From: Granulicella cerasi | Lineage (GTDB): Bacteria > Acidobacteriota > Terriglobia > Terriglobales > Acidobacteriaceae | Direction: 5' to 3' | DNA: 64,000 bases | Assembly: GCF_025685575.1 (NCBI RefSeq) | Contig: NZ_JAGSYD010000002.1 | Location: 558,001-622,000, forward strand | Shown: one piece after another, positions 1 to 64,000 of the stretch | Layout of the letters: each line of letters starts with the position of its first letter | Numbering within the stretch: position 1 is the first letter of the stretch | Program-made: the position numbers and the translations under genes | The notes under the pieces: generated by a model | Databases searched by the model: none | The model's input: only the letters and a program-made list of their open reading frames with translations | What the model was told of the DNA's origin: nothing

Positions 1-248
1 ATCGCTCGTGCGTCTCGGTTGTGTGTGTTCTGAATGAGAAACACCATCAGGAAGGTCACGATCGTCGTGCCGGTATTAATCACCAGTTGCCAAGTGTCGG
101 AGTAGCGGAAGAGCAACCCAGTGGCAGCCCACATCACAATGACAAGCATCGCTCCCACAAATGCCCACTTCGATCCAAGCCACCCTGAAGCTGAGGACGC
201 AAATTTACCGAAAGCATCCCCCTCTGGACTAACCCTGTATCTCTGTTG
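1..248 (-). CDS. Low-affinity iron permease family membrane protein (partial, runs off left edge)
   Basis: The minus strand reads a membrane protein with the motifs LGSKWAFVGA, YSDTWQLVINTGTTIVTF and FLMVFLIQNTHNRD, which are hallmarks of the low-affinity iron permease family (PF04120). Members are small inner-membrane proteins that usually start about 15-30 residues before the first helix. The frame is open only back to a TAG at 249-251. No ATG, GTG or TTG lies between that stop and the conserved region, and the first in-frame GTG is inside helix 1. The gene may use a rare start codon or have a broken 5' end. The C-terminal half lies outside the window. The family call is firm; integrity is unknown. 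Confidence 0.72.
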
Positions 249-323
249 CTACGCGTGCGACTGGATCTTTTTGCGGTTTCTCGGTTGGCTTATTCGGCAC
301 GCAGTTCGACCTTTCGATTGCGC

Positions 324-348
324 AAAAACGGGAGCCCGCAGGCTCCCG
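324..348 (-). terminator. Intrinsic terminator of the DUF892 gene
   Basis: An 8-bp perfect stem, CGGGAGCC (329-336) with GGCTCCCG (341-348), has a CGCA loop. Read on the minus strand it is followed directly by TTTTT (328-324). It lies 23 bp after the stop of the minus-strand gene at 371-865, so it is a textbook Rho-independent terminator for that gene. Confidence 0.85.
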
Positions 349-370
349 CAACGGTTAATACAGATGTTTG

Positions 371-865
371 CTAGCTAGCTCGTTTTGCTGCAGCGTTTAC
401 TTGCTTAGAAACGATGCTCAGCTTTTTATCCGCATTCTTCTCCTCAGCAAGCGTTGCATCGAGAAGGGATGCGACGTCACCGAGTCCAAGGATCTTGGCG
501 AACTCACGGGCAGATCCGTACCCGGCCATTTCATAGTGTTCGACGCGTTGGGATGCCGAGATCAGTGCGGCATCACGAACCAGACCCTTTTCGGTATCTT
601 CAAGGACCTCCGAGCCTTCCTCCAAGACACCTTTCATTCCGACGCAAGTCTTGCCAGTCATCTTCTTGCCTAGGAGCTCGCCAATCTGTTCGAGCCGAGC
701 GACTTGTCCCTTGGTCTCTTCCAGATGATTCAGGATCGTTTCCTGCAGTTCTGGCGTAGATGCTGCTTTGGCGAGCTTTGGTAGCACTCGAACGATCTGC
801 TTCTCTGCCGAATATAGGTCTTTCAATTCATCAATCAGAAGCTCCTGCATGGTTTCAATGCTCAT
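371..865 (-). CDS. DUF892 (YciE/YciF-type) ferritin-like protein
   Basis: This 164-residue protein is the usual length for the DUF892/YciF family and fills the whole domain: an N-terminal helix containing LLIDELKDLYSAEKQI, then a four-helix ferritin-like bundle with acidic metal-ligand candidates in helices 1 (E-L-K-D-L-Y-S-A-E), 2 (LEETKGQVARLEQI) and 4 (EEKNADKKL). Family members are induced by stress in many bacteria and are thought to bind a di-iron centre; their exact role is not settled. The gene stands alone with its own terminator. A purine-rich sequence, AAAAAGGTGAGCC, precedes the ATG. The family call is certain; the function is only known in outline. Confidence 0.93.
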   Translation of the reverse strand: MSIETMQELLIDELKDLYSAEKQIVRVLPKLAKAASTPELQETILNHLEETKGQVARLEQIGELLGKKMTGKTCVGMKGVLEEGSEVLEDTEKGLVRDAALISASQRVEHYEMAGYGSAREFAKILGLGDVASLLDATLAEEKNADKKLSIVSKQVNAAAKRAS

Positions 866-1343
866 GGCTCACCTTTTTCAAATAATTTTTTAACACCCAT
901 TCAGATGTCAAAGGGTTGAGGTAAGTTGTCCAATATCGCGATAACCATGGTGATCCGTCTTGCGATGGGCTGGCGGAGTAACGGGCTGGTCCTCTCTCAG
1001 GATCAAGCGTGTGAATCGGCCCGGCAACCAACTGAAATACGAAGCCTTGCCGATATCCGTCCAGGATGTCTAGATTCGAGCCTAGACCGAGGACCACAGT
1101 CCCGCGCGGCCGGGAACATCTTGCTCATCATCGCGATCTACGCTCATACGGGGCATCAGCACAGCGGAGAGCAGATAGTCCGTTTGAAACGATGTAGGCG
1201 CATCGATCGTACCAGCCGTCATAAGCTGCGACGCAGGGCATCCTGCCATCTCAAGAATTACTTCAATGTGTCGGCAATGTGCCTGTCAAAACTCGTCCGC
1301 CCGCCAAAATGTAGGCAGAGATTTCAAACCTGCGGAAAATCGT

Positions 1344-1460
1344 TCAACTAGGCCTCTTCAACCCTACGCAGTAGGCGGTGACCATAATGAATCCAGGTAC
1401 GCAGACATCATTTCGCAACTGGTAGCTCAGCGTTCTTGAGATTCCCTACCCGACGAGCGC
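1344..1460 (-). pseudogene. C-terminal remnant of a hypothetical gene related to the one at 10494-10784
   Basis: The minus strand encodes G-I-S-R-TLSYQL-x6-VPGFIMVTA, clearly related to RTLSYDV-x5-VPGLIMVTA near the C-terminus of the hypothetical protein at 10494-10784. Just upstream, the residues matching FVGQVIA read LVG-stop-GIS, so a TAG replaces the CAG of the paralogue. Further upstream the frame no longer resembles it. I read this as a dead fragment of a gene family that also occurs in the accessory region 9 kb away. Confidence 0.6.
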
Positions 1461-2025
1461 CGAAGTCGACGATCGAGAAGCCACGCTCCAGCATCGGCAG
1501 GGCCCAGGCTTGTAAATCCAGCACCAGAACTTACTCGGCCTTGCTGAAGCCCCCTTTACCCGCACACTCACGCAATCGAAGGAGACTGGAGGGACATAGT
1601 AGTATCGTGAGATGGCATAGGTCTTCCAATAATCAGAGTCGTGAAGAAGTAGCTGCTGGCCACGACGTATGTAGAAGCTCGTACCTCCAATTTGTCCCTT
1701 AAACGGTGAGACTGCAGAGGGCACGGTTCGTGGATGTGGAACTCTTGCTCATCGAGCATTATCACCTGTGATTCATGGCGCCGTCCGCGTGAAGCGCTAT
1801 TATCACTTCTTCCGTCGCTATGAACCCTGCGATAGTCGCACCAATGGACGATAAAGAAGTGAGCGAGTCCCGGAGCCACTCTACCAGTGCCTCTCCGTCG
1901 GCCATGGTGACTGTTCCTCAGCTCCGTGACGCCGTGGGCTGGAGCAGGGCGGGCCTCCAGCGTCGGGGTACAAAAGCGCTCCATAGGCCTTGTGATTCAC
2001 CTTTCGCCTGATGAGTCGTCGTCTG

Positions 2026-2562
2026 TTAGCTTTCAGCTAGCAAAATCGCGACGACGGGCTCACTTCCGCACCACCATGAGCGTTCCCGTACTTCGAATAT
2101 TCTTGCATCGTAGGTTCGGCCGTCATCAAACCCCGCCCTCATAAGCTTGCTCTGGCTCTTGCAGAGAGTCGCAATCTCGACGCCTCGCGAAAGGAGCCTC
2201 ACCCTTCCACCTGCTACCTGCATCTCGAGCGAATCGCCGGGTTCGAGCAATCCGAGGAGGCCTTGACACTCGACGCCTTTTTTAACGCTCAGTTTGGCCC
2301 AGAACCAATCGTCGACATCGCTGCGAACCTCTAGTCTGTCGCGAGCGCCTGCACAGAAAGAGTTTTTCATGGCGAATGCAACCCCGGCGATGATGGAAAC
2401 ACCAGACCGAAGCGTGGCTGGACAAAACCACATACCTTTCCTCCATCCTCTGTCGATTCGGCAACACGACGGACTAGCCAATCGGGAAGAAACCAAGCTG
2501 ATTTCCGTCAGCATTGACACCTTGATTGTCACACGAGTATTCGTTCTGAGGATTCCTCTCAA
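2026..2562 (-). CDS. Hypothetical protein, weak HIRAN-like pattern
   Basis: A 178-residue open frame I do not recognise with confidence. The C-terminal 90 residues contain LLEPGDSLEMQV, then VRLLSRGVEIATL, then DGRTYDARIFEV. This spacing resembles the small beta-rich HIRAN fold (L-x-PGD-x-L ... V-x-L-x6-IA-L ... G-x2-Y-x-A-x-I-x-EV). The first 70 residues are low-complexity and unlike a folded domain, so the true start is probably internal. It sits in an otherwise decayed stretch and may be a remnant. Confidence 0.3.
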   Translation of the reverse strand: MRGILRTNTRVTIKVSMLTEISLVSSRLASPSCCRIDRGWRKGMWFCPATLRSGVSIIAGVAFAMKNSFCAGARDRLEVRSDVDDWFWAKLSVKKGVECQGLLGLLEPGDSLEMQVAGGRVRLLSRGVEIATLCKSQSKLMRAGFDDGRTYDARIFEVRERSWWCGSEPVVAILLAES

Positions 2563-3578
2563 GATGCAACTTTCCGTTCAGTTGCGTAGCCCTGAGGCGA
2601 GCTTCCATCGGATCGCGTCTTTGATTCCCGTGATCGTAGCGCTGAGCCTTTTTCCCCACCCAGCTCTGCAATCCTGTGCGCTGTGAAAAGCCCCAAAGTC
2701 CAAACCATACCCTCTTTCTGCAGTGCACTCTATGCGCAGCGCCGGGATCACGCCGCCTTGACCGATTCTACGCGGTGATCGCCCAGCCCGGAGTTTATTT
2801 CTCGTATTCTGCAAGAGTGTTCGTAAGTTTACTATCACCACGCCTCCCTCGCCGAAGCCCCAGCTCCGTTCCTCCGAGAAAGGGCATGAATCCGGCACGG
2901 AACTGACCTGGTAATTCCTCTGGTGCGCCCATACCTTCCTGAATTGATGCCGCGCGAAACTAGGATCGAGAGTGTCGGCAAGCGAAATCATCGGACAACC
3001 GGGTTGCAGGTATGGCGATCATCGGCGCCATTAGGTCCGGGGTATAGTTCGTCCTCTCTTCAGAATGTGCGTTCTTTAGAAGAATTACACAAGATGCATC
3101 TCCATCTCCGCAGCAGGTAATGGTTTAGAAAACAGATTTACCTATCTTGTGTTACATCTCATCCGCTTTAGCAGATCCAAACGCCCTCTATTCTGAAACT
3201 TCTCGCAACTGCTCGTAGGTCCAATGTGTGCGCTAAGGCTGTAGTCGGTCTAGCCAGAATCGCCCGTTTACAGGAGCGCGCCATGTCTCTAACGAATGAG
3301 CGATCAACCTTCCACCAATCAAACGCAAACGATAACGCTTCTGGCGCCTTAGGCGTTATGTTCCCGAGATAGTCCGGTTCTCTTGACTGCATGTCTGGTC
3401 TTGAACGGGAGATCGCATGTCTTCCGAGGGGGTATCCTCCGTCAGATTCGTTAGCTTGTGTTTGGCAGCCATACGCACAAAACGTCCGATTCAATTGACA
3501 GTAAGGAATCCTTGAGTGCCTGTGCCTCCTAAGGAGTATTGAAGTCCTAGGGAGCAGCGGCCTATACTTCGCTCCATT

Positions 3579-5789
3579 ATGCGGCTTCCTCCTCTTTTGC
3601 CCGAAGAAGATAACCGACTGGCAGCTCTCGGCGAGTACGATGTCACCGCTGACAGCATGGGAGTCGAACTCAACAGAATCGTCGATCTGGTGGCGAATCT
3701 CTTCGAGGTGCCGACGGTCCTTATCTCGCTGGTGGAGCGCGAACGCCAGATTTTTCCCGCCAAGGTGGGCCTCAATGCGTGCGAAACCGATCGCAGCGTA
3801 TCCTTCTGCGCGCATGCGCTCGAGCAAAGTGATGTTCTGATCGTTCTGGATGCTGCGCTGGATCCGCGTTTTTTCGACAATCCCCTCGTCACGGATGAAC
3901 CGAAGATTCGTTTCTATGCCGGTGCTCCGCTGGTTTCGCCATTGGGCTTCGGGCTCGGATCGCTGTGCATCATCGATACCAAACCACATAATAGTTTCAG
4001 TGAAAGCGATCAGCGCAATCTCAAAGATCTTGCGGCCTTAGTGCTCGACAGAATGGAGCTTCGCCGCCTCAACGTAGCTCGACGCGCAAGCCAACTGCGC
4101 TTTGAACAGATTGCCGCCACCTCACCCGACGGGATCATTTGCACTGACGAAAAAGGAGCCATCTCATTCTGGAACCATGCCGCGATCCGTCTCTTCGGCT
4201 ACACGGCAGAAGAGATGAATGGACGGCAGATAGAAACCATATTGCCGTATCCCTTGCGGCATCGTCGCGCCGAAGACTGCGTCAAAGAAAACGAGAACGA
4301 AACACCGCTTGATTGGATCGGTAAGACTGTGGAACTGAAAGCTCGCCGTCAGGATGGGTCTGAGTTTCTTACGGAACTCTCTCTCTCGACATGGCGTGAC
4401 GGCGAGATGATCAGCTATGGGGCGATTGTCCGTGATATCACGGAACGACGCTCCAACGAAGACCGACTCTTTCGTCTAGCTCATTTGGATTCCCTCACCA
4501 ACCTCCCAAACCGCATGGTTTTTAGGAACCGCATGGTGCAGGCGGCAGCGGCTTCGACGCCAGTGTCAGTCATTGCTCTTGACCTTGACGGCTTCAAGCA
4601 TGTGAACGATACGCTGGGACACTCCGCCGGGGATGAGTTGCTTCGGCAAGTTGCACAACGTCTACTCACTTGTGTTCGCCCAATCGACACGGTGGCCCGT
4701 ATGGGAGGAGACGAGTTCGCTCTGCTTCTTCCGGAAGTTGAAGGGGCCGCCTCTGCTGTGGCAGACGCAGCAATTCTTGCACTCACAGAACCATTTTTTC
4801 TTGAGGGAGAACAAGTTCATGTCGGTGCCAGCGCCGGCGTTGCCTCGTGGCCGCTGAACAGCGCCAGCGTTCACGAACTGCTCTCCAATGCCGACCTCGC
4901 TCTCTATCTTGCAAAATCCGAAGGAAAGCATTGCCGCCGTATTTACACTCCATCGCTGCGGCAAGCAGCCCTGAATCGTCGGGCGTATGAAGCAGAGTTG
5001 CGGAGAGCTTTAGACAAGGAAGAGTTTGAGGTCTTTTATCAGCCTCAGATACGTTTAGCCGATGGTGCGCTTGTTGGAGCGGAAGCATTGCTGCGATGGA
5101 GGCATCCTGAGCAGGGATTGCTTCTGCCGGGAGCGTTTATGCCTGCGCTGGAATCTGGCTTGCTCGCTGCCCAAGTAGGCGATTGGATACTGCAAGAGGC
5201 GTGTGCGCAGACAGCGCTGTGGCGTAAGAATGCTGCTCCTGATTTTCGAATAGGCGTCAATCTTTTTGGTGCTCAATTTCGAACGGGAGACCTTGCAGAG
5301 AAGGTTCGTGCTGTTCTAGCGAAGGAGGGACTTGCTCCCACCGCATTAGAACTGGAGATCACCGAGAACATCATCCTCCGCCACGACGATGTGATGTTAG
5401 CTCCGCTGCGCGAACTTCACAAAGAGGGGGTAGGTATCACCTTCGATGACTATGGCACCGGATACGCTTCCCTTAGTATGCTAAAGCGCTACCCACTCAC
5501 ACGTCTCAAAATTGACCGTAGTTTTATCCAGGGAATCTGTACCTCTGCCGAAGACGCCGCGATCGTACGCGCAATTCTGCATCTAGGGCGCAGCTTTGGT
5601 CTGGCGGTGATTGCAGAGGGCGTAGAGACCGAAGAACAGTGTGCTCGGTTACGCAAGAAAGGCTGTGAAGAGGTACAAGGCTTTTTCTTTGGTAAACCTC
5701 TCGCCGCCTCAGAGTTCGAAGAGCACTTCATCACGAAGCGAGCAATCTCTAGTTTTGCCCCTCAGGTTTGGCCGGTTTTTTCTGACTAG
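3579..5789 (+). CDS. GAF-PAS-GGDEF-EAL cyclic-di-GMP turnover protein
   Basis: A 736-residue signalling protein. Order of domains: GAF (about 15-165), PAS (about 175-295, with the TSPDGIICTDEKGAISFWN-type start), GGDEF (about 300-460, signature RMGGDEFALLLP intact) and EAL (about 470-715, with GAEALLRWRHP, LELEITENI, FDDYGTGYASLSMLKRYP, KIDRSFI and AEGVETEEQ). Both the diguanylate cyclase and phosphodiesterase motifs look catalytically complete, so it could make or degrade cyclic-di-GMP, or have one domain acting as a regulator. There is no transmembrane segment, so it should be cytoplasmic and sense a small ligand through GAF/PAS. The ATG at 3579 is preceded by no strong Shine-Dalgarno sequence. 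It is a lone gene. Confidence 0.93.
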   Translation: MRLPPLLPEEDNRLAALGEYDVTADSMGVELNRIVDLVANLFEVPTVLISLVERERQIFPAKVGLNACETDRSVSFCAHALEQSDVLIVLDAALDPRFFDNPLVTDEPKIRFYAGAPLVSPLGFGLGSLCIIDTKPHNSFSESDQRNLKDLAALVLDRMELRRLNVARRASQLRFEQIAATSPDGIICTDEKGAISFWNHAAIRLFGYTAEEMNGRQIETILPYPLRHRRAEDCVKENENETPLDWIGKTVELKARRQDGSEFLTELSLSTWRDGEMISYGAIVRDITERRSNEDRLFRLAHLDSLTNLPNRMVFRNRMVQAAAASTPVSVIALDLDGFKHVNDTLGHSAGDELLRQVAQRLLTCVRPIDTVARMGGDEFALLLPEVEGAASAVADAAILALTEPFFLEGEQVHVGASAGVASWPLNSASVHELLSNADLALYLAKSEGKHCRRIYTPSLRQAALNRRAYEAELRRALDKEEFEVFYQPQIRLADGALVGAEALLRWRHPEQGLLLPGAFMPALESGLLAAQVGDWILQEACAQTALWRKNAAPDFRIGVNLFGAQFRTGDLAEKVRAVLAKEGLAPTALELEITENIILRHDDVMLAPLRELHKEGVGITFDDYGTGYASLSMLKRYPLTRLKIDRSFIQGICTSAEDAAIVRAILHLGRSFGLAVIAEGVETEEQCARLRKKGCEEVQGFFFGKPLAASEFEEHFITKRAISSFAPQVWPVFSD

Positions 5790-6006
5790 CAAAAGGGATC
5801 TGAAGAACTGGGGAATGCTCAAGACGTCTCACGTCCTGCGTACGGTGACGTGTGCTCTTCTTGAACTCCTGAACGTATTTCACTCGTACCCACTGGATTG
5901 GTGACTTGAATCGACTATTCTTGGCTGTGTAGAAGGTGTGCAGACGATTTGTGTCGCCTGTTCAAGTTGATATTGCAACAAGGTGGGAAGAAGCTAAGGA
6001 ATTGGG

Positions 6007-6052
6007 GTTAAATGTACCTCCAGTGGCTTAAGCCACTGGAGGTACATTTAAC
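6007..6052. repeat. Perfect 46-bp palindrome
   Basis: Positions 6007-6052 form an uninterrupted inverted repeat of two 23-bp arms with no loop, centred between 6029 and 6030 (CTT|AAG). The arms begin GTTAAATGTACCTCC. It lies immediately upstream of the IS30 transposase remnant and about 220 bp after the cyclic-di-GMP gene. It could be a fused pair of terminal repeats, a nested miniature element, or a transcription stop. Confidence 0.9.
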
Positions 6053-6055
6053 AGC

Positions 6056-6962
6056 ATATCAACACTTGGATATCGACGATCGGATACAGATTCAAGTTCT
6101 CACGAAACGGGCATTTCCGACGCGGAGATCGCCCGCGAGCTGAAGGTTCATCGCTCCACTGCTGGGCGGGAGCGGCGGAACAAAGTGGACGGAAAGTATT
6201 ACTACCATCTGGCGCAGGACTGCGCGGAGAGGCGTCAACGAGAAAGGCAACGGCGGCGGCGGGCGGCGAAGCTGACACCCGCCGTGGTCGCCTTCGTAGA
6301 AGAGAAGCTGCGCCTGGGCTGGAGTCCGGAAACAGATAGGTGGATGGCTCAAACATTGCAGACAGCGCTTGTGCCAGTCGCGGCGGCGGCCGCTATCGTC
6401 GCTTCGGCGCAAGGCTCGACTTTATACGTAATAGAAGCAATAGAAAGGGGCCTATTTGCGGGCGCGTGGACATCGACCAGCGGCCCGTCATCGTGGAAGA
6501 AAGTTGCGTGTCGGCGACTGGGAACTCGACACCATCATGGGCAACCAGCACAAAGGGGCGTTGGTCAGCATGGTGGAACGCGGATCGAAGTTCGTTCGTC
6601 TCGCTCTTGTTCAGGAGGCAAAATCCGATGTTGTGGCAAACGTCATCGAAGCACGCCTCTCCAAAGTCATCGACGAAGTTCTTACTCTGACCAGGGACAA
6701 CGGAGCTGAGTTCGCGCGGCACAAAGCCTTCGGTACTGCTCTGCACGCAGAGACATTCTTCGCCAAGCCGTATCACGCTTGGGAGCGCGCGCTCAACGAG
6801 CACACCAACCGACTTGTCCGCGACTACTCCCCAAAGTCCACAGACTTCACCACAATCTCCGATGACGAAGTGCTCAGAGTGGAAGAGCTTCTGAACAACC
6901 GGCCACGTGCCGTGCTAGCCTTCAGAACACCGCTGGAAGTCTTTTCCAATCTCTCCTTCTAA
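6056..6962 (+). pseudogene. IS30-family transposase, multiple frameshifts
   Basis: Pieces of an IS30 transposase occur in order but in different frames. The N-terminus (HLDIDDRIQIQVL) is followed after a frameshift near 6110 by ISDAEIARELKVHRST, the family helix-turn-helix, and then by LTPAVVAFVEEKLRLGWSPE. After further shifts near 6340 and 6520 comes the catalytic core, with the DDE residues in GDWELDTIMG, LTRDNGAEF and ERALNEHTN, ending in the family's NNRPRAVLAFRTPLEVF. At least three frame changes make it non-functional. Confidence 0.88.
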
Positions 6963-7219
6963 GTCCTGTTGCACTGACCACCTATATGGGCGGAGTCCAG
7001 CTGATGAGGGGGGAGAGACCTGCAAGGGTTCTTTCCCCGCGCGTTTTTGCAGCGTGAAAGTGGACGGCAGGTTTGCCGCCCCTAAGTGAGAGCTAACCCC
7101 GAATGCGCTTGTCCGTGAAAGCCTCCACGAACCTCTACGCGGCATGGTCGTGTCCCAAAGCCTAGCAAGGCTCTCGTGCTGTTCGCGCAGTTGAGGGTGG
7201 AAGCAGTAAGTGCCCTTCT

Positions 7220-7503
7220 GAATAAAACGGCCCATTGTTTGCCCCCTACAAGGTCATTTCTCCAGTAGAACGGATTCAGGTGTGCGCCTCCCGCAAAGCC
7301 AGGCTCGAAACACGTCTTTGGGTCACGCATCAAGTCGCTATTCTGTTCACCGTAGTGGGCTACAGAGACGGTCGGAGGTCCGCAAGGGCCGGACTCGTCG
7401 GGGGCTCGATGACAAGGGCCATGTACGATTCGTTCGTTATCTTAAAGTACAGGCCGGGATGCCATCCCCCGGCCTTCCTGATAAGCTCCAGAACGGTCTT
7501 CAT
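7220..7503 (-). pseudogene. DUF6908-like hypothetical gene, frameshifted
   Basis: The minus strand starts with MKTVLELIRKAGG and continues LYFKITNESYMALVIE. After a frameshift near 7370 it resumes as VAHYGEQNSDLMRDP, then KTCFEPGF, then LNPFYWRNDLVGGKQW. This order matches a family of short plasmid- and island-associated proteins that I recall as DUF6908; the name is from memory. One frame change splits it. It lies between IS remnants, consistent with past carriage on a mobile element. Confidence 0.6.
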
Positions 7504-7819
7504 GCCGCCACCCACGCAAGCTCTGCTTCTGTGGCTGGAGCGTCTTCCTGATTCGCTACGGACGGCTACAAGGCAGCAAGGATCCGTTGCCGTGGTCAAG
7601 CTGGATGTAATCGGAAGACGCGGAGCCTGTCACCAGCGCGACATCGTTGCCGACAACAAACGCTTCCTTGACGGAATCCGATTTCCGCTTGCCTAACAGA
7701 GCTCAATGGGGAACTCCACGCTTTAGCGTTTGTCAAAAAGGCGAGTGGACGTGCTGTTTGTTCATACATCACCCGGAAACAGATGGCAAGAACAGCGTTC
7801 ATCGGGACTTGCCCGTCGC

Positions 7820-7960
7820 TGTTAGAAGGATCCGCTCACAAATTCAGCCAACGCACGCACGTCACGGCGTGGCGGGCGGCCAAACATCCGCGCAACTCGC
7901 GGCTGAACTGTAGGGCACTTTCGTAGCCCACTTCTGTCGCGACTGTCTCAACGGCATCGG
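7820..7960 (-). pseudogene. AraC-family regulator, C-terminal remnant
   Basis: The minus strand encodes TVATEVGYESALQFSRE and then, after a one-base loss, ARMFGRPPRRDVRALAEF. This is the second helix-turn-helix and the tail of an AraC-type activator. Nothing of the N-terminal ligand domain remains. It is divergent to the SDR remnant at 7985, an arrangement that is common for intact AraC/SDR pairs, so the two probably decayed together. Confidence 0.7.
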
Positions 7961-7984
7961 TCGCAGCACCGTTGAAAGTCTAGT

Positions 7985-8670
7985 CCGTCGCGGAGTGAAC
8001 GTGATCTTTACGTATCACAGTCGTCGCGAGGAATCTGATGCTGTCGTCGATGAAACGAAGTCATTTGGCGTTCAGGCTTCTGCTCTGCCTCTCGACACAG
8101 GGGAAGTCGGCAGGTTCGAGACCTTCGCTCAAAGTGTGCGCGAGGTGCTTGCCGAAATAGGGCGAAGCGCTTTGACTCCCTGGTGAACAACGCGGGGAAC
8201 AATCATCGCAACATGCCCCCTGGGGAGTGTCACCGAAGAAGAGATGGATAGCATCCACAACGTCATTCCAAGGGCGTCCTGTTCCTGACGCAAACGCTGC
8301 TGCCTCTAATGAAAGATGGCGGCCGGATTGTCAATATTTCGACCACCCGCACTCGCCTTTCGAGTCGTGGTGGAGCAGCATATGCCTCGATGAGGGGAGC
8401 CATTGACGTGCTTTCACAACACGTGGCGACGGAGCTTGGCCAGCGCCGCATTACGGTCAATGTCATCGCGCCGGGTGTGGTTGCAACGGACATCAGCGGG
8501 GGCATCGTGCGCAACAATCCCGAGTGAACAAGCTAGTCGCTAATCATACGGCTCTCGGTTGTGTGGCTGGGCCAGACGACAATGGACCCGCAATCGCTGC
8601 GTTGCTGTCTGACGAGAACGGCTGGGTCAATGGGCAGCGCATCGAGGTGAACGGCGGCCTAATAATGTAG
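7985..8670 (+). pseudogene. Short-chain dehydrogenase/reductase, frameshifted
   Basis: Fragments of one SDR lie in order across three frames: GVNVIFTYHSRREESDAVV (early Rossmann strands), LVNNAGN, then LLPLMKDGGRIVNIST, GAAYASMRGAIDVL (the Tyr-x3-Lys site reads Y-A-S-M-R, so Lys is replaced by Arg), ITVNVIAPGVVATDI, and the C-terminal LSDENGWVNGQRIEVNGG. Frameshifts occur near 8170-8270 and 8525. The start with the glycine-rich motif is missing. It is not a working enzyme. Confidence 0.82.
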
Positions 8671-8854
8671 CGTCCTCACGGCGCTGCGGCCTGGGAGAAG
8701 CTACATGAAGGCCGGATCGAGTTGTTTTATAGCGGGAAGTCAGCTTGGATTTGCAGAACCAGATGTGGACTGGTGATTTCAGGCGTAGGTTTTGAAAAGA
8801 TTATCCTCGGAGAAGTCGCGGGATTCATCGTGTCAAGATGCCCTACAAGCGATT

Positions 8855-9085
8855 CTCTCGAGCTACGACTTCGTGAGCGCACGCACGCACGCACGATGGG
8901 CGCAGTGCGCGCATCCTGAACCTGATCGACGAGTCTACGCGCGAGTGCTGCTGATCCGTACGGAACGCTCTGGTCTTCTGCGGTTGTGATCGGAGTTGTG
9001 CCCGATGTCATGGCGCTGGAGAGAGTACCGGAACATCTTCGATCAGACAACGGGCCCGAGTTCGTGGCTAGGGATCTGCCCCCGT
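8855..9085 (+). pseudogene. IS3-family transposase (OrfB) fragment
   Basis: Fragments read SYDFVSARTHARW, then LNLIDESTRE-type and LLIRTERS, then ADVMALERVPEHLRSDNGPEFVAR, matching the integrase core of the same subgroup as the IS3 copy at 13344-14609. The frame changes at least twice. Only about 230 bp of the gene survive. Confidence 0.75.
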
Positions 9086-9751
9086 GAAAAGACCGCTCAG
9101 TACATAGCCAATCTGGCCAGCAGCTAAGCTTCGAGAGCTCAGACTTGATGAACATGCTTCAGGGTCAGATGGGCACGATACGCATGGGGTATGTGATCCA
9201 CTACCCCGAAGCCCAGCTCGTTGACCGTTGGAAGGCTCATATAGATAGTACGCCACTAACGGAATATTCCCGCAAGGCATACGACACCAAAAGAAACACA
9301 GGCGAGGAGGATATGCATTTCAACTACCTCTGAATCTCGAAGCGGACGAAGGCGAGATTAGCGTCCAATCAGCGGCGAGGACTACGTCAAGCTGAAAGCG
9401 TCGGGGATGCGCCGCAGTAAGGTCATGCGCGGCCGGCACGCCTGCGATATGCGCTATAAGAAGCGGCCAGAGGGCGAATGAGCCGCATCCATCATGCTGC
9501 CAGACCGCGTCCCTGCCAAACTGCGCTTTGCACCCGCAGATGACGCGCTCGAGTTTATAGAGAAGCGCCGCGCGATTCCCTGCAAAGAAGACCGGCAAGG
9601 CATCGAGCAAGCGCTTCGAAGTATCGCCGACACGGGAGTGACGATGCTACATATATAGACATCACTCAGGTAGCGGCGCTTAAGTTCAAGCGATGAAAGT
9701 GAATCGTGGAAAGATACGCGCTTTGAGCTGGCAAAAAAAATCAGTAAACTG
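9086..9751. other. No recognisable gene
   Basis: About 660 bp after the IS3 fragment. All frames are interrupted often. I see no conserved motif, repeat or RNA structure that I can support. Confidence 0.5.
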
Positions 9752-10084
9752 ATGGAGGGTCTACGGCCTTACTCTCCTCTCACAGCAATGAAGAATAGCC
9801 GAGAAATCAACGCGTGTGATGAGTTCAACGCAGGGGCACGAATGCAAGCGCAAACCAACGTTTCATCTGAACCGAACGACATCCTGCTGACTCTCATCTT
9901 CACCGATGGCGACCCGACGCAGGAGCTTTTGATCCCGGCCGCACGATATGGTGCCATTCCGTTTGTAGACGAATGGTATTCTGACGCGATTGGAGGGGCA
10001 CCAACCCACCAGGTAATGGATCGAGTCGTGGACATACTAGGCAGCCGCATCACAGTCCGGCTGGAACTGCGCCGGACAAGCTGA
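9752..10084 (+). CDS. Hypothetical protein
   Basis: A 110-residue open frame I do not recognise. The section from about residue 31 on (start ATG 9842 is a reasonable alternative) looks like a folded protein: NDILLTLIFTDGD, ELLIPAARYGAIPFVDEW, and a closing VDILGSRITVRLELRR. It has no membrane segment. It is followed 53 bp later by another plus-strand hypothetical gene. A longer minus-strand frame overlaps it but is rich in Ser and Arg and looks like a shadow. Confidence 0.4.
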   Translation: MEGLRPYSPLTAMKNSREINACDEFNAGARMQAQTNVSSEPNDILLTLIFTDGDPTQELLIPAARYGAIPFVDEWYSDAIGGAPTHQVMDRVVDILGSRITVRLELRRTS

Positions 10085-10137
10085 TCGCTTGAGCACGGGC
10101 TGCCTCTGTCAGCCGACAGATTCGACCCACGGCGTCG

Positions 10138-10497
10138 GTGTATCTTGAGGGAATGGCACTCGAATTCCCGGTGTACCTTCCCGAGATTCGCTTGGTTCGT
10201 AGAGTTGGATGGAACGAGCTGGATCTGAAATTGATTGAAAGCTGTCTCGACCGACTCCCTCAAGGTCCGTTTCATCGAGTGCCGAGCGAGTACGGCATCT
10301 GTTACTCCGCTTCTACCACCACAACTCTATTGCCCGGACTCTACAAATGCTTCGTGTTCGAGGTTCTCAAGCATCCATACGGCGTGCAGATCCACGAGTT
10401 CGAGGTGCTTGCGTACGGGGATGAGCCGCATCGCCGGATGTCGGAAGCCACGTCTTGTCCGATTCTGCGCAGACTCGGACAAGACGGCGAAAGCTAA
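10138..10497 (+). CDS. Hypothetical protein
   Basis: A 119-residue open frame with no family I can name. The composition is protein-like, for example MALEFPVYLPEIRLVRRVGW, LIESCLDRLPQGPF and YGVQIHEFEVLAYGDEP. The ATG at 10153 is an equally likely start. Its end overlaps the end of the convergent gene at 10494-10784 by 4 bp. It lies in an accessory region full of IS remnants. Confidence 0.4.
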   Translation: MYLEGMALEFPVYLPEIRLVRRVGWNELDLKLIESCLDRLPQGPFHRVPSEYGICYSASTTTTLLPGLYKCFVFEVLKHPYGVQIHEFEVLAYGDEPHRRMSEATSCPILRRLGQDGES

Positions 10498-10784
10498 AAA
10501 ACTGGGAGAGTGTCGGGTTGCGGAGGATCGACTAGCCTAGACAGCTCGATCTTCCGAAGCAGAGCAGTGACCATAATCAAACCTGGCACACCAATACCAC
10601 TCGGAACATCGTAGCTCAACGTCCGCGCGATGACCTGGCCAACGAAGGGTCTTCCGTCCTCATAGCAATGACGAACTATGTCTCCGCTGCACGGCAGGAG
10701 GAAATCCGTCACATCTCCCTGTACACCTGTTGTTGCCGCCGCTGTGGTTTCGTCTTCAAATTGAAACTGGATGATGATCCGCAC
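10494..10784 (-). CDS. Hypothetical protein, member of a small local family
   Basis: A 96-residue protein starting at GTG, preceded by the purine-rich AGGGGGCGCG. It begins MRIIIQFQFEDE and contains DVTDFLLPCSGDIVRHCYED and RTLSYDVPSGIGVPGLIMV. A degenerate relative of its C-terminus occurs at 1344-1460, which shows it is a real coding family. I cannot assign a function. It converges on the hypothetical gene ending at 10497. Confidence 0.5.
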   Translation of the reverse strand: MRIIIQFQFEDETTAAATTGVQGDVTDFLLPCSGDIVRHCYEDGRPFVGQVIARTLSYDVPSGIGVPGLIMVTALLRKIELSRLVDPPQPDTLPVF

Positions 10785-10928
10785 CGCGCCCCCTGCACGT
10801 TCAACTGCTAGCTTGAGCGGTTGGATGCAGGTCAGCGTCTATCGGTTGATGGCACAGAACCAGCAGGGGCATGTCATGCGCTCTGCGACGCTATTGCGGC
10901 GATCAAATCTCGGAACAAGAGTGACGCC

Positions 10929-11454
10929 TTAACTAAACAGATGATCGATTGGACCTGCTCCAAGCTTGCAGCAAAGGATCCGCCCATCGAGGGGCCAGAG
11001 AGGTCCGTGAGCATTTTCTTCTCTATGCCCTTCCCTTTCAGTCCGTAGGCCGCGGCAAATGGCTGCGACCTTCAGCGCGTTGCCAGTGAGTACACGCATA
11101 CAAACAGACACGGCGGGCGATTCCCGCTTCACATGCGAGAGTAAGGGAGGCTGCACGGCGGCAATGGGAGGACGGGGTGACGGCAAGTCGATCGGCGCGC
11201 CCAGTAGCTTCGCCAATTCACTGACGAGCTCGGCCGCACGGTCCAGCTTCACCAACCTCTCTGCTTTGCGACCGGCTGCAGCCGTCGCCTCATTCAACAG
11301 TTCCTGGAGCTTCTCTTGAATCTTCGCGATCTCCTCGTTTGTTGTCCATCTGCGCAGGCTTCTTCAGCTCTGCCTCGAGCGTCGCGATCCACGCTTTCAA
11401 CCGCGCTGGATCATTCGCTTCGACGGCGACGTGATCATGTTTCCTGAGTTCCAT
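10929..11454 (-). pseudogene. Hypothetical coiled-coil protein, frameshifted
   Basis: On the minus strand the N-terminus reads MELRKHDHVAVEANDPARLK and then AWIATLEAELKKPAQMDN. A frame change near 11340 links it to EEIAKIQEKLQELLNEA, then AGRKAERLVKLDRAAELV, then SELAKLLGAPIDLPSPRPP. The joined product is a charged coiled coil of about 80 residues followed by a proline-rich linker. A second frame change is likely near 11050. I do not recognise the family. Confidence 0.45.
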
Positions 11455-11862
11455 CAAGCCGCGAAGAAACATGTCCGCAGTGTAAGGCTGCAGGAGGCCG
11501 CAAGTGCGCTCATCCTGGTTGATATCAATGATCGATTGTCGGATTTCTGCCTGAGTGGCTGACGCGATATGTCAATCCCGCACTTCTCGCTGGAGGGAGT
11601 GCTCACTGCATGGTCTGTGGCATCGATGCGGCGGATAGGAGTCCTATGCGGTCGCGGAGCTGCGTAGTTTGGCAACACGCCCCAGCGCCCAGCATTTAGT
11701 TCACAAAGCCGGTCGCTAATCGACGACGGAGCGGCGCGAACAACACTCAGCGCGGCTAAGATAGGCGCATACCTCTTCAGGAAAACCGCAATTCGCCGCG
11801 GGACATCGGTCTCGCAGACGTGCGGTGGAAACGATGGACTGCGTTGAGCCGAGAAACCGGAG

Positions 11863-11976
11863 TTGCGACTACATATACGCCGCCGAACGATCGGCGCTTA
11901 CGCAATCGCGATCGGCGGTGCGACCATTGCGGCGATAATGATGTTTGTCTGCTGGGGGGCGAGCGTTAAACGATGA
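11863..11976 (+). CDS. Possible 37-residue single-helix membrane peptide
   Basis: A TTG-started frame directly after GGAG encodes a basic N-terminus (RLHIRRR) followed by one hydrophobic helix (AYAIAIGGATIAAIMMFVCW) and a short basic tail. Its TGA overlaps the ATG of the next gene as ATGA, which suggests translational coupling. The start codon and spacing are poor, so this is tentative. Confidence 0.28.
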   Translation: MRLHIRRRTIGAYAIAIGGATIAAIMMFVCWGASVKR

Positions 11977-12551
11977 TCGAGCTTGGTCTCTACACGATCA
12001 TATTCCTGGCGTTCATCTACGTTGCACTGTCGCGACCGACGGGCGAAGGTAAGCGGTTCGGTTGGAAGGTTGGAAGTGGACGTGAGCTGGGCAAGCAACT
12101 GACGATGTCGGCGTATGACTACCGTCGACACGTCAACGACGATCCGGGAGGTGGGCGCGCGAAGGTCATCGATTTCGGACACCAGAAACAATTTCCAGAT
12201 GACTGGGTCGTTGAGACACTGTCCGAACCAGTGTTGCATCGCTGGTGTCGCCCATTCATTAGCGCAAAAGCTTCGGTTGACGGCGTCGAGTGCCGTTTTC
12301 ACGCCTATCTTGATCCTCGCTCCACGAGGCGCTGTGCAATGCTCTACTACTTCGTAGAAGCTCCCTCGACGAAGCACTCCGTTCGGGGCGACTTCCATGT
12401 CAGTGGTGACTTCCGATGGATCGGCGACCGGCCAGCGGACTCGCTCTTGATTCTCTACACATTGAAGCAATGGCGTCTCGATCCAGATTTCGAGACTTTG
12501 CTTCAGACTGAGATCAGCAGGATTCCCGATGTGCCAACAGTTCATGATTGA
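11973..12551 (+). CDS. Hypothetical membrane-anchored protein
   Basis: A 192-residue frame starting MIELGLYTIIFLAFIYVAL, one N-terminal transmembrane helix, followed by a soluble domain with VEAPSTKHSVRGDFHVSG, WRLDPDFETLLQTEI and several Trp/Tyr-rich strands. I do not recognise the family. The ATG overlaps the stop of a tiny upstream frame (ATGA) and has GGGGGGCGAG in front. A 259-residue minus-strand frame covers the same DNA, but it has no hydrophobic start or motif and I treat it as a shadow. Confidence 0.45.
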   Translation: MIELGLYTIIFLAFIYVALSRPTGEGKRFGWKVGSGRELGKQLTMSAYDYRRHVNDDPGGGRAKVIDFGHQKQFPDDWVVETLSEPVLHRWCRPFISAKASVDGVECRFHAYLDPRSTRRCAMLYYFVEAPSTKHSVRGDFHVSGDFRWIGDRPADSLLILYTLKQWRLDPDFETLLQTEISRIPDVPTVHD

Positions 12552-12704
12552 AGATGACGCTAAGTCATCGCTTTTTTTCCGGAGACACGGCACTCGAAGA
12601 TTGATCGGTGAAGCTTTCATGCGTCTCGGCCGATGACTCTCCCGCTGCGCGTGAGGTGACTCGGTTTGCTTCTTCACTCCTGTTCAAGCGCGGCGAGAGT
12701 GACA

Positions 12705-12908
12705 CTAAGCGGCCTTCTTCACGATGAGCGGATTGTGCTTGTTCGGCGCTTCGAGCTTCAGCACCCATGCCTTGGGATCGATCCGGAGCAGGTCAAAGTC
12801 CGACTCAACGATCGGAATCTTTCCCTGCTTAATTTGCTTGTAGACGGTTGCGCGCTTGCACTGCAGCAGCAGCTCCACGTCTTCGACGGTGCTGGTGCTT
12901 GTGCAGCG
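12705..12908 (-). pseudogene. Excisionase-like helix-turn-helix protein lacking a start codon
   Basis: The minus strand encodes TVEDVELLLQCKRATVYKQI followed by KQGKIPIVESDFDLLRIDP and KAWVLKLEAPNKHNPLIVK. This is the short DNA-binding fold of phage and plasmid excisionases (HTH_17/MerR-like). The frame is open upstream to a TAA near 12966 but contains no ATG, GTG or TTG before the domain. The start is either lost or noncanonical. Such proteins usually sit next to an integrase, none of which remains here. Confidence 0.6.
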
Positions 12909-13254
12909 TCGCAGTGTACCGATCAGCGAGATGCTTCGCTGGGAATCGGAGCGGGAACGCCGCTCTTACGCTCGTGGACGCGGCACGTGGTGGGCTCGGT
13001 GTCGATACGGCTACGGGGCCTCCTGGAGAAAGGTTCCTATTGTTGCCGTACCGATCGACGGGCGACTAATATGAGAAAATGGAGGCAAGTTATACGCAGC
13101 GCGCGACTAGCGTCAGCCGCGCTGCGTTTTCCGTATGCCTGCGCGAGGTCACATGAGCATAGGAAGTGGGCTCTCCCGCCTGTTTCGGCGTGAGAAGGTT
13201 ATCGTCAGCATCGTGCCGATATTGGAAGTCAGCCCAGATAAGACAAGGTCGCAC

Positions 13255-13325
13255 TCAGCCGCCTTCCAGCAAGGACATCGAGAACATGCGGGAATACTCC
13301 CGACTGAATTGCGAAGAACTCTCTT
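13255..13325 (-). pseudogene. AraC-family C-terminal scrap next to the IS3 element
   Basis: The minus strand reads ESSSQFSREYSRMFSMSLLE before a TGA, matching the end of the second helix-turn-helix in AraC-type regulators. A TAA lies just upstream in frame. Only about 23 residues remain, ending some 20 bp from the left end of the IS3 copy. Confidence 0.5.
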
Positions 13326-13360
13326 AGTGGCCTGACCGATGTGTTGTACCAGTTGGACTG

Positions 13361-14260
13361 TTAGTGTAGCGCACCGATCTCCGGGTTCGGATCGATGCAG
13401 GATATGGCGAGTGGGGGAGGCGTGAGCGAAGCGAACGGCTCCCCCAACCGCCGAGCGTTTTCAGTCAGCCATGCCTCTGGCGCTGGCGGTCTGTAGCCCA
13501 GCGAGGAGTGCGGTCTGACGGTGTTGTAGTGCTCGCGCCAGCGTTCGGCAAGCACGCGCAGTTCCTTGATCGAGTAGAAGATCTCCCCGTTGAGGAACTC
13601 ACCCCGCATCTTCGAGTTGAAGCTCTCGCAGTAGCCGTTCTCCCATGGGGAACCGGGTTCGATGTAGGCTGTCTTCGCACCTGAATCTCGTAGCCACTTG
13701 CGCAGGTCGTGCGCGACGAACTCAGGGCCATTGTCTGAATGTAGATGCTCGGGAACTCCCTTCATGACCATCACATCGGCCAGCGCAGCGATGACCAACG
13801 CGCACGACTACCTGCGTTCCACACGCACCAGCAGCGCCTCGCGCGTGTGCTCGTCGATCAGGTTCAACGCACGCGCCATGCGGCCGTCATGCGTGCGCAC
13901 GCTGACGAAGTCGTAACTCCATACATGGTTGGCATGCGTCGGCCGAAGCCGCCTGCACGAGCCATCGTTGAGCCACAACCTGCCACGCGACTTCTGCTTC
14001 TGCGAAACCTTCAGGCCCTCGCGTCGCCAGATGCGCTCCACGCGGTCCTTGCCAACCTTCCAGCCCGCTCGCACCAGCAACGCCGTGATACGTCGATACC
14101 CATACCGGCCATACTGGCCGGCCAGTGTGACGATCGCAAGCGTCAGTTCGTCTTCCTCCGCCCGTTGCGTCGGCCGATAGCGCTGCGTGCCGCGTGGCTG
14201 CTTCGCCAACCGGCACGCTCGCCGTTCGTCCAGACCATGCATCTGCTGTGCATGATCCAC
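13361..14260 (-). pseudogene. IS3 OrfB transposase with an in-frame amber stop
   Basis: The reading frame contains the IS3 OrfB helix-turn-helix region (GYRRITALLVRAGWKVGKDR), the integrase core beginning ANHVWSYDFVSVRTHDGR, and the DDE residues in YDFV, HSDNGPEFVA and ENGYCESFNSKMRGE, ending in YRPPAPEAW. Between VRVERR and CALVIAALADVM there is a single in-frame TAG, with no frame shift, so one base change (for example TGG to TAG) inactivated it. The start is expected to come from a programmed -1 frameshift out of orfA. Confidence 0.85.
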
Positions 14261-14283
14261 GGCTTGACGCCGACGCGCCGGGC

Positions 14284-14595
14284 TTAGAAGTTTTCCGAGG
14301 CGAAGTCCTTCAACACAAGATTGTCGAGGCTCAGATTCGCCACCAGACGCTTCTCCTTCGCGTTCTCTGACTCAAGCTCCTTCAGCCGCTTCGCCTGGTC
14401 CACCTGCAACCCACGGTACTCCTCGCGCCAACGGTAGTACGTCTGCTCCGTGATCGACGCCTCTTTGCATGCCTGAACCGTCGTCTTCCGGTTCGCGACA
14501 GCCACCTCAATCTGCCGAAGAAGGTTCACCACCTGCTCCGCACTATGCTTCTTGCCCCTCGGCATGTCCAGCTCCTTGTAACCAGTCTCTATCAC
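14284..14595 (-). CDS. IS3 OrfA (helix-turn-helix subunit)
   Basis: A 103-residue protein with MPRGKKHSAEQVVNLLRQIE, SITEQTYYRWREEYRGL and a leucine-zipper tail ending LVLKDFASENF. This is the standard IS3 OrfA that binds the element's ends. The natural start is probably the ATG of MPRGKKH, about 11 codons into the frame. Its C-terminus overlaps the region where a -1 frameshift would join it to OrfB. Confidence 0.85.
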   Translation of the reverse strand: MIETGYKELDMPRGKKHSAEQVVNLLRQIEVAVANRKTTVQACKEASITEQTYYRWREEYRGLQVDQAKRLKELESENAKEKRLVANLSLDNLVLKDFASENF

Positions 14596-14609
14596 TCACC
14601 CTGGTACAA

Positions 14610-14793
14610 ATTTCGCCGGGCAGACCACGAATGCGATGCAAAGGTAAACGGGGAACCAGAACCTTCTGACGGTTCGTCCCGCCCTAAGAATTTGCATAGC
14701 CTGTCTACAATGAAAAAGAAGAGCTGTCAGAGCTAGCGCAGCGACCACTCCCCAAACGGTTTGGTGCAGATGAGCGGGTGACATAACGACCAT
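14610..14793 (-). pseudogene. Small membrane protein truncated by the IS3 insertion
   Basis: The minus-strand frame starts MVVMSPAHLHQTVWGVVAAL and has two hydrophobic stretches (VWGVVAALALTALLF and FWFPVYLCIAFVV). It runs into the right end of the IS3 element at 14609, so the rest of the gene was cut off. The sequence left of the element does not continue it. Family unknown. Confidence 0.4.
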
Positions 14794-14859
14794 TGTGCCA
14801 CTCCCAGACCTACAGTCCTGATAAACGCTCTTCCCGTCAGCGACCGTTCCTGATGACCA

Positions 14860-14995
14860 GCCGACTCGTAAGAGAAGGGGAGGACAGTGTCGATGAAATC
14901 CTGCGACACGCCGACGTGGCGCTGTACAGCGCGAAAGCCTATGGAGAAATCAGGTTGTTCGATTCAGCGACAATTCGGAATCTCTGTGCACGATA
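14860..14995 (+). pseudogene. GGDEF-domain C-terminal fragment
   Basis: The plus strand encodes SVDEILRHADVALYSAKAYG and then EIRLFDS, matching the end of a GGDEF domain (L-x2-AD-x-ALY-x-AK-x2-G). No GGDEF signature or upstream domain is left. It marks the right border of the decayed region before the lasso locus. Confidence 0.65.
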
Positions 14996-15279
14996 AGACG
15001 TTAGCGAGATTGCGGTCACAACACCTAACGCGAACGTCCATTGCAGCCCGCTGAGTGTGAGACTGATGCAAAGAGGCGAACTTGTGATATCCCCGACGCA
15101 GGGCACGAGGCCGGTGTTGTTTTAGCGTGTTGCATCGTTTCAGCAAATCGTCGATCTTCGTAACAATGCTCGGCTCTGATAGCCTCGCGATATAAAACAG
15201 GTATCCGTGACCTGCGCCCTGTTCACTCGATGTCCAATGGTGTACCTCCGTGTTGCGATCACAAGGAGAATCTCTTTCT

Positions 15280-16833
15280 GTGTACACACAGACAACAACC
15301 GAGGAAATCATCGCGCGGATCGAACAGGTACGTTCGTTTGTACGCGAACAGCGTCTATCGAGTGCCAGCGAGCAGTGGATGCGGAACGAACAGAAGCTCA
15401 AAGATCTCATTAGTAATCTTCGCCGAACCGATGGACGCGCAATGGTTCAGATGATGGATGAACTGGGATCCATTATGCCTCTCACGAAGGACGGCGTCTA
15501 TCGTCTATTCGGCTATGATCTTGACTCCTTGCGCGACGTGGATGACGCCATCAATGGTGATAGGACCCACGTGATCGAGTCCTACGTGTTCCAACGTGAT
15601 CAACCTGTCGAACTGCCGCTAGTGCTTGCATCGGCTGAGGCATTCGAGAAGAATGCAATGCTCGACAAGCTTGTATTGCGTTGGCAACGCAACATTCCGA
15701 TTCGATCACTAGATCGATCTGGCTGGCGCCACGTTGGAGCGTTCTACGTGCGTGTGGGGAGAGAAGACAGTTTAGGCTCGAGCCTTCCTCCTGGCTCGAC
15801 CGCTCTCGTGGAGCCGACGACCGAGCAAGAGCGACTGCGGCCAAATCCTCGAGCCATCTATCTGCTCCAGTTCGCTAACGGTTACCGCTTTAGCCGATGT
15901 GTCGCAACGCATGGACGTCTTCAGCTCCTAGGAGACAACCATCCCTATCGTGGGCCGGAAATATTCTCCTACCCAAGCGGAGTTCGCATCGCTGGCCGCG
16001 TTCGCAGTTACGCGGTCGCACTCCCGACGCAAAAGACGGATTCGCCTCGTGGCCTATGGACCTATCAAGGAACAGCAGATCTGATTCTGCCGTGGGAACA
16101 TGCGACCCGTTGGAGTTTACTGTCAACGAAACATCGAAGGTTCGTGCGTGATCGTAAGACGGAAAAACGAATCCAAGAAGCGCTGGCCCAGCAGCTACGA
16201 GGATCGCTAAGTGATCGAAGCCGCCGACGATATCGACGTCCGACCGATTCACAGCCTCATGTGGATGGGCTCATCCAGCTCTCGCTCGAAAGCTTAGCTC
16301 GATTCAGTGACTTGTTGCGTCTCGGGGCTTCTGGCCTCCGCGATGCTGGCCGCCTATCTCTGGAGCAATTACTAGCGGCATCAACAGCCGCAGAAATGCC
16401 TGCATCCCGAACGCGGGCTCAGATGCCGGAGCCTGCCGAGGTTTGGCATGAACGCCAGCGAGAGATGCTTGAGTATGGATCACTGTTCGCCTTGAAATTC
16501 CCTCGTCCAAGCGAGCTCCAAAAAGATGTCATGCGCGTGAGCCATCTTCACGCCGCTGACACTCTCCCCAACCCGATTCGACCAGGATCGTGGTTAGCCT
16601 TAGAGCCCACTCCGACCAATGTCATTCAGCTCTTGGATTCCAAGTATCGCGCTTCCGCTGAGCAAACCTACGTACTCGAACAGAGCAAGGGGCTGATTTG
16701 CGGCAACCTACAGAATCGAAACGATAGCCTGTGGTTGAGGCAAGGCTCTCATCGCGAGGCGCATGAGGTACAAATCGAGCCAAACAAGTTCGGTGCGCTC
16801 CGACGTGTCTGTGGAGCCGTCATACCGGCCTGA
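15280..16833 (+). CDS. Large protein with two LexA/S24-like folds, possible regulator
   Basis: A 517-residue protein starting at GTG 15280, placed 11 bp after AAGGAG (15263-15268); a GTG at 15250 is possible but lacks a ribosome site. The N-terminus (1-135) is helical. Residues 150-250 look like an S24/LexA autopeptidase fold: an S-L pair in REDSLGSSLPPGS (Ser about 164), IYLLQFANGYRFSRC, LQLLGDN-x-PY and VRIAGRV. The position of the catalytic Lys holds Ser/Arg, so self-cleavage is unlikely. The last 110 residues (RPGSWLALEP, TYVLEQSKGL, ALRRVCGAVI) seem to repeat the same fold. It lies 141 bp before the lasso operon on the same strand. Regulator is my inference; no classic DNA-binding motif is obvious. 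Confidence 0.55.
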   Translation: MYTQTTTEEIIARIEQVRSFVREQRLSSASEQWMRNEQKLKDLISNLRRTDGRAMVQMMDELGSIMPLTKDGVYRLFGYDLDSLRDVDDAINGDRTHVIESYVFQRDQPVELPLVLASAEAFEKNAMLDKLVLRWQRNIPIRSLDRSGWRHVGAFYVRVGREDSLGSSLPPGSTALVEPTTEQERLRPNPRAIYLLQFANGYRFSRCVATHGRLQLLGDNHPYRGPEIFSYPSGVRIAGRVRSYAVALPTQKTDSPRGLWTYQGTADLILPWEHATRWSLLSTKHRRFVRDRKTEKRIQEALAQQLRGSLSDRSRRRYRRPTDSQPHVDGLIQLSLESLARFSDLLRLGASGLRDAGRLSLEQLLAASTAAEMPASRTRAQMPEPAEVWHERQREMLEYGSLFALKFPRPSELQKDVMRVSHLHAADTLPNPIRPGSWLALEPTPTNVIQLLDSKYRASAEQTYVLEQSKGLICGNLQNRNDSLWLRQGSHREAHEVQIEPNKFGALRRVCGAVIPA

Positions 16834-16974
16834 AGCTTTGCAAATGACGCGCCGGTTAGAGGAAGAGTAACTTTGGCCATCTGCGCACTTTGACGTTGTG
16901 ATCCCCTACAACTTGACTCATGCTCTCTTCACGCAGCGGTTCGAGATGTCACCGAATCCGGCGGTCGAGGTAGC

Positions 16975-17232
16975 ATGCCCCTCCATCTTCCCCATCTTCG
17001 CAGCGTAATCAACTCCGATGGCGCTGCCATCTTCGACGCTGAGCAAGGCACACTTACGACGCTCAACGCGACGGGCGCGATGCTTTGGCGCGGAATAGAA
17101 CAAGGACACAGCAAAGAACAACTGCTGCAGTCCCTTGCCGATGCCACACAACTTCCCGAAGAGCAACTGCGCCTCGATATCGAAGAGTTTCTCGAACAGC
17201 TCACAGCGCAACACTTGATCACGAGCGAGTGA
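16975..17232 (+). CDS. PqqD-like RiPP recognition element protein (lasso B1)
   Basis: An 85-residue stand-alone PqqD-family protein. It shows the winged-helix RRE pattern: a beta-rich start with GAAIFDAEQGTLTTLNATGA, then MLWRGIEQGHSKEQLLQSL and DIEEFLEQLTAQHLI. In lasso loci this protein (B1) binds the leader peptide and presents it to the B2 peptidase and the cyclase. It is the first gene of the plus-strand operon, and the next gene follows 14 bp later. The ATG has CGAGGTAGC upstream. The presence of B2 and C downstream makes the B1 role nearly certain. Confidence 0.92.
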   Translation: MPLHLPHLRSVINSDGAAIFDAEQGTLTTLNATGAMLWRGIEQGHSKEQLLQSLADATQLPEEQLRLDIEEFLEQLTAQHLITSE

Positions 17233-17246
17233 TAGGAGCGAGTCTC

Positions 17247-18560
17247 ATGATCGGTCCAGCAAAAAAGGATTGCGTGCTCTATCGGGTTGTTGTGGTTTGC
17301 GCTCATTCGCGAGAGCTGATTCGCAGAACGGATGGCCGGCTCCAGGTCCTACACGTTTCCATCCCTTTCGGACATCGTCCGGCCCAAGCATTGTGCGCAG
17401 CGATGAAGAATCTCTTTCAGATAGAGGCACTGATGGTAGATCTGCTCTCCGAAGAGGACGCGCTTGAGCCGTGCGTGTTGATGGAGACACTCATCGGCTC
17501 CCATTCGATCGGCAATGGCTCTGGCCTGACTTCAAATCTCTGCTGCGCTGATCTCAGCGATAGCGAGATGCAACGGCTTACTGCACTTCTCAATGATGAG
17601 AATGCGTGTTCTGTGTCGAGCATCGGCTGGACGGAACGCGCACGAAATTGGATTGCGGAGTCGGCTGGCTACGGGGTGGAAAGGATCAAATCGATCCAGC
17701 AACTCAACGCCGGTAAAGGATTCGCGCTGCTTTCCTTTATTACAGACGATGAGAGGCGCTTTTGGCTCAAAGCCACGGGTTCGCCGAACCAGAAAGAGTT
17801 CGCCATCACCCGACTTCTCGCGGAGAGAGCTCCTGATGCGTTGCCACTTCTACTAGATACACGATCTGCGTGGAATGCGTGGATAATGGAAGACGCGGGG
17901 CAGTCTCTCTGCTCCGACCCACGACAGACCACAGCGTTACGCGCAACTCGTTGCTTTGTTTCCTTGCAAGCGAGGCTCGTTGGCAGTGCGGATTCCCTCT
18001 TCGAAGCAGGGGCCATCGACTTGCGAGTTGAGCACCTGATGTTCTCGATTGAACGGGTAGTCGACTACCTCCTCTACTCAATGCCACGACAGACATCGAC
18101 CAACTCGATGCCGCTGACCAGCTCGCGCGTGAAGGAGCTTGGCGCCATCCTTCACAGTGCATGTGAGGAGCTTGCGGCGTTGAACCTGCCGGACACAGTG
18201 CTTCACAACGATCTCCATTGCGACAATTTTCTCGTCAACTCAGATCGTTGCTGCGTGACGGATTGGTGCGTCACGGGAGTGGGTATGCCTTTCCTCTGCT
18301 GCGATGATTTATCGCGTGCGACGAACCATCCGGTCGATTCAACACAAGCTTGCTATGCAGAGATGTGGGGCGGGAAGACTACCCAGACTGGTTTGCGCCT
18401 CGGATCATTGCTGTCGCCTTACGCCAAGATTCTCGCTCACGGTCGATGGATTGGCGATCACGCTAGACAGCCGGCATGGTTCGAAACCTACGCACGAACC
18501 ATGGCACGCCAGTTGGATCGCGCCGCACAAAATGCCGCGGAGTCCGGAGGCTTCCAGTGA
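17247..18560 (+). CDS. APH-like phosphotransferase in the lasso operon
   Basis: A 437-residue protein starting at ATG 17247, just after AGGAGCG and 14 bp from the B1 stop. Residues 150-430 have the aminoglycoside-phosphotransferase/protein-kinase-like fold: ATP-binding Lys in FWLKA (175), the helix Glu in KEFAITRLL (184), the hinge AWIMEDAG, the catalytic loop HNDLHCDN (320-327), and the metal-binding Asp in VTDW (339). The first 120 residues form an extra domain I cannot name. All key residues are present, so it is probably active. Known lasso kinases (HPr-kinase-like, as in paeninodin) belong to another fold. The substrate could be Thr38 or Ser39 of the precursor, which is my inference. Confidence 0.78.
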   Translation: MIGPAKKDCVLYRVVVVCAHSRELIRRTDGRLQVLHVSIPFGHRPAQALCAAMKNLFQIEALMVDLLSEEDALEPCVLMETLIGSHSIGNGSGLTSNLCCADLSDSEMQRLTALLNDENACSVSSIGWTERARNWIAESAGYGVERIKSIQQLNAGKGFALLSFITDDERRFWLKATGSPNQKEFAITRLLAERAPDALPLLLDTRSAWNAWIMEDAGQSLCSDPRQTTALRATRCFVSLQARLVGSADSLFEAGAIDLRVEHLMFSIERVVDYLLYSMPRQTSTNSMPLTSSRVKELGAILHSACEELAALNLPDTVLHNDLHCDNFLVNSDRCCVTDWCVTGVGMPFLCCDDLSRATNHPVDSTQACYAEMWGGKTTQTGLRLGSLLSPYAKILAHGRWIGDHARQPAWFETYARTMARQLDRAAQNAAESGGFQ

Positions 18561-20569
18561 TCGAAGATGGTATTGAAGAAATGCTCCATGGGGTCGCTGT
18601 AAAGGATCCGTATCAGTGGCTTGAAGACCGGAACTCCACCGAGACACAAGCGTGGATCGACCAACAACAACTGCCCCTCGCGGACTACTTCCGCCAGATC
18701 GGAGTGCCCGAGACGATTACGCTCCGTGTTTCACAAGAACTCGGAAACGTCATGATCGATCAGGTCGTTCGTTGCGGCGACCAATACATCTATCGCAAGC
18801 GGTTTCGTGCCGGAGAGCATCGCTGCCTCTGCATCAGCGATGCCTCGGGTGACAACGAAAAGATCCTCGTCGACCCGCAAACGCTTGGTCCCTACCAGTC
18901 CGTGAGCCTCTATCGCGTATCCTCCGACGGGCGTTTTGTGGCCTATGAGGTCATTCAAGGCGGAAGCGACAAGCGCACCGTCCGCGTCATCAATCTGCTC
19001 GATGGAGATCAGAACCTAGCCACCATTGACCTGGGGTATCCTCGTGGACTTGCGTTCACAGCGGAGGGGTTTTTCTTCAGCCAAGAGACCACCGCTTCCA
19101 GCGATGTTTATCGTATATGCCATCGGCGTTTCGATGCGCCCGGGGAAGATCGAACGGTCTTTGAGATCCCAAGATCTGAGTGCAGCAGGATCCTCCTGCT
19201 CTCCGACGATCATCGTCTGGGTGTGATGGTGATCCGGTTTCATGACGGAGAGTCGTACATAGATCTATGGGTAGCGACGATCGACGCCCAACCGAAGTGG
19301 TCTCTCCTCGCCCATGCGCGAAAGGTTCCTTTCTCACCAATCCTCGCCAATGGGCAAATCTACGCGGTAGTCGGCGATGGAGTGGCCTGCACTCGAGTGG
19401 TCAGCTTGTCGGAGAACGGAAGCGAGTTGAACACCATCGTCCCATCGTTAGACTCCTCACTCAACCGAGTGACGATCACAACGCAGGGCATATTCGTCGG
19501 ATCAAGCTACGGATTGGATAGCATTTTCGAAGGCTGGTCCTTTGATGGTCACCGCACAACAGTGCTTCGGTTTCCGAACGCGACGCTGCTTCTGCTATCC
19601 AGTTTTTGTGCAGCACCATCGACACTTCTCTTTAGCCTCGAATCCTTTGAGTCAGCCTCACTCGTGTATGAGTATTCGAATGGGCAAAGTGTGCTGGTTC
19701 CGAATCAGCGCGTAACGGACGAGGAACCGAGTGCGTTGTGGACTGTGAAGCAGGACAGCGTGGCGTCTCGCGACGGCACCTCTTTCGCTGTATCGGTGAT
19801 CTCCAAACGAGACGCCAATCTTTCTCAAAGAACTCCAGCCATCATGACTAGCTACGGGGGATTCGGAAGATCGATGACACCGATGTACTCGGTGTTCGTG
19901 AAACTGCTGGTCGAGATGGGAGCCGTCTTCGTGATTCCTCACATTCGTGGCGGTGGAGAAGAAGGCGCAGCATGGCATGAAGCAGGTCGAGGGACCAAAC
20001 GCCAAAACACCTTTGATGATTTCCTCTGCGCGGCAGAGTGGCTTCGCAACGAAAGGATCTGTGATCCCAACCGGCTTGCCATCTTTGGAGGCTCGAACTC
20101 CGGGCTGCTGGTTGCTGCCGCGATGACACAGCGTCCTGACCTCTTCTGCGCTGTGCTCTGCATCGCTCCCTTACTGGATATGGTTCGGTACGAGCGCTTC
20201 GACCGCGCTGCGAACTGGCGAAGCGAATACGGAACCATCGACATCGCAGAGGAGTTCCACGCCCTCCACGCCTACTCTCCCTATCATCGTGTGTCCGCCA
20301 CCCAGAATTATCCGGCGTGCCTGTTCGTAACGGGTGACAGGGATGATCGCTGTAATCCAGCACACGTACGAAAAATGGCCGCGCTGATGCAAGGCCGTAA
20401 GTGTCAATCGAATCCTGTCCTTGTGGACTACAGCCTTGAGCGAGGCCATGCAGGTTCCCTTCCGCTCTCCGTCAAAGTCGATGCCCTAACCCGGCGCATT
20501 GCCTTCCTGTGTCACGAGCTTGGAATCGACATGCTGCGAGGAGGATCCGATGAAACGCTACGCGCTTGA
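18557..20569 (+). CDS. Cytoplasmic prolyl oligopeptidase (S9A) within the lasso operon
   Basis: The start is GTG 18557, overlapping the kinase stop (GTGA), giving 670 residues, the normal size of S9A prolyl oligopeptidases. The N-terminus has the family motif DPYQWLEDRNS, followed by a beta-propeller and the alpha/beta-hydrolase domain. The triad is present: Ser in GGSNSG (about 514), Asp in GDRDDR (about 595) and His in RGHAG (about 630). The conserved RGGGEEG and YGGFG are also there. There is no signal peptide. Translational coupling places it in lasso maturation or turnover. It may trim the precursor after a proline (Pro33 or Pro35), or act as a cytoplasmic immunity hydrolase. Standard lasso operons lack such a gene. 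Confidence 0.85.
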   Translation: MIEDGIEEMLHGVAVKDPYQWLEDRNSTETQAWIDQQQLPLADYFRQIGVPETITLRVSQELGNVMIDQVVRCGDQYIYRKRFRAGEHRCLCISDASGDNEKILVDPQTLGPYQSVSLYRVSSDGRFVAYEVIQGGSDKRTVRVINLLDGDQNLATIDLGYPRGLAFTAEGFFFSQETTASSDVYRICHRRFDAPGEDRTVFEIPRSECSRILLLSDDHRLGVMVIRFHDGESYIDLWVATIDAQPKWSLLAHARKVPFSPILANGQIYAVVGDGVACTRVVSLSENGSELNTIVPSLDSSLNRVTITTQGIFVGSSYGLDSIFEGWSFDGHRTTVLRFPNATLLLLSSFCAAPSTLLFSLESFESASLVYEYSNGQSVLVPNQRVTDEEPSALWTVKQDSVASRDGTSFAVSVISKRDANLSQRTPAIMTSYGGFGRSMTPMYSVFVKLLVEMGAVFVIPHIRGGGEEGAAWHEAGRGTKRQNTFDDFLCAAEWLRNERICDPNRLAIFGGSNSGLLVAAAMTQRPDLFCAVLCIAPLLDMVRYERFDRAANWRSEYGTIDIAEEFHALHAYSPYHRVSATQNYPACLFVTGDRDDRCNPAHVRKMAALMQGRKCQSNPVLVDYSLERGHAGSLPLSVKVDALTRRIAFLCHELGIDMLRGGSDETLRA

Positions 20570-20927
20570 AGGTTGGCTGCTCTTGGCCTATATCGAATGG
20601 GTCATGAAGTTCGGGGCATTCAAGGAAATCAAGCAGTTCGTTTGCGAGCAAGAAGTGGCTTCAAGGGAAAAGCGCGACGAAGTGGATGTGCAGAACCTGT
20701 GTCATGCGATGGATCTAGCGTGCGTGTTCTATTTCAAGCCCGTTCTGTGTCTTCAGCGCTCGGCGGCGACAACCGTTTTGCTCAAACGTCACGGGTGGAA
20801 CGCGACGATGGTGATCGGCGCCCAGATTGTCCCCTTTCTATCCCATGCCTGGTGCGAGGTCGCAGGTTCGGTCGTCAACGACAAGCCTTACATGCGCGAG
20901 AAGTATGCCGTGCTTGAAGAGTTCTAA
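20550..20927 (+). CDS. Lasso leader peptidase (B2, transglutaminase-like Cys protease)
   Basis: A 125-residue protein starting at ATG 20550, after GAGGAGG and overlapping the end of the previous gene by 20 bp. It matches the PF13471 transglutaminase-like family of lasso B2 proteins: Cys67 in VLCLQRSAA, His99 in LSHAWCEV and Asp111 in VVNDKP form the Cys-His-Asp triad. B2 removes the leader from the precursor with the help of B1. The length fits stand-alone B2 proteins. It is followed 11 bp later by the cyclase gene. Confidence 0.9.
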   Translation: MKRYALEGWLLLAYIEWVMKFGAFKEIKQFVCEQEVASREKRDEVDVQNLCHAMDLACVFYFKPVLCLQRSAATTVLLKRHGWNATMVIGAQIVPFLSHAWCEVAGSVVNDKPYMREKYAVLEEF

Positions 20928-20938
20928 GGGAGGTTGTG

Positions 20939-22867
20939 ATGAGCCAGATGTTTGGAGTCCTCCAGCCCGGGGGAACTGTTGTCGATAGAAGTCGACTTGT
21001 TGCGATGAGCTACGCGACATCAGGCGCGCCGCCCGATGCCACTCACTTCCATACTGCAGGCCGTTTTGGAGTGGGGACGCAACTTCGGTATGTACATCAG
21101 CGCTCGCTAACAAAGAGTGGCATTTTTGCGGATGCGTTTCATTGCGTGTCGGCGTTCGAAGGTCGACTCGACAACCGCGCCGCGTTATCCCAGGAGCTGG
21201 GCTTCGATGACGCTCAGGCTTCGGACTCAGAGATTGTGGCCAAGGCTTTCCGGCTCTATGGAGAAGAATGCTTCGCACACCTGAAGGGTGATTGGGCAAT
21301 CGCTCTCTGGTCGCAGGATGAAGAAACGCTGTTCTTAGCTCGCGACCATGCCGGAACGAGACCTCTCTACTACCGTCACCAAGGCGGAGAAGTTCTGTGG
21401 GCTTCTTCACTAGCAACAATCTTGGAGGAGTTGCCTACGGCCCGGCCGTCCATTGAATTCGCACGTGCCTATCTCGCGGGACAAAGGATCGGTGACAGAA
21501 CTCCCTTTGAAGGGATCCATGCGGTGCCCTCCGCGTGCGTCGTACGGCTGGCCAGAGGTGGCTGCCTTACAAAGCGCCATTGGACACCTTTGCGAGAAAG
21601 TGAAGCCCGCTACGCCAGCGATGAAGCTTTTGAGGAGCATTTCCTCGACCTCTTCTCCCAAGCCGTATCTCGCCGCGTCGCAGGTGCTGAGTATCCGGTG
21701 ATCGCAGAGTTGAGTGGCGGCATGGACTCCAGCTCCATCGTTTGTATGGCGGACAGAGTGTGCCAGACGAGCGGAGAGGTCGTGGATCCCATCAAGACGA
21801 TCTCCTACTTCGACGATGCAGAACCGAACTGGAACGAAAGGCCGTACTTTACCGCAGTGGAGAAGCAGCGCGGTCAGCCAGGCGTCCATGTTGAGTTCCA
21901 TCTGGATCAAGAGAGATTTGAGTCCCCTTCTTTCGACTTCGGGATAGAGTATTGGCCTGGAACAACCCAAGCGAATGCAAAGCAACGACGCATCGTGGAA
22001 GACTGTCTTAGGAGCGTTGGTGCACGCTCGGTTCTTTCGGGGATTGGCGGAGACGAACTGCTCGGCGGCGTTCCTTACGCGATCCCAGAACTGGCAGATT
22101 ACCTCCGATCCTTTGAGATCTCGAACCTGCGAAACCAAAGCATGAGGTGGTGCCTGGAGAGCAGGCGTCCGTTGCTTGGATTGGCACAGGAGCTGCTTTC
22201 GTTCACCGCGAGAATGTACCTCGGAGGTCCCCGCTCGGCCTCTCATCGGTCACCATGGATCCGCGAAGATAAACCTGCCGTGGAACACGATTGCAGTTTG
22301 TTCACGCCCAGCTTTGCCCAGCGGATGTCGGCGCGCCCGAGCGCCATTGCAAACAGCTTTGCTTGGCAGACGGTGGTCGAGAGCCTCGCCAGCAACTCGG
22401 GACGGTGCAGGCCCGAGTTTGAATACGCTTACCCATATCTGGACAAGGATCTCGTTGAATTTCTCTTAAGTCTGCCGCGAGAGCAGCTGGTTAGATCCGG
22501 CAGACGACGTTCACTGATGAGACGAGCAATGCGTGGCACCGTGCCGGTTGAGATTCTGGAGCGACGTAGAAAGGCCTTCGCGATCCGCGGCCCACTTCGC
22601 TCCATGCAAGAGTCCGCTCCCTGCCTCGCGTCTCTTTTCTGCGATTCCCGATTGGCAGAACTGGGGTTGATCGAACCTGCGATTCTTTCCGACTGTGTGG
22701 CAGAGGTCGTGCAGGGCGCAAACATTCAATGGTGGCCGGCCATCGTCCGAGCCGCCCTCTATGAGATCTGGCTTCGTTCACTATTTCCGACGGAGACGAG
22801 GCTTTCAAAGCAAGCTACCTCTTCCGTCACGGAAAGAAGCCACCATGCTCACGCACCGGCAGATTGA
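20939..22867 (+). CDS. Asparagine-synthetase-like lasso cyclase (C)
   Basis: A 642-residue class B asparagine synthetase homologue starting at ATG 20939, after GGGAGG. The N-terminal amidotransferase-like domain starts MSQMFGVL and so lacks the Cys2 needed to use glutamine, while the rest of that fold (FEGRLDNR, LKGDWAIALW, ARDHAGTRPLYY) is kept. The synthetase domain has the PP-loop SGGMDSS (about 258) and SGIGGDELLGG. Lasso cyclases adenylate an Asp/Glu side chain and join it to the core's N-terminal amine. Loss of Cys2 is usual in such enzymes. B1 and B2 next to it support the assignment. Confidence 0.92.
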   Translation: MSQMFGVLQPGGTVVDRSRLVAMSYATSGAPPDATHFHTAGRFGVGTQLRYVHQRSLTKSGIFADAFHCVSAFEGRLDNRAALSQELGFDDAQASDSEIVAKAFRLYGEECFAHLKGDWAIALWSQDEETLFLARDHAGTRPLYYRHQGGEVLWASSLATILEELPTARPSIEFARAYLAGQRIGDRTPFEGIHAVPSACVVRLARGGCLTKRHWTPLRESEARYASDEAFEEHFLDLFSQAVSRRVAGAEYPVIAELSGGMDSSSIVCMADRVCQTSGEVVDPIKTISYFDDAEPNWNERPYFTAVEKQRGQPGVHVEFHLDQERFESPSFDFGIEYWPGTTQANAKQRRIVEDCLRSVGARSVLSGIGGDELLGGVPYAIPELADYLRSFEISNLRNQSMRWCLESRRPLLGLAQELLSFTARMYLGGPRSASHRSPWIREDKPAVEHDCSLFTPSFAQRMSARPSAIANSFAWQTVVESLASNSGRCRPEFEYAYPYLDKDLVEFLLSLPREQLVRSGRRRSLMRRAMRGTVPVEILERRRKAFAIRGPLRSMQESAPCLASLFCDSRLAELGLIEPAILSDCVAEVVQGANIQWWPAIVRAALYEIWLRSLFPTETRLSKQATSSVTERSHHAHAPAD

Positions 22868-22895
22868 TCAACTGCTTGTTCGCGGGAATCTGACG

Positions 22896-22903
22896 AAAGG
22901 AGG
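22896..22903 (+). promoter_or_regulatory. Strong ribosome binding site of the precursor gene
   Basis: AAAGGAGG lies 8 bp before the ATG at 22912. It is the best Shine-Dalgarno sequence of the operon and decides the reading frame of the small gene, which a longer frame on the same strand would otherwise hide. High translation of the last gene fits a precursor peptide needed in excess over its enzymes. Confidence 0.8.
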
Positions 22904-22911
22904 AAAGAGCC

Positions 22912-23052
22912 ATGATGAACTATTCCAAACCGTCCGTTCTTGCAACGGTCCCGGCGTTGGTTGCTGTCCAGAGCGATATGGTCAAAGACAATGCGCTGCA
23001 GGACAATCCCCAACCGATCGGTACTTCAGCCGCGTATGAAGCCGATGAGTAG
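22912..23052 (+). CDS. Candidate lasso-type precursor peptide (46 aa)
   Basis: A 46-residue peptide, 44 bp after the cyclase gene. It opens MMNYSKPSVLATVPALV; the Tyr4-x2-Pro7 spacing matches the YxxP motif by which lasso leaders bind B1. It ends IGTSAAYEADE, with four acidic residues and two hydroxyl residues (Thr38, Ser39) near the C-terminus. The core is unclear. The usual rule (Thr two before the core; Gly/Ser/Cys/Ala first; Asp/Glu at 7, 8 or 9) is not met neatly. Options are Ala18 to Asp26 (9-residue ring, long tail), Gln20 to Asp26, or Gly37 to Glu43/Asp45 (ring with almost no tail). The last would give a branched macrolactam, not a threaded lasso. It is last in the operon, whereas precursors are often first. 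Confidence 0.72.
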   Translation: MMNYSKPSVLATVPALVAVQSDMVKDNALQDNPQPIGTSAAYEADE

Positions 23053-23072
23053 TAGCTTCATCTGCCGATAAA

Positions 23073-23102
23073 CACGCCGGGATCCTACGGGGTCCCGGTG
23101 TG
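23073..23102. terminator. Hairpin with UACG tetraloop between the converging lasso operons
   Basis: A 13-bp stem with two G-U wobble pairs (23073-23085 with 23090-23102) closes a TACG loop. In RNA from the plus strand this is a UNCG-type tetraloop and should be very stable. The stop codon of the minus-strand hydrolase (23085-23087) lies in the loop region. The run of T on either side is weak (TTTATC on the minus side). It probably ends transcription from both operons. Confidence 0.6.
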
Positions 23103-25499
23103 CGTTCTGAGTACGGAACTGTGAATCTGATCATCACGCATCCTTTCCCAAGCGAGCTTCTCCTCGGCAGGCACGGTCGGACAGTGCCCCGACTCTGATC
23201 GATCGAGCAGCCAGAAGCAGAACCAGGCCACATTGCCCTCTTGCGAAGACATACGATCCGCAGGATTCTGCAGAATGTGTTGCCCATCTGGAATGAAGAC
23301 GAGATCGACGGGCTTTCGTTGTTGCCGCAGAGATGAGTAAGTCTCCCACTCGCCGAGCAGAGACATCTTTCCGATCGTCTCAATGCGAAGAGGGGTTTTC
23401 ACTTTGCTAAGCTCGAAGCCGACCGCCGTATCCATCCATTGATGAAGTCCCTCTCCGAACGGAGCAGCTCCATTGATCCGGTCGAATTCTCCGGCAAGTC
23501 CTGCGTTGCTCTCGCCGAAGAGCATGTACTGCGTGTAGCTCACGTCCACACCATCCGCTATCGTGGCTGCAGCGAAGAGTCGAGGATCGCGCACGAGAGC
23601 GCCTTCGACGTGCCAGGCCGTTCGGCTGAAGCCGATGATGCCGACCCTTTGTCTATCCACAATGCCGTCCTGAACGAGGTGATTGATCGCCGACTGATAG
23701 CCCAGGAGTTGATCGCCAAGTTCGAGCGGCGTAACGAAGTGGTCTGCATTCGAGCCGAGTTGCAATACGGCGATTCCGGCGCTCGCGAGAGGAAACGCAG
23801 CCATCGCCGTTGGATACCACCCGTCGGCGAGGAAGACATGCGGAGCAAAGCCGTGGGTTTGAATCACAAGCGGATATCTATGCGAAGGATCGTAATCGAC
23901 GGGAAGGACAAGGCCTCCCTCCCACTTTCTCCCGCTCGAGTCGGTCCAACGGTAGACTCGCGCCTGACCGAGCGCGACATGGCGCAGTTGAGGATTGGGA
24001 TCGAGCAAGAGCTTCGCCGAACCGTCCGACGGAGCTTCCGCTTTCTGAACCCATAGCGTCGGTGGTTGATTCATGGCCTGATGAACAGAAACGAAAAGCG
24101 GCTGAGCAGCACTCGCGTGAAATACTTCTGAGACCTTCTGCCATCCCTTGGTGCCATTCACATAACGCTCTTCGATGAGCTCTTTACTCCCGTTGCGAGC
24201 GAACACCAAGAGGATCGAGTTCGTGACGCTACGGTCGTACCGCGCGCTGATGAGGTGCATAGGAATCTGAGCTTCACCATTCACCCTGGATTGAACATCG
24301 CGAGTCAGAGCGAGACACTGTCGGCTACCGGTGGCGATCTCGATCGATAGAGCCACGCATGGGAGATGGCCCCGTCCGGAACGATCTTCGCGAGACAACG
24401 GTACGAACGTATTTGTCACAAGCACATTCGTGCCATCGGGAGACCACATGGCCACGGCCTTGTCGGAGTAGCCGAACCCATTCGCGGAAGGCGCATCCAA
24501 CAGTGGGCGACTCCGCCCGGAACGTAGATCGACAATGGAATAAGCCCGCGTCCGCCAATAGTTGAACGATGAAGTTTGCTTTGCATCGCCCTCTCTGAAG
24601 CGCAGATGCTCAAACATCGGGAGCGGATCGTAGTCCTTCCATGAAGAAGGGATCGATGACACGGGCGCAAGCCATACCGCGTGCCGGCTGTCTGGTGAGA
24701 TTGCGAGCGTACGCGCACTCAAGTTATCGGCGCTGGGACCACCTAGACGATTCGCGTCGGCGATAAGCTTGGGCGCAGAGCGACCATCCGCCTTCCATAA
24801 CGAATCGCGGCGAGGACGCATTCCATTCTCAAGCTGTGGAAACAAGAGTTGCTGCAGCGGAATGCCTGTGACGACTCGGCTTGATCCATAGAGCGGAACG
24901 CCGTTCAGTTCACTTGTCGAACGGGCGACCTCATCAATCCTTTCGCCGAAAAAGTAAACTTCATGATGCGAGCCAAGCTCAAAACTTCGTACATCTACAC
25001 CCTTGGGGTTCATCGCGCGGGGTGCCGGATCTTGCAGCCCCACTCGATAGAGCGTTCGCACGCCGCTCGCGTCGGACCCCAAGAAATACACCGTGCGAGA
25101 ATCTGGAGACCAGCGTAGCGCTGCGATCACAGCGGCATAGGGTCTATCGACAAGGAGTCGATGCGTCCCTCGGATCGTCGCAAGATGCTGCGGCCTTGGA
25201 GGCTGCGCGACCGCAGACGAAGTCAAATACCTCGTGACCTCCGCCACGTCATAGACAAGAAGATCCGATTCGATCTGACTGGTAGCTACTATTCCTCGTG
25301 TGGTGACGACCAAGAACTTCGAACCGTCTGGGGAGAAATTGACCTCAGGATGTTGAACAACTTGGGCCGGATCGCTGATCGTAACCATCTCGATGGAATC
25401 GCGGACAGTGAAGCGATGCTTCTGTGCATTCAAAGACTGAGCACACAGAAACAGGAACGCGAGCGTGTTCATGCCACACATGCGAGAGTGCAGTCTCAT
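23085..25499 (-). CDS. Exported S9-family hydrolase, AtxE2-type lasso isopeptidase candidate
   Basis: An 804-residue protein with an N-terminal signal sequence (MNTLAFLFLCAQSLNAQ; starts at M1 or M10), a beta-propeller (for example LRWSPDSRTVYFLGSDASG) and a C-terminal alpha/beta-hydrolase. The nucleophile lies in GIIGFSRTAWHV (about 625) and the His in IPDGQHILQNP (about 741), near KPVDLVF. This layout fits the S9 group containing AtxE2, which opens the isopeptide bond of astexin-type lassos; substrate assignment rests on context. It is the last gene of the sigma/anti-sigma/receptor operon and converges on the biosynthetic operon. The signal peptide suggests it works in the periplasm on peptide taken up by the receptor. 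Confidence 0.75.
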   Translation of the reverse strand: MRLHSRMCGMNTLAFLFLCAQSLNAQKHRFTVRDSIEMVTISDPAQVVQHPEVNFSPDGSKFLVVTTRGIVATSQIESDLLVYDVAEVTRYLTSSAVAQPPRPQHLATIRGTHRLLVDRPYAAVIAALRWSPDSRTVYFLGSDASGVRTLYRVGLQDPAPRAMNPKGVDVRSFELGSHHEVYFFGERIDEVARSTSELNGVPLYGSSRVVTGIPLQQLLFPQLENGMRPRRDSLWKADGRSAPKLIADANRLGGPSADNLSARTLAISPDSRHAVWLAPVSSIPSSWKDYDPLPMFEHLRFREGDAKQTSSFNYWRTRAYSIVDLRSGRSRPLLDAPSANGFGYSDKAVAMWSPDGTNVLVTNTFVPLSREDRSGRGHLPCVALSIEIATGSRQCLALTRDVQSRVNGEAQIPMHLISARYDRSVTNSILLVFARNGSKELIEERYVNGTKGWQKVSEVFHASAAQPLFVSVHQAMNQPPTLWVQKAEAPSDGSAKLLLDPNPQLRHVALGQARVYRWTDSSGRKWEGGLVLPVDYDPSHRYPLVIQTHGFAPHVFLADGWYPTAMAAFPLASAGIAVLQLGSNADHFVTPLELGDQLLGYQSAINHLVQDGIVDRQRVGIIGFSRTAWHVEGALVRDPRLFAAATIADGVDVSYTQYMLFGESNAGLAGEFDRINGAAPFGEGLHQWMDTAVGFELSKVKTPLRIETIGKMSLLGEWETYSSLRQQRKPVDLVFIPDGQHILQNPADRMSSQEGNVAWFCFWLLDRSESGHCPTVPAEEKLAWERMRDDQIHSSVLRTHTGTP

Positions 25500-25538
25500 G
25501 GTGTCTCCGAAGATGTCTAGGGTGATCGGTGCGCTTGC

Positions 25539-28500
25539 CTAGAAGCTCGCTCGGAGGGAGAACTGCATGGAACGCGGTCCTCCAGATTGGTATTGCGCGC
25601 TCAGCGTTCCGAGGCTCTGATTCAGCATCTTTGTGGCCTGACCGAATTGAGCACTCGAAAGCGTGGGGTTCACATAGCCAAAGTTCGGATGGTTGAAGAG
25701 GTTGAAGGTCTCTGCTCGAAACTGGAGATGAACATCACCAACGATGTGGAAGTTGCGTCGAACGGCTAGGTTCACTTGTTCAAGTCCAAATCCACGAATG
25801 GAGTTGCGGGGAGCATTTCCCATTGCGGCGCCCACAGGCAGGCTGAAGGCCGCGGGGTTGATGACCTTCCCACCCGCATAGGTGGAGCTGTAGAGGTAGA
25901 GCGGCTTGGTGGGATCGATGTTCACACCCGTGTAGTAGATCGCACCGGTGGCATCCGTTTGTGAGCTTCCATTCAGCGTGATCGGGAAGGCGGTACGAGC
26001 CATGAACCGTCCATCGACGCCCCAGTCACTAACGATTGGGCGAAGAAGCCCCTTACCGGCAGAAGGAATATCCCAGCTCAAGCCACCACTCAGATTGTTG
26101 CGCACGTCGAAGTCAGAGTTTCCCCGCACCACGGGATAGGTCGTGCTGTTGGAACCGAAGTCGATGGAGTGAGCCCACGTGTAGGAAACGAGGACGTGCA
26201 GTCCGTGGCTGATGCTGCGTTGGAATTGAGCTTGGAGCGATTGGAAGTTCGATGTGATACCCGATGGCGTGAAGTAGATTGAGCCGAACAACGGATTGCG
26301 TGAGCTTACGTTGATGAGTTGGCTCTGCAAGAGGCGGCGACCACTCGCCCCAACATACGTGAGCGTGAACGATTGATTGCGTCCAAGCGCTTGCTGCAGG
26401 CTCACGTTCCATTGCAGCGTATACGGCAACTGCAGATGCTGCGGATAGGCGTACAGACTCGCGCTCGTGTAGGGAGCTTCGGTCGAGATCGGAAAGGAGA
26501 GTTGGGCTGCGGTGATTGGAAGAGCCGCCTTCGTTAGTGTGGACTGCGCGAGGAATCCGAGGCCCGTCACGCCGAGAGCAGCAACCTGGTTATCGGTGTC
26601 GAAGAAGACGCCTGCACCGGCTCGCAGAACGGTCGTATCTTTCCCATCGGTTCCATGAGGAGTCCACGCAAAACCAAGACGTGGAGCGAAGTTGTACCAC
26701 GAGGTCTTCCAGAGCGGTGTGCCCGCAGGTGCCACGGTCAAAGTCGAGGGCTGCGAGATGTCCCCCGCAAGTGTGTAGAGCGGATTCCCGTTGCTCGATG
26801 TAGGAGGAGGATTCACCTCCCATCGAAGACCTCCAGACAAACTCCATCGTGGTGAAAGGCGCCACTCATCTTCAACGAATGCGGCGGCCTCATGGAAGAG
26901 CAGTGAGCTCTGGTTACGCTTAATGAGGAAGGTTAAGTCCGAAGAGTTGTTGAGCAGCGATGCGGCTGAAAGGTATTCGGCCTGGATGACCGGTGACACG
27001 GCCGTAGTCGGCGACTCGATGCGACGGAAGTCAAATCCGTATCGGACAAAATGGTGTCCGCGCACCATGCTGAACGTATCAACGATATTCCACTGTCGGC
27101 TCCGATTCGCTGCTGAATTGTAAGAACCTAGACTACTGGTACCAATGCCCGAGATGGAGATAAAAACGAATGGCTCCATCGTGGCACTCGTGCTCTGAGC
27201 CATCGCCGATCCAAGATCAATAGGAGTTGCTCCTCCGAAACTGTCGAGTGCTTGGGAGCTGACCGAGTCCGCCTGAGCATAGCCAAGGCGGAAGTCATTC
27301 GTAAGGGCATCAGTGATCTGCGTACTCAGACCGAACGTATACGTTCCTGTATTCACGCTCAGAGTGTTGAGTGCGGAAAGAGTTCGGCTTGACGTAGAGC
27401 TGGGAGTGTTACCCCACCGGAAGAAGGCAGAGACACGACGATTGAATTGATGGTCAAGCCGAGCACTCGTCGAATCGATGCGGCTGGGGACAGCATACGT
27501 TTGGATGAACTGTGCCAAGCTCGGCGCTGATGCGCTTCCGTAGTCAGTGGCACCCGCGGTGGGTTGAGGAAAGGCGTTCAAGATAGGCTGCATCACTGAG
27601 CTCGCTTGAGCTCCCATGAAACTGTCGGGGACATATTGAATCGTCGCGGCTTGAGGTTGCGTCAGACGCAGTCCTTCGTAGGCGACGAAGAAGAAGGAGC
27701 GATCTCGTCCGTCATACAAGCGCGGGAGAAGGACGCGTCCTCCGAAGGTTCCTCCGAAATCGTTCTGACGCAGAGCTGCAATTCGCACATGATTGTGATC
27801 GTTAAACCAGTCGTTAGCGTCGAAGTAGTTGTTGCGCAGATAGTCATAGACGCTTCCGTGAAATTGATCCGCGCCGCTGCGTGTAGCAAACGTGAACTGT
27901 CCTCCCGGGCTCCGCCCAAACTCCGCAGAATAGGTGGAACTCAAGACACGAAACTCTTGAAGCGCATCGAGTGGGAGAATGCTTTGAGTAGTGCCTAGCG
28001 CGGTAGATCCAGGCAAACCACCGCTCGCACCATTGGAGGAACTACCAGCGGTGTTCCCTGCTCCAATGTTGGCGGAGACACCGTCGACCGTGTAATAGTT
28101 CGACTCGGAACGTTGACCATTCACGCTGAAATCGCCAGTGTGCTGAATACCGGTACCAGCCTGCGCTTGCGGGCTGACCGTAACGACACCCGGCGTCATC
28201 GAGATGAGATCCTGAAAGCTTCTTCCGTTCAGCGGAACGTTCTCAACAAACTTCCTGTCGATCACGGTGGAGACCGAAGCATCCGTTGTGTTCATGGCGG
28301 GCGAGGCTGAATCAATCGTGACGCTTTCCGACGTGGCACCAATTGGAAGCTCGAAGTTGAGCGCCACAGCACTCTCAACGTTCAACACTACATCCGCTCT
28401 AATGATGGATTTGAATCCCGGCTTCGCAACCTGAACGTGATAGTGCCCGGGCGGCAGGATCGGGATCAGGTACATCCCGACGCGATTCGTCTTGGCGTTA

Positions 28501-28658
28501 TAGACAACCCCCGTCGTATCGTTCTTGATCAGAACATCCGCGCCAACGATGAGATTGCCGGACGGATCAGTAACGCCACCGCTGATCGTTGCATTGGTTG
28601 ACTGACTGAACGACAGGCCGGGGAAGATGAAACACAGCAGCAAGACAAGAGATTTCAC
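25539..28658 (-). CDS. Oar-type TonB-dependent receptor with carboxypeptidase-regulatory domain
   Basis: About 1040 residues. GTG 28658 (MKSLVLLLCFIFPGLSFSQ, after GGAGCG) gives a clean signal peptide; the frame is open 13 codons further. After it come a carboxypeptidase-regulatory-like Ig domain (ISGGVTDPSGNLIVGADVLI ... about 20-110), a plug (VPLNGRSFQDLISMTPGVV, FSVNGQRSESNYYTVDGV) and a large outer-membrane beta-barrel ending in a terminal Phe (FSLRASF). Acidobacteria carry many Oar proteins, mostly unassigned. Here it sits between the anti-sigma gene and a lasso-isopeptidase-like gene, the place held by the TonB receptor in astexin loci. I infer that it imports or senses the locus's own peptide. 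The gap to the hydrolase gene is 39 bp. Confidence 0.85.
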   Translation of the reverse strand: MKSLVLLLCFIFPGLSFSQSTNATISGGVTDPSGNLIVGADVLIKNDTTGVVYNAKTNRVGMYLIPILPPGHYHVQVAKPGFKSIIRADVVLNVESAVALNFELPIGATSESVTIDSASPAMNTTDASVSTVIDRKFVENVPLNGRSFQDLISMTPGVVTVSPQAQAGTGIQHTGDFSVNGQRSESNYYTVDGVSANIGAGNTAGSSSNGASGGLPGSTALGTTQSILPLDALQEFRVLSSTYSAEFGRSPGGQFTFATRSGADQFHGSVYDYLRNNYFDANDWFNDHNHVRIAALRQNDFGGTFGGRVLLPRLYDGRDRSFFFVAYEGLRLTQPQAATIQYVPDSFMGAQASSVMQPILNAFPQPTAGATDYGSASAPSLAQFIQTYAVPSRIDSTSARLDHQFNRRVSAFFRWGNTPSSTSSRTLSALNTLSVNTGTYTFGLSTQITDALTNDFRLGYAQADSVSSQALDSFGGATPIDLGSAMAQSTSATMEPFVFISISGIGTSSLGSYNSAANRSRQWNIVDTFSMVRGHHFVRYGFDFRRIESPTTAVSPVIQAEYLSAASLLNNSSDLTFLIKRNQSSLLFHEAAAFVEDEWRLSPRWSLSGGLRWEVNPPPTSSNGNPLYTLAGDISQPSTLTVAPAGTPLWKTSWYNFAPRLGFAWTPHGTDGKDTTVLRAGAGVFFDTDNQVAALGVTGLGFLAQSTLTKAALPITAAQLSFPISTEAPYTSASLYAYPQHLQLPYTLQWNVSLQQALGRNQSFTLTYVGASGRRLLQSQLINVSSRNPLFGSIYFTPSGITSNFQSLQAQFQRSISHGLHVLVSYTWAHSIDFGSNSTTYPVVRGNSDFDVRNNLSGGLSWDIPSAGKGLLRPIVSDWGVDGRFMARTAFPITLNGSSQTDATGAIYYTGVNIDPTKPLYLYSSTYAGGKVINPAAFSLPVGAAMGNAPRNSIRGFGLEQVNLAVRRNFHIVGDVHLQFRAETFNLFNHPNFGYVNPTLSSAQFGQATKMLNQSLGTLSAQYQSGGPRSMQFSLRASF

Positions 28659-28739
28659 GAAAGGTCGCTCCGGAGGTTGGGAGTGTTTTGAATGCACTCC
28701 GTATACGGACGACCTGGGAAAGTTGTATCAATCTTTCTT

Positions 28740-29972
28740 TTACGGATGGTTCGGTTCGATCTGCAAGTAGGCCCGAAGAAGCTGCTTCCCGGTGGGCTTG
28801 TTGCTTCCACCCGATGGTTCCACCGTAACAAAGACCATGTTCAAACGCGACAGACTCTTCGAGTCGTTGCAGCGAAGTACCCAACGCTTATGCCCATCAT
28901 CTTGATAGAAGAGCCCGAGGCTCACGGGATCATGGTCACTTCCACTTCCCCACACTTGGTACGAAACGGCGCGAGAGAGAGAAGGCTGTTTGTCGAGGTC
29001 GAAGCCGTAGAACACCAGCGAACGATCTTGCGTATAGAAGATACGTCCAAAGGGCTTGGCCGTCTTCCCTTTCTCTGTCGTGTCGTAGATGTCGGCGATG
29101 TACAGATTGCGCGAGCCGATAAGGTCTCGGATGTCCTTGTCGTGGGAGAGGAAGTCTTTGTCGAGAGCAAGCATCCGCTCCTTGCTCTCTAAATTCGTGT
29201 TGAGGTCGGCAAGCTCCGCATTCAAGCTGCGGATCTTATCCGTCAATGCGACTATCTGAACGTCCTGCTGCCCAGAAGCTGCGTGCGCCGCCGCGAGCTG
29301 CTCGTGAAGGGTCTGCACGCTTCCCTGTGCCGCGTTCAACTGCACGGTCAGAGCCTGCTTGTCGGACGAGGCCTGGTCGAGTTGTAGCCGGTCGGCGTCG
29401 AGCTGTTTCTGCAGATCTGCCTGTGCCGATCTGGCCGCAAGAGCTGCCTGTTGAAGGTCAGTAAGCTGCTTGCGAAGCTGAGCATTCTCGCTTTCGCTAT
29501 TCTTCGCAGGAACCACTTCTGTGGATACTACCGCTGAGCTGGCAACAGTCGGCCTCGTGATCGTCGTTGCAGATCTGGTCATCGTCGAGCGATCCGCTTG
29601 ATGTTGTATGTAGCTCCTGACGCCATAAGTGGATGCAGTGAGACCGCACGCCGCGATCGTGCCATACAGAAGCCAGTTTCCCTTTGCGCGCGGTTTGGCT
29701 TGCGGAACCGGCACCGTATCCAACTGCGCGGCGAACCTTTTCGCCGCCGCATCGAACTGTTCCTGAGACTCTAGCGGTGCCTGCGCAGCGGCAGCCTGCG
29801 CCATTGCAGGAATGACCTCTTGCGAGACGTGAGCGAACTCCTCAAAGGTCGCACGGCACGAATCGCAGTAGGCCATATGCACCTGCAGCAGCGACCACTC
29901 TTCTTCGGAGAGTTCTCCGGAGTAGAAGAGTGCGCACATCTCTACGAACTCGTCATGAAGTCGCGGGTTCAC
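28740..29972 (-). CDS. Membrane anti-sigma factor with zinc-finger and RskA-like domain
   Basis: A 410-residue protein. The N-terminus has the anti-sigma zinc-finger (HMAYCDSC, about 31-39). A single membrane helix (about 98-118, WLLYGTIAACGLTASTYGV) is followed by a periplasmic coiled coil (about 150-280, heptads rich in Leu, Gln and Ala) and a C-terminal beta domain (RIFYTQDRSLVFYGFDLDKQ ... VSLGLFYQDDGHKRWVL) like the RskA/anti-sigma-K fold. It should hold the sigma factor encoded 45 bp upstream at the membrane until a periplasmic signal releases it. The long coiled coil is unusual for the family. The gene order implies that the Oar receptor or its ligand is the signal. Confidence 0.87.
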   Translation of the reverse strand: MNPRLHDEFVEMCALFYSGELSEEEWSLLQVHMAYCDSCRATFEEFAHVSQEVIPAMAQAAAAQAPLESQEQFDAAAKRFAAQLDTVPVPQAKPRAKGNWLLYGTIAACGLTASTYGVRSYIQHQADRSTMTRSATTITRPTVASSAVVSTEVVPAKNSESENAQLRKQLTDLQQAALAARSAQADLQKQLDADRLQLDQASSDKQALTVQLNAAQGSVQTLHEQLAAAHAASGQQDVQIVALTDKIRSLNAELADLNTNLESKERMLALDKDFLSHDKDIRDLIGSRNLYIADIYDTTEKGKTAKPFGRIFYTQDRSLVFYGFDLDKQPSLSRAVSYQVWGSGSDHDPVSLGLFYQDDGHKRWVLRCNDSKSLSRLNMVFVTVEPSGGSNKPTGKQLLRAYLQIEPNHP

Positions 29973-30017
29973 AGTGTCGACTGCCTCACGGGAAAATTGT
30001 CAGCCCATTCTCTCACC

Positions 30018-30662
30018 CTATCCCCGTTTCTTCATGAAAAGGCTCGATCTTAAACGATCCAGAGCCCGATAGTAGTGATTTCGGACATTCCCGATGCTCT
30101 GAGCATTCCGTTCTGCGATCTCCTTGAAGGAGTATCCCTCGAAGATGTGCAGTTCCAGGGCTTGTTGCTGATCTGACGAGAGCTCTCCGCGCAGACGTTC
30201 CAGAATGGCTTTGCCGTCAATGTGGTCCGTCGAAGGACGAGCGAAAAGAGAGCCAATGCTCTGCTCGTCCAGGTCCTTGGTTCGGTAGTGCTCTCTGGAG
30301 ATCAGAGCCCTCCTTCTATCAATGGCGCGATGATAGGCAACCTGAATAATCCACGACGACGCAGAGCCCTTACTCGGGTCATAGAGGTAGGCTTTCTGGA
30401 AGAGATAAAGAAACGTCTCTTGACGTAGATCGTCGGCCTCCGCGTCATCGCGCAGAATCCGCCACGACACGTTGTATACGGCTCTTCCGTGCCTTCTAAA
30501 TAAGACAGAGAGCGCGTCCTTATCGCGTTTCGCTACCGCCTCAAGCAGAGCTTCGTCAGCGGGTGCATCTGTCTCGCCTTTGATATTGGCGACGTTATCC
30601 AGCTCGGTGGGAAGATCGGCCAACAAGGTGGCAATGAGTGGCAGCGCAGATTCGGAATTCAC
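30018..30662 (-). CDS. ECF-type RNA polymerase sigma factor
   Basis: A 214-residue ECF sigma factor using GTG 30662, which follows GGAGGG; an open frame continues to a TTG at 30710 that lies inside an operator. Region 2 reads LSVLFRRHGRAVYNVSWRIL, then DDLRQETFLYLFQKA, and region 4 reads LELHIFEGYSFKEIAERN followed by a helix with RNHYYRALDRLR. It is first in the minus-strand operon, ahead of its anti-sigma factor, the Oar receptor and the lasso-hydrolase candidate. Two copies of a GCAAC-x4-GTTGC palindrome lie just upstream, between it and a divergent XRE gene. Confidence 0.9.
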   Translation of the reverse strand: MNSESALPLIATLLADLPTELDNVANIKGETDAPADEALLEAVAKRDKDALSVLFRRHGRAVYNVSWRILRDDAEADDLRQETFLYLFQKAYLYDPSKGSASSWIIQVAYHRAIDRRRALISREHYRTKDLDEQSIGSLFARPSTDHIDGKAILERLRGELSSDQQQALELHIFEGYSFKEIAERNAQSIGNVRNHYYRALDRLRSSLFMKKRG

Positions 30663-30706
30663 ACGCCCTCCGATCGTGCCGTGCCCAGCACAGCACTCAC
30701 CATATG

Positions 30707-30720
30707 GCAACGATAGTTGC
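30707..30720. promoter_or_regulatory. XRE-type operator copy 1
   Basis: GCAACGATAGTTGC differs from the other two operator copies by one base in the centre. It lies 45 bp upstream of the preferred sigma-factor start and 66 bp before the divergent XRE gene. Confidence 0.6.
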
Positions 30721-30735
30721 TGAATCGGAGTATAC

Positions 30736-30749
30736 GCAACTATAGTTGC
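30736..30749. promoter_or_regulatory. XRE-type operator copy 2
   Basis: GCAACTATAGTTGC is a perfect 14-bp palindrome, 29 bp (about three helical turns) from copy 1 and 37 bp before the start of the XRE gene at 30786. The spacing would let two repressor dimers sit on the same face of the DNA. Confidence 0.7.
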
Positions 30750-30785
30750 TGTTTCAATATTTGCTTTGAGCGGACGATTTAAAGT

Positions 30786-31089
30786 GTGTCGAGGCGGATC
30801 GGAGTAACGAACACGCGACGAACCAACACTCCTCGAGAGCTTTTCGGTGCGGCCATAACCGCCTTACGCATCAAGAAGGACGTGTCGCAGGCTGTTGTTG
30901 CGACGTCGGTGGGTTGCAACGAGTATTCGTTGCGCAACGCTGAGCAAGGCAAGGAAAACATCAGCTTCGATGTCATGTATGCCATCGTGATGTATTTTTG
31001 AAATGCTTCCAATGAGCCGTTTTTGGCTTTACGCAGAGGGTTTCGCCACAGCGCCGGACCAAACACCGGGTCCTACTTCATGTGACTAG
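30786..31089 (+). pseudogene. XRE-family helix-turn-helix regulator, frameshifted near its C-terminus
   Basis: The frame encodes PRELFGAAITALRIKKDVSQ and then VATSVGCNEYSLRNAEQGK, an XRE helix-turn-helix, but stops at YF-stop after 71 residues. Dropping one T from the run at 30992-30999 restores EMLPMSRFWLYAEGF, which matches the C-terminus of the XRE paralogue at 31073-31393 (GLSIGEFWMFAEKL). The DNA-binding part is intact even in the short form, so a shortened repressor may still be made. GTG 30786 is the start used here. Confidence 0.6.
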
Positions 31090-31393
31090 ATTTGCCTGAG
31101 AGCTTTTCTGCAAACATCCAAAACTCTCCGATGCTCAACCCGAAATAACGGCTGATAGCTGACATAACGTCACAAGTGGCGTTAGCCTCGCCCCGCTCGA
31201 TGCGTCCTACGTAGTAATTGCTGTAGCCCAAGGAATCGGCAAGAGAAGCCTGAGAGAGATCACGCGACAGCCGCATTTCAGTGACGGCTCTGCCGAACAC
31301 CTGATTAGGTGTTGATCCTTTCCGCTTTTTCTCTGCTCCAACAGGCTTGGCCACAAGGCCATGCTTTCGTTTAGAGCGAATCCGCACCAGCAA
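31073..31393 (-). CDS. XRE-family helix-turn-helix regulator
   Basis: A frame of up to 106 residues with the XRE fold: NQVFGRAVTEMRLSRDLSQ, then LADSLGYSNYYVGRIERGEA and SAISRYFGLSIGEFWMFAE. The first possible start (TTG 31393) lies in the palindromic operator, so the GTG giving a start at MAKPVGAEKK is more likely. It converges on the related gene at 30786, and both are preceded by the same GCAACTATAGTTGC palindrome, which suggests auto- and cross-regulation. Confidence 0.78.
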   Translation of the reverse strand: MLVRIRSKRKHGLVAKPVGAEKKRKGSTPNQVFGRAVTEMRLSRDLSQASLADSLGYSNYYVGRIERGEANATCDVMSAISRYFGLSIGEFWMFAEKLSGKSSHMK

Positions 31394-31407
31394 CTATAGT
31401 TGCTGGT
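31386..31407. promoter_or_regulatory. XRE-type operator copy 3 (22-bp perfect palindrome)
   Basis: The core GCAACTATAGTTGC is extended by ACCA/TGGT to a perfect 22-bp palindrome. It lies at the 5' end of the minus-strand XRE gene. Together with copies 1 and 2 it defines a binding motif shared by both XRE genes and the lasso sigma-factor operon. Confidence 0.75.
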
Positions 31408-31437
31408 TTCCCCGTTGACCCTCAAGTCAACAAAGAA

Positions 31438-31674
31438 TCACTTCCCTGCTTTCTGAGCAGCCCACCGCTTCTTTTGCGCTGCTGCGATACGAGCACGAGC
31501 TTCCGGGCTCATAGTACGCTTCGTGCTTTTGGTAGGTACGCTAGTTGACTTCGGGGGACGTCCTGGACCGCGACGCACAGGTGCAGTCGATTCCAAAGCG
31601 ACCAGCGCTGCACGAGCCTGTTGAAGGCGCGCGATCTCAGCATCGATCTGAGCGAGCATAGCTGTGATATTCAT
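31438..31674 (-). CDS. Small basic protein with AT-hook-like GRPPK motif
   Basis: A 78-residue protein: an N-terminal coiled coil (MLAQIDAEIARLQQARAAL), then RRGPGRPPKSTS, an AT-hook-like core, and a C-terminal basic tail with SPEARARIAAAQKKRWAAQK. Such small proteins are frequent in Acidobacteria and probably bind DNA; no function is proven. It stands alone, just upstream of the XRE gene on the same strand. Confidence 0.75.
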   Translation of the reverse strand: MNITAMLAQIDAEIARLQQARAALVALESTAPVRRGPGRPPKSTSVPTKSTKRTMSPEARARIAAAQKKRWAAQKAGK

Positions 31675-31901
31675 GCGGCCATTCTAACCACCCAAGAGCA
31701 TGTGCGGCGAAATGGGCATAGCGGGGATGAACTCGCAGAACCGCTTGCATTTTGTACCACGAGCAATGCCGTAGCCACATTCACTTTTGCGTCTTCTCGC
31801 CTAGATCGATCCTGAATGACCGAGCTCGAACGATTTGGATAGGGGTCGCGTGCCATGAATTTAACCATGCAAATCTTCCACGCCATGGCATAATTACAGG
31901 G

Positions 31902-33080
31902 ATGATTCAACGCCGAATAGAGCCACGTGTTGTTGAGCGACTCCGTGAGTTCCCTGCTGTCGCACTCCTCGGCCCTCGTCAGGTTGGAAAGACGACGCTG
32001 GCTCATGCCATCGCGGACAAGATAGGGAACGACACCCTGTATCTCGATCTCGAACGGCCAGCAGATCGCGCCAAGCTAACTGACCCTGAGCTTTATCTAG
32101 AACAACACGAAGCAAAGATGGTCATTCTGGACGAGATTCATCGCCTTCCGGGACTCTTTGACGTTCTTCGTGGCGTAATCGATCGCCGGCGCCGGAAAGG
32201 ACGTAAGGTCGGCCACTTTCTGTTGCTGGGTTCAGCTTCCATGGATCTGCTCCAACAGTCTGCTGAGACCTTGGCTGGGCGCATTGCGTACGAAGAACTG
32301 ACCCCGTTTTCGGTGGATGAGATTCCAATCTCGTCACTCGATCAGCTTTGGTCGCGTGGCGGATTCCCTGACAGCTATCTCGCGACGTCGGATGCCGCCA
32401 GCTATCGCTGGCGCAGTGCGTTCATCCAGACCTACTTGGAGCGCGATGTGCCATCCCTTGGCCCTCGCATTCCCGCCGAAACGCTACGTCGCTTCTGGCA
32501 GATGCTAGCTCACAATCAAGGCCAACTTCTCAACGCGGCACAACTCGCAGGCAGCCTCGGCGTCAGCGGGCAAACCATCGCACGCTACCTCGACATCATG
32601 GTGGACCTGCTGCTCGTGCGGCGTCTTCAACCTTGGGCGAGCAATGCGCAAAAGCGGCTCGTGAAAAGCCCCAAAGTTTACGTCCGAGACAGCGGCCTGA
32701 CCCATGCCCTTCTCGGGATTCACAATCAGGAAGAGCTTCTGGGGCATCCCGTCGTCGGTTCTAGTTGGGAAGGTTTCGTGCTCGAAGCCGTTCTCAACAT
32801 GCTCCCCGACACCGTTCGGCCCTCGTTCTACCGAACTGCGGCAGGTGCGGAGATCGACCTAATACTGGACTTCGGGAAGAACGAGCATTGGGCCATTGAG
32901 GTCAAACGCTCAGTCAGCAGCCCCAACCCGGCTAAGGGCTTTTATCTTGGCTGTCAAGACGTCGCCGCATCACGACAGATTGTGCTCTACCCCGGTAACG
33001 AGCGCTACAAGCTGGACGCCGATACCGAGGTGATGCCACCCACCCAGTTGCTGGCCGAACTAACCGCAAAGCTTAGCTGA
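31902..33080 (+). CDS. AAA+ ATPase with DUF4143 domain
   Basis: A 392-residue protein starting at ATG 31902 (after CAGGG); the frame is open further upstream without a ribosome site. The AAA_14 ATPase part has Walker A in LLGPRQVGKTTLAH and Walker B in MVILDEIHRLPGLF. The C-terminal DUF4143 domain has a winged-helix part (LLNAAQLAGSLGVSGQTIARY) and a PD-(D/E)xK-like end (GAEIDLILDF ... WAIEVKRS). This is a common, mobile family in bacteria, often described as belonging to defence or toxin-like islands, without proven function. It is a lone gene. Confidence 0.88.
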   Translation: MIQRRIEPRVVERLREFPAVALLGPRQVGKTTLAHAIADKIGNDTLYLDLERPADRAKLTDPELYLEQHEAKMVILDEIHRLPGLFDVLRGVIDRRRRKGRKVGHFLLLGSASMDLLQQSAETLAGRIAYEELTPFSVDEIPISSLDQLWSRGGFPDSYLATSDAASYRWRSAFIQTYLERDVPSLGPRIPAETLRRFWQMLAHNQGQLLNAAQLAGSLGVSGQTIARYLDIMVDLLLVRRLQPWASNAQKRLVKSPKVYVRDSGLTHALLGIHNQEELLGHPVVGSSWEGFVLEAVLNMLPDTVRPSFYRTAAGAEIDLILDFGKNEHWAIEVKRSVSSPNPAKGFYLGCQDVAASRQIVLYPGNERYKLDADTEVMPPTQLLAELTAKLS

Positions 33081-33457
33081 GAGACCCTTGCCCAGGGTCG
33101 TACGATGCAACAGCGCGAGATTCCGAGATCCCCCTGACGCAGCCTTCGTAGTTTGGCACGTGCGATCACGATCACAAAGGTCAGGAATTCTCGGTCCGGA
33201 AACATCGAACAGGCGCAGTCATTTCGGAGGCGGAATGCAGCGGTAGATGGTGTGCCGCACGATCACCTCATCCAGAAGTTATGGATGACAACCACGTTCG
33301 TTTACAGTCGGCTCCTTGCATGAAACGTCATTCCGTCCCAGAAGTCGCAGATTGGGCTGTCGACGCCGCGTTACCAACCTGGTCGATGCGTGCATCGGCG
33401 ATTTGATGCCTGCTGTTCCGTCCGTAACGGCGACGCACTTCCGTTTTAGCTGCATCG
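33081..33457. other. Intergenic stretch without a recognised gene
   Basis: About 380 bp. A short GACCCT/AGGGTC inverted repeat right after the ATPase stop (33086-33102) could be a weak terminator. Nothing else stands out. Confidence 0.4.
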
Positions 33458-33856
33458 TCAGTTTTCAACCGGGGAAGGCTTCCCCCAGCCCCTCAGCTGT
33501 TGAAACGTGTTCCCACTCTTTCCATGTCTTAAGTCGTTGACCTCGAACTGCTGGCGAAGCTGCTGTTCACTTAATTCCTCAACGGCTCCAAATGTGCCGA
33601 AGCCCGCGTTGTTTACGAGAACGTCTAGACAGCCGAAATGCTCCTTTGCCTGCCGGACTGCTTTCTGGACTGCTTCCCTGTTCGTTATGTCGAGGCTCAG
33701 GGGAAGAACGAGATCGCCATACTTCTCACTCAGGTCTACAACGGATTGGAGATTGCGGCTGGTAGCAGCGACCTGATCGCCGCGTTCAAGAGCCGATTCA
33801 ACAAACGCGCGGCCAAGTCCACGGTTCGCACCAGTGATAAACCATACCTTTTGCAT
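33458..33856 (-). pseudogene. SDR-family oxidoreductase, C-terminally truncated
   Basis: The first about 105 residues are a good classical SDR: WFITGANRGLGRAFVE (nucleotide motif), VLPLSLDITNREAV, and LDVLVNNAGFGTFGAVEEL. After FEVN the frame turns into unrelated sequence and stops, so the catalytic Tyr-x3-Lys half is missing. Intact relatives have about 280 residues. It lies beside a MarR gene on the same strand, probably its former regulator. Confidence 0.8.
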
Positions 33857-33923
33857 GTTGCTAACCCTTTCGGCGGTCTGACCGCCTGTTGTTCCTTTGT
33901 GTTAAATGAAGCCGATGACAGCA

Positions 33924-34406
33924 CTACGATTCCTCGTTGTGGCTTTTCAGTCGTGCGTACAGGGTATGCAGGAGATCGACGCAGTTGGCGATGCGCGATG
34001 GGTCGAGGTCTTTACTCAGCGCATCCGTAAACGGACCCTGCAGATCTCTCGCGGAAGCGTTGGCTCGCTTCCCCTTCGGTGTGAGCCTCACGAGGCTGGC
34101 GCGCTGGTGGGCCGGATTATCCGCGAGTCGGACCATCCCCGCAGCTTCGAGCTCACGAACGATGATGCGTACATTCTGGCGAGTTAAACCCATGCTCTTG
34201 CCAATGGCAGCCACGGTGAGAGGATCCGCGGCTTTCGCGACCGCTCCTAGCACCTGCCATCGTGCGCTCGTGAGGCCGATGGAAGCGGTAAGGCGATCTC
34301 CGGCAACAAGCAGTGCACCGTTGACCCGAAAGATGCTGAGGATCAACTTCGTCACTTCGTTTTCGGAGTCCTGTAGAGAGAGAAGCTCCATCGATATCAC
34401 CTCCAA
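33924..34406 (-). CDS. MarR-family transcriptional regulator
   Basis: A 160-residue protein with the MarR winged helix: LTSARWQVLGAVAKAADPLT, then VAAIGKSMGLTRQNVRIIV, RELEAAGMVRLADNPAHQRA and LVRLTPKGK. M6 (MELLSLQD) is a possible alternative start. It lies between the truncated SDR gene on its own strand and a divergent DUF1761 gene. Two TGACA/TGTCA palindromes in the shared upstream region are its likely binding sites. Confidence 0.9.
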   Translation of the reverse strand: MEVISMELLSLQDSENEVTKLILSIFRVNGALLVAGDRLTASIGLTSARWQVLGAVAKAADPLTVAAIGKSMGLTRQNVRIIVRELEAAGMVRLADNPAHQRASLVRLTPKGKRANASARDLQGPFTDALSKDLDPSRIANCVDLLHTLYARLKSHNEES

Positions 34407-34448
34407 GCGTGCTCACCGTCGAGAGTCAATTGCATCAGCAAGTCGCAT

Positions 34449-34500
34449 TGACAACTTATTGTCATAATGAGACTATCGCAGAAATGACAGTACATTGTCA
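34449..34500. promoter_or_regulatory. Paired palindromes, probable MarR operators
   Basis: TGACAACTTATTGTCA (34449-34464) and TGACAGTACATTGTCA (34485-34500) share the pattern TGACAN-x4-TTGTCA. Their centres are 36 bp apart. They lie between the divergent MarR (start 34406) and DUF1761 (start 34570) genes. Confidence 0.7.
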
Positions 34501-34569
34501 ATTGATAGCTCTGACTAATTCCTGAGTGCAACCGCTCAGTTGCTTAATAAATGAAAGAAGACTCCCCAC

Positions 34570-34986
34570 ATGCCAACTGTCATGACTCGCATCAACCCCC
34601 TGGCAATCCTTGCCGCAGCCTTCGTCGTCAGCATGCTCGGTTGGGTATGGTTCACTGCGCTTTTCGGAAAGGTCTATTCTTCGGTGCTCGGACGCGAGCA
34701 CAATCCCGCCGCTAAGATGCCCTCCCTGTACTTCGTAGGCCCGATGATATGCATGCTGCTCACTGTGGTGACCAGCGCATGGTTGATGCCCGCGAGGGGC
34801 ATCTCCTCCCTTGCTTCCGCGATCAGCTTCGGTGCGGTCGTTGGAGCCGGATACCTCGGTACCACTGCCGTCAACATGGGTATCAATCCGAACATCCGCA
34901 GGCCTCTTGCCTATGGTTTTCTCAGCGCCGGTTTCTTCTTTGTGAGCAGCGTTCTCATCAGCGCAACACTTTATCTGCTGCGCTAA
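34570..34986 (+). CDS. DUF1761 membrane protein
   Basis: A 138-residue inner-membrane protein with four hydrophobic segments (LAILAAAFVVSMLGWVWF; YFVGPMICMLLTVVTSAWLM; AISFGAVVGAGYLGTTAVNM; LAYGFLSAGFFFVSSVLISA). The pattern and length match the DUF1761 family, whose function is unknown. It is divergent from a MarR gene and probably under its control through the paired palindromes between them. Confidence 0.82.
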   Translation: MPTVMTRINPLAILAAAFVVSMLGWVWFTALFGKVYSSVLGREHNPAAKMPSLYFVGPMICMLLTVVTSAWLMPARGISSLASAISFGAVVGAGYLGTTAVNMGINPNIRRPLAYGFLSAGFFFVSSVLISATLYLLR

Positions 34987-35009
34987 TGGCAAGCGGCCAT
35001 TGCAACCCA

Positions 35010-35600
35010 ATGGAGCAAACTGACGGCTTGAGGTCGGCTAAACGCAAGGTCGCGCGACTTCCCGTCAGAGCATTCGGCACAGGCGCAGCCCTTGAAAAGT
35101 GGATCGGTCAACAACCGATGGATGCACCAGGAATTTGGGTCAGACTCCGAAAGAAGCGCGAAGGATTCCAGCCGGTCTCGCAGCAGGATATGATCGACTC
35201 GTCTCTCTGTCATGGCTCGATTGATGGACAGGGGCTGGGTTATGACGAATCTTCTTATCTGGTACGTCTGACTCCAAGGAGGCCGCGCAGCCAGTGGTCG
35301 CAGGTCAACCGAGAACGTGCCACGGCGCTTACGCAGGATGAAGGAGAGAGGCCTGGAGGTGGTAGCTGCGGCAAAAGCAGACGGGCGTTGGGATCGAGCG
35401 TACTCTTCCGCGAGAACTGCACAAATGCCGGCTGACCTTACCGCTGCTCTTGACGAGCATCCGAAGGCAAAGAAACGCTACTTTGCCTTGTCCAAGTTGG
35501 CTCGGTATGACATTTTGCGGGGTTTGGAGACGGTGAAGAAAGCAGACACGCGAAATCGCCGAATCGCGGCTTTCATTGGACGACCATCCTTGCTGATCCA
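35010..35600 (+). pseudogene. YdeI/OmdA-family protein, frameshifted
   Basis: From ATG 35010 the frame encodes ALEKWIGQQPMDAPGIWVRL, SSLCHGSIDGQGLGYDES and LVRLTPRRPRSQWSQVNRE, typical of the YdeI/OmpD-associated family. Near 35325 the frame changes, and the rest continues as RRMKERGLEVVAAAKADGR, WDRAYSSARTAQMPADLT and KTQ-like helices up to DTRNRRIAAFIG. One shift would restore a protein of about 195 residues. Either a recent mutation or a sequence error. Confidence 0.8.
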
Positions 35601-35705
35601 CAACATGATTCTGCACAGCGATTCGCGGGCACGGTGCAACTCGCAGCAGTCTAAACCGCATACGGCGCTGACCGTGAGTCATTCAGGAACCTTGGTCGGA
35701 CTATG

Positions 35706-35748
35706 CAAGCGTGAACACCGACATGGGATGGGCCGGTATTCACGCTTG
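35706..35748. terminator. Long hairpin between convergent genes
   Basis: CAAGCGTGAACACCG (35706-35720) pairs with CGGTATTCACGCTTG (35734-35748): 14 of 15 positions match around a 13-nt loop. It lies between the YdeI-like remnant (plus) and the monooxygenase gene (minus). No T-run follows on either strand, so it may act only as a partial or bidirectional terminator. Confidence 0.5.
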
Positions 35749-35754
35749 ACCACA

Positions 35755-36066
35755 TCATTCGCTGAGTCGCACCGCTACATTTTCTGTGTATTTACCGATC
35801 AGGAAAGGCTTCATCTGCTCGACGATGTGGGCTACGTGAGAGCTGGAGTGATGTGCTTGGTAAGTTGCCTCGCTCGCCCACGCATCGACGATATAGAACC
35901 TGCTTGCTTCGTCCCTGTCCTGAAAGACGTTGTAGGCCAAGTTGCCTTCTTGCTTTCGGGACGGGTCAACAAGCTGAAGAAGCAACGCTTTCACTTCGCT
36001 CGCGTGAGCAGGCTTGGCGTTGAGTTCACAAAGGATGTGTCGTTCCTCTTGCCTGGTTTCGGACAT
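35755..36066 (-). CDS. Antibiotic-biosynthesis-monooxygenase-domain protein (quinol monooxygenase-like)
   Basis: A 103-residue single ABM domain: ILCELNAKPAHASEVKALLL, then EGNLAYNVFQDRDEASRFYI, VDAWASEATYQAHHSSSHVA and HIVEQMKPFL. Small ABM proteins such as YgiN act as cofactor-free monooxygenases or dimeric electron-transfer helpers. It lies 2 bp after the SDR gene on the same strand and is most likely co-transcribed with it and perhaps with the aldo/keto reductase. Confidence 0.88.
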   Translation of the reverse strand: MSETRQEERHILCELNAKPAHASEVKALLLQLVDPSRKQEGNLAYNVFQDRDEASRFYIVDAWASEATYQAHHSSSHVAHIVEQMKPFLIGKYTENVAVRLSE

Positions 36067-36068
36067 TT

Positions 36069-36851
36069 CTATTCTCCATTCTTTCCCGCATACACCTCGG
36101 TTAAGCCTCCATCGACCACCAGGTCGATTCCACGGATGTAGTCACTCGCATCCGAAGCCAGAAACAGGACCGCATTGGCGATGTCTTCGACTTTTCCCAC
36201 GCGGCCCGCTGGAATGTCCTTTGAGACCTTTGCGGAATAATCAGCGATCTGCTCCTTGCTCATTCCCTGTTCCGTATGGAAACCTTCGGTTGGGACGATA
36301 CCCGGGCTGATCGAATTCACGCGGATGTTACGGTCCTTGAGTTCCGTCGTCCAGGCTTTCGCGAACGCGCGGGCGGCTGCTTTGGTCCCTGCATAGTGCG
36401 CGAAGCCCTTCAACCCCATGTCGACAGTGACCGAGGACGTCAGGACGATTGACGCACCATCGCGCAAAACGTCGAGCATCGTCTGAACCGTGAAAATGAC
36501 ACCTTTGAAATTTGTGTCGAAGGTCCTATCGATCTCTTCTTCAGTAAGCTCGGGCAAAGGCATATTGTGAGCGAGGCGCCCAGCGTTCACCTGCAGGAAG
36601 TCGAGCTTTCCGTGTGCCCTCTTGATTTCCTCAGCGACGTGCTTCATATCCTTCTTAACGCCGGAGTCCGCGAGAATTGCCGTTGCTGAAGGTCCTAGCC
36701 TTTCCTGCGTCTCAGCAAGTGCCTTGTCGTCCAGACCTGTTACGTACACATGAGCCCCTTCTTCGATAAGGCGCTTTGCCGAAGCGAATCCCAATCCGCT
36801 GGTGGCGCCGGTGACCAAGGCCACGCGGCCCTTCATGACTTGCATTTCCAT
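36069..36851 (-). CDS. SDR-family NAD(P)-dependent oxidoreductase
   Basis: A 260-residue classical SDR with VALVTGATSGLGFAS (nucleotide binding), LQVNAGRLAHN, IVLTSSVTVD (Ser), HYAGTKAAARAF (Tyr-x3-Lys) and the C-terminal FLASDASDYIRGIDLVVDGG. All catalytic residues are present. ATG 36851 follows GGGAGACAGC; M6 is another option. The substrate is unknown. It is part of a minus-strand group with an ABM protein and an aldo/keto reductase. Confidence 0.92.
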   Translation of the reverse strand: MEMQVMKGRVALVTGATSGLGFASAKRLIEEGAHVYVTGLDDKALAETQERLGPSATAILADSGVKKDMKHVAEEIKRAHGKLDFLQVNAGRLAHNMPLPELTEEEIDRTFDTNFKGVIFTVQTMLDVLRDGASIVLTSSVTVDMGLKGFAHYAGTKAAARAFAKAWTTELKDRNIRVNSISPGIVPTEGFHTEQGMSKEQIADYSAKVSKDIPAGRVGKVEDIANAVLFLASDASDYIRGIDLVVDGGLTEVYAGKNGE

Positions 36852-36896
36852 GTGCTGTCTCCCTTGTATTTGTTGGTACGAATGAACTGATGTGCG

Positions 36897-37940
<1,044 letters not shown>

Positions 37941-38017
37941 CTAAGGATTGTCTGATCCTGTCGCGAACGCGCGTTTATGACTTGTTTTGAGTAAACTGTC
38001 TTCGAAGAGACATCGGC

Positions 38018-38959
38018 ATGCGACATGCCGCAAGGGTCATATTGAATCGTGAACGTTCATCAACGGCTATCAGCGGGCGCTGTCTGCAGGGGCTAGCAGA
38101 CGCAATTGCGTCGCACACTCCTTCAACAGGCGAGACTCTCACTGTCGATCCAGCAATGAGCCTCTTTTGTAAGACCGCTCCGGACGAATGCCATCGTGTG
38201 TCCTATGAACCAAGTGTGAGTGTCTTTGCTCAGGGCAATAAGCGAATCAATCTGGGAGGCACCATCTATCACTGTGATCCTGGATCGTTCTTATTGGCAT
38301 CTATCGATGTTCCCGTCGAAAGCCAGGTTGTGACCGCAACACCTAAGAAACCTGTTCTGGCAATGATGCTTCGCTTGAATATGCAAATCGTTCGCGAGGT
38401 CATCAGTGAGGCTGATCTGGCCGGCCCTGAGATCCGTATGAGAGGGACCGGATTGGGAATCGGGCAAGCGAACGATTGTCTGCTCGATATATGCCGCCGG
38501 ATGGTGACGCTACTCGACAGGCCGAATGATGTTCGCTACCTGAGCAGCTTGCTCCATCGCGAGTTTGTCTACGAGCTTCTAAAGACACCGCAGAGTAGCC
38601 GTCTGAGAGCGATAGCGACCTCGGGCGATCTCAGTCGGCAGACGGCGAAAGCAATCGCTTGGCTAAAGAGCAATTATGAGAAACCGCTCCGAATGCAGGA
38701 TTTGGCTCGGATCGCAGACATGGGCGTCTCCACCCTGCATCATCAATTTCGCGCACTCACGTCCATGACTCCTCTGCAGTACCAGAAGCAACTTCGATTG
38801 CACGCAGCTAAGCAGCAGATGCTCGTAGAGGGAATCGACGCGACCACGGCAGCGTTTGGCGTCGGCTACACAACTGTCAGTCAATTCAACAGAGAATACA
38901 GTCGGCACTTCGGTCGACCGCCCATCCGAGATATCCAAGCTCTCCGAGCTTCTGCATGA
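38018..38959 (+). CDS. AraC-family transcriptional regulator (AraC_N type)
   Basis: A 313-residue regulator with an N-terminal AraC_N (PF06719) ligand domain (SYEPSVSVFAQGNKRINLGG, YHCDPGSFLLASIDVPVESQ) and C-terminal twin helix-turn-helix (MQDLARIADMGVSTLHHQFR ... VGYTTVSQFNREYSRHFGRP). ATG 38018 is used; a few N-terminal residues could belong to the leader. It is divergent from the aldo/keto reductase operon and precedes a broken MFS gene. Confidence 0.92.
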   Translation: MRHAARVILNRERSSTAISGRCLQGLADAIASHTPSTGETLTVDPAMSLFCKTAPDECHRVSYEPSVSVFAQGNKRINLGGTIYHCDPGSFLLASIDVPVESQVVTATPKKPVLAMMLRLNMQIVREVISEADLAGPEIRMRGTGLGIGQANDCLLDICRRMVTLLDRPNDVRYLSSLLHREFVYELLKTPQSSRLRAIATSGDLSRQTAKAIAWLKSNYEKPLRMQDLARIADMGVSTLHHQFRALTSMTPLQYQKQLRLHAAKQQMLVEGIDATTAAFGVGYTTVSQFNREYSRHFGRPPIRDIQALRASA

Positions 38960-39013
38960 GGCTTCACATAGCGCCTGAGGCTGTTATCTCGCAAGCTGCA
39001 CCGGGTATGTTCC

Positions 39014-40219
39014 ATGCGTAAGGAAAGTGACATTCTGCTTCAATCGTCGCGTGAGCCAAGCATCATTCCTGCAAGCAACAAACCCAACTGGGCAGGAGTT
39101 GCTTCGCTTTTCGTTGGTGTCTTCGGCCTGGTCGCCTCGGAGTTTGCGCCCGCTGGGCTTCTGACACCGATGGCGACCGATCTTGGCATTACGCAAGGGA
39201 TGGCCGGTCAGGCGATCTCCGCAAATGCCATCATCGGTCTGGTTGTGAGTCTGCTGATCTCCGTCATGCTCCGCAGCCTTGACCGTAAGCTTGCGGTGAT
39301 ACTTTTTCCGTTCTGCTTACCTTGTCCAACCTGATGGTGGCCTTTGCACCAGGTTTCCCGCTGCTCATTGCAGCGCGCCTGATACTTGGAATCGCAGTGG
39401 GCGGCCTGTGGTCGATGGTGCCTGCCCTCGCTCTTCGTCTGGTTCCGCCATCTCACGTCTCGAAGGCGCTTGCAATCATCTTCGCAGGAGTCTCGGTTGC
39501 GACCGTGGCGATGCTTCCGCTGGCCACGGCACTTGAGACTAAGGTGGGTTGGCGTCCAATCTTTCTCGGTTTCGCCGTTTTTGGCGTACTTGCTGCACTA
39601 GGCCAGACGTTAACGCTGCCTCGCTTACCGGTCGCGCTGCCGCCGCGTGGTCTGCCGGTTTTACGCGTCATCAAGCGTCCTGGCATCGCGCTTGCCATCG
39701 GAACGATGCTCCTCTGCTTCTCGGGGCACTTCGCTCTGTACACCTATGTGCGGCCGATGTTGCAGCAGATCGCACACTTCAGTGCAGATGAGATTGCCAG
39801 CGTTCTGCTTCTCTATGGTCTCTCCAACCTGATCGGTAATCTGCTTTCGGTTCGACTGCTGCGTGCATCGTTGCAAGGCACTCTGGTCTTCATGCCGATT
39901 GCCTTGGCGACTGCAGCCTTCGCACTGGTTTTGGTGAGCGGGCACAAGCTCTTCACCGCCGCCATGATGGTGGTCTGGGGGATGGCGTACGCAACCTTAC
40001 CTGTTGGATGGTCGACCTGGATGGCGCGAAGCGCACCGGAAGAAGCGGAAGCGGCCGGGGGGGCTCTACGTTGCCATCTCCAACCTCGCCGTCGTGATCG
40101 GTGTGGCTGCCGGTGGTGTGCTGTTCGACTTCAAGGGCATAAGGGTAGTCTTCGCCACAGCGGGTGTTTCATTGGTGTTGTCAACACTCGTTGCGCGCCG
40201 CGCATCCGTCACACATTGA
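39014..40219 (+). pseudogene. MFS transporter with two frameshifts
   Basis: A 12-helix major-facilitator protein of the sugar-efflux/arabinose-polymer type is spread over three frames. Frame 1 (39014-39334) has the start and first helices (VASLFVGVFGLVASEFAPAG). A shift in the TTTTTCC run near 39306 leads to LSNLMVAFAPGFPLLIAARL and most of the protein. A run of G near 40060 shifts again, and the end reads LYVAISNLAVVIGVAAGGVL. Both breaks are at homopolymers, so sequencing error is possible. Confidence 0.85.
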
Positions 40220-40270
40220 CACGCAGTGCTAACGAGCAATATCAGAGCTCAACACTAGGAGTGAGTAGTC

Positions 40271-41278
40271 ATGGAAAAGCGAAGTGAAGGACGCGGCGAG
40301 ATCATCATTGATCCCACACTCCCCATAGTGGACGCTCATTTTCATCTGTTTGACCTTCCTGAAGCCCGGTACATGTTCGATGACTACCTTGAAGATGTGC
40401 AGGCTGGACACAATATCGTCGCATCGGTATACATCGAGACGGCTGGCTTCCTCCGCCCAGATGGTCCGGAGGTCCTGCGTCCGCTCGGCGAGATCGAGTT
40501 CGCGAACGGTGTGGGTGCCGTCGCGGCGAGCGGAAGGTATGGAAAGACGCTCGTCAATGCGGCTATCGTCGGACACGCGGATCTACGACACGGCAATGCG
40601 GTCGCTGAGTTGTTTGATCGCGGTCTTCAGCTTGCGCCAGACCGTCTGCGAGGCTTCCGTCAGGTTGCGCTCGATCATCCGAGCGACGAGCCCTACAAGT
40701 TCATGCTCGCCCCGCCGCCAAAGGGACTTTTGTCGAACGCTGCATTTCGGGACGGGTTTCGTCATCTCGCCGAGCGGAAGCTGACTTTTGATGCCACTGT
40801 CTTTCACACACAATTAGCCGACCTTATCGATCTCGTCGATGCGTTCCCGGATACCACGATCATCCTTGATCATCTTGGAATGCCCATGCAGTTGGGCGCT
40901 GACGGCGAGCGCGCCGAACGCTTCAAGCATTGGAGGAAGGAAATGGAAAGACTATCAGAAAGACCAAATACACGCTGCAAGGTCGGCGGCCTCGGCATGC
41001 CGTTCTCCGGCTTCGGCTTCGAGCAGAAGCAGGAACAGGTCGGTTACCGTGAACTGGCAGATGCTTGGGCGCCCTACGTCGAAACGGCGATCAAAGCGTT
41101 CGGCACGGAACGATGCATGATGGAGAGCAACTTCCCTCCTGATGGATACTCGGCAGGGTACGTTCCCGTCTGGAACGCTATGAAGTACATCACGCGCGAC
41201 TTCACCGCAAACGAGAAAGCAGATCTTTTCCACCGCACGGCGATGCATACCTACCGCATTTCTGTGCCCGGCCTGTAG
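40271..41278 (+). CDS. Amidohydrolase-family (TIM-barrel) metal-dependent hydrolase
   Basis: A 335-residue protein of the amidohydrolase_2 family. The metal-binding HxH is in PIVDAHFHLFD, further ligands are in TIILDHLGMP, and the closing Glu/Asp region is MMESNFPPDGYSAGY. The family includes lactonases such as 2-pyrone-4,6-dicarboxylate hydrolase and L-fuconolactone-type enzymes. The exact substrate cannot be read from sequence. It follows the broken MFS gene by 51 bp and may have shared a transport-and-hydrolysis operon. Confidence 0.88.
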   Translation: MEKRSEGRGEIIIDPTLPIVDAHFHLFDLPEARYMFDDYLEDVQAGHNIVASVYIETAGFLRPDGPEVLRPLGEIEFANGVGAVAASGRYGKTLVNAAIVGHADLRHGNAVAELFDRGLQLAPDRLRGFRQVALDHPSDEPYKFMLAPPPKGLLSNAAFRDGFRHLAERKLTFDATVFHTQLADLIDLVDAFPDTTIILDHLGMPMQLGADGERAERFKHWRKEMERLSERPNTRCKVGGLGMPFSGFGFEQKQEQVGYRELADAWAPYVETAIKAFGTERCMMESNFPPDGYSAGYVPVWNAMKYITRDFTANEKADLFHRTAMHTYRISVPGL

Positions 41279-41536
41279 CTTTCCACGCGAGTTGCGGCCC
41301 AGTCTGATGACCCATGATCGGCGCGGATTTGGGCTCGTGGGTGTGACGAGTAACTGGAGGCGTCATAGGCAGGAATTGTGTCTGCTTACCTTGGACAGCA
41401 CCCGATGGATTCTGCCGCTGCATCGAGAATAGAGACGCAAAGCCCTGAGCAAAGCCGTCAGCTTTGCAATGAGAGCCGTGATGAAAGGCGATACACGGTG
41501 CGGACCGGGATGTAACGACTCAGCGTGCGCGTTCGA

Positions 41537-42238
41537 TCACCTTGTCGCGCCTTGGATCCTTGTCGATCGGTGGGACTCCTTTTGTTCCGTCGTGAGAACC
41601 CGCCACATCCTGCTGGCGGCGGAGCGCGCCTGTGCCTCGATCGCATCCGGGTTGACTTTGACGAGACCATGCAACACTTGTTCGTAGAATGCACCACGCA
41701 GCAAGGCTTCGTAGAGCGCAGCATCCTGAGCAGCATCTCGTTTGAGCCAGGACCGCTTCCGGGCAACGCTCTTGAGGTAGGCGATCAGAATGCCAGTTCT
41801 GCCGCGAGCAATGTTCTTCTGGTAATGCTGTCCCAGTTCCGGGAATTGATCAGCGTCTCGTGTCACCACGCGATAGAGTGCCACCTGCTCCTCCGAGAGC
41901 AGGTGCTGAAGATACTCCACACCCGCTCGCGCGAGCCCAGGCTGCGTTGCGTTTGCAAACCAGGCAAACTGCTTCGCCAACGCTTCCTCAGGGGGAAGAG
42001 GCTCGGAGAGAAGATGGTCGGTGCAAGCAGCGACCATGACATGGCTGAAAAGCTCGTTCTTGTTTGCAAAATGGCTGTAAATCGTCTTCACGGAGACACC
42101 CGCAGAACGCGCGATCGCATCCATGGAAGCCCCTGAAAATCCGTCCCGCAGAAAATGCTCACGGGCGCTCAATACGATCAGGCGATCCTTCTCAGCCACC
42201 ATGGCCGTCTTGGAACTCTCCTTCGTCGCATTCTTCAT
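41537..42238 (-). CDS. TetR-family transcriptional regulator
   Basis: A 233-residue TetR protein: REHFLRDGFSGASMDAIARS, then AGVSVKTIYSHFANKNELF is the helix-turn-helix, and the C-terminal AefR-like ligand domain follows (LAKQFAWFANATQPG, YKVVTRDADQFPEL-like). It is divergent from the F420-type oxidoreductase gene. Two related GTTTCC-containing repeats lie between them and are candidate operators. Confidence 0.9.
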   Translation of the reverse strand: MKNATKESSKTAMVAEKDRLIVLSAREHFLRDGFSGASMDAIARSAGVSVKTIYSHFANKNELFSHVMVAACTDHLLSEPLPPEEALAKQFAWFANATQPGLARAGVEYLQHLLSEEQVALYRVVTRDADQFPELGQHYQKNIARGRTGILIAYLKSVARKRSWLKRDAAQDAALYEALLRGAFYEQVLHGLVKVNPDAIEAQARSAASRMWRVLTTEQKESHRSTRIQGATR

Positions 42239-42285
42239 TGATTCGTCACCATTCTCTAAGAATAGAGAAGACTGAATGAATCAAC

Positions 42286-42325
42286 AACGATCGTTTCCGC
42301 ATCTCATGGGGAAACGGTCGTTTCC
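42286..42325. promoter_or_regulatory. Repeated operator-like sites between TetR and oxidoreductase
   Basis: The sequence ACGATCGTTTCCGCAT (42287-42302) is repeated with one change as ACGGTCGTTTCCGCAT (42314-42329), 27 bp on. The second copy is part of GGAAACGGTCGTTTCC (42310-42325), an almost perfect palindrome. These are plausible binding sites for the adjacent TetR. Confidence 0.6.
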
Positions 42326-42371
42326 GCATAGCAGCGGCACGCACGCACATCAGCAGCGATAGGGGAAAGAC

Positions 42372-43187
42372 ATGCAGGTTGGAATCATCGGAGCGGGCAA
42401 TATTGGATCTGCGCTAGCGCAGCACTTTCAAAAGCTCGGTCATACGGTCTTCATCGCGAACTCACGCGGACCAGAGACGCTTTCGGTCGTCGCGCAGGAG
42501 ACGGGTGCAAAGCCAGTCGCCATCACGGAGGTCACGAACGGGGCCGATCTGCTCGTCATTACCATTCCAATGAAGAGCATTCCTTCCCTGCCCGCGAATC
42601 TTCTCTCCGCTCTCGCCGCCTCGTCGCCGATCATTGATACCGGGAACTACTATCCCCTACGCGATGGAGATATCTCTGAAGTAAACGCCGGGATGGTTGA
42701 GAGTGAGTGGACCTCTCGCATCCTTGGTCGCCCAGTCATCAAAGCATTCAACAACATTACTGCGGATAGCCTCCTACACAAGGCCCTTCCTCATGGGTCG
42801 GAAGGGAGGATCGCTCTTCCAGTCTCCGGAGAGGATGCTGGAGCTAAGCAACTCGTCATCGGTCTGCTGGATGCGATGGGTTTCGATGCGATCGATGCGG
42901 GGCCACTCTCCGAATCCTGGCGCTATCAGCCTGGAACGCCAGCGTACTGCCCTGATCCGACAATCGCGCAGTTGCCCGCGCTGCTGCGGAGAGCCGATCG
43001 AGCCAAAGCAGTTGCGAATCGGGACCAGGCGGCGAAGCTGATGGCAAAGCTGCCTCCTGACTTTCCACCGCAAGAACTCGTCCGTATCGCCCGACTCTCC
43101 GCCGGTCTCGATACGTGGAAGCCTCGAAGCTGGTTTGCCATCCTTCACATGGGTTTCGCCATTCTGACCAGATCCCGTGAAGCATAA
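42372..43187 (+). CDS. NADP-dependent oxidoreductase, coenzyme F420-type fold
   Basis: A 271-residue protein beginning MQVGIIGAGNIGSALAQHF, the Rossmann motif of the F420-dependent NADP reductase family (PF03807), followed by VFIANSRGPETL and KAFNNITADSLLHKALP, typical of family members in bacteria lacking F420, which likely use NAD(P)H. The ATG follows AGGGGAAAGAC. The physiological substrate is unknown. A divergent TetR is the likely repressor. Confidence 0.88.
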   Translation: MQVGIIGAGNIGSALAQHFQKLGHTVFIANSRGPETLSVVAQETGAKPVAITEVTNGADLLVITIPMKSIPSLPANLLSALAASSPIIDTGNYYPLRDGDISEVNAGMVESEWTSRILGRPVIKAFNNITADSLLHKALPHGSEGRIALPVSGEDAGAKQLVIGLLDAMGFDAIDAGPLSESWRYQPGTPAYCPDPTIAQLPALLRRADRAKAVANRDQAAKLMAKLPPDFPPQELVRIARLSAGLDTWKPRSWFAILHMGFAILTRSREA

Positions 43188-43420
43188 CCTCACAGGATTG
43201 GTGACGCAAAATCGCAAACGTGCTAATCGAGAGCGGTCGACGAGCGCATCGACCTGTTCTCGCCAGTTGAGAAACACTCCGGGAGCGTCTTCCCATATGC
43301 CGACTTCGCGGTAGTTGTTCCCCCGTATACGATTAGCGTATTCCGTGGTCTGAAGAGCAGAAGCGCATTGGTCGGTTAGAGCTTCAAAAGCGCCGTGACA
43401 CCACTCCCATATCCCGGCGT

Positions 43421-43630
43421 TTGGCGTTGCTTAAAGCTCTGCTATCGGCGTTAGGAGCAGTGCTTCTGTCCTGCATATCCGTTTTTGCAGCTGTTCACGT
43501 TTCGAGTAGACGTCTTCATGTGGAAGGTGGCTTGGCAGCTGCCATCAGCATAATGGTGACCTTGTTCTGCTCGTTGCTGGCGTACGTCCGTTTCCTAGAC
43601 TGGCATCGTGGAGCCAAGAGCAAGGCATAA
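43421..43630 (+). CDS. Small two-helix membrane protein
   Basis: A 69-residue frame with two hydrophobic segments (LKALLSALGAVLLSCISVFA and GGLAAAISIMVTLFCSLLAY) and a basic C-terminus. The start is TTG with no strong ribosome site. I do not recognise a family. The membrane pattern is the only support. Confidence 0.45.
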   Translation: MALLKALLSALGAVLLSCISVFAAVHVSSRRLHVEGGLAAAISIMVTLFCSLLAYVRFLDWHRGAKSKA

Positions 43631-43776
43631 AGATCGTCCTGCATGACTCCCTATAATGCCGCTCTCGTCAGTTCGTGATTGCTAGCAAGAAACGCCGCTA
43701 GCGGAAGTTGAGTGACCGCCCGAGAGAGCGGGCAACAACCTCGTCGGATCACTTCCGATATGCCGACTTGTAAGGA

Positions 43777-44493
43777 CTAAACGGGCGAGCCTAGAAGGCG
43801 CTGCATCCATTCCAATAGGAGAGACCGTTCGGCGTCTGAAAGAACGTTTGACGTTCCGCTCAGGTTTCCCAGCAATGCGTGCATCTGGTTTGCTACGGCG
43901 GGGAGCGTTGAGCTTGAGATAGCTTGTGATGTGTTCGTGATGCCGCTTAACGCATGATCGCGCGCAATCGCAGACAGTCCAAGGTCGCGTTGCTCCGGCG
44001 CTTGTGACAGCAGAAGCATCACAATTCCCACCGCGGCCGCGTGATAGAGGGCACAGGCTCTTGCCACGCTCACTCGAAGCCGTCCGGCAGCCGCCACGCG
44101 CTGCATGTGTTGGTCAAGAACTGCGAATGCCTTTTGCGCGGCGGGGCTTTCTGCTCCCGGTCGAGGATTAGCGTACATCAGTAGGTAGAGCTCCGGGTTT
44201 CCTAGTCCAAACTCAACATGGAGGTCCCAACCGACACGGAGACCTTCTACAGGGTCACCGCCCGACGCAGGCGATTGCTTCTTTGCGAGGTAACCGGAGA
44301 AGCCGTACGCGGTGACCGCATCGAGTAGCCCGTCCTTGTCTCCAAACAATCGATACAAAACAGGCGGCTGCACCTTTGCGGCTTCGGCCACAGAACGCGT
44401 TGTTACCGCGTCTCGGCCATGTTTCGTCAGCAGCGCCAAGGCGACCTTTAGCACCTTGTCCCTGTGAGCCTCCGTGCCCGAAGCGTTTCGCAT
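43777..44493 (-). CDS. TetR-family transcriptional regulator
   Basis: 238 residues from ATG 44493 (MRNASGTEAH), which follows GGAG; the open frame continues upstream through the operator, which is unlikely to be coding. The helix-turn-helix reads DAVTTRSVAEAAKVQPPVLY followed by RLFGDKDGLLDAV. It is divergent from the NmrA-like gene at 44564, and an inverted repeat lies between them. Confidence 0.88.
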   Translation of the reverse strand: MRNASGTEAHRDKVLKVALALLTKHGRDAVTTRSVAEAAKVQPPVLYRLFGDKDGLLDAVTAYGFSGYLAKKQSPASGGDPVEGLRVGWDLHVEFGLGNPELYLLMYANPRPGAESPAAQKAFAVLDQHMQRVAAAGRLRVSVARACALYHAAAVGIVMLLLSQAPEQRDLGLSAIARDHALSGITNTSQAISSSTLPAVANQMHALLGNLSGTSNVLSDAERSLLLEWMQRLLGSPV

Positions 44494-44520
44494 AAGATCA
44501 TTCTCCACGTGTTTACATAG

Positions 44521-44539
44521 GATACAGCATACTGTTATC
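44521..44539. promoter_or_regulatory. Inverted repeat between TetR and NmrA-like genes
   Basis: GATACAGCATACTGTTATC is an imperfect palindrome (GATA-CAG ... CTG-TTATC) in the 70-bp region between two divergent starts. It is a likely operator for the neighbouring TetR. Confidence 0.55.
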
Positions 44540-44563
44540 GTTGAAAACATTTGGGGGTTATTG

Positions 44564-45445
44564 ATGATTGTCGTCACTGGAGCAACAGGTCATTACGGAC
44601 GCAAGGTCGTGGAGGGTTTGATCAGCAGAGTGCCGGCATCGAACCTGGACGTCAGTGTGCGCGACCCGGAGAAGGCAACGGGCCTGACGGCCAAAGGTAT
44701 CCGGGTCGAAAAGGCTAGCTTCGCCGAACCTGCAACCCTCGCCGCGGCATTCGATGGCGCAGAGCAGGTGTTGCTTGTGTCCGCAAACGTCCTGGGTGAC
44801 GAGGCAATCCGGCTCCACGGAAGTGCGATTCAGGCTGCAAAGGATGCAGGCGTAAAGCGCATCCTGTACACGAGTCATCAGGCTGCAAGCCCTACCTCCA
44901 AGGTGGCGTTTGCGCGTGACCATGCGGCTACCGAGGAACTCCTGAAGGCTTCCGGTGTCGACTTCGTTTCCTTGCGCAACGGCTTTTATGCGGAATCCTC
45001 TTTGTACCAATTGGGCGGCATCCAGGCCACAGGCAAGCTCGCGCTCCCCGGAGATGGCAACGTGTCCTGGACCTTGCGGGACGATCTCGCCCAGGCTGCG
45101 GTCTCTGCCCTGATCAACACAAGTTTGTTTCAGGGGATCACCGCTCCACTCACCGCATCCCGGACCTACACGTTCGCCGAGATCGCGGGGCTCGCCGCAG
45201 GTGCCCTTAACCGCGAAGTCGTTTTCGAACTGATCTCCGCAGAGACCTACCGTCAAGCTGCGCTGCAACGCGGCTTTCCGGAGCCCATGGTCGGCATGCT
45301 GCTCTCCATGTTCGCAGCTATCCATGACAACGAATTCAATATCGTCACCCCAACACTCGAAAGGGTGTTGATGCGGAAGCCCGCCGAGTACCAAGCCGTT
45401 CTTATGCCATATCTGACCAACGGCGGTGTGCCGCAAGCTCATTAA
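44564..45445 (+). CDS. NmrA/QOR2-type NAD(P)H-binding oxidoreductase
   Basis: 293 residues from ATG 44564 (MIVVTGATGHYGRKVVEGL), which is the Rossmann start of atypical SDRs; the frame continues upstream without a better start. Further motifs are VLLVSANVLGDEAIRLHG, RILYTSHQAASPTSK and SLRNGFYAESSLYQLGG. The pattern fits QOR2-type quinone oxidoreductases or NmrA-like redox sensors. Divergent TetR, so probably induced by a quinone or electrophile. Confidence 0.88.
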   Translation: MIVVTGATGHYGRKVVEGLISRVPASNLDVSVRDPEKATGLTAKGIRVEKASFAEPATLAAAFDGAEQVLLVSANVLGDEAIRLHGSAIQAAKDAGVKRILYTSHQAASPTSKVAFARDHAATEELLKASGVDFVSLRNGFYAESSLYQLGGIQATGKLALPGDGNVSWTLRDDLAQAAVSALINTSLFQGITAPLTASRTYTFAEIAGLAAGALNREVVFELISAETYRQAALQRGFPEPMVGMLLSMFAAIHDNEFNIVTPTLERVLMRKPAEYQAVLMPYLTNGGVPQAH

Positions 45446-46059
45446 GCTCGTCCAGCCTGATAGATAACGAGAAACGCCGTTCTCTGAAGTTGAACCGCAT
45501 CGCCTCTAGCAAGCCGACTTCTCATTACAGATCAAGCCCCGGTCAGGTTCACGATGATCGAACCTCTCCGAAGCGACGAATGGCCCGCGCCGTTTTTTCA
45601 AGTGCGGCGATCGAGTTATCGACTCGCAGGAGGGGAACTCACTGCGAAATGCGTCCGGGCCCTTCTGTACATAGTCGGACGCATCCGACCTCAGCAGAAG
45701 ATGCAGAGGCGGCGCCGGCGCGTTCAGGAATTTGAAGATGGCTGCGCCAGCAATCGCTGGATCTACCGATTGTTCCGTTTGTCGCCCGGAGCGCGGCCCG
45801 GATGGGATTAAAGACCGCATCGTAGTCGGCTATCTACATCCAGACTTTGGCACCTGAAGTCCCTGTGGCAATCAACTCGATTCACGCAGACTTGACCCGC
45901 ACAAAAAGGACACTGCCGCCCCGGAAAACGCCAAACCCGGCGTTACACAGGCACAACACAGCAGCCAAGCCAAAGTCCGTTGGAATCGCGAAGTCGAGAT
46001 TTCGTGCAAGGATGCGATGGAGTCGCTGAAAGGAGGGTGCCCTATGCTTTTGAGATTGT
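45446..46059. other. Intergenic stretch before the tRNA fragment
   Basis: About 600 bp with only short overlapping frames and no recognised motif. Adjacent to the 3' tRNA remnant, so it may be the worn end of an integrated element. Confidence 0.45.
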
Positions 46060-46103
46060 TGGTGGACCTGATCGGGATCGAACCGATGACCTCTTCCATG
46101 CCA
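46060..46103 (-). tRNA. 3' fragment of a tRNA-Ala (anticodon-arm part to CCA), probable att site
   Basis: On the minus strand the 44 bp begin TGGCATGGAAGAGGTC and continue with a T-arm (ATCGG-TTCGATC-CCGAT), the acceptor strand CAGGTCC and ACCA. This matches the 3' half of tRNA-Ala, most likely anticodon GGC. The upstream DNA has no D-arm or 5' acceptor strand, so it is not a working tRNA gene. Partial tRNA 3' ends are the classic footprint of integrase-mediated insertion at a tRNA gene. Confidence 0.72.
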
Positions 46104-46459
46104 TAATCGACCGTTCTGCTAACTTATTGAATCATTAAGGCTCTGGTCGCTCCATAAGCTCTGAAAACTCCGGTGGACAAGGATATTGTTCCCATGATGT
46201 TCCCAGATTTTGCATTCTGTTCCTACGCCATATCGCATTTTGGAGCAACCATCGGTTCAGGCGACAGGTCATAGCGATAGGACCGGCAGCGAATCTGGAG
46301 CGGCGGGATTTCTCGTCACGAGCCCACGGATCACTCCTAAGATCCGTGTCACCCACGAGTTTGTACATAGCTCATGAGTGACGCGGACATTTTGGCAGTA
46401 TGCAAACGGGTGAGGCTCCTAACTCGGTAGCTTCCTGCAAACGGTCCCAGTCGCGCCGC

Positions 46460-47825
46460 TCAGGCGACGCGAATCAATTTCTTATTCACGAACTCACCGA
46501 TGCCAAGATCAGAAAGGTCACGGCCATACCCCGAGTTCTTTACTCCGCCGAATGGCAGATCCGGAGCGGTCCATGTTGCCTGGTTGATAAAGACCATTCC
46601 GGTTTCGATCTGTCGGGCTACTCGTTTCCCACGCTCTATGTCTTTGGTGATCACAGTTCCACCAAGACCGTACGGGGAATCATTCGCAAGCGTCACCGCC
46701 TCCTCTTCGTTCTTCACGCGGAACATCAGGGCCCCGGGAGCGAAGAACTCCTGATAATAAGCAGGATTGTCCGGTTTGATGTCGGTCAGAATCGTCGGGG
46801 CGAGGAAGTATCCCTTCCGGTCCAAACGCTGTCCTCCGTTCAGCACTTTCGCGCCACCATCTACAGCGGTCTTGATCTGCTGCTGGACGAGATCGAGAGC
46901 GCCAGCGGTGCACAATGGCCCAAGTGTCGTCTTTTCTTCCATCGGGTCGCCGGGAACGAGCTTTTCTAGCTCTTTTCTAAATCGATCGACGAACGTATCC
47001 GCTATCTTCTCGTCAAGGATGAACCGCTTAGCAGCCACGCAGCACTGGCCGGTGTTGTTCATACGGCCCCAAACACCCCACTTGATGGCCGTATCCATGT
47101 CCGCATCGTCGAGCACGATGAAAGCATCGCTGCCGCCCAATTCCATCGTGCTCTTCTTGAGCGCTTTGCCTGCCTCTGCGGCGACTGCGGCGCCAGCCCT
47201 TTCGCTACCACTCAGAGCCACTCCCTTGATGCGCGTATCCGCGATCGCTACAGCTGATTGCTCACTCCAGAGGAAAACGTTGCTATAAGCTCCGACGGGA
47301 GCACCGGCATCAAGGAACAGCTTCTCGAATGCTAGAGCGCACTGTGGCACGTTTGGGGCGTGCTTCACGATAAGCGTATTGCCCACCATGAGGTTCGGCC
47401 CTGCGACCCGCGCCAGCTGGTAGTACGGGCAGTTCCAAGGTTCGACGCAGAAGATCACGCCCAGCGGTGCACTCTCGACATAGGCCTCGCCTTCCTCCAC
47501 CTTCAGCTTTTCGGGTGCAAAAAGTGCCTCGGCATTATCGGCGTAGTAATCCAGGATGTCGGCACTGAGTCCACTTCGCCCCGCGCTTCCCGGAATAGTT
47601 TGCCCATCTCGAGAGTGATGGGTTTGGCAAATTCGTCACGTCTTCCCGTAGGATCGAAGCCGCCTTCTTGAGAATCGTCCTGCGCTCAGCCAGAGTCTTC
47701 CGGCTCCAGTCGTTCTCGTAGGTCGACTGAGCCCGAGCGATGATCTCTTCCATCTGTTCGTCGCTATGTTCCGGAAAGCTCTTGATCAACACATCGTCAT
47801 TGGGATTGATTGTCTGATAGGTCAT
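46460..47825 (-). pseudogene. NAD(P)-dependent aldehyde (succinate-semialdehyde-type) dehydrogenase, frameshifted
   Basis: The N-terminal part (MTYQTINPNDDVLIKSFPEH ... TILKKAASILRED) starts at 47825. Between 47500 and 47650 the frame changes at least twice (FAKPITLEMGKLF and EKLKVEEGEAYVE are in other frames), then the main body follows in one frame to 46460: FCVEPWNCPYYQLARV, STMELGGSDAFIVLD, NTGQCCVAAKR (catalytic Cys) and LPFGGVKNSGYGRDL. The sequence fits the GabD-like succinate-semialdehyde dehydrogenases. The catalytic part is intact, so an error in the assembly is possible. Confidence 0.85.
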
Positions 47826-48006
47826 AGAGGCTATCCTCCTTTCGATTCATTCCATTGGTTGTGAACAAGCTAAGCCGGCTGCATTTTCGCTGACGCGCGT
47901 TCCGCCTAGCTGGGCCGACGCACAGATTCGGCCATCGTTGTGTCTCTGACGGAAGAGACAGCGCGGCGCGAGATCAGATCCAGGCCCGGTTCACCGTTGA
48001 AGCTGT

Positions 48007-49050
48007 TCAACTCATCTTGATGACCGCACGGCCGTTGATCTTTCCGGCCTCCAGATCATCGAGTGCCAAGAGAGCCTGATCGAAGGTGTACGGGGTGAGG
48101 TTTGCCCTGATCCTTCCGGTCTTTGCTAGCGCTACAAGGTCGTGCAGGTTTTTGTGCGTCCCGCTATACGGGCGAGTAATCGAAGCGCCCCATGGAAGCG
48201 AGGTGGACAGCTGGTTCGTCTCGAACTGAAAGACGCCGTTACTGAGTCCCGGCGCGCGGATGGCTCCGTAAGGAGCAACGACCGCAGCAGCTAACGCCAG
48301 CGTGGCGGTGTTTCCTACGATGTCGAAGACCACGTCCGCACCGTAGCCTTCGGTTACCTTCAGCACCTGCGCGGCAACCGCCGGATCGTCGGAGCGGAAG
48401 GCGTAGGAGACCTTATCCTTGATGGCGGCGAGCAGGTCGTCCTTGATGTCGAGAGCGATGACTGTTGCTCCCGTCAGTTCACGGAGGAGTTCGATGGCGA
48501 ACTGTCCCAGCCCTCCGATGCCGATGACAACGACCGTCGCTCCTGGACGGAGCAGGTCTTTGGCCGCCTCGATCGAATGGTACGGAACCAGGCCCGCGTC
48601 CGGAAGGACGGCTGCAAAGACCGGGTCGAGGCCTGCAGCCGGCACCAGCGCAGATGACGGCACCGCAGCGTACTCAGCCATGCCCCCGTTCACGGAAACT
48701 CCGGGCGTTGGTGGTGGATAGAACCGCCCCCCGGTGTTGCGGCAGGCGTTCTCCTGGCCCGCAACACACATGCGGCAGATGCCGCAGGACCATACCGGAT
48801 GGACGACAACCTGGTCACCGATCGAGAAGCGTTGTACGTCGTCGGCAATGTCGACGATCTCTCCCGCAATCTCATGGCCCAGAATGGTCCCGTCCGGAAT
48901 CATCCGCTTGGTGGATCGCCGAATGTGCACGTCGGTCTGGCAAATGCCGGCGGCGGTGACGCGGAGCAGCACCTGCCCCGCCACAATGTTTGGCTTCGGC
49001 ACTTCGGTCTGAACCAGATCTCCAATGCCCTTCAGTTGGATAGCTCGCAT
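48007..49050 (-). CDS. Zinc-dependent alcohol dehydrogenase (MDR superfamily)
   Basis: 347 residues from ATG 49050, which follows GGAGGA. Catalytic-zinc ligands are Cys in AAGICQTDVH and His-Glu in ILGHEIAGEI; the structural-zinc cysteines are in CGICRMCVAGQENAC. The NAD-binding motif is VVVIGIGGLGQFA. The protein is a typical medium-chain alcohol dehydrogenase for a primary or secondary alcohol. It is 14 bp from the upstream SDR gene in the same operon. Confidence 0.93.
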   Translation of the reverse strand: MRAIQLKGIGDLVQTEVPKPNIVAGQVLLRVTAAGICQTDVHIRRSTKRMIPDGTILGHEIAGEIVDIADDVQRFSIGDQVVVHPVWSCGICRMCVAGQENACRNTGGRFYPPPTPGVSVNGGMAEYAAVPSSALVPAAGLDPVFAAVLPDAGLVPYHSIEAAKDLLRPGATVVVIGIGGLGQFAIELLRELTGATVIALDIKDDLLAAIKDKVSYAFRSDDPAVAAQVLKVTEGYGADVVFDIVGNTATLALAAAVVAPYGAIRAPGLSNGVFQFETNQLSTSLPWGASITRPYSGTHKNLHDLVALAKTGRIRANLTPYTFDQALLALDDLEAGKINGRAVIKMS

Positions 49051-49063
49051 GTATCTTCCTCCG

Positions 49064-49810
49064 TTACTGGGCCAGCATGCCGCCGTCGACGATGTGTTCG
49101 GTACCGGTGATGAAGGACGCCTCATCCGAGGCCAGGAACAGCACAAGATTGGTGACTTCACCCGGTTCGGCGATGCGTCCTTGAGGAATCAGACTGAGTG
49201 CGTCTCCGCCCTTTTCATCGGTTGCCGCCACCATCATAGGTGTCTGGATGAAGCCCGGGTGCACGGAGTTCACACGGATATTCTTCGAAGCGTATTCGAT
49301 TGCGGTGGCCTTCGTCATGCCTCGTACCGCGAACTTGCTGCCGACATATGCAAGGTTCGGGAAGCCATAGTTGGCTGCGATGCCCGCAATGGAGGAGATG
49401 TTGACGATGGAACCGATGCCCGCCTTCACCATCGAGGGCAAGACAGCCTTCATGCCCAAGAAAACTGATGTCTGGTTGATCGCACAAACCTTCAGGTAGT
49501 CGGCTTCGCTGATATCGATTGTCTTTGCAACTGGACCAAGTACGCCGGCATTGTTCACAAGGATGGTGATGGGCCCAAATTCTGCCTCGCCCTTCTGGAT
49601 AACGGTTGTCCAGTCCTCAGCTCTCGTCACATCATGGTGAAGGAACAAAGCGTTCTTCCCGAGCTTGGCAGCGAGCGCCGACCCTCCATCCTGATTGAGA
49701 TCGGTCAGGATCACCTTCGCGCCTTCTGCGATGAAGCGCTGGACGTGGGACTCGCCCATCCCCTGTGCGGCTCCCGTAACCAATGCCACCTTTCCCTGCA
49801 GTCTGCTCAT
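49064..49810 (-). CDS. SDR-family oxidoreductase
   Basis: 248 residues from ATG 49810 (MSRLQGKVALVTGAAQGMG); a start six codons earlier is possible. Motifs: NNAGVLGPV, IVNISSIAGI, LAYVGSKFAVRGM (Tyr-x3-Lys), VNSVHPGFIQTPM and SDEASFITGTEHIVDGG. All SDR catalytic residues are present. It leads a two-gene operon with the zinc alcohol dehydrogenase and is divergent from a MarR gene at 49895. Confidence 0.92.
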   Translation of the reverse strand: MSRLQGKVALVTGAAQGMGESHVQRFIAEGAKVILTDLNQDGGSALAAKLGKNALFLHHDVTRAEDWTTVIQKGEAEFGPITILVNNAGVLGPVAKTIDISEADYLKVCAINQTSVFLGMKAVLPSMVKAGIGSIVNISSIAGIAANYGFPNLAYVGSKFAVRGMTKATAIEYASKNIRVNSVHPGFIQTPMMVAATDEKGGDALSLIPQGRIAEPGEVTNLVLFLASDEASFITGTEHIVDGGMLAQ

Positions 49811-49894
49811 ATGCCATTCTCCCTGCACCCGTCCGCTCGGAGGAGTGCTACTCTTTGTTAGACGCGAGAGATCGTTGATGCGTCAACTATCTTT

Positions 49895-50377
49895 ATGTCT
49901 TATAAATCGAGCGACGAATGGGCGGTCGCCTTGACCTGGATGGTTCTTCCAGCCGGCCGCGCGTGGCAGAAGGCCGCTGGAGCGGCTTTGGAACGCTTTG
50001 GAGTTTCTCTCTCTGTGGCAGCACCGATTCTCGTGGTTGCGCGAATGGGCAACGGGGTCCAGCAGAAGGTTATTGCGTATGAGGCCGGGATCGATGAAGC
50101 GGCAGTCGTACGCTCCGTCGATCAACTGGAACGGGATGGATTGTTATTACGCAAACCCGATCCCGGGGACGGGAGAGCGAAAACGATCCATCTAACGCCT
50201 AAGGGAAGGGGCTTGGTAAGAAAGCTCGACAAGGTGATTCGGGATCTTCGTGACGATCTGCTGCGGGAGATCAGTCAGAAGGACGGCATGGCAGCGGTTC
50301 GAGTTCTGCGAGAACTGGAGCGTGGCGCGAATCGAAACCTAAGCGGTTCGATCCAGCCCGCGGAAGGCAATCCGTAG
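49895..50377 (+). CDS. MarR-family transcriptional regulator
   Basis: A 160-residue MarR protein with GNGVQQKVIAYEAGIDEAAV, then VRSVDQLERDGLLLRKPDPG, then DGRAKTIHLTPKGRGLVRKL. The winged helix is intact. It is divergent from the SDR/alcohol dehydrogenase operon and is its likely regulator. Confidence 0.88.
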   Translation: MSYKSSDEWAVALTWMVLPAGRAWQKAAGAALERFGVSLSVAAPILVVARMGNGVQQKVIAYEAGIDEAAVVRSVDQLERDGLLLRKPDPGDGRAKTIHLTPKGRGLVRKLDKVIRDLRDDLLREISQKDGMAAVRVLRELERGANRNLSGSIQPAEGNP

Positions 50378-50700
50378 CGCTGCCGTGTCGGATAGCCCAG
50401 TAGAAGTGCAGAACGCAACTTGGAACCCGCAGTGTCAAGGCGACTCGTTGAACGATTTGGTGCACCCTCCGAAGGCAATTCCAGGACCTGCTCTATACGC
50501 AAGTCAAAAAAAGAATGCCACGGATGAACGGCTATCGCACGACATTGCTGTCACAACATTCACTTACATGGCTCCCCAGAGATTGCGTCACGGAACTACG
50601 TGAGGAAGCTCAGGCTTCGAGAATCGCTCGATCTGTCCTTTGTAGGTGTCGTATACCTTTTCGGTCGCGGTCCGAACGGGCTCTGTAGCAACGCGATAAT
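50378..50700. other. Short stretch without a recognised gene
   Basis: About 320 bp between the MarR gene and the L,D-transpeptidase remnant. It may contain the missing N-terminal part of that gene in degraded form; I cannot show this. Confidence 0.35.
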
Positions 50701-51244
50701 CGCTCCCAGGCTTGAGCTGCAAAGCTGCTGTATGCCACGACGGCGCTAGGAATGACGGTCGTGATTACGGAACTGGACGAAGTTCCGAGGGTCGCACCCA
50801 CGCCGGACCTGCTTCAGAGTGAAGCTTCTACGGAAAAAGCGGAGGATGGTGCTTGGATCTGGCAGCGGGAGAAGTCGACGAGTTGTCCAGTCTCGCTCAT
50901 TCTCAGTGGCGCCGATCGCAGATTGATCGTTCTGCGCAACGGGATTCTGATTGGATCTTCTCCTGTAACGATTGCCGGAGAGATCACAGAAACCGCGGCA
51001 TATAGCTTGACACAGGTTTGATGCCAAAGGATTTCACTGGATGCAGCTGCCCCTGCCTGGAGAGAACTGGGTTGGGAGCAAAGAACTGAGCGACTCGGAA
51101 CGTCGTCGCGTTCACATTCCAGACGCGTTTCGCGCGCTACTGGACGGGGAACTTACTCCAGGGGTGACGCTGGCAGTGACGACGGACTCCCTTCGAACGG
51201 GTGCTACCGGCCGCAGCCTGACGGTGTTGGAGGCGCAACCCTGA
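50700..51244 (+). pseudogene. L,D-transpeptidase (YkuD-like) gene, N-terminally decayed and frameshifted
   Basis: One frame has SLILSGADRRLIVLRNGILI and then GSSPVTIAGEI, as in the start of YkuD-type cell-wall L,D-transpeptidases. A one-base shift at about 51020 leads to DAKGFHWMQLPLPGE, then SELSDSERRRVHIPDAFRAL-like sequence (KELSDSE, RVHIPDAFRALLDGEL) and LAVTTDSLRTGATGRSLTVL, the C-terminal end of the family. The start of the protein is lost. The His/Cys catalytic motif of YkuD enzymes is not visible. Confidence 0.65.
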
Positions 51245-51269
51245 TGTTGACGAGTTCCTCTGCTTTCCC

Positions 51270-51917
51270 CTATTTCGTCGTAAGCAGCCGATCGAAGATG
51301 GAGCAGATCAGCTTGCGCGTCCCCTTGACGGAGATCTCCGATCCAAGCAGGCGTTGGCTCACGGCCATGCCATGGGCGAAGCTAAGCATCGCCATCAGGA
51401 ACTCGTTCGGAGGCAGGGTGAACTGGATTCCAGGTTGTTGAGCCAGTTTCTTGAGGATCCGCCGCCCATCCTTCAGCATGCTGCGATACAGCTCGATGTA
51501 GGTCTGACGCATCTTCTCGCTGCGTAACGCGCCAGCCTCGAATTCTGCTTCCAGAATGATCCATTCCGGATCGGTGACCCGGTCCGCAAGAGCTTCGCGA
51601 AGACGCTTCAAGAGGCTCTCGACGGGTTCATCGCTTTCAAGGATCGTTCGGAACACGCTGAAACGTTTTTCCTGATCGTCCCGCACGATGGTGAGAAAAA
51701 GATCCTCTTTGTCGGTGAAGTTGCCATAGAATGCACCCCGGGAAAACCCTGCCTCTTCAGCGATACGTTCCGCAGCAGCGTCTCCGAGCCCCTCACGCAG
51801 AATGTGGCGCCGCCCCGTCTCGATGAGGCTGGCGCGCGTCTGTGTCTTGCGCTCCTGGCGGGAAAGACGAGGTTTCCTCGCTGGAGCGGTATGAGTAGAA
51901 GCAGATTTCCGAGGCAT
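51270..51917 (-). CDS. TetR-family transcriptional regulator
   Basis: 215 residues from ATG 51917 (MPRKSASTHTAPARKPRLSR); the frame opens 11 codons further. The helix-turn-helix is ILREGLGDAAAERIAEEAGF followed by SRGAFYGNFTDKEDLF. It lies 66 bp after the DHA2 pump gene on the same strand, so it is probably co-transcribed with it. The TATACA-GTA-TGTATA-like sites upstream of the pump and of the ABC exporter are candidate operators. Confidence 0.9.
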   Translation of the reverse strand: MPRKSASTHTAPARKPRLSRQERKTQTRASLIETGRRHILREGLGDAAAERIAEEAGFSRGAFYGNFTDKEDLFLTIVRDDQEKRFSVFRTILESDEPVESLLKRLREALADRVTDPEWIILEAEFEAGALRSEKMRQTYIELYRSMLKDGRRILKKLAQQPGIQFTLPPNEFLMAMLSFAHGMAVSQRLLGSEISVKGTRKLICSIFDRLLTTK

Positions 51918-51983
51918 TTGCGTAGAGTACCAAGTCGCCGATTGTGGCAAGTCAACATTTTATCCGTAGGGAAGAGATTCGCA

Positions 51984-53564
51984 TCAGTGAACAGCTTCCC
52001 CCGCGGGGGCCCCTTCGCCGGGACGGTTCTTGCTGAGCATGAACGCCGCCGCGATCATGGCAACGGACATCCACGACAACCATCGATAGATGTCCTGGTA
52101 GGCCTGCGCGGCGGCTTGCTGGTTAAGTTGCTGGTAGATCGTTCCCCGGGCCATCTGGACAGCCTCCGGATGGCTGACCATCGTCTGGAAATAACCGGTA
52201 AGGGCGTTCACCTGATTCGTGAAGGCAATACTGCCTGGCTGCATCGCCTCTTGCAGCCGCGCCTGGTGGAAGAGCGAGCGATTGGTGACGATGGCACCCG
52301 TCACCGCGATGAAGATGCTGCCGCCCACATTGCGAACGAAGTTGATGATGCCTGACACCTGATTGCTTGCCTCTTTCGGCAGACCGACATAAGCCGCATT
52401 GGTGATGGCGATGAAGCAGAACGGGATTGGGATCATCTGGATCACCCGCAGCCAGGAGGCAAAGCTAAAGCTCATCTGCAGGCTTAGGTGGGTGGACGCG
52501 TAATAGTAAGCAGCCGCGAAAAAGCAGAATCCGACTGCAGCAAGGTTCCTCGCGGCGAACTTGCTTGTCGCAATTCCCGCCATCGGCATGACGAAGAGGA
52601 GAGTGACACCTCCCCACGTGAGCGCCTCCCCGGCACTGGTCGCCGTGTAACCCAGCAACTGCTGGAGGAATTGTGGCTGGAGCACGGTTGCGGCGTTCAA
52701 TACGCCACCCACCAGGATCATCAGAGCGCAGCAGATCGCAAAGTTCTTGTAGCGAAAGAGCTTGATGTTCATGATGGGATTCTTCGCGCGCCACTCCCAC
52801 CAAATCAGACCTACCATGCCGACCACAAACATGGCCGCAAACGCGCGAATGAAATTGGACGCAAACCAGTCGTTCTCCTCGCCCTTATCCAGGAAGATCT
52901 GCATACCACCCATGGCCAATGTCAGAAACGCGAGGCCAATGTAATCCAGCCGCCGAAGGTTGTTGCGATCTGCTCTGATCCAGGGTGGATCTTCGACAAG
53001 CCTGGTCACCAGAACGAACGCCAGAATACCAACCGGAAGATTGATGTAGAAGATCCATCGCCAGGAATAGTTGTCCGTGATCCAACCTCCCATAGTCGGT
53101 CCGATGGACGGAGCGAGAACGGCGACGAGTCCGTAGAGCGAGAACGCCAATCCGCGTTTCTTCTCTTCAAAGGAGTCGGCCATGATGGCCTGCGCCATCG
53201 GCTGAAGACCGCCTCCACCGATTCCCTGAATGATGCGAGCTAGCAGCAGAATCGGAAGCGATGGGGCGATGCCGCAGAGAAAACTGGCGACCGTGAAGAT
53301 GATGATGCAGAGCAGGAAGAAGTTCTTGCGCCCGATGACGCTCGAAGCCCACGCTCCGACCGGCAGGATGATTGCGTTCGAAACCAGGTAGCTTGTGAGC
53401 ACCCATGTTCCCTGGTCCTGGCTGGCACCCAGATTGCCTGCGATGTGGGGAAGGGCGACATTCGCAATGGATGTATCCAACACTTCCATAAAAGCAGCTA
53501 GCGCAACGGTCGCCGCGATAAGCCACGGATTTGCCTTAGGTTGCCATCGTTCCGCATTTGCCAT
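51984..53564 (-). CDS. DHA2-family MFS drug exporter (EmrB/QacA type)
   Basis: A 526-residue, 14-helix proton-driven exporter. Typical motifs are LAAFMEVLDTSIANVALPHI (motif D1), WVLTSYLVSNAIILPVGAW (TM2), FLCGIAPSLPILLLARIIQG and GPTMGGWITDNYSWRWIFYI (motif C). EmrB-type pumps work with HlyD/EmrA adaptors; a HlyD gene is present 3 kb away but in another operon. A divergent ECF sigma gene shares the upstream region, which holds a TetR-type operator. Confidence 0.93.
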   Translation of the reverse strand: MANAERWQPKANPWLIAATVALAAFMEVLDTSIANVALPHIAGNLGASQDQGTWVLTSYLVSNAIILPVGAWASSVIGRKNFFLLCIIIFTVASFLCGIAPSLPILLLARIIQGIGGGGLQPMAQAIMADSFEEKKRGLAFSLYGLVAVLAPSIGPTMGGWITDNYSWRWIFYINLPVGILAFVLVTRLVEDPPWIRADRNNLRRLDYIGLAFLTLAMGGMQIFLDKGEENDWFASNFIRAFAAMFVVGMVGLIWWEWRAKNPIMNIKLFRYKNFAICCALMILVGGVLNAATVLQPQFLQQLLGYTATSAGEALTWGGVTLLFVMPMAGIATSKFAARNLAAVGFCFFAAAYYYASTHLSLQMSFSFASWLRVIQMIPIPFCFIAITNAAYVGLPKEASNQVSGIINFVRNVGGSIFIAVTGAIVTNRSLFHQARLQEAMQPGSIAFTNQVNALTGYFQTMVSHPEAVQMARGTIYQQLNQQAAAQAYQDIYRWLSWMSVAMIAAAFMLSKNRPGEGAPAGEAVH

Positions 53565-53596
53565 CGTCCGCTCTCCGATAGGTTAATCGATTCTTC

Positions 53597-53613
53597 ATGT
53601 ACAGTACGTATAT
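53597..53613. promoter_or_regulatory. TetR-type operator upstream of the DHA2 pump
   Basis: TGTACAGTACGTATA lies between the pump and ECF sigma starts. It shares the pattern ACAGTA-Y-GTATA with the two sites upstream of the ABC exporter operon (56093 and 56425). Confidence 0.6.
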
Positions 53614-53661
53614 CAAATCGAATGCTGCAAGGGGCACAATCGTTGAAGCGGATAGGATTCC

Positions 53662-54273
53662 ATGAAATACGAGAATGATGAATCCGTCGCGCGCCAGGCT
53701 TGTAATGGGGATGAGAGAGCCTTTGAAGTGCTGAGCGAGCGGTGGCGCGAACGCCTGCTCCGGACCGCAGAACGATATACTCTTAACCGGTCTGAGGCGG
53801 AAGACGCCGTTCAGTCCGGACTCTTCAAGGCGTGGCGGAACATGACTACTTTTCGCAATGAGTCTCTCTTCTCGACGTGGATCACGAGGATCGTCATCAA
53901 CGAGGTCTATATGATTCACAGACGTCAGGAACATCGTCGTATCGAGTACTCCGATGAACTGACGACGATGGAGGCTGCCCTTATCCGAAAGGGCCGGCTT
54001 CCTGCAGGTGAGTCCATTGAGGAACGGCTCATTCAACAGCAGAGTATTGACCAGGTTCGCTCGGCGATCATGTTCCTGCCGGCTTCCTTCCGGACCATCC
54101 TTCAAATCGAGCTTACGGAAGAGGTTCCTCTCCCAGAGGTGGCAAAACGCTTGAATCTTTCGCTGGCAGCCGTAAAATCCCGGCGCCTGCGTGCGCGCCG
54201 CGAGCTGCAGAAGAGAATGTCCGCCGCTGCGTCGGTTTGGCATGGACGCGCGTCGGCCCGTATCCGCGCGTAG
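53662..54273 (+). CDS. ECF-family RNA polymerase sigma factor
   Basis: A 203-residue sigma factor. Region 2 reads LLRTAERYTLNRSEAEDAVQ, then SGLFKAWRNMTTFRNESLFS and TWITRIVINEVYM. Region 4 reads LQIELTEEVPLPEVAKRLNL followed by SLAAVKSRRLRARRELQK. No anti-sigma gene is next to it. It is divergent from the DHA2 pump and convergent with the antiporter gene (7-bp gap). Confidence 0.9.
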   Translation: MKYENDESVARQACNGDERAFEVLSERWRERLLRTAERYTLNRSEAEDAVQSGLFKAWRNMTTFRNESLFSTWITRIVINEVYMIHRRQEHRRIEYSDELTTMEAALIRKGRLPAGESIEERLIQQQSIDQVRSAIMFLPASFRTILQIELTEEVPLPEVAKRLNLSLAAVKSRRLRARRELQKRMSAAASVWHGRASARIRA

Positions 54274-54279
54274 ACGTCC

Positions 54280-55917
54280 CTACAGCGTCACCTCGCTATT
54301 GTCGAGTTTGTGCAGGATGACACGCGCAGCTTCCGAGTCGAGAAGCCTTTCCTGAACCAGGCGGTTGATCTCGTGCCTCTCCGCACGCAGTGCCTCCATG
54401 CGAAGCCTCTTCTCCTGTTGCCGATGTGTATTGGCTCTTTCACTGCCCGCACCCTGACCATCAAGCCCCACGACCCGCCTGCGATAGTAATCCTTCAGAC
54501 GGTTCGAAACCGTTGCTACGTCTTCCGGCAGACTGCTTTCCTTTGCCGACTCCTTTTCAAGCTCGTCGAGCCTTCGAATCGCTGCATGAGCCGCTGAGAT
54601 CCGAGCTCTTCGACTCTGCGCCGCAAGAGAAGACTCTGGTGGATCGTGAATCCCTTTCATGACCATAGGCAGCGCCACTGAGGCCGACACGAGAGAAAAC
54701 AGAATCACGCCGGCAGCGAGGAGAATCGCCAACTGCCGTCCGGGGAATGGCGTGCCATCGTTCAAACTGGTAGGTAGTGAAAGTACCGCAGCGAGCGTCA
54801 CCGCACCCCGAACGCCAGCGAAGGCTGTAGCCACGAGCAGTCTTTTGGGCGTGCGGGTCCGGACGTCCTCCTTGTGTCTCCTCAGGAGAGAAGTCCATTT
54901 TAGGGAGGACCATGACCAGAAGAATCGCAGGAACCCGAGAACGATTGTGATCCCCAAAACAAATGCGCCCAGAACCCACGACGAGTGAAGATGATGTTCC
55001 TCGATGACGGCCGGAATGCTCCTCGCGATCGCGGGCAGTTGCAGACCAAGAAGGATGAAGATGAGGCCGTTGAAGGTGAATTCGATCATATCGGTGATGA
55101 CTTCCGACTTGATCCGGGTCTCTGCTTCCGGGATCTCCTGGAGGACAAGATTGCCGATGAATCCAGCTGAGACGGCCGATAAGATGCCAGAGAAACCCAT
55201 GTGTTCCGCTGCGAGATAGGCAGCGAACGGCAGCAACAGAGTCATCAGGATCTGGGAGGCGGGATGAGAACCGAGTCTCTTTCCAATCCATCGCTCCCCT
55301 TGCATCACGAGAAAGGCAACCACTGCCCCGACAGCAACGCCACCCAGTGAAACCTGAAGAAAGGTCATCAGAGCATGAGTCGCGGAAAATACGCCCGTAA
55401 GTGCTGCCGCAACCGCGAACCGGAAGCAGACAAGCCCTGACGCATCATTAAGAAGGGCTTCTCCTTCCAGCAGGTGAAGCAGACGAGAGGGGATACGCAC
55501 ACCTCGAATCGAACCTGAAAGGGCGACAGCGTCCGTAGGCGACAAGACGGCGGCGAGGGCGAAACTGGCAGCCAGCGGCATGGATGGAATGAGCCAGTGA
55601 ATGAAGTAACCAGCTCCGACGACGGTGAACACCACCAGGCCTACAGCCATCCTCAAAATGGGAGTCCGCAGGCTGACAAATTCCGCGCGAGGAAAGCGGT
55701 AGGCGTCCACGTAAAGTAGGGGCGCCACAAATAATAGAAGAAACAAGGATGGCTCCATAGCGCTGTGGACGCGAAGAGCGGCCAGAGCTATGCCGAGACC
55801 GATCTGCAGGAGCGGCAATGGGATTCGCGATACGAGCGAAAGCACACCCGTTACGCACACTGCAAAAAGCAGAACAAGAATCGTAGTGAGTTGTTCCAAG
55901 CGCGGCCCATTCCTCAA
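54280..55917 (-). CDS. Na+/H+ antiporter, CPA1 family
   Basis: A 545-residue protein of 12 or so helices. ALAAVLSPTDAVALSG and LLEGEALLNDASGLV are the ion-binding motifs of CPA1 exchangers (ND pair in the second). VATAFAGVRGAVTLAAVLSL is the conserved Arg helix. A C-terminal cytoplasmic tail of about 130 charged residues follows. It exchanges sodium (or potassium) for protons at the inner membrane. The gene ends 7 bp from the convergent sigma gene. Confidence 0.92.
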   Translation of the reverse strand: MRNGPRLEQLTTILVLLFAVCVTGVLSLVSRIPLPLLQIGLGIALAALRVHSAMEPSLFLLLFVAPLLYVDAYRFPRAEFVSLRTPILRMAVGLVVFTVVGAGYFIHWLIPSMPLAASFALAAVLSPTDAVALSGSIRGVRIPSRLLHLLEGEALLNDASGLVCFRFAVAAALTGVFSATHALMTFLQVSLGGVAVGAVVAFLVMQGERWIGKRLGSHPASQILMTLLLPFAAYLAAEHMGFSGILSAVSAGFIGNLVLQEIPEAETRIKSEVITDMIEFTFNGLIFILLGLQLPAIARSIPAVIEEHHLHSSWVLGAFVLGITIVLGFLRFFWSWSSLKWTSLLRRHKEDVRTRTPKRLLVATAFAGVRGAVTLAAVLSLPTSLNDGTPFPGRQLAILLAAGVILFSLVSASVALPMVMKGIHDPPESSLAAQSRRARISAAHAAIRRLDELEKESAKESSLPEDVATVSNRLKDYYRRRVVGLDGQGAGSERANTHRQQEKRLRMEALRAERHEINRLVQERLLDSEAARVILHKLDNSEVTL

Positions 55918-56092
55918 TAAGTCCGCAGGGCGTATGAGGAGGTGTATCTCCTATGCCCTGCCATGGGTTTGATGAACCCTCGGATAGGACAGTCGCATTT
56001 CTGGTTCACTTCAAATGAAACTTGACCAGAAGGTAGAGGCCCGCGACGACTTCCTTATCGTGACTCACCACCTGAGGCCGGTGGCGCTCTCG

Positions 56093-56110
56093 ATGCAGTA
56101 TGTATATGAC
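56093..56110. promoter_or_regulatory. TetR-type operator copy
   Basis: ATGCAGTATGTATATGAC shares CAGTATGTATA with the site at 56425 and the pattern of the site at 53597. It lies about 490 bp before the HlyD gene. Confidence 0.5.
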
Positions 56111-56424
56111 ACAGGCACCTTGTCGGCAGCTTTGGAAGCTTAGGCTCAATTCCTCTCAACGGGAATCCGTCGTGCGTTCGAAAAGACGGTACCGTATCTG
56201 CGCCGTCGTCACGAAACCTGAACGTCCATGACCAAGAAACCCCTCTCGTTCAGAACCGCGGCAGGTACCCTGCGTTCGTTTCGGATGTGATTGGCGTCAC
56301 AAACCCTGCCTGCGGAGCTTGTTAGGGCTTGCATATAGTCTGTCTCAGACAGTCCCTCATTGATGAACCCGGTTCTACGTACTTCTCATTGCCGTGAGAC
56401 CGATTACCACCCCGTTCGCCTTTC

Positions 56425-56440
56425 GTATACAGTATGTATA
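56425..56440. promoter_or_regulatory. TetR-type operator of the ABC exporter operon
   Basis: GTATACAGTATGTATA contains TATACA and TGTATA as a perfect inverted repeat around GTA. It is the most symmetric of three related sites and lies 163 bp before the HlyD start, a good position for repression of the exporter operon. Confidence 0.65.
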
Positions 56441-56602
56441 GGGATGCGTATCGCTCGAAAGTGTAAGCTCATCCGAAGGACTCCGAGTGAAGTTCTGCGA
56501 CTTTGCTGCAGCGAGTTGAATCTGAGAAGTACGCGCGGTCGGCCGACAAAATCGTTCTAGTCCGCCCGCGAATTCTCTAGTCCAGGACCGACCGCTGACA
56601 GC

Positions 56603-57766
56603 ATGAATGACACCCCTTCTTCGCAACAGCCTCCTCAACCCGCAGCTGGCATTGCCATAAAGCCGCCATCCAGTATCCCCACGGCTCCGTCATCAGTCCA
56701 CCGCCTGATTAGGGGAGTCGTGGCTGTGCTGATTGTTGCTGTGCTGGCTACTGCGGGATTCATTGCATGGCTACGCCTGCGGCCGAAGACATTAGGTCCG
56801 GCCTTCGCGAGCGGGAACGGACGCGTGGAAGCCACCGAACTGGATATTGCGTCCAAGAATGCCGGACGCATTACCGAGATGCTGGTGAACGATGGTGACT
56901 TCGTCACCGCTGGCCAGGTGGTAGCCCGCATCGATACGGATGTCCTTCAGGCACAACTGCAGCAGGCAAAGGCGGAAGAAGCCGAGGCGCGGAACGCGAT
57001 CGAGGCCGCGCTTTCGGTTGTCGGTCAGCATCAGAGCGAAGTCGCGGCCGCGAACGCTGTTGTCTCCCAGCGGGAGGCGGAGCAGGTCTCGGCCGAGAAG
57101 ACCGCGGAACGCACCAGGGTTCTGTCTGAACAGCATGCGGCCTCCATCCAGGAGTACGAAGACGACATGGCTCGCCAGAAAGGAAGCGCGGCAGCTGTCC
57201 TTGCAGCCAAGGCGCAGGCCGCCGCTTCAAAGGCAACGGTCACCGCAGCGAACTCCCAGGTATTGGAAGCCCGCTCTCATGTGGACGCCGCTATCGCCAC
57301 GGAGAATCGTCTGAAGTCAGAGATCGCGGACAACGAGCTGCGCGCTGCGCGGTCCGGAAGGGTCCAGTTCCGCATTGCCCAACCGGGTGAGGTCGTCTCC
57401 CCAGGCGGCAAAGTCCTCAGCATGGTCGATCTCAGCGATGTCTATATGACCTTCTTCCTGCCGGAGACGGTGGCCGGAAAGGTGGCGATGGGATCTGAAG
57501 TTCATATTGTGCTGGATGCTGCTCCGCAGTATGTCATCCCCGCCACCGTATCCTTTGTCGCCAATGTCGCTCAGTTCACACCAAAAACAGTCGAGACCGA
57601 AAGCGAGCGCCAAAAGCTTGTCTTCCGCATTAAGGCGAGGATCGATCCCGATCTGCTGCGCAAGCACATTACGCAGGTGAAGTCCGGCTTGCCCGGAGTT
57701 GCCTACGTTCGCGTGGATCCCTCTGTGCCTTGGCCTGACAACCTGAAGACAAGGATCACCCAATAA
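56603..57766 (+). CDS. HlyD-family membrane-fusion (adaptor) protein
   Basis: A 387-residue periplasmic adaptor. One N-terminal helix ([20 protein letters not shown], about 35-57) is followed by a biotinyl-lipoyl half ([20 protein letters not shown]), a long coiled coil with many Ala, Gln and Glu (about 110-240), the second lipoyl half ([20 protein letters not shown]) and beta-barrel domains. It matches the YbhG/YhiI type that couples ABC exporters to an outer-membrane channel. Its TAA overlaps the ATG of the next gene (TAATG). Confidence 0.93.
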
Positions 57767-60501
57767 TGGCTCAGACCTCTTCCGTGGTGCGCCTTCAAGA
57801 CGTAACGCATCGTTACGGCAAGACGCTCGCCACCGACGGGGTCACGCTCGATATCCCCGAAGGAAAGATGGTCGGCTTTATCGGCCCCGATGGAACCGGC
57901 AAGTCTACCGTGCTGGCGCTAATCGCAGGAGCACGAAAGATCCAGAGCGGTTCTGTCGAAGTGCTGGGCGGCAGCATGGCGGATAGCGGCCATCGTGAGC
58001 GCGTCTGCCCACGGGTTGCGTACATGCCGCAGGGATTGGGAAAAAACCTCTATCCCACGCTCTCTGTGCTCGAAAACATCGACTTCTTCGGGCGCCTCTT
58101 CGGTCAATCGAAGTCGGAAAGAATGTGGCACATCGACGAGCTGCTTGAGAGCACAGACTTGTCTGCCTTTCGCGACCGTCCGGCGGGTCAGCTTTCGGGT
58201 GGCATGAAGCAGAAACTTGGCCTGTGCTGCTCGCTGATCCATGATCCCGATCTGCTGATCCTCGATGAGCCCACCACCGGTGTCGATCCTCTCTCACGTC
58301 GTCAGTTTTGGGAGTTGATCGACCGGATACGCTCGCGTCGTGCCGGCATGAGCGTGATCGTTGCGACCGCCTATATGGAAGAAGCGGAACGCTTCGACTG
58401 GCTGGTCGCCATGAATGCTGGCCGCGTTTTGGCCACAGGGACCGCAGCGGAAATACGGCAGCGTACCGGTCAAACGACACTCGACGCAGCGTTCGTGAAA
58501 TTACTCCCGGAACAGGACCGGCAGGGCCACCGTACGCTTGTGATTCCGCCACGAAAGCCGAATGCGGAGGTGGCGATTGAAGCGCGTGACCTGACCCGGC
58601 GTTTCGGCAAATTTACCGCCGTCGATCATGTGACGTTGACCGTGGAGCGTGGGGAGATCTTCGGTTTTCTCGGATCGAACGGTTGCGGCAAGTCGACCAC
58701 CATGAAGATGCTAACCGGACTTCTTCCGGCGACCGAAGGCACAGCACTGTTGTTCGGCAAATCGGTGAGCAGTGACATCGAAACCCGCCGCAATGTCGGA
58801 TACATGTCTCAGGCGTTTTCGCTGTACACGGAGCTTACGGTCGGGCAGAACCTGGTACTTCATGCGCAGCTCTTTCAAGTGCCTAAAGAGCAGATCGATG
58901 GGCGTGTGGATGAGATGGTGCAGCGTTTCGATCTGGCCTCGGTCATCGATCAACTTCCTGAAGGATTGCCCTTGGGAATTCGCCAACGCCTGTCGCTCGC
59001 GGTCGCAGTCATTCACAAACCTGCGATGCTGATCCTCGACGAGCCGACCTCTGGGGTCGATCCGGTAGCACGCGACACCTTCTGGGAGCTGATGCTGGAC
59101 CTCTCCCGGAGTGATGGCGTGACGATCTTCATCTCGACACACTTCATGAATGAGGCGGAGCGGTGTGACCGGATCTCGCTCATGCATGCGGGACGAATCC
59201 TGACCACCGGAACGCCCGCCGACTTGGTCGCAAAGAGCGGGCAAAAGACACTCGAGGACACATTCATCCTGTATCTCGAGCAGGCCCAGGCTTCCGATGC
59301 AAAGCATGATGCCACTCCGGAGACTGCTACTCAACCAGCTCCAACGCAAGCTGGGAACAAAACGCGACAGCACAGGACCTTCAGCCTGCAGCGGTTGCTG
59401 AGTTACGCCTATCGAGAGGCGCTGGAACTGCGGCGCGATCCCATCCGCATTACCCTCGCTCTGGGCGGGACGCTGTTGCTCATGTTCATCATTGGTTACG
59501 GCATCAATATGGACGTCGACAACCTGACCTTTGCGGTGCTCGACCACGACCAGAGTGCAGCCAGCCAGGACTATGCGCTCAATCTCTCCGGCTCACGCTA
59601 CTTCGTAGAAAAACCGCCGATTTCGGACTATCAGGAGATGGATCGACGGCTCCGCAGCGGCGAGCTGAGCCTGGCCATCGAGCTTCCGCCGAACTATGGA
59701 CGCGATCTTCTCCGGGGTGCCCAGCCGGCGATCGGCGTGTGGCTCGATGGCTCCATGCCGCAGCGGGCCGAGACGGCCCTGGGCTATGTGCAGGGCATGC
59801 ATGGGGGCTATCTCTCCGACCTTGCGGTCCACCGCCTCGGCGCCAGCACGGCGGGTCTCTATTCTCTCGAAACAAGGTACCGCTACAACCCGGACGTGGA
59901 AAGCCTGATCGCGATGGTTCCCGCAGTGATTCCCCTGCTTTTGATCTTCATTCCGTCCATGCTGACGGCTCTTGGGGTCGTGCGTGAAAAGGAACTTGGG
60001 TCGATCCTCAATCTTTACACCACGCCGGTCACGAAGCTCGAGTTTCTACTTGGAAAGCAACTGCCGTACATCGTCGTTGGCATGATTAATTTCGTCCTTA
60101 TGACCCTTATGGCAGTATTTCTGTTTCGTGTTCCAATCAATGGCAGCCTGCTCGCGCTTGCCACAGGCGCCGTTATCTATGTCACAGCGTCGACCGCCTT
60201 CGGTCTGCTCACCTCGACGCTTATGGAAAGCCAGATTGCAGCGATCTTTGGGACGGCTATGGGAACCCTACTGCCCGCAGTCCAGTTTGCGGGGCTGCTG
60301 AATCCTGTATCGTCTCTTTCCGGCTTCGGAGCATTCATCGGCCATATCTATCCCACCACACACTTTCTCACCATCTGCCGCGGTGCCTTTTCGAAGGGAC
60401 TCTCCTTCTCCGATCTGTCTGGATCGTTCTTCGCCTTGCTTGCAACGATTCCGGTACTCACCATCGGCAGCGTATTGCTGCTGAAGAAGCAGGGAGAGTA
60501 G
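57766..60501 (+). CDS. ABC exporter with two ATPase domains fused to a permease (RbbA/YhiH type)
   Basis: A 911-residue fusion. ATPase 1 (about 5-235) has Walker [10 protein letters not shown], signature LSGGMKQKL and Walker [14 protein letters not shown]. ATPase 2 (about 265-500) has Walker [11 protein letters not shown], a degenerate signature LPLGIRQRL and Walker [14 protein letters not shown]. The C-terminal ABC2-type permease (about 545-910) has a large periplasmic loop after helix 1 and then five helices. Both variants of the signature are usual in the RbbA group. With the adaptor, second permease and NodT channel it should form a tripartite exporter. Confidence 0.93.
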
Positions 60502-60503
60502 CG

Positions 60504-61634
60504 ATGCTCCGCAGCCTTGGGAATATCTTTCATCTCGGCATCAAAGAGTTCCGGAGCCTGTATCGCGATCCTGCCATGCTGATCCTCATTGCGTGGTCAT
60601 TCTCTCTCGGGATCTATGTGGCGGCTCACGCCCAGCCGGAAACGCTGCAACGCGCGCCCGTCGCCATTGTCGACGAGGATCGGTCCCAGCTATCGATGAA
60701 CATCATCGATAGCATCTACCCTCCCTACTTCAATGCTCCGACAATCACCACGCAGCAGAACGCGGACGCGGGTATGAATGCTGGCCGCTATACCTTCTCC
60801 GTGGACATCCCTCCCAACTTTCAGAGGGATGTGCTCGCGGGGCGCTCGCCCGCGGTTCAAGTGAATGTAGACGCAACTCTGGTCAGTCAAGCCTTTATCG
60901 GTGCAGGCTATCTGCAGAGCATCGTGAGTGGCGATGTCACCGACTTCGCCCAGCGGTATCGTTCGGTCGAAGCAGCCCCTATATCGCTCGAACCGCGCAT
61001 GATGTTCAACCCTAACCTCACACAGTCCTGGTTTTCCGGCGTGATGGAGATCATCAATAACGTCACGATGCTTTCGATTATCCTTACGGGCGCCGCGCTG
61101 ATCCGCGAGCGCGAGCATGGAACCATCGAGCACCTGCTGGTGATGCCTCTTACGCCGTTCGAGATTATGGTCTCGAAAGTCTGGTCGATGGCCCTGGTGG
61201 TTCTTCTCGCCGCCGCATTCGGACTGGAAGTGATGGTCAAGGGAGCTCTCGGAGTAGTGATCTCCGGTTCCGTGCCGCTGTTTCTTGCCGGTGTGGTGAT
61301 CAGCCTGCTCGCGACGACCTCCATGGGCATCTTCCTCGGTACGATTGCCCGCTCGATGCCTCAGTTCGGCCTGCTGATGATCCTCATTCTCCTGCCCTTG
61401 CAGATCCTCTCCGGTTCACTGACACCACGCGAGAGCATGCCGCTGCTTGTGCAGAAGATCATGCGGGTTGCACCCACCACGCACTTCGTGAGCCTGGCTC
61501 AGGCGATTCTTTACCGTGGGGCGGGATTCGATGTTGTGTGGCCACAGTTCCTTGCGATGCTTGGGATTGCCGCTCTCTTTTTTACAGCCGCGCTGGTGCG
61601 ATTCCGGCGGTCGATTGGATCGATGCAATCATGA
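60504..61634 (+). CDS. ABC-2-type permease (YhhJ type)
   Basis: A 376-residue permease starting 3 bp after the preceding stop. Helix 1 (LILIAWSFSLGIYVAAHA) is followed by a periplasmic domain of about 150 residues and then five helices, with the ABC2 motif IREREHGTIEHLLVMPLTPF. It probably pairs with the permease half of the fusion protein. Its TGA overlaps the ATG of the next gene (ATGA). Confidence 0.92.
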   Translation: MLRSLGNIFHLGIKEFRSLYRDPAMLILIAWSFSLGIYVAAHAQPETLQRAPVAIVDEDRSQLSMNIIDSIYPPYFNAPTITTQQNADAGMNAGRYTFSVDIPPNFQRDVLAGRSPAVQVNVDATLVSQAFIGAGYLQSIVSGDVTDFAQRYRSVEAAPISLEPRMMFNPNLTQSWFSGVMEIINNVTMLSIILTGAALIREREHGTIEHLLVMPLTPFEIMVSKVWSMALVVLLAAAFGLEVMVKGALGVVISGSVPLFLAGVVISLLATTSMGIFLGTIARSMPQFGLLMILILLPLQILSGSLTPRESMPLLVQKIMRVAPTTHFVSLAQAILYRGAGFDVVWPQFLAMLGIAALFFTAALVRFRRSIGSMQS

Positions 61635-63079
61635 CGCAGCCTATACAAGCCAACAAGAAACGGGGCCGAAAAACAAAGCCGGCCGAAATTGCCGGTCTTT
61701 CTGTCGCCAGCATGTTATTACTCAGCGGATGCATGGTTGGCCCTCACTACAAGCGCCCCGCGGTTGTGGCCCCGCCCACCTACCGTGACGCAGAGCTGGT
61801 GACGAAGGATCCGGGAGGGCAGGCCTCCGTAGCTGATCTCAAGTGGTCAGAGGTCTTCAAGGATGAAGATCTGAAAGCTCTGCTAGCCGAGGCGATTAAG
61901 AACAACTACGACGTACGCATTGCGGCGCAACGTATTCTCGAACAGCAGGCTCAGGTCGGGGTGACGAAAGCCCAGATGCTGCCGTCCGCGAATGCCGGAG
62001 CGGCCTACAGCGCCGTCGGCATTCCCAGCGGACTTCTTGGCAACGAGACCTCCCCAAAGTATTACGGTGGGGGTTTCACTGCAACGGCGGCGTGGAACCT
62101 CGATTTCTGGGGACTCTATCGGCGTCAAAACGAAGCCGCACGAGCCGAACTGCTGGCGACAGAGTGGGGCCGCCGCGCCACGCTTAGCTCTATTGTCATC
62201 AACGTTGCGTCGGCCTATGTCCAGCTTCGTGCGCTCGACGCCCAGCTCGAAATTACAAAGGCCACGCTTGATTCCCGGAAGGCGTCCCTGCGTCTGGTGA
62301 GTCTGCGGGAGCGGACCGGAGCAACCACGATGGCCGATGTCCATCAGGCGGAGCAGCTTCTGTATGCTGCCGAGTCAGTTCAGCCGCAGCTTGAAAGCCA
62401 GATTCGCCAGCAGGAAAACAGCTTGTCACTCCTGCTGGGACGCAACCCAGGGCCCATTGTGCGCGGCAAGCGCAATACCGAGCAGCCTCATCCGGAAGAG
62501 ATTCCGACGGGGATTCCCTCTCAACTCCTGGAGCGGCGTCCCGACATCCAGAGAGCCGAAGCAGAACTGGTGGCTGCCAACGCCCGCATCGGTGTGGCCC
62601 GCGCGCAATTCTTTCCTCAGATCAGCCTCACTGCGCTTGGAGGAACGTCAACAAGCCAGCTAAACAAGCTCTTCGATTCAAGCAGCAGCTATTGGCTTGC
62701 GAACGGCGCGATCAGCCAGCCGCTGTTTGCCGGCGGACGACTGAAGAACGATCTCAAGGCGGCTGAGGCCACGCAGCAAGAGGTGGTCGTCAACTACCAG
62801 AAGACGATCGCCTCCGCATTCCGGGATGTCTCGAATGCTCTGATTGTTTACCAGAAGTCGAAGGAAGACCGTATCGCACAGGAGAAGCAAACGGAAGCTG
62901 CAAGTCAGTCGGTGAAGCTTGCGCGGCTTCGCTACGACAATGGCCGCAGCAGCTATCTCGAAGTTCTTACAAACGACACCAATCTCTTCTCCGCGCAATT
63001 GAATCTGGCAAGTGTGCAGGAGCAGGAGGCACTTTCTCTCGTCCAGCTATACGCCGCCCTCGGTGGCGGATGGCAGTAA
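61631..63079 (+). CDS. Outer-membrane efflux lipoprotein (NodT/TolC type)
   Basis: 482 residues from ATG 61631, which overlaps the permease stop; the frame is open further upstream but that part is shadow. A lipobox (LLLSGCMVGPHYKRP) is followed by two OEP repeats, with SWLDFWGL-like (AAWNLDFWGLYRRQ) and PSQLLERRPDIQRAEAELVA signatures of the NodT group. It is the outer-membrane channel of the operon's exporter. Confidence 0.94.
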   Translation: MTQPIQANKKRGRKTKPAEIAGLSVASMLLLSGCMVGPHYKRPAVVAPPTYRDAELVTKDPGGQASVADLKWSEVFKDEDLKALLAEAIKNNYDVRIAAQRILEQQAQVGVTKAQMLPSANAGAAYSAVGIPSGLLGNETSPKYYGGGFTATAAWNLDFWGLYRRQNEAARAELLATEWGRRATLSSIVINVASAYVQLRALDAQLEITKATLDSRKASLRLVSLRERTGATTMADVHQAEQLLYAAESVQPQLESQIRQQENSLSLLLGRNPGPIVRGKRNTEQPHPEEIPTGIPSQLLERRPDIQRAEAELVAANARIGVARAQFFPQISLTALGGTSTSQLNKLFDSSSSYWLANGAISQPLFAGGRLKNDLKAAEATQQEVVVNYQKTIASAFRDVSNALIVYQKSKEDRIAQEKQTEAASQSVKLARLRYDNGRSSYLEVLTNDTNLFSAQLNLASVQEQEALSLVQLYAALGGGWQ

Positions 63080-63163
63080 TGTTCTCGGCTGCGACCCCGC
63101 TGGACGGGTCTGGTGCCGTGAAAACTGAAGTATGTGTCTCGGCATAGAAGGAGAGATGCACCA

Positions 63164-64000
63164 ATGGCTCAACGGGCGGTTAAGAAGAATGCAATTACAT
63201 CTGACGGAATCCGCAGTGGATTTCTCAGCCATCTCACCCACACGATCGGGAGACCTCTCGAGTTCTCCTCGATGGTCGAACGGTATCACGCGCTCTCCCA
63301 TACGGTGCGCGACCAGTTGATGGAGCAATGGATCCAAGCCGTCGAGAGCTATAAGAACAAGAACGTTCGCGTGGTCGGCTACCTCTCGGCCGAATATCTT
63401 CCCGGACCTCACCTGATGAATGATCTGCAGGCATTGGACGCGACCGAGTCGTGTCGCGAGGCCTTGGTTTCTCTGCAGGTCGATCTCGACGATCTTGCGC
63501 GCGAGGAACCGGAACCTGGGCTCGGGAATGGTGGATTGGGACGGCTTGCGGCCTGCTTCATGGACTCGCTCGCCACTCTCGGAGTCCCCGCCATTGGTTA
63601 TGGCCTCCGTTACGAATTCGGAATCTTCCGCCAGGAGATTCGGGATGGCTGGCAGGTGGAACGAACAGACAAATGGCTCCAATTCGGCAACCCATGGGAA
63701 CTCCCGATCATGGACGCCAGCTTCGAGGTAGGCTTCGGCGGTCGCACGGAGACCTATACGGACGACTCCGGTCTTGTACGCTGGCGCTGGATTCCAGGAC
63801 GTAAGGTGAGAGGGGTCCCACACGATACCCCGGTCCCGGGGTATCGGAACGGTTTCGTCAACCGGTTGAGGTTGTGGAGCGCTGAAGCCGTGGACTCGTT
63901 CGACCTCTCCGACTTCAATGCCGGCGACTATATGGGCGCAGTCCGTCAGAAAGTCGAGTCGGAGACCATCTCGAAGATCCTATATCCGAGTGACGACAAC
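63164..64000 (+). CDS. glgP: Glycogen/maltodextrin phosphorylase, N-terminal part (runs off right edge)
   Basis: From ATG 63164, after AAGGAGAG, the frame stays open to the end of the window (279 codons). It shows the start of a GT35 phosphorylase: RVVGYLSAEYLPGPHLMNDL, then EPEPGLGNGGLGRLAACFMD and SLATLGVPAIGYGLRYEFGI, and FRQEIRDGWQVERTDKWL. These enzymes split glycogen or maltodextrins with phosphate to give glucose-1-phosphate. The C-terminal pyridoxal-phosphate site is outside the window. Confidence 0.95.
   Translation, partial: MAQRAVKKNAITSDGIRSGFLSHLTHTIGRPLEFSSMVERYHALSHTVRDQLMEQWIQAVESYKNKNVRVVGYLSAEYLPGPHLMNDLQALDATESCREALVSLQVDLDDLAREEPEPGLGNGGLGRLAACFMDSLATLGVPAIGYGLRYEFGIFRQEIRDGWQVERTDKWLQFGNPWELPIMDASFEVGFGGRTETYTDDSGLVRWRWIPGRKVRGVPHDTPVPGYRNGFVNRLRLWSAEAVDSFDLSDFNAGDYMGAVRQKVESETISKILYPSDDN

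Follow-up and report, generated by a model that had tools for sequence, protein, structure and literature searches.

The open reading frame (ORF) at positions 22912-23052 (forward strand) of the window, the 64,000-nucleotide stretch of Granulicella cerasi DNA analysed here, belongs to a large acidobacterial family of precursor peptides that are encoded downstream of lasso-type cyclase genes. The best explanation for its product, to which we assign a probability of about one half, is a macrolactam in which a lasso-type cyclase has joined the side chains of Lys25 and Asp31, leaving a free N-terminal arm. More than 100 precursors carry a lysine at a near-fixed distance from an acidic residue, which suggests a ring closed by the lysine side chain. 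We tentatively extend this reading to a branch of lasso-type cyclases in soil Acidobacteriota. These enzymes may have relocated the nucleophile from the N-terminus to the side chain of a lysine, giving a lasso-sized ring whose N-terminal arm has one to eight residues, either as a "two-armed" lasso or as a side-chain macrolactam. With the nucleophile on a lysine side chain, the position of the ring would be free of the leader border.

The ORF is real and not a chance reading frame, because a homologue of 44 aa (72% identity over all 46 positions) lies at the same place in a second Granulicella genome (L031) and because such ORFs occur at 66 of 70 loci. It encodes a peptide of 46 aa, MMNYSKPSVLATVPALVAVQSDMVKDNALQDNPQPIGTSAAYEADE, begins 44 bp after the cyclase stop codon, and has the purine-rich AGGAGGAAAG upstream of its start. 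On the forward strand lie genes for a B1 or PqqD-type leader-binding protein (16975-17232; PF05402, E 2.3e-14), a phosphotransferase of APH type that is likely a peptide kinase (17247-18560; PF01636, E 1.1e-5, just above the cut-off), a POP-like oligopeptidase of the S9 family (18557-20569; PF00326/PF02897), the B2 leader peptidase (20550-20927; NF033537) and the asparagine-synthetase-type cyclase C (20936-22867; Pfam Asn_synthase and GATase_7). On the reverse strand are an Atxe2-like isopeptidase (23085-25499; NF033523, E 3e-50), a TonB-dependent outer-membrane receptor (25539-28697; PF25183, PF13620), an RskA-type anti-sigma factor (28740-29972; PF10099) and an ECF-like sigma factor (30018-30710; PF04542, PF08281). 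The lasso gene set is thus present, with B1 (the RRE protein), B2 and C in one cluster. The original prediction called the enzymes standard lasso enzymes, and this holds broadly but approximately. B2 scores 69 bits against a cut-off of 33 and is the one protein of the four lasso-type proteins to pass its NCBIfam cut-off: B1 (39 bits against 70), the cyclase (217 against 525) and the isopeptidase (172 against 400) all fall below theirs. Inspection by eye of the listed ORFs (minimum 25 aa for 6-17 kb, minimum 30 aa for 17-30 kb) found no better precursor elsewhere. Rfam returned nothing at gathering score over 16500-30500.

When 398 genomes of the bacterial family were searched with an alignment of ten cyclases, 58 of them gave matches, at 76 places in all (E 1e-120). 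Outside the window, 69 stretches cover 71 of the 75 places (left out are G399:C30, G426:C6, G433 and G242). With the window included, 66 of 70 loci have one to three small ORFs of the form YxxPx[IVL]...[IV]x downstream of the cyclase. In L106, L107, L108 and L114 the ORF is 1.6-2 kb from the cyclase, behind the kinase gene; in L101, L109, L110 and L124 no family ORF was found downstream of the cyclase, L110 having an atypical candidate. The discovery filters were Ile/Val at -2, a core of 18-36 residues and an acidic-type end. Starting from 111 candidates, we excluded 26 (one in L076 that extended a retained precursor, the atypical ORF of L110, the rest not precursor-like) and two duplicates, which leaves a discovery set of 83 unique cores in 64 loci; two further loci have duplicate cores. 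For the hold-out, a genome contig collection was scanned with the cyclase alignment, which found relatives at 77 loci (a query with a single cyclase found none in that collection). Its filters were Ile/Val(-2) and a core of 16-36 residues, and removal of known cores, nine near-duplicates and one ORF lacking the family tail left 39 new cores from 24 loci. The non-redundant sets comprise 76 discovery and 39 held-out cores, 115 altogether. The neighbouring genes recur across the 70 loci: by tblastn, B2 was found in at least 69, the isopeptidase in 62 (on the opposite strand), the receptor in 61, the APH gene in 56, B1 in 46 and the S9 gene in 42, all lower bounds because the queries were the window's proteins and some stretches end early. 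The window also has a 527-aa ORF at 15250-16833 (forward strand) with no Pfam or NCBIfam match; counting the window, at least 17 of the 70 loci carry it or a homologue, usually on the 5' side of B1.

The leader, M1-Q20 (22912-22971, forward strand), shows the Tyr-x2-Pro recognition pattern that had been noted in it, with Tyr4 at -17, Pro7 at -14, Val9 at -12, Val19 at -2 and Gln20 at -1. We place its border between Gln20 and Ser21 by homology, because the register matches the Ile/Val(-2) leader described by Duan et al. (2023; PMC10368454), for which cleavage by B2 after residue -1 was measured with Bradymonas BsfA. That leader type was reported in Acidobacteriaceae also, and the fixed distance between YxxPxL and Ile/Val(-2) in the window is that of the acidobacterial group in the same paper. 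The predicted core is S21-E46 (26 residues; 22972-23049, forward strand). Within the family, Ile/Val at -2 in 83 of 83 discovery cores is a matter of construction, because this residue filtered the set. Candidates selected by the Y-x-x-D-E tail alone and cut at Tyr+17, with no Ile/Val filter, have Ile/Val at -2 in 70 of 73 cases; the other three, all from L104, have it one residue earlier, and their register was shifted accordingly. Gln occupies position -1 in 55 of 83 cores. The suggestion of an unusual leader border thus proved apt, with Val at -2 in place of Thr.

With this border, the acidic residues of the window's core stand at positions 2, 6, 11, 23, 25 and 26 only. None is at 7-9, where a lasso acceptor is looked for, nor at 10, which agrees with the earlier view that no core fits the usual rule. 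The regularity is found instead relative to lysine. Lys25 (22984-22986, forward strand), the proposed ring nucleophile, has Asp31 (23002-23004, forward strand; core position 11), the proposed acceptor, at +6. D/E follows the first core lysine at +6/+7 in 69 of 76 discovery cores (91%) and 27 of 39 held-out ones; used in the same way as sole anchors in the discovery set, 15 other residues reach at most 39% each at their own best spacing. When any lysine at core 1-8 is admitted the discovery count is 72 of 76, against a mean of 16.3 and a maximum of 28 in 2000 shuffles that keep the first lysine fixed and ignore relatedness among the cores. The position of the acceptor has a standard deviation of 1.45 when measured from residue 1 and of 0.54 when measured from the lysine (75 discovery cores). 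D/E is missing from core 7-10 in 34 of 76 discovery cores, 33 of which have the lysine spacing. The discovery exceptions are L123 and L125, which fit a classical Gly1-Asp8 ring, L105 with +5 and L095 with +8. In L036 the pair is Lys2/Asp8, which fits both ring readings, as it does in L198 outside the family.

In the held-out cores, for which the rule was fixed beforehand, 28 of 39 have D/E at +6/+7 (shuffle mean 8.5, maximum 17). The strict rule fails in the other 11, which counts against the lysine model. Nine of these have +8, and all nine end in DWE or in DWE plus one residue; the other two, from L265, have D8/E8 and fit a classical ring. If +8 is admitted, which was done after the fact, the count becomes 37 of 39 (shuffle mean 12.1, maximum 23). 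Every one of the 115 cores contains a lysine followed by D/E at +5 to +8. The acceptor stands at core 8-17 (standard deviation 1.85), beyond position 10 in 75 of 115 cores, and tracks the position of the lysine (r 0.93, slope 1.2), from which its distance has a standard deviation of 0.73. Cores that end in DWE plus at most one residue come from L090, L092, L126, L222, L225, L234, L241, L243 and L253. Lys+8 is found in 9 of 15 non-redundant cores of this subgroup, and some of its loci have two or more cyclase ORFs or pieces.

Paralogues at loci where the stretches covered showed a single cyclase ORF (L230, L112, L104, L099 and L260) differ in arm length and keep the lysine spacing: Lys8 to Asp15 and Lys4 to Asp10 in L230, Lys3 to Asp10 and Lys5 to Glu12 in L112, Lys6 to Glu12 and Lys5 to Asp11 in L104. 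Across 33 pairs that could be aligned, the tail is the best conserved segment (83% identity), followed by the leader (74%), the arm (56%), the loop (55%) and the inside of the ring (44%), the identity of the lysine itself being given by construction. The conserved pair is Lys25-Asp31, whose spacing is shown and from which a bond between the two may be inferred. The epsilon-amine of Lys25 is favoured as nucleophile because no core lacks a lysine at +5 to +8 before an acidic residue, because the neighbours of that lysine vary freely, and because the spacing ignores the leader border.

As controls, 40 loci were chosen by B2 in the class, nine of them without a cyclase match. Thirty Thr(-2) candidates gave 27 non-redundant control cores, all from other bacterial families. 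D is present at core 8-10 in 26 of the 27, with no D/E elsewhere in 1-16 (the exception is a doubtful ORF of L188), and Lys+6/7 occurs in 5 of 27. The acceptor is at position 10 in four of the 27 (controls L160-L193). Residue 1 is T, S, A, V, K, Q, L, R or G, often T, S, A or V. In the cyclase tree the controls separate from the cyclases of the lysine family (the rows L072 and L098 carry a control label though they are family loci, their cores having been duplicates). The window's cyclase retains SGGMDS, the ATP-site motif, as well as the SGIGGDE motif. Family and controls are set apart at 32 cyclase positions, including Glu374 and Lys546. In an alignment with beta-lactam synthetase, Arg545 and not Lys546 stands opposite Lys443, a residue with a known role. 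The family-specific positions were dropped as evidence of mechanism, since relatedness alone could explain them and it is Arg545 that meets Lys443.

The pathway that we propose would run as follows. B1 would bind the YxxPx[IVL] leader, and B2 would cut after Gln20 to free the 26-residue core. The asparagine-synthetase-type cyclase would then activate the side chain of Asp31 for attack by the epsilon-amine of Lys25, the role that the alpha-amine of residue 1 has in a classical lasso. The result would be a Lys-Asp i+6 side-chain-to-side-chain macrolactam with the free four-residue N-terminal arm SDMV. By hand count, the Lys-Asp i+6 ring has 26 atoms and i+7 with Asp has 29, while classical 8- and 9-residue rings have 25-26 and 28-29. 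Because these sizes are so close, the conserved tail could possibly thread the ring, with Tyr42 as plug. A macrolactam without a lasso fold, one of the options in the original prediction, is also possible. The neighbouring TonB receptor probably imports the product, and the isopeptidase probably opens it. The anti-sigma and ECF-like sigma pair (28740-30710, reverse strand) adjoins the receptor gene, an arrangement that suggests surface signalling by the imported peptide.

The main rival is a classical lasso that has been trimmed. A second peptidase, perhaps the S9 oligopeptidase, would remove the arm and leave Lys25 as the first residue, whose alpha-amine would close a ring of 7, 8 or 9 residues. 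We consider this unlikely. The spans from lysine to acceptor are the classical set of ring sizes, and a lysine trimmed to residue 1 fits them too, which counts against the side-chain reading. An S9 gene was found in 42 loci, as given above, and acceptors stand farther from residue 1 where it occurs (median 11 in 53 cores, 10 in 29 cores without it; Mann-Whitney p 6e-5 with one core per locus). Arms of 2-4 residues, however, are also present where S9 was not found (L033, L032 and L107), and on supported tree branches the association comes down to 3 independent pairs and is not significant, so that the oligopeptidase was dropped as the cause of arm length. The two residues before the lysine are unconserved and thus offer no visible cleavage site. 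In NCBIfam the S9 protein comes closest, though far below the cut-off, to oligopeptidase B, a family that cuts after basic residues and not before them. Trimming also leaves a constant lysine at residue 1 unexplained, since an alpha-amine donor need not be lysine; a side-chain nucleophile would be, because only lysine has a side-chain amine. The second rival is a large-ring lasso, in which the alpha-amine of residue 1 closes an 11-residue ring onto Asp31 and the lysine is a recognition residue for the cyclase only. It keeps to the chemistry of lasso cyclases already known, 67 of 83 cores begin with G, S, A or N, as is typical of lasso cores, and some family members fit 8-9-residue rings. It is nonetheless improbable in our judgement. 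Ring sizes would span 8-17 across the family, and the single cyclase of L230 would have to make alpha-amine rings of 10 and 15 residues, 5 residues apart, while a review describes a significant drop in production when a lasso ring is changed by one residue (2026 review; PMC13352647). D/E at core 7-9, moreover, is barely more frequent than in shuffles (27 of 76 against a mean of 21, range 9-36).

The cores of the original prediction, a ring from Gly37 to Glu43 or Asp45 or from Ala18/Gln20 to Asp26, now appear very improbable. Their ring and tail arithmetic is correct, Gly37-Asp45 spans 9 residues, and the Thr/Ser at Tyr-4 (50 of 73 cores) could pass for the Thr(-2) of a 7-residue core with DE at its end. 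The alignment of small ORFs near homologous cyclases, which had been proposed as the check, nevertheless leads elsewhere. Gly37 is not a family position and Asp26 is Asn in the closest homologue, so that both cores were rejected; the C-terminal Y-x-x-D-E is kept, as a tail, and the conserved ring pair is Lys25-Asp31. A C-terminal core would leave nothing as threading tail, and one of the Thr(-2) type would have Pro (Tyr-2) as its first residue in 24 of 73 cores. Neither proposal explains the Lys-D/E spacing or the Ile/Val(-2) register. That no macrolactam forms at all, the conserved residues serving recognition only, is likewise highly unlikely: the PMC literature covered holds no product for this exact family, but the cyclase retains both of its motifs and an isopeptidase homologue accompanies it in most loci (62 of 70). 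A cofactor-type RiPP was considered as the product because the tail is the most conserved part, and was set aside because it leaves the lysine spacing unexplained.

The acidic end AYEADE (23032-23049, forward strand), which had been singled out as odd, is a family hallmark: Y-x-x-D-E is present in 90 of 115 non-redundant cores. The consensus is [AGS]-Y-x-x-D-E. Tyr is found in 73 of 76 discovery cores, and in these Tyr-1 is A/G/S in all 73, Tyr+3 is D in 65 and Tyr+4 is E in 71. Thr38 (Tyr42 minus 4; 23023-23025, forward strand) is the candidate target of the APH-type kinase, which, to judge from the co-occurrence of the gene with a Ser/Thr in the tail, probably phosphorylates it. All 75 cores accompanied by an APH gene carry Ser/Thr at Tyr-4 or -5, as do 6 of 20 where none was found and 10 of 15 that are undecided (Fisher p 1.9e-12, ignoring relatedness). 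Independent support is thin, because on the tree the APH gene changes only twice, giving two independent pairs. The 20 cores (of 110, from 12 loci) are those in which tblastn with the window's APH protein found no homologue with at least 4.2 kb upstream; the window itself has the gene.

Classical class II (astexin-type) lasso peptides have Thr at -2, a ring of 7-9 residues closed by the alpha-amine, and a variable C-terminus. The locus in the window resembles theirs in having cyclase, protease, isopeptidase and receptor genes and, among the 12 region proteins scanned, no ABC exporter. Graspetides contain Lys-Asp/Glu side-chain lactams made by ATP-grasp ligases. Our model shares that type of bond with them, but none of the ten locus proteins matches an ATP-grasp ligase (E up to 0.1). 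Known lasso kinases other than BsfK are of the HPr-kinase type. BsfK is of that type also (PMC10368454). The precursors described there resemble the present ones in bacterial group, leader motif, register, split B1/B2 and phosphotransferase, and Acidobacteriaceae bacterium TAA 166, named in that paper, corresponds to our L200, L207 and L219. Its experiments, in contrast to the situation in the window, concern BsfA, an inferred Gly1-Asp8 ring and an HPr-kinase-like enzyme, and the word "lysine" is absent from its main text. All Ile/Val(-2) clusters are said there to encode a kinase or phosphotransferase. Here, a search for relatives of the window's APH protein, the one kinase type covered, came up empty in 12 loci.

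The soil-metagenome cluster BGC 482.1 (Negri et al., 2022; PMC9064862) shares one or more PqqD proteins, an APH-family kinase, B2, C and two 141-bp A genes followed by a 2118-bp gene, and from this described gene order it is very probably a member of the family. Its authors assigned the ring to a glycine, giving Leu/Ser at -2. Expression in E. coli failed to yield the peptides they expected (PMC9064862), which counts against the lysine model, though the ring had been placed on glycine. In a review of lasso modifications (PMC9266682), kinases acting on a C-terminal Ser and the conserved, acetylated Lys10 of albusnodin are described, and nothing like a lysine-closed ring. Searches of the open PMC literature, judged by title, opening of the abstract and selected passages, turned up no report of a lysine-closed lasso-type ring; that the papers covered describe no side-chain nucleophile for a lasso-type cyclase counts against the lysine model. 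Should lysine prove to be the nucleophile, ring closure by lasso-type cyclases would not be confined to the chain end, and peptides whose free N-terminus could be labelled or fused would come within reach. Genome mining that requires a ring from residue 1 to D/E at 7-9 would then misassign this acidobacterial family, which may partly explain the undetected product of a cluster like BGC 482.1. Under the rule of Lys followed by D/E at +6 to +8, over a hundred cores become predictable.

Among the 40 loci chosen by B2, two have Ile/Val(-2) candidates without a YxxDE tail: L161 (Lys4, D10) and L198 (Lys2, D8, twice), both with Lys+6. L198 branches next to the family in the cyclase tree, and the two loci are a possible bridge to the classical rings. 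In the window, IS3-like transposase pieces, named by reading of the sequence, lie near the locus at 13361-14595 (reverse strand).
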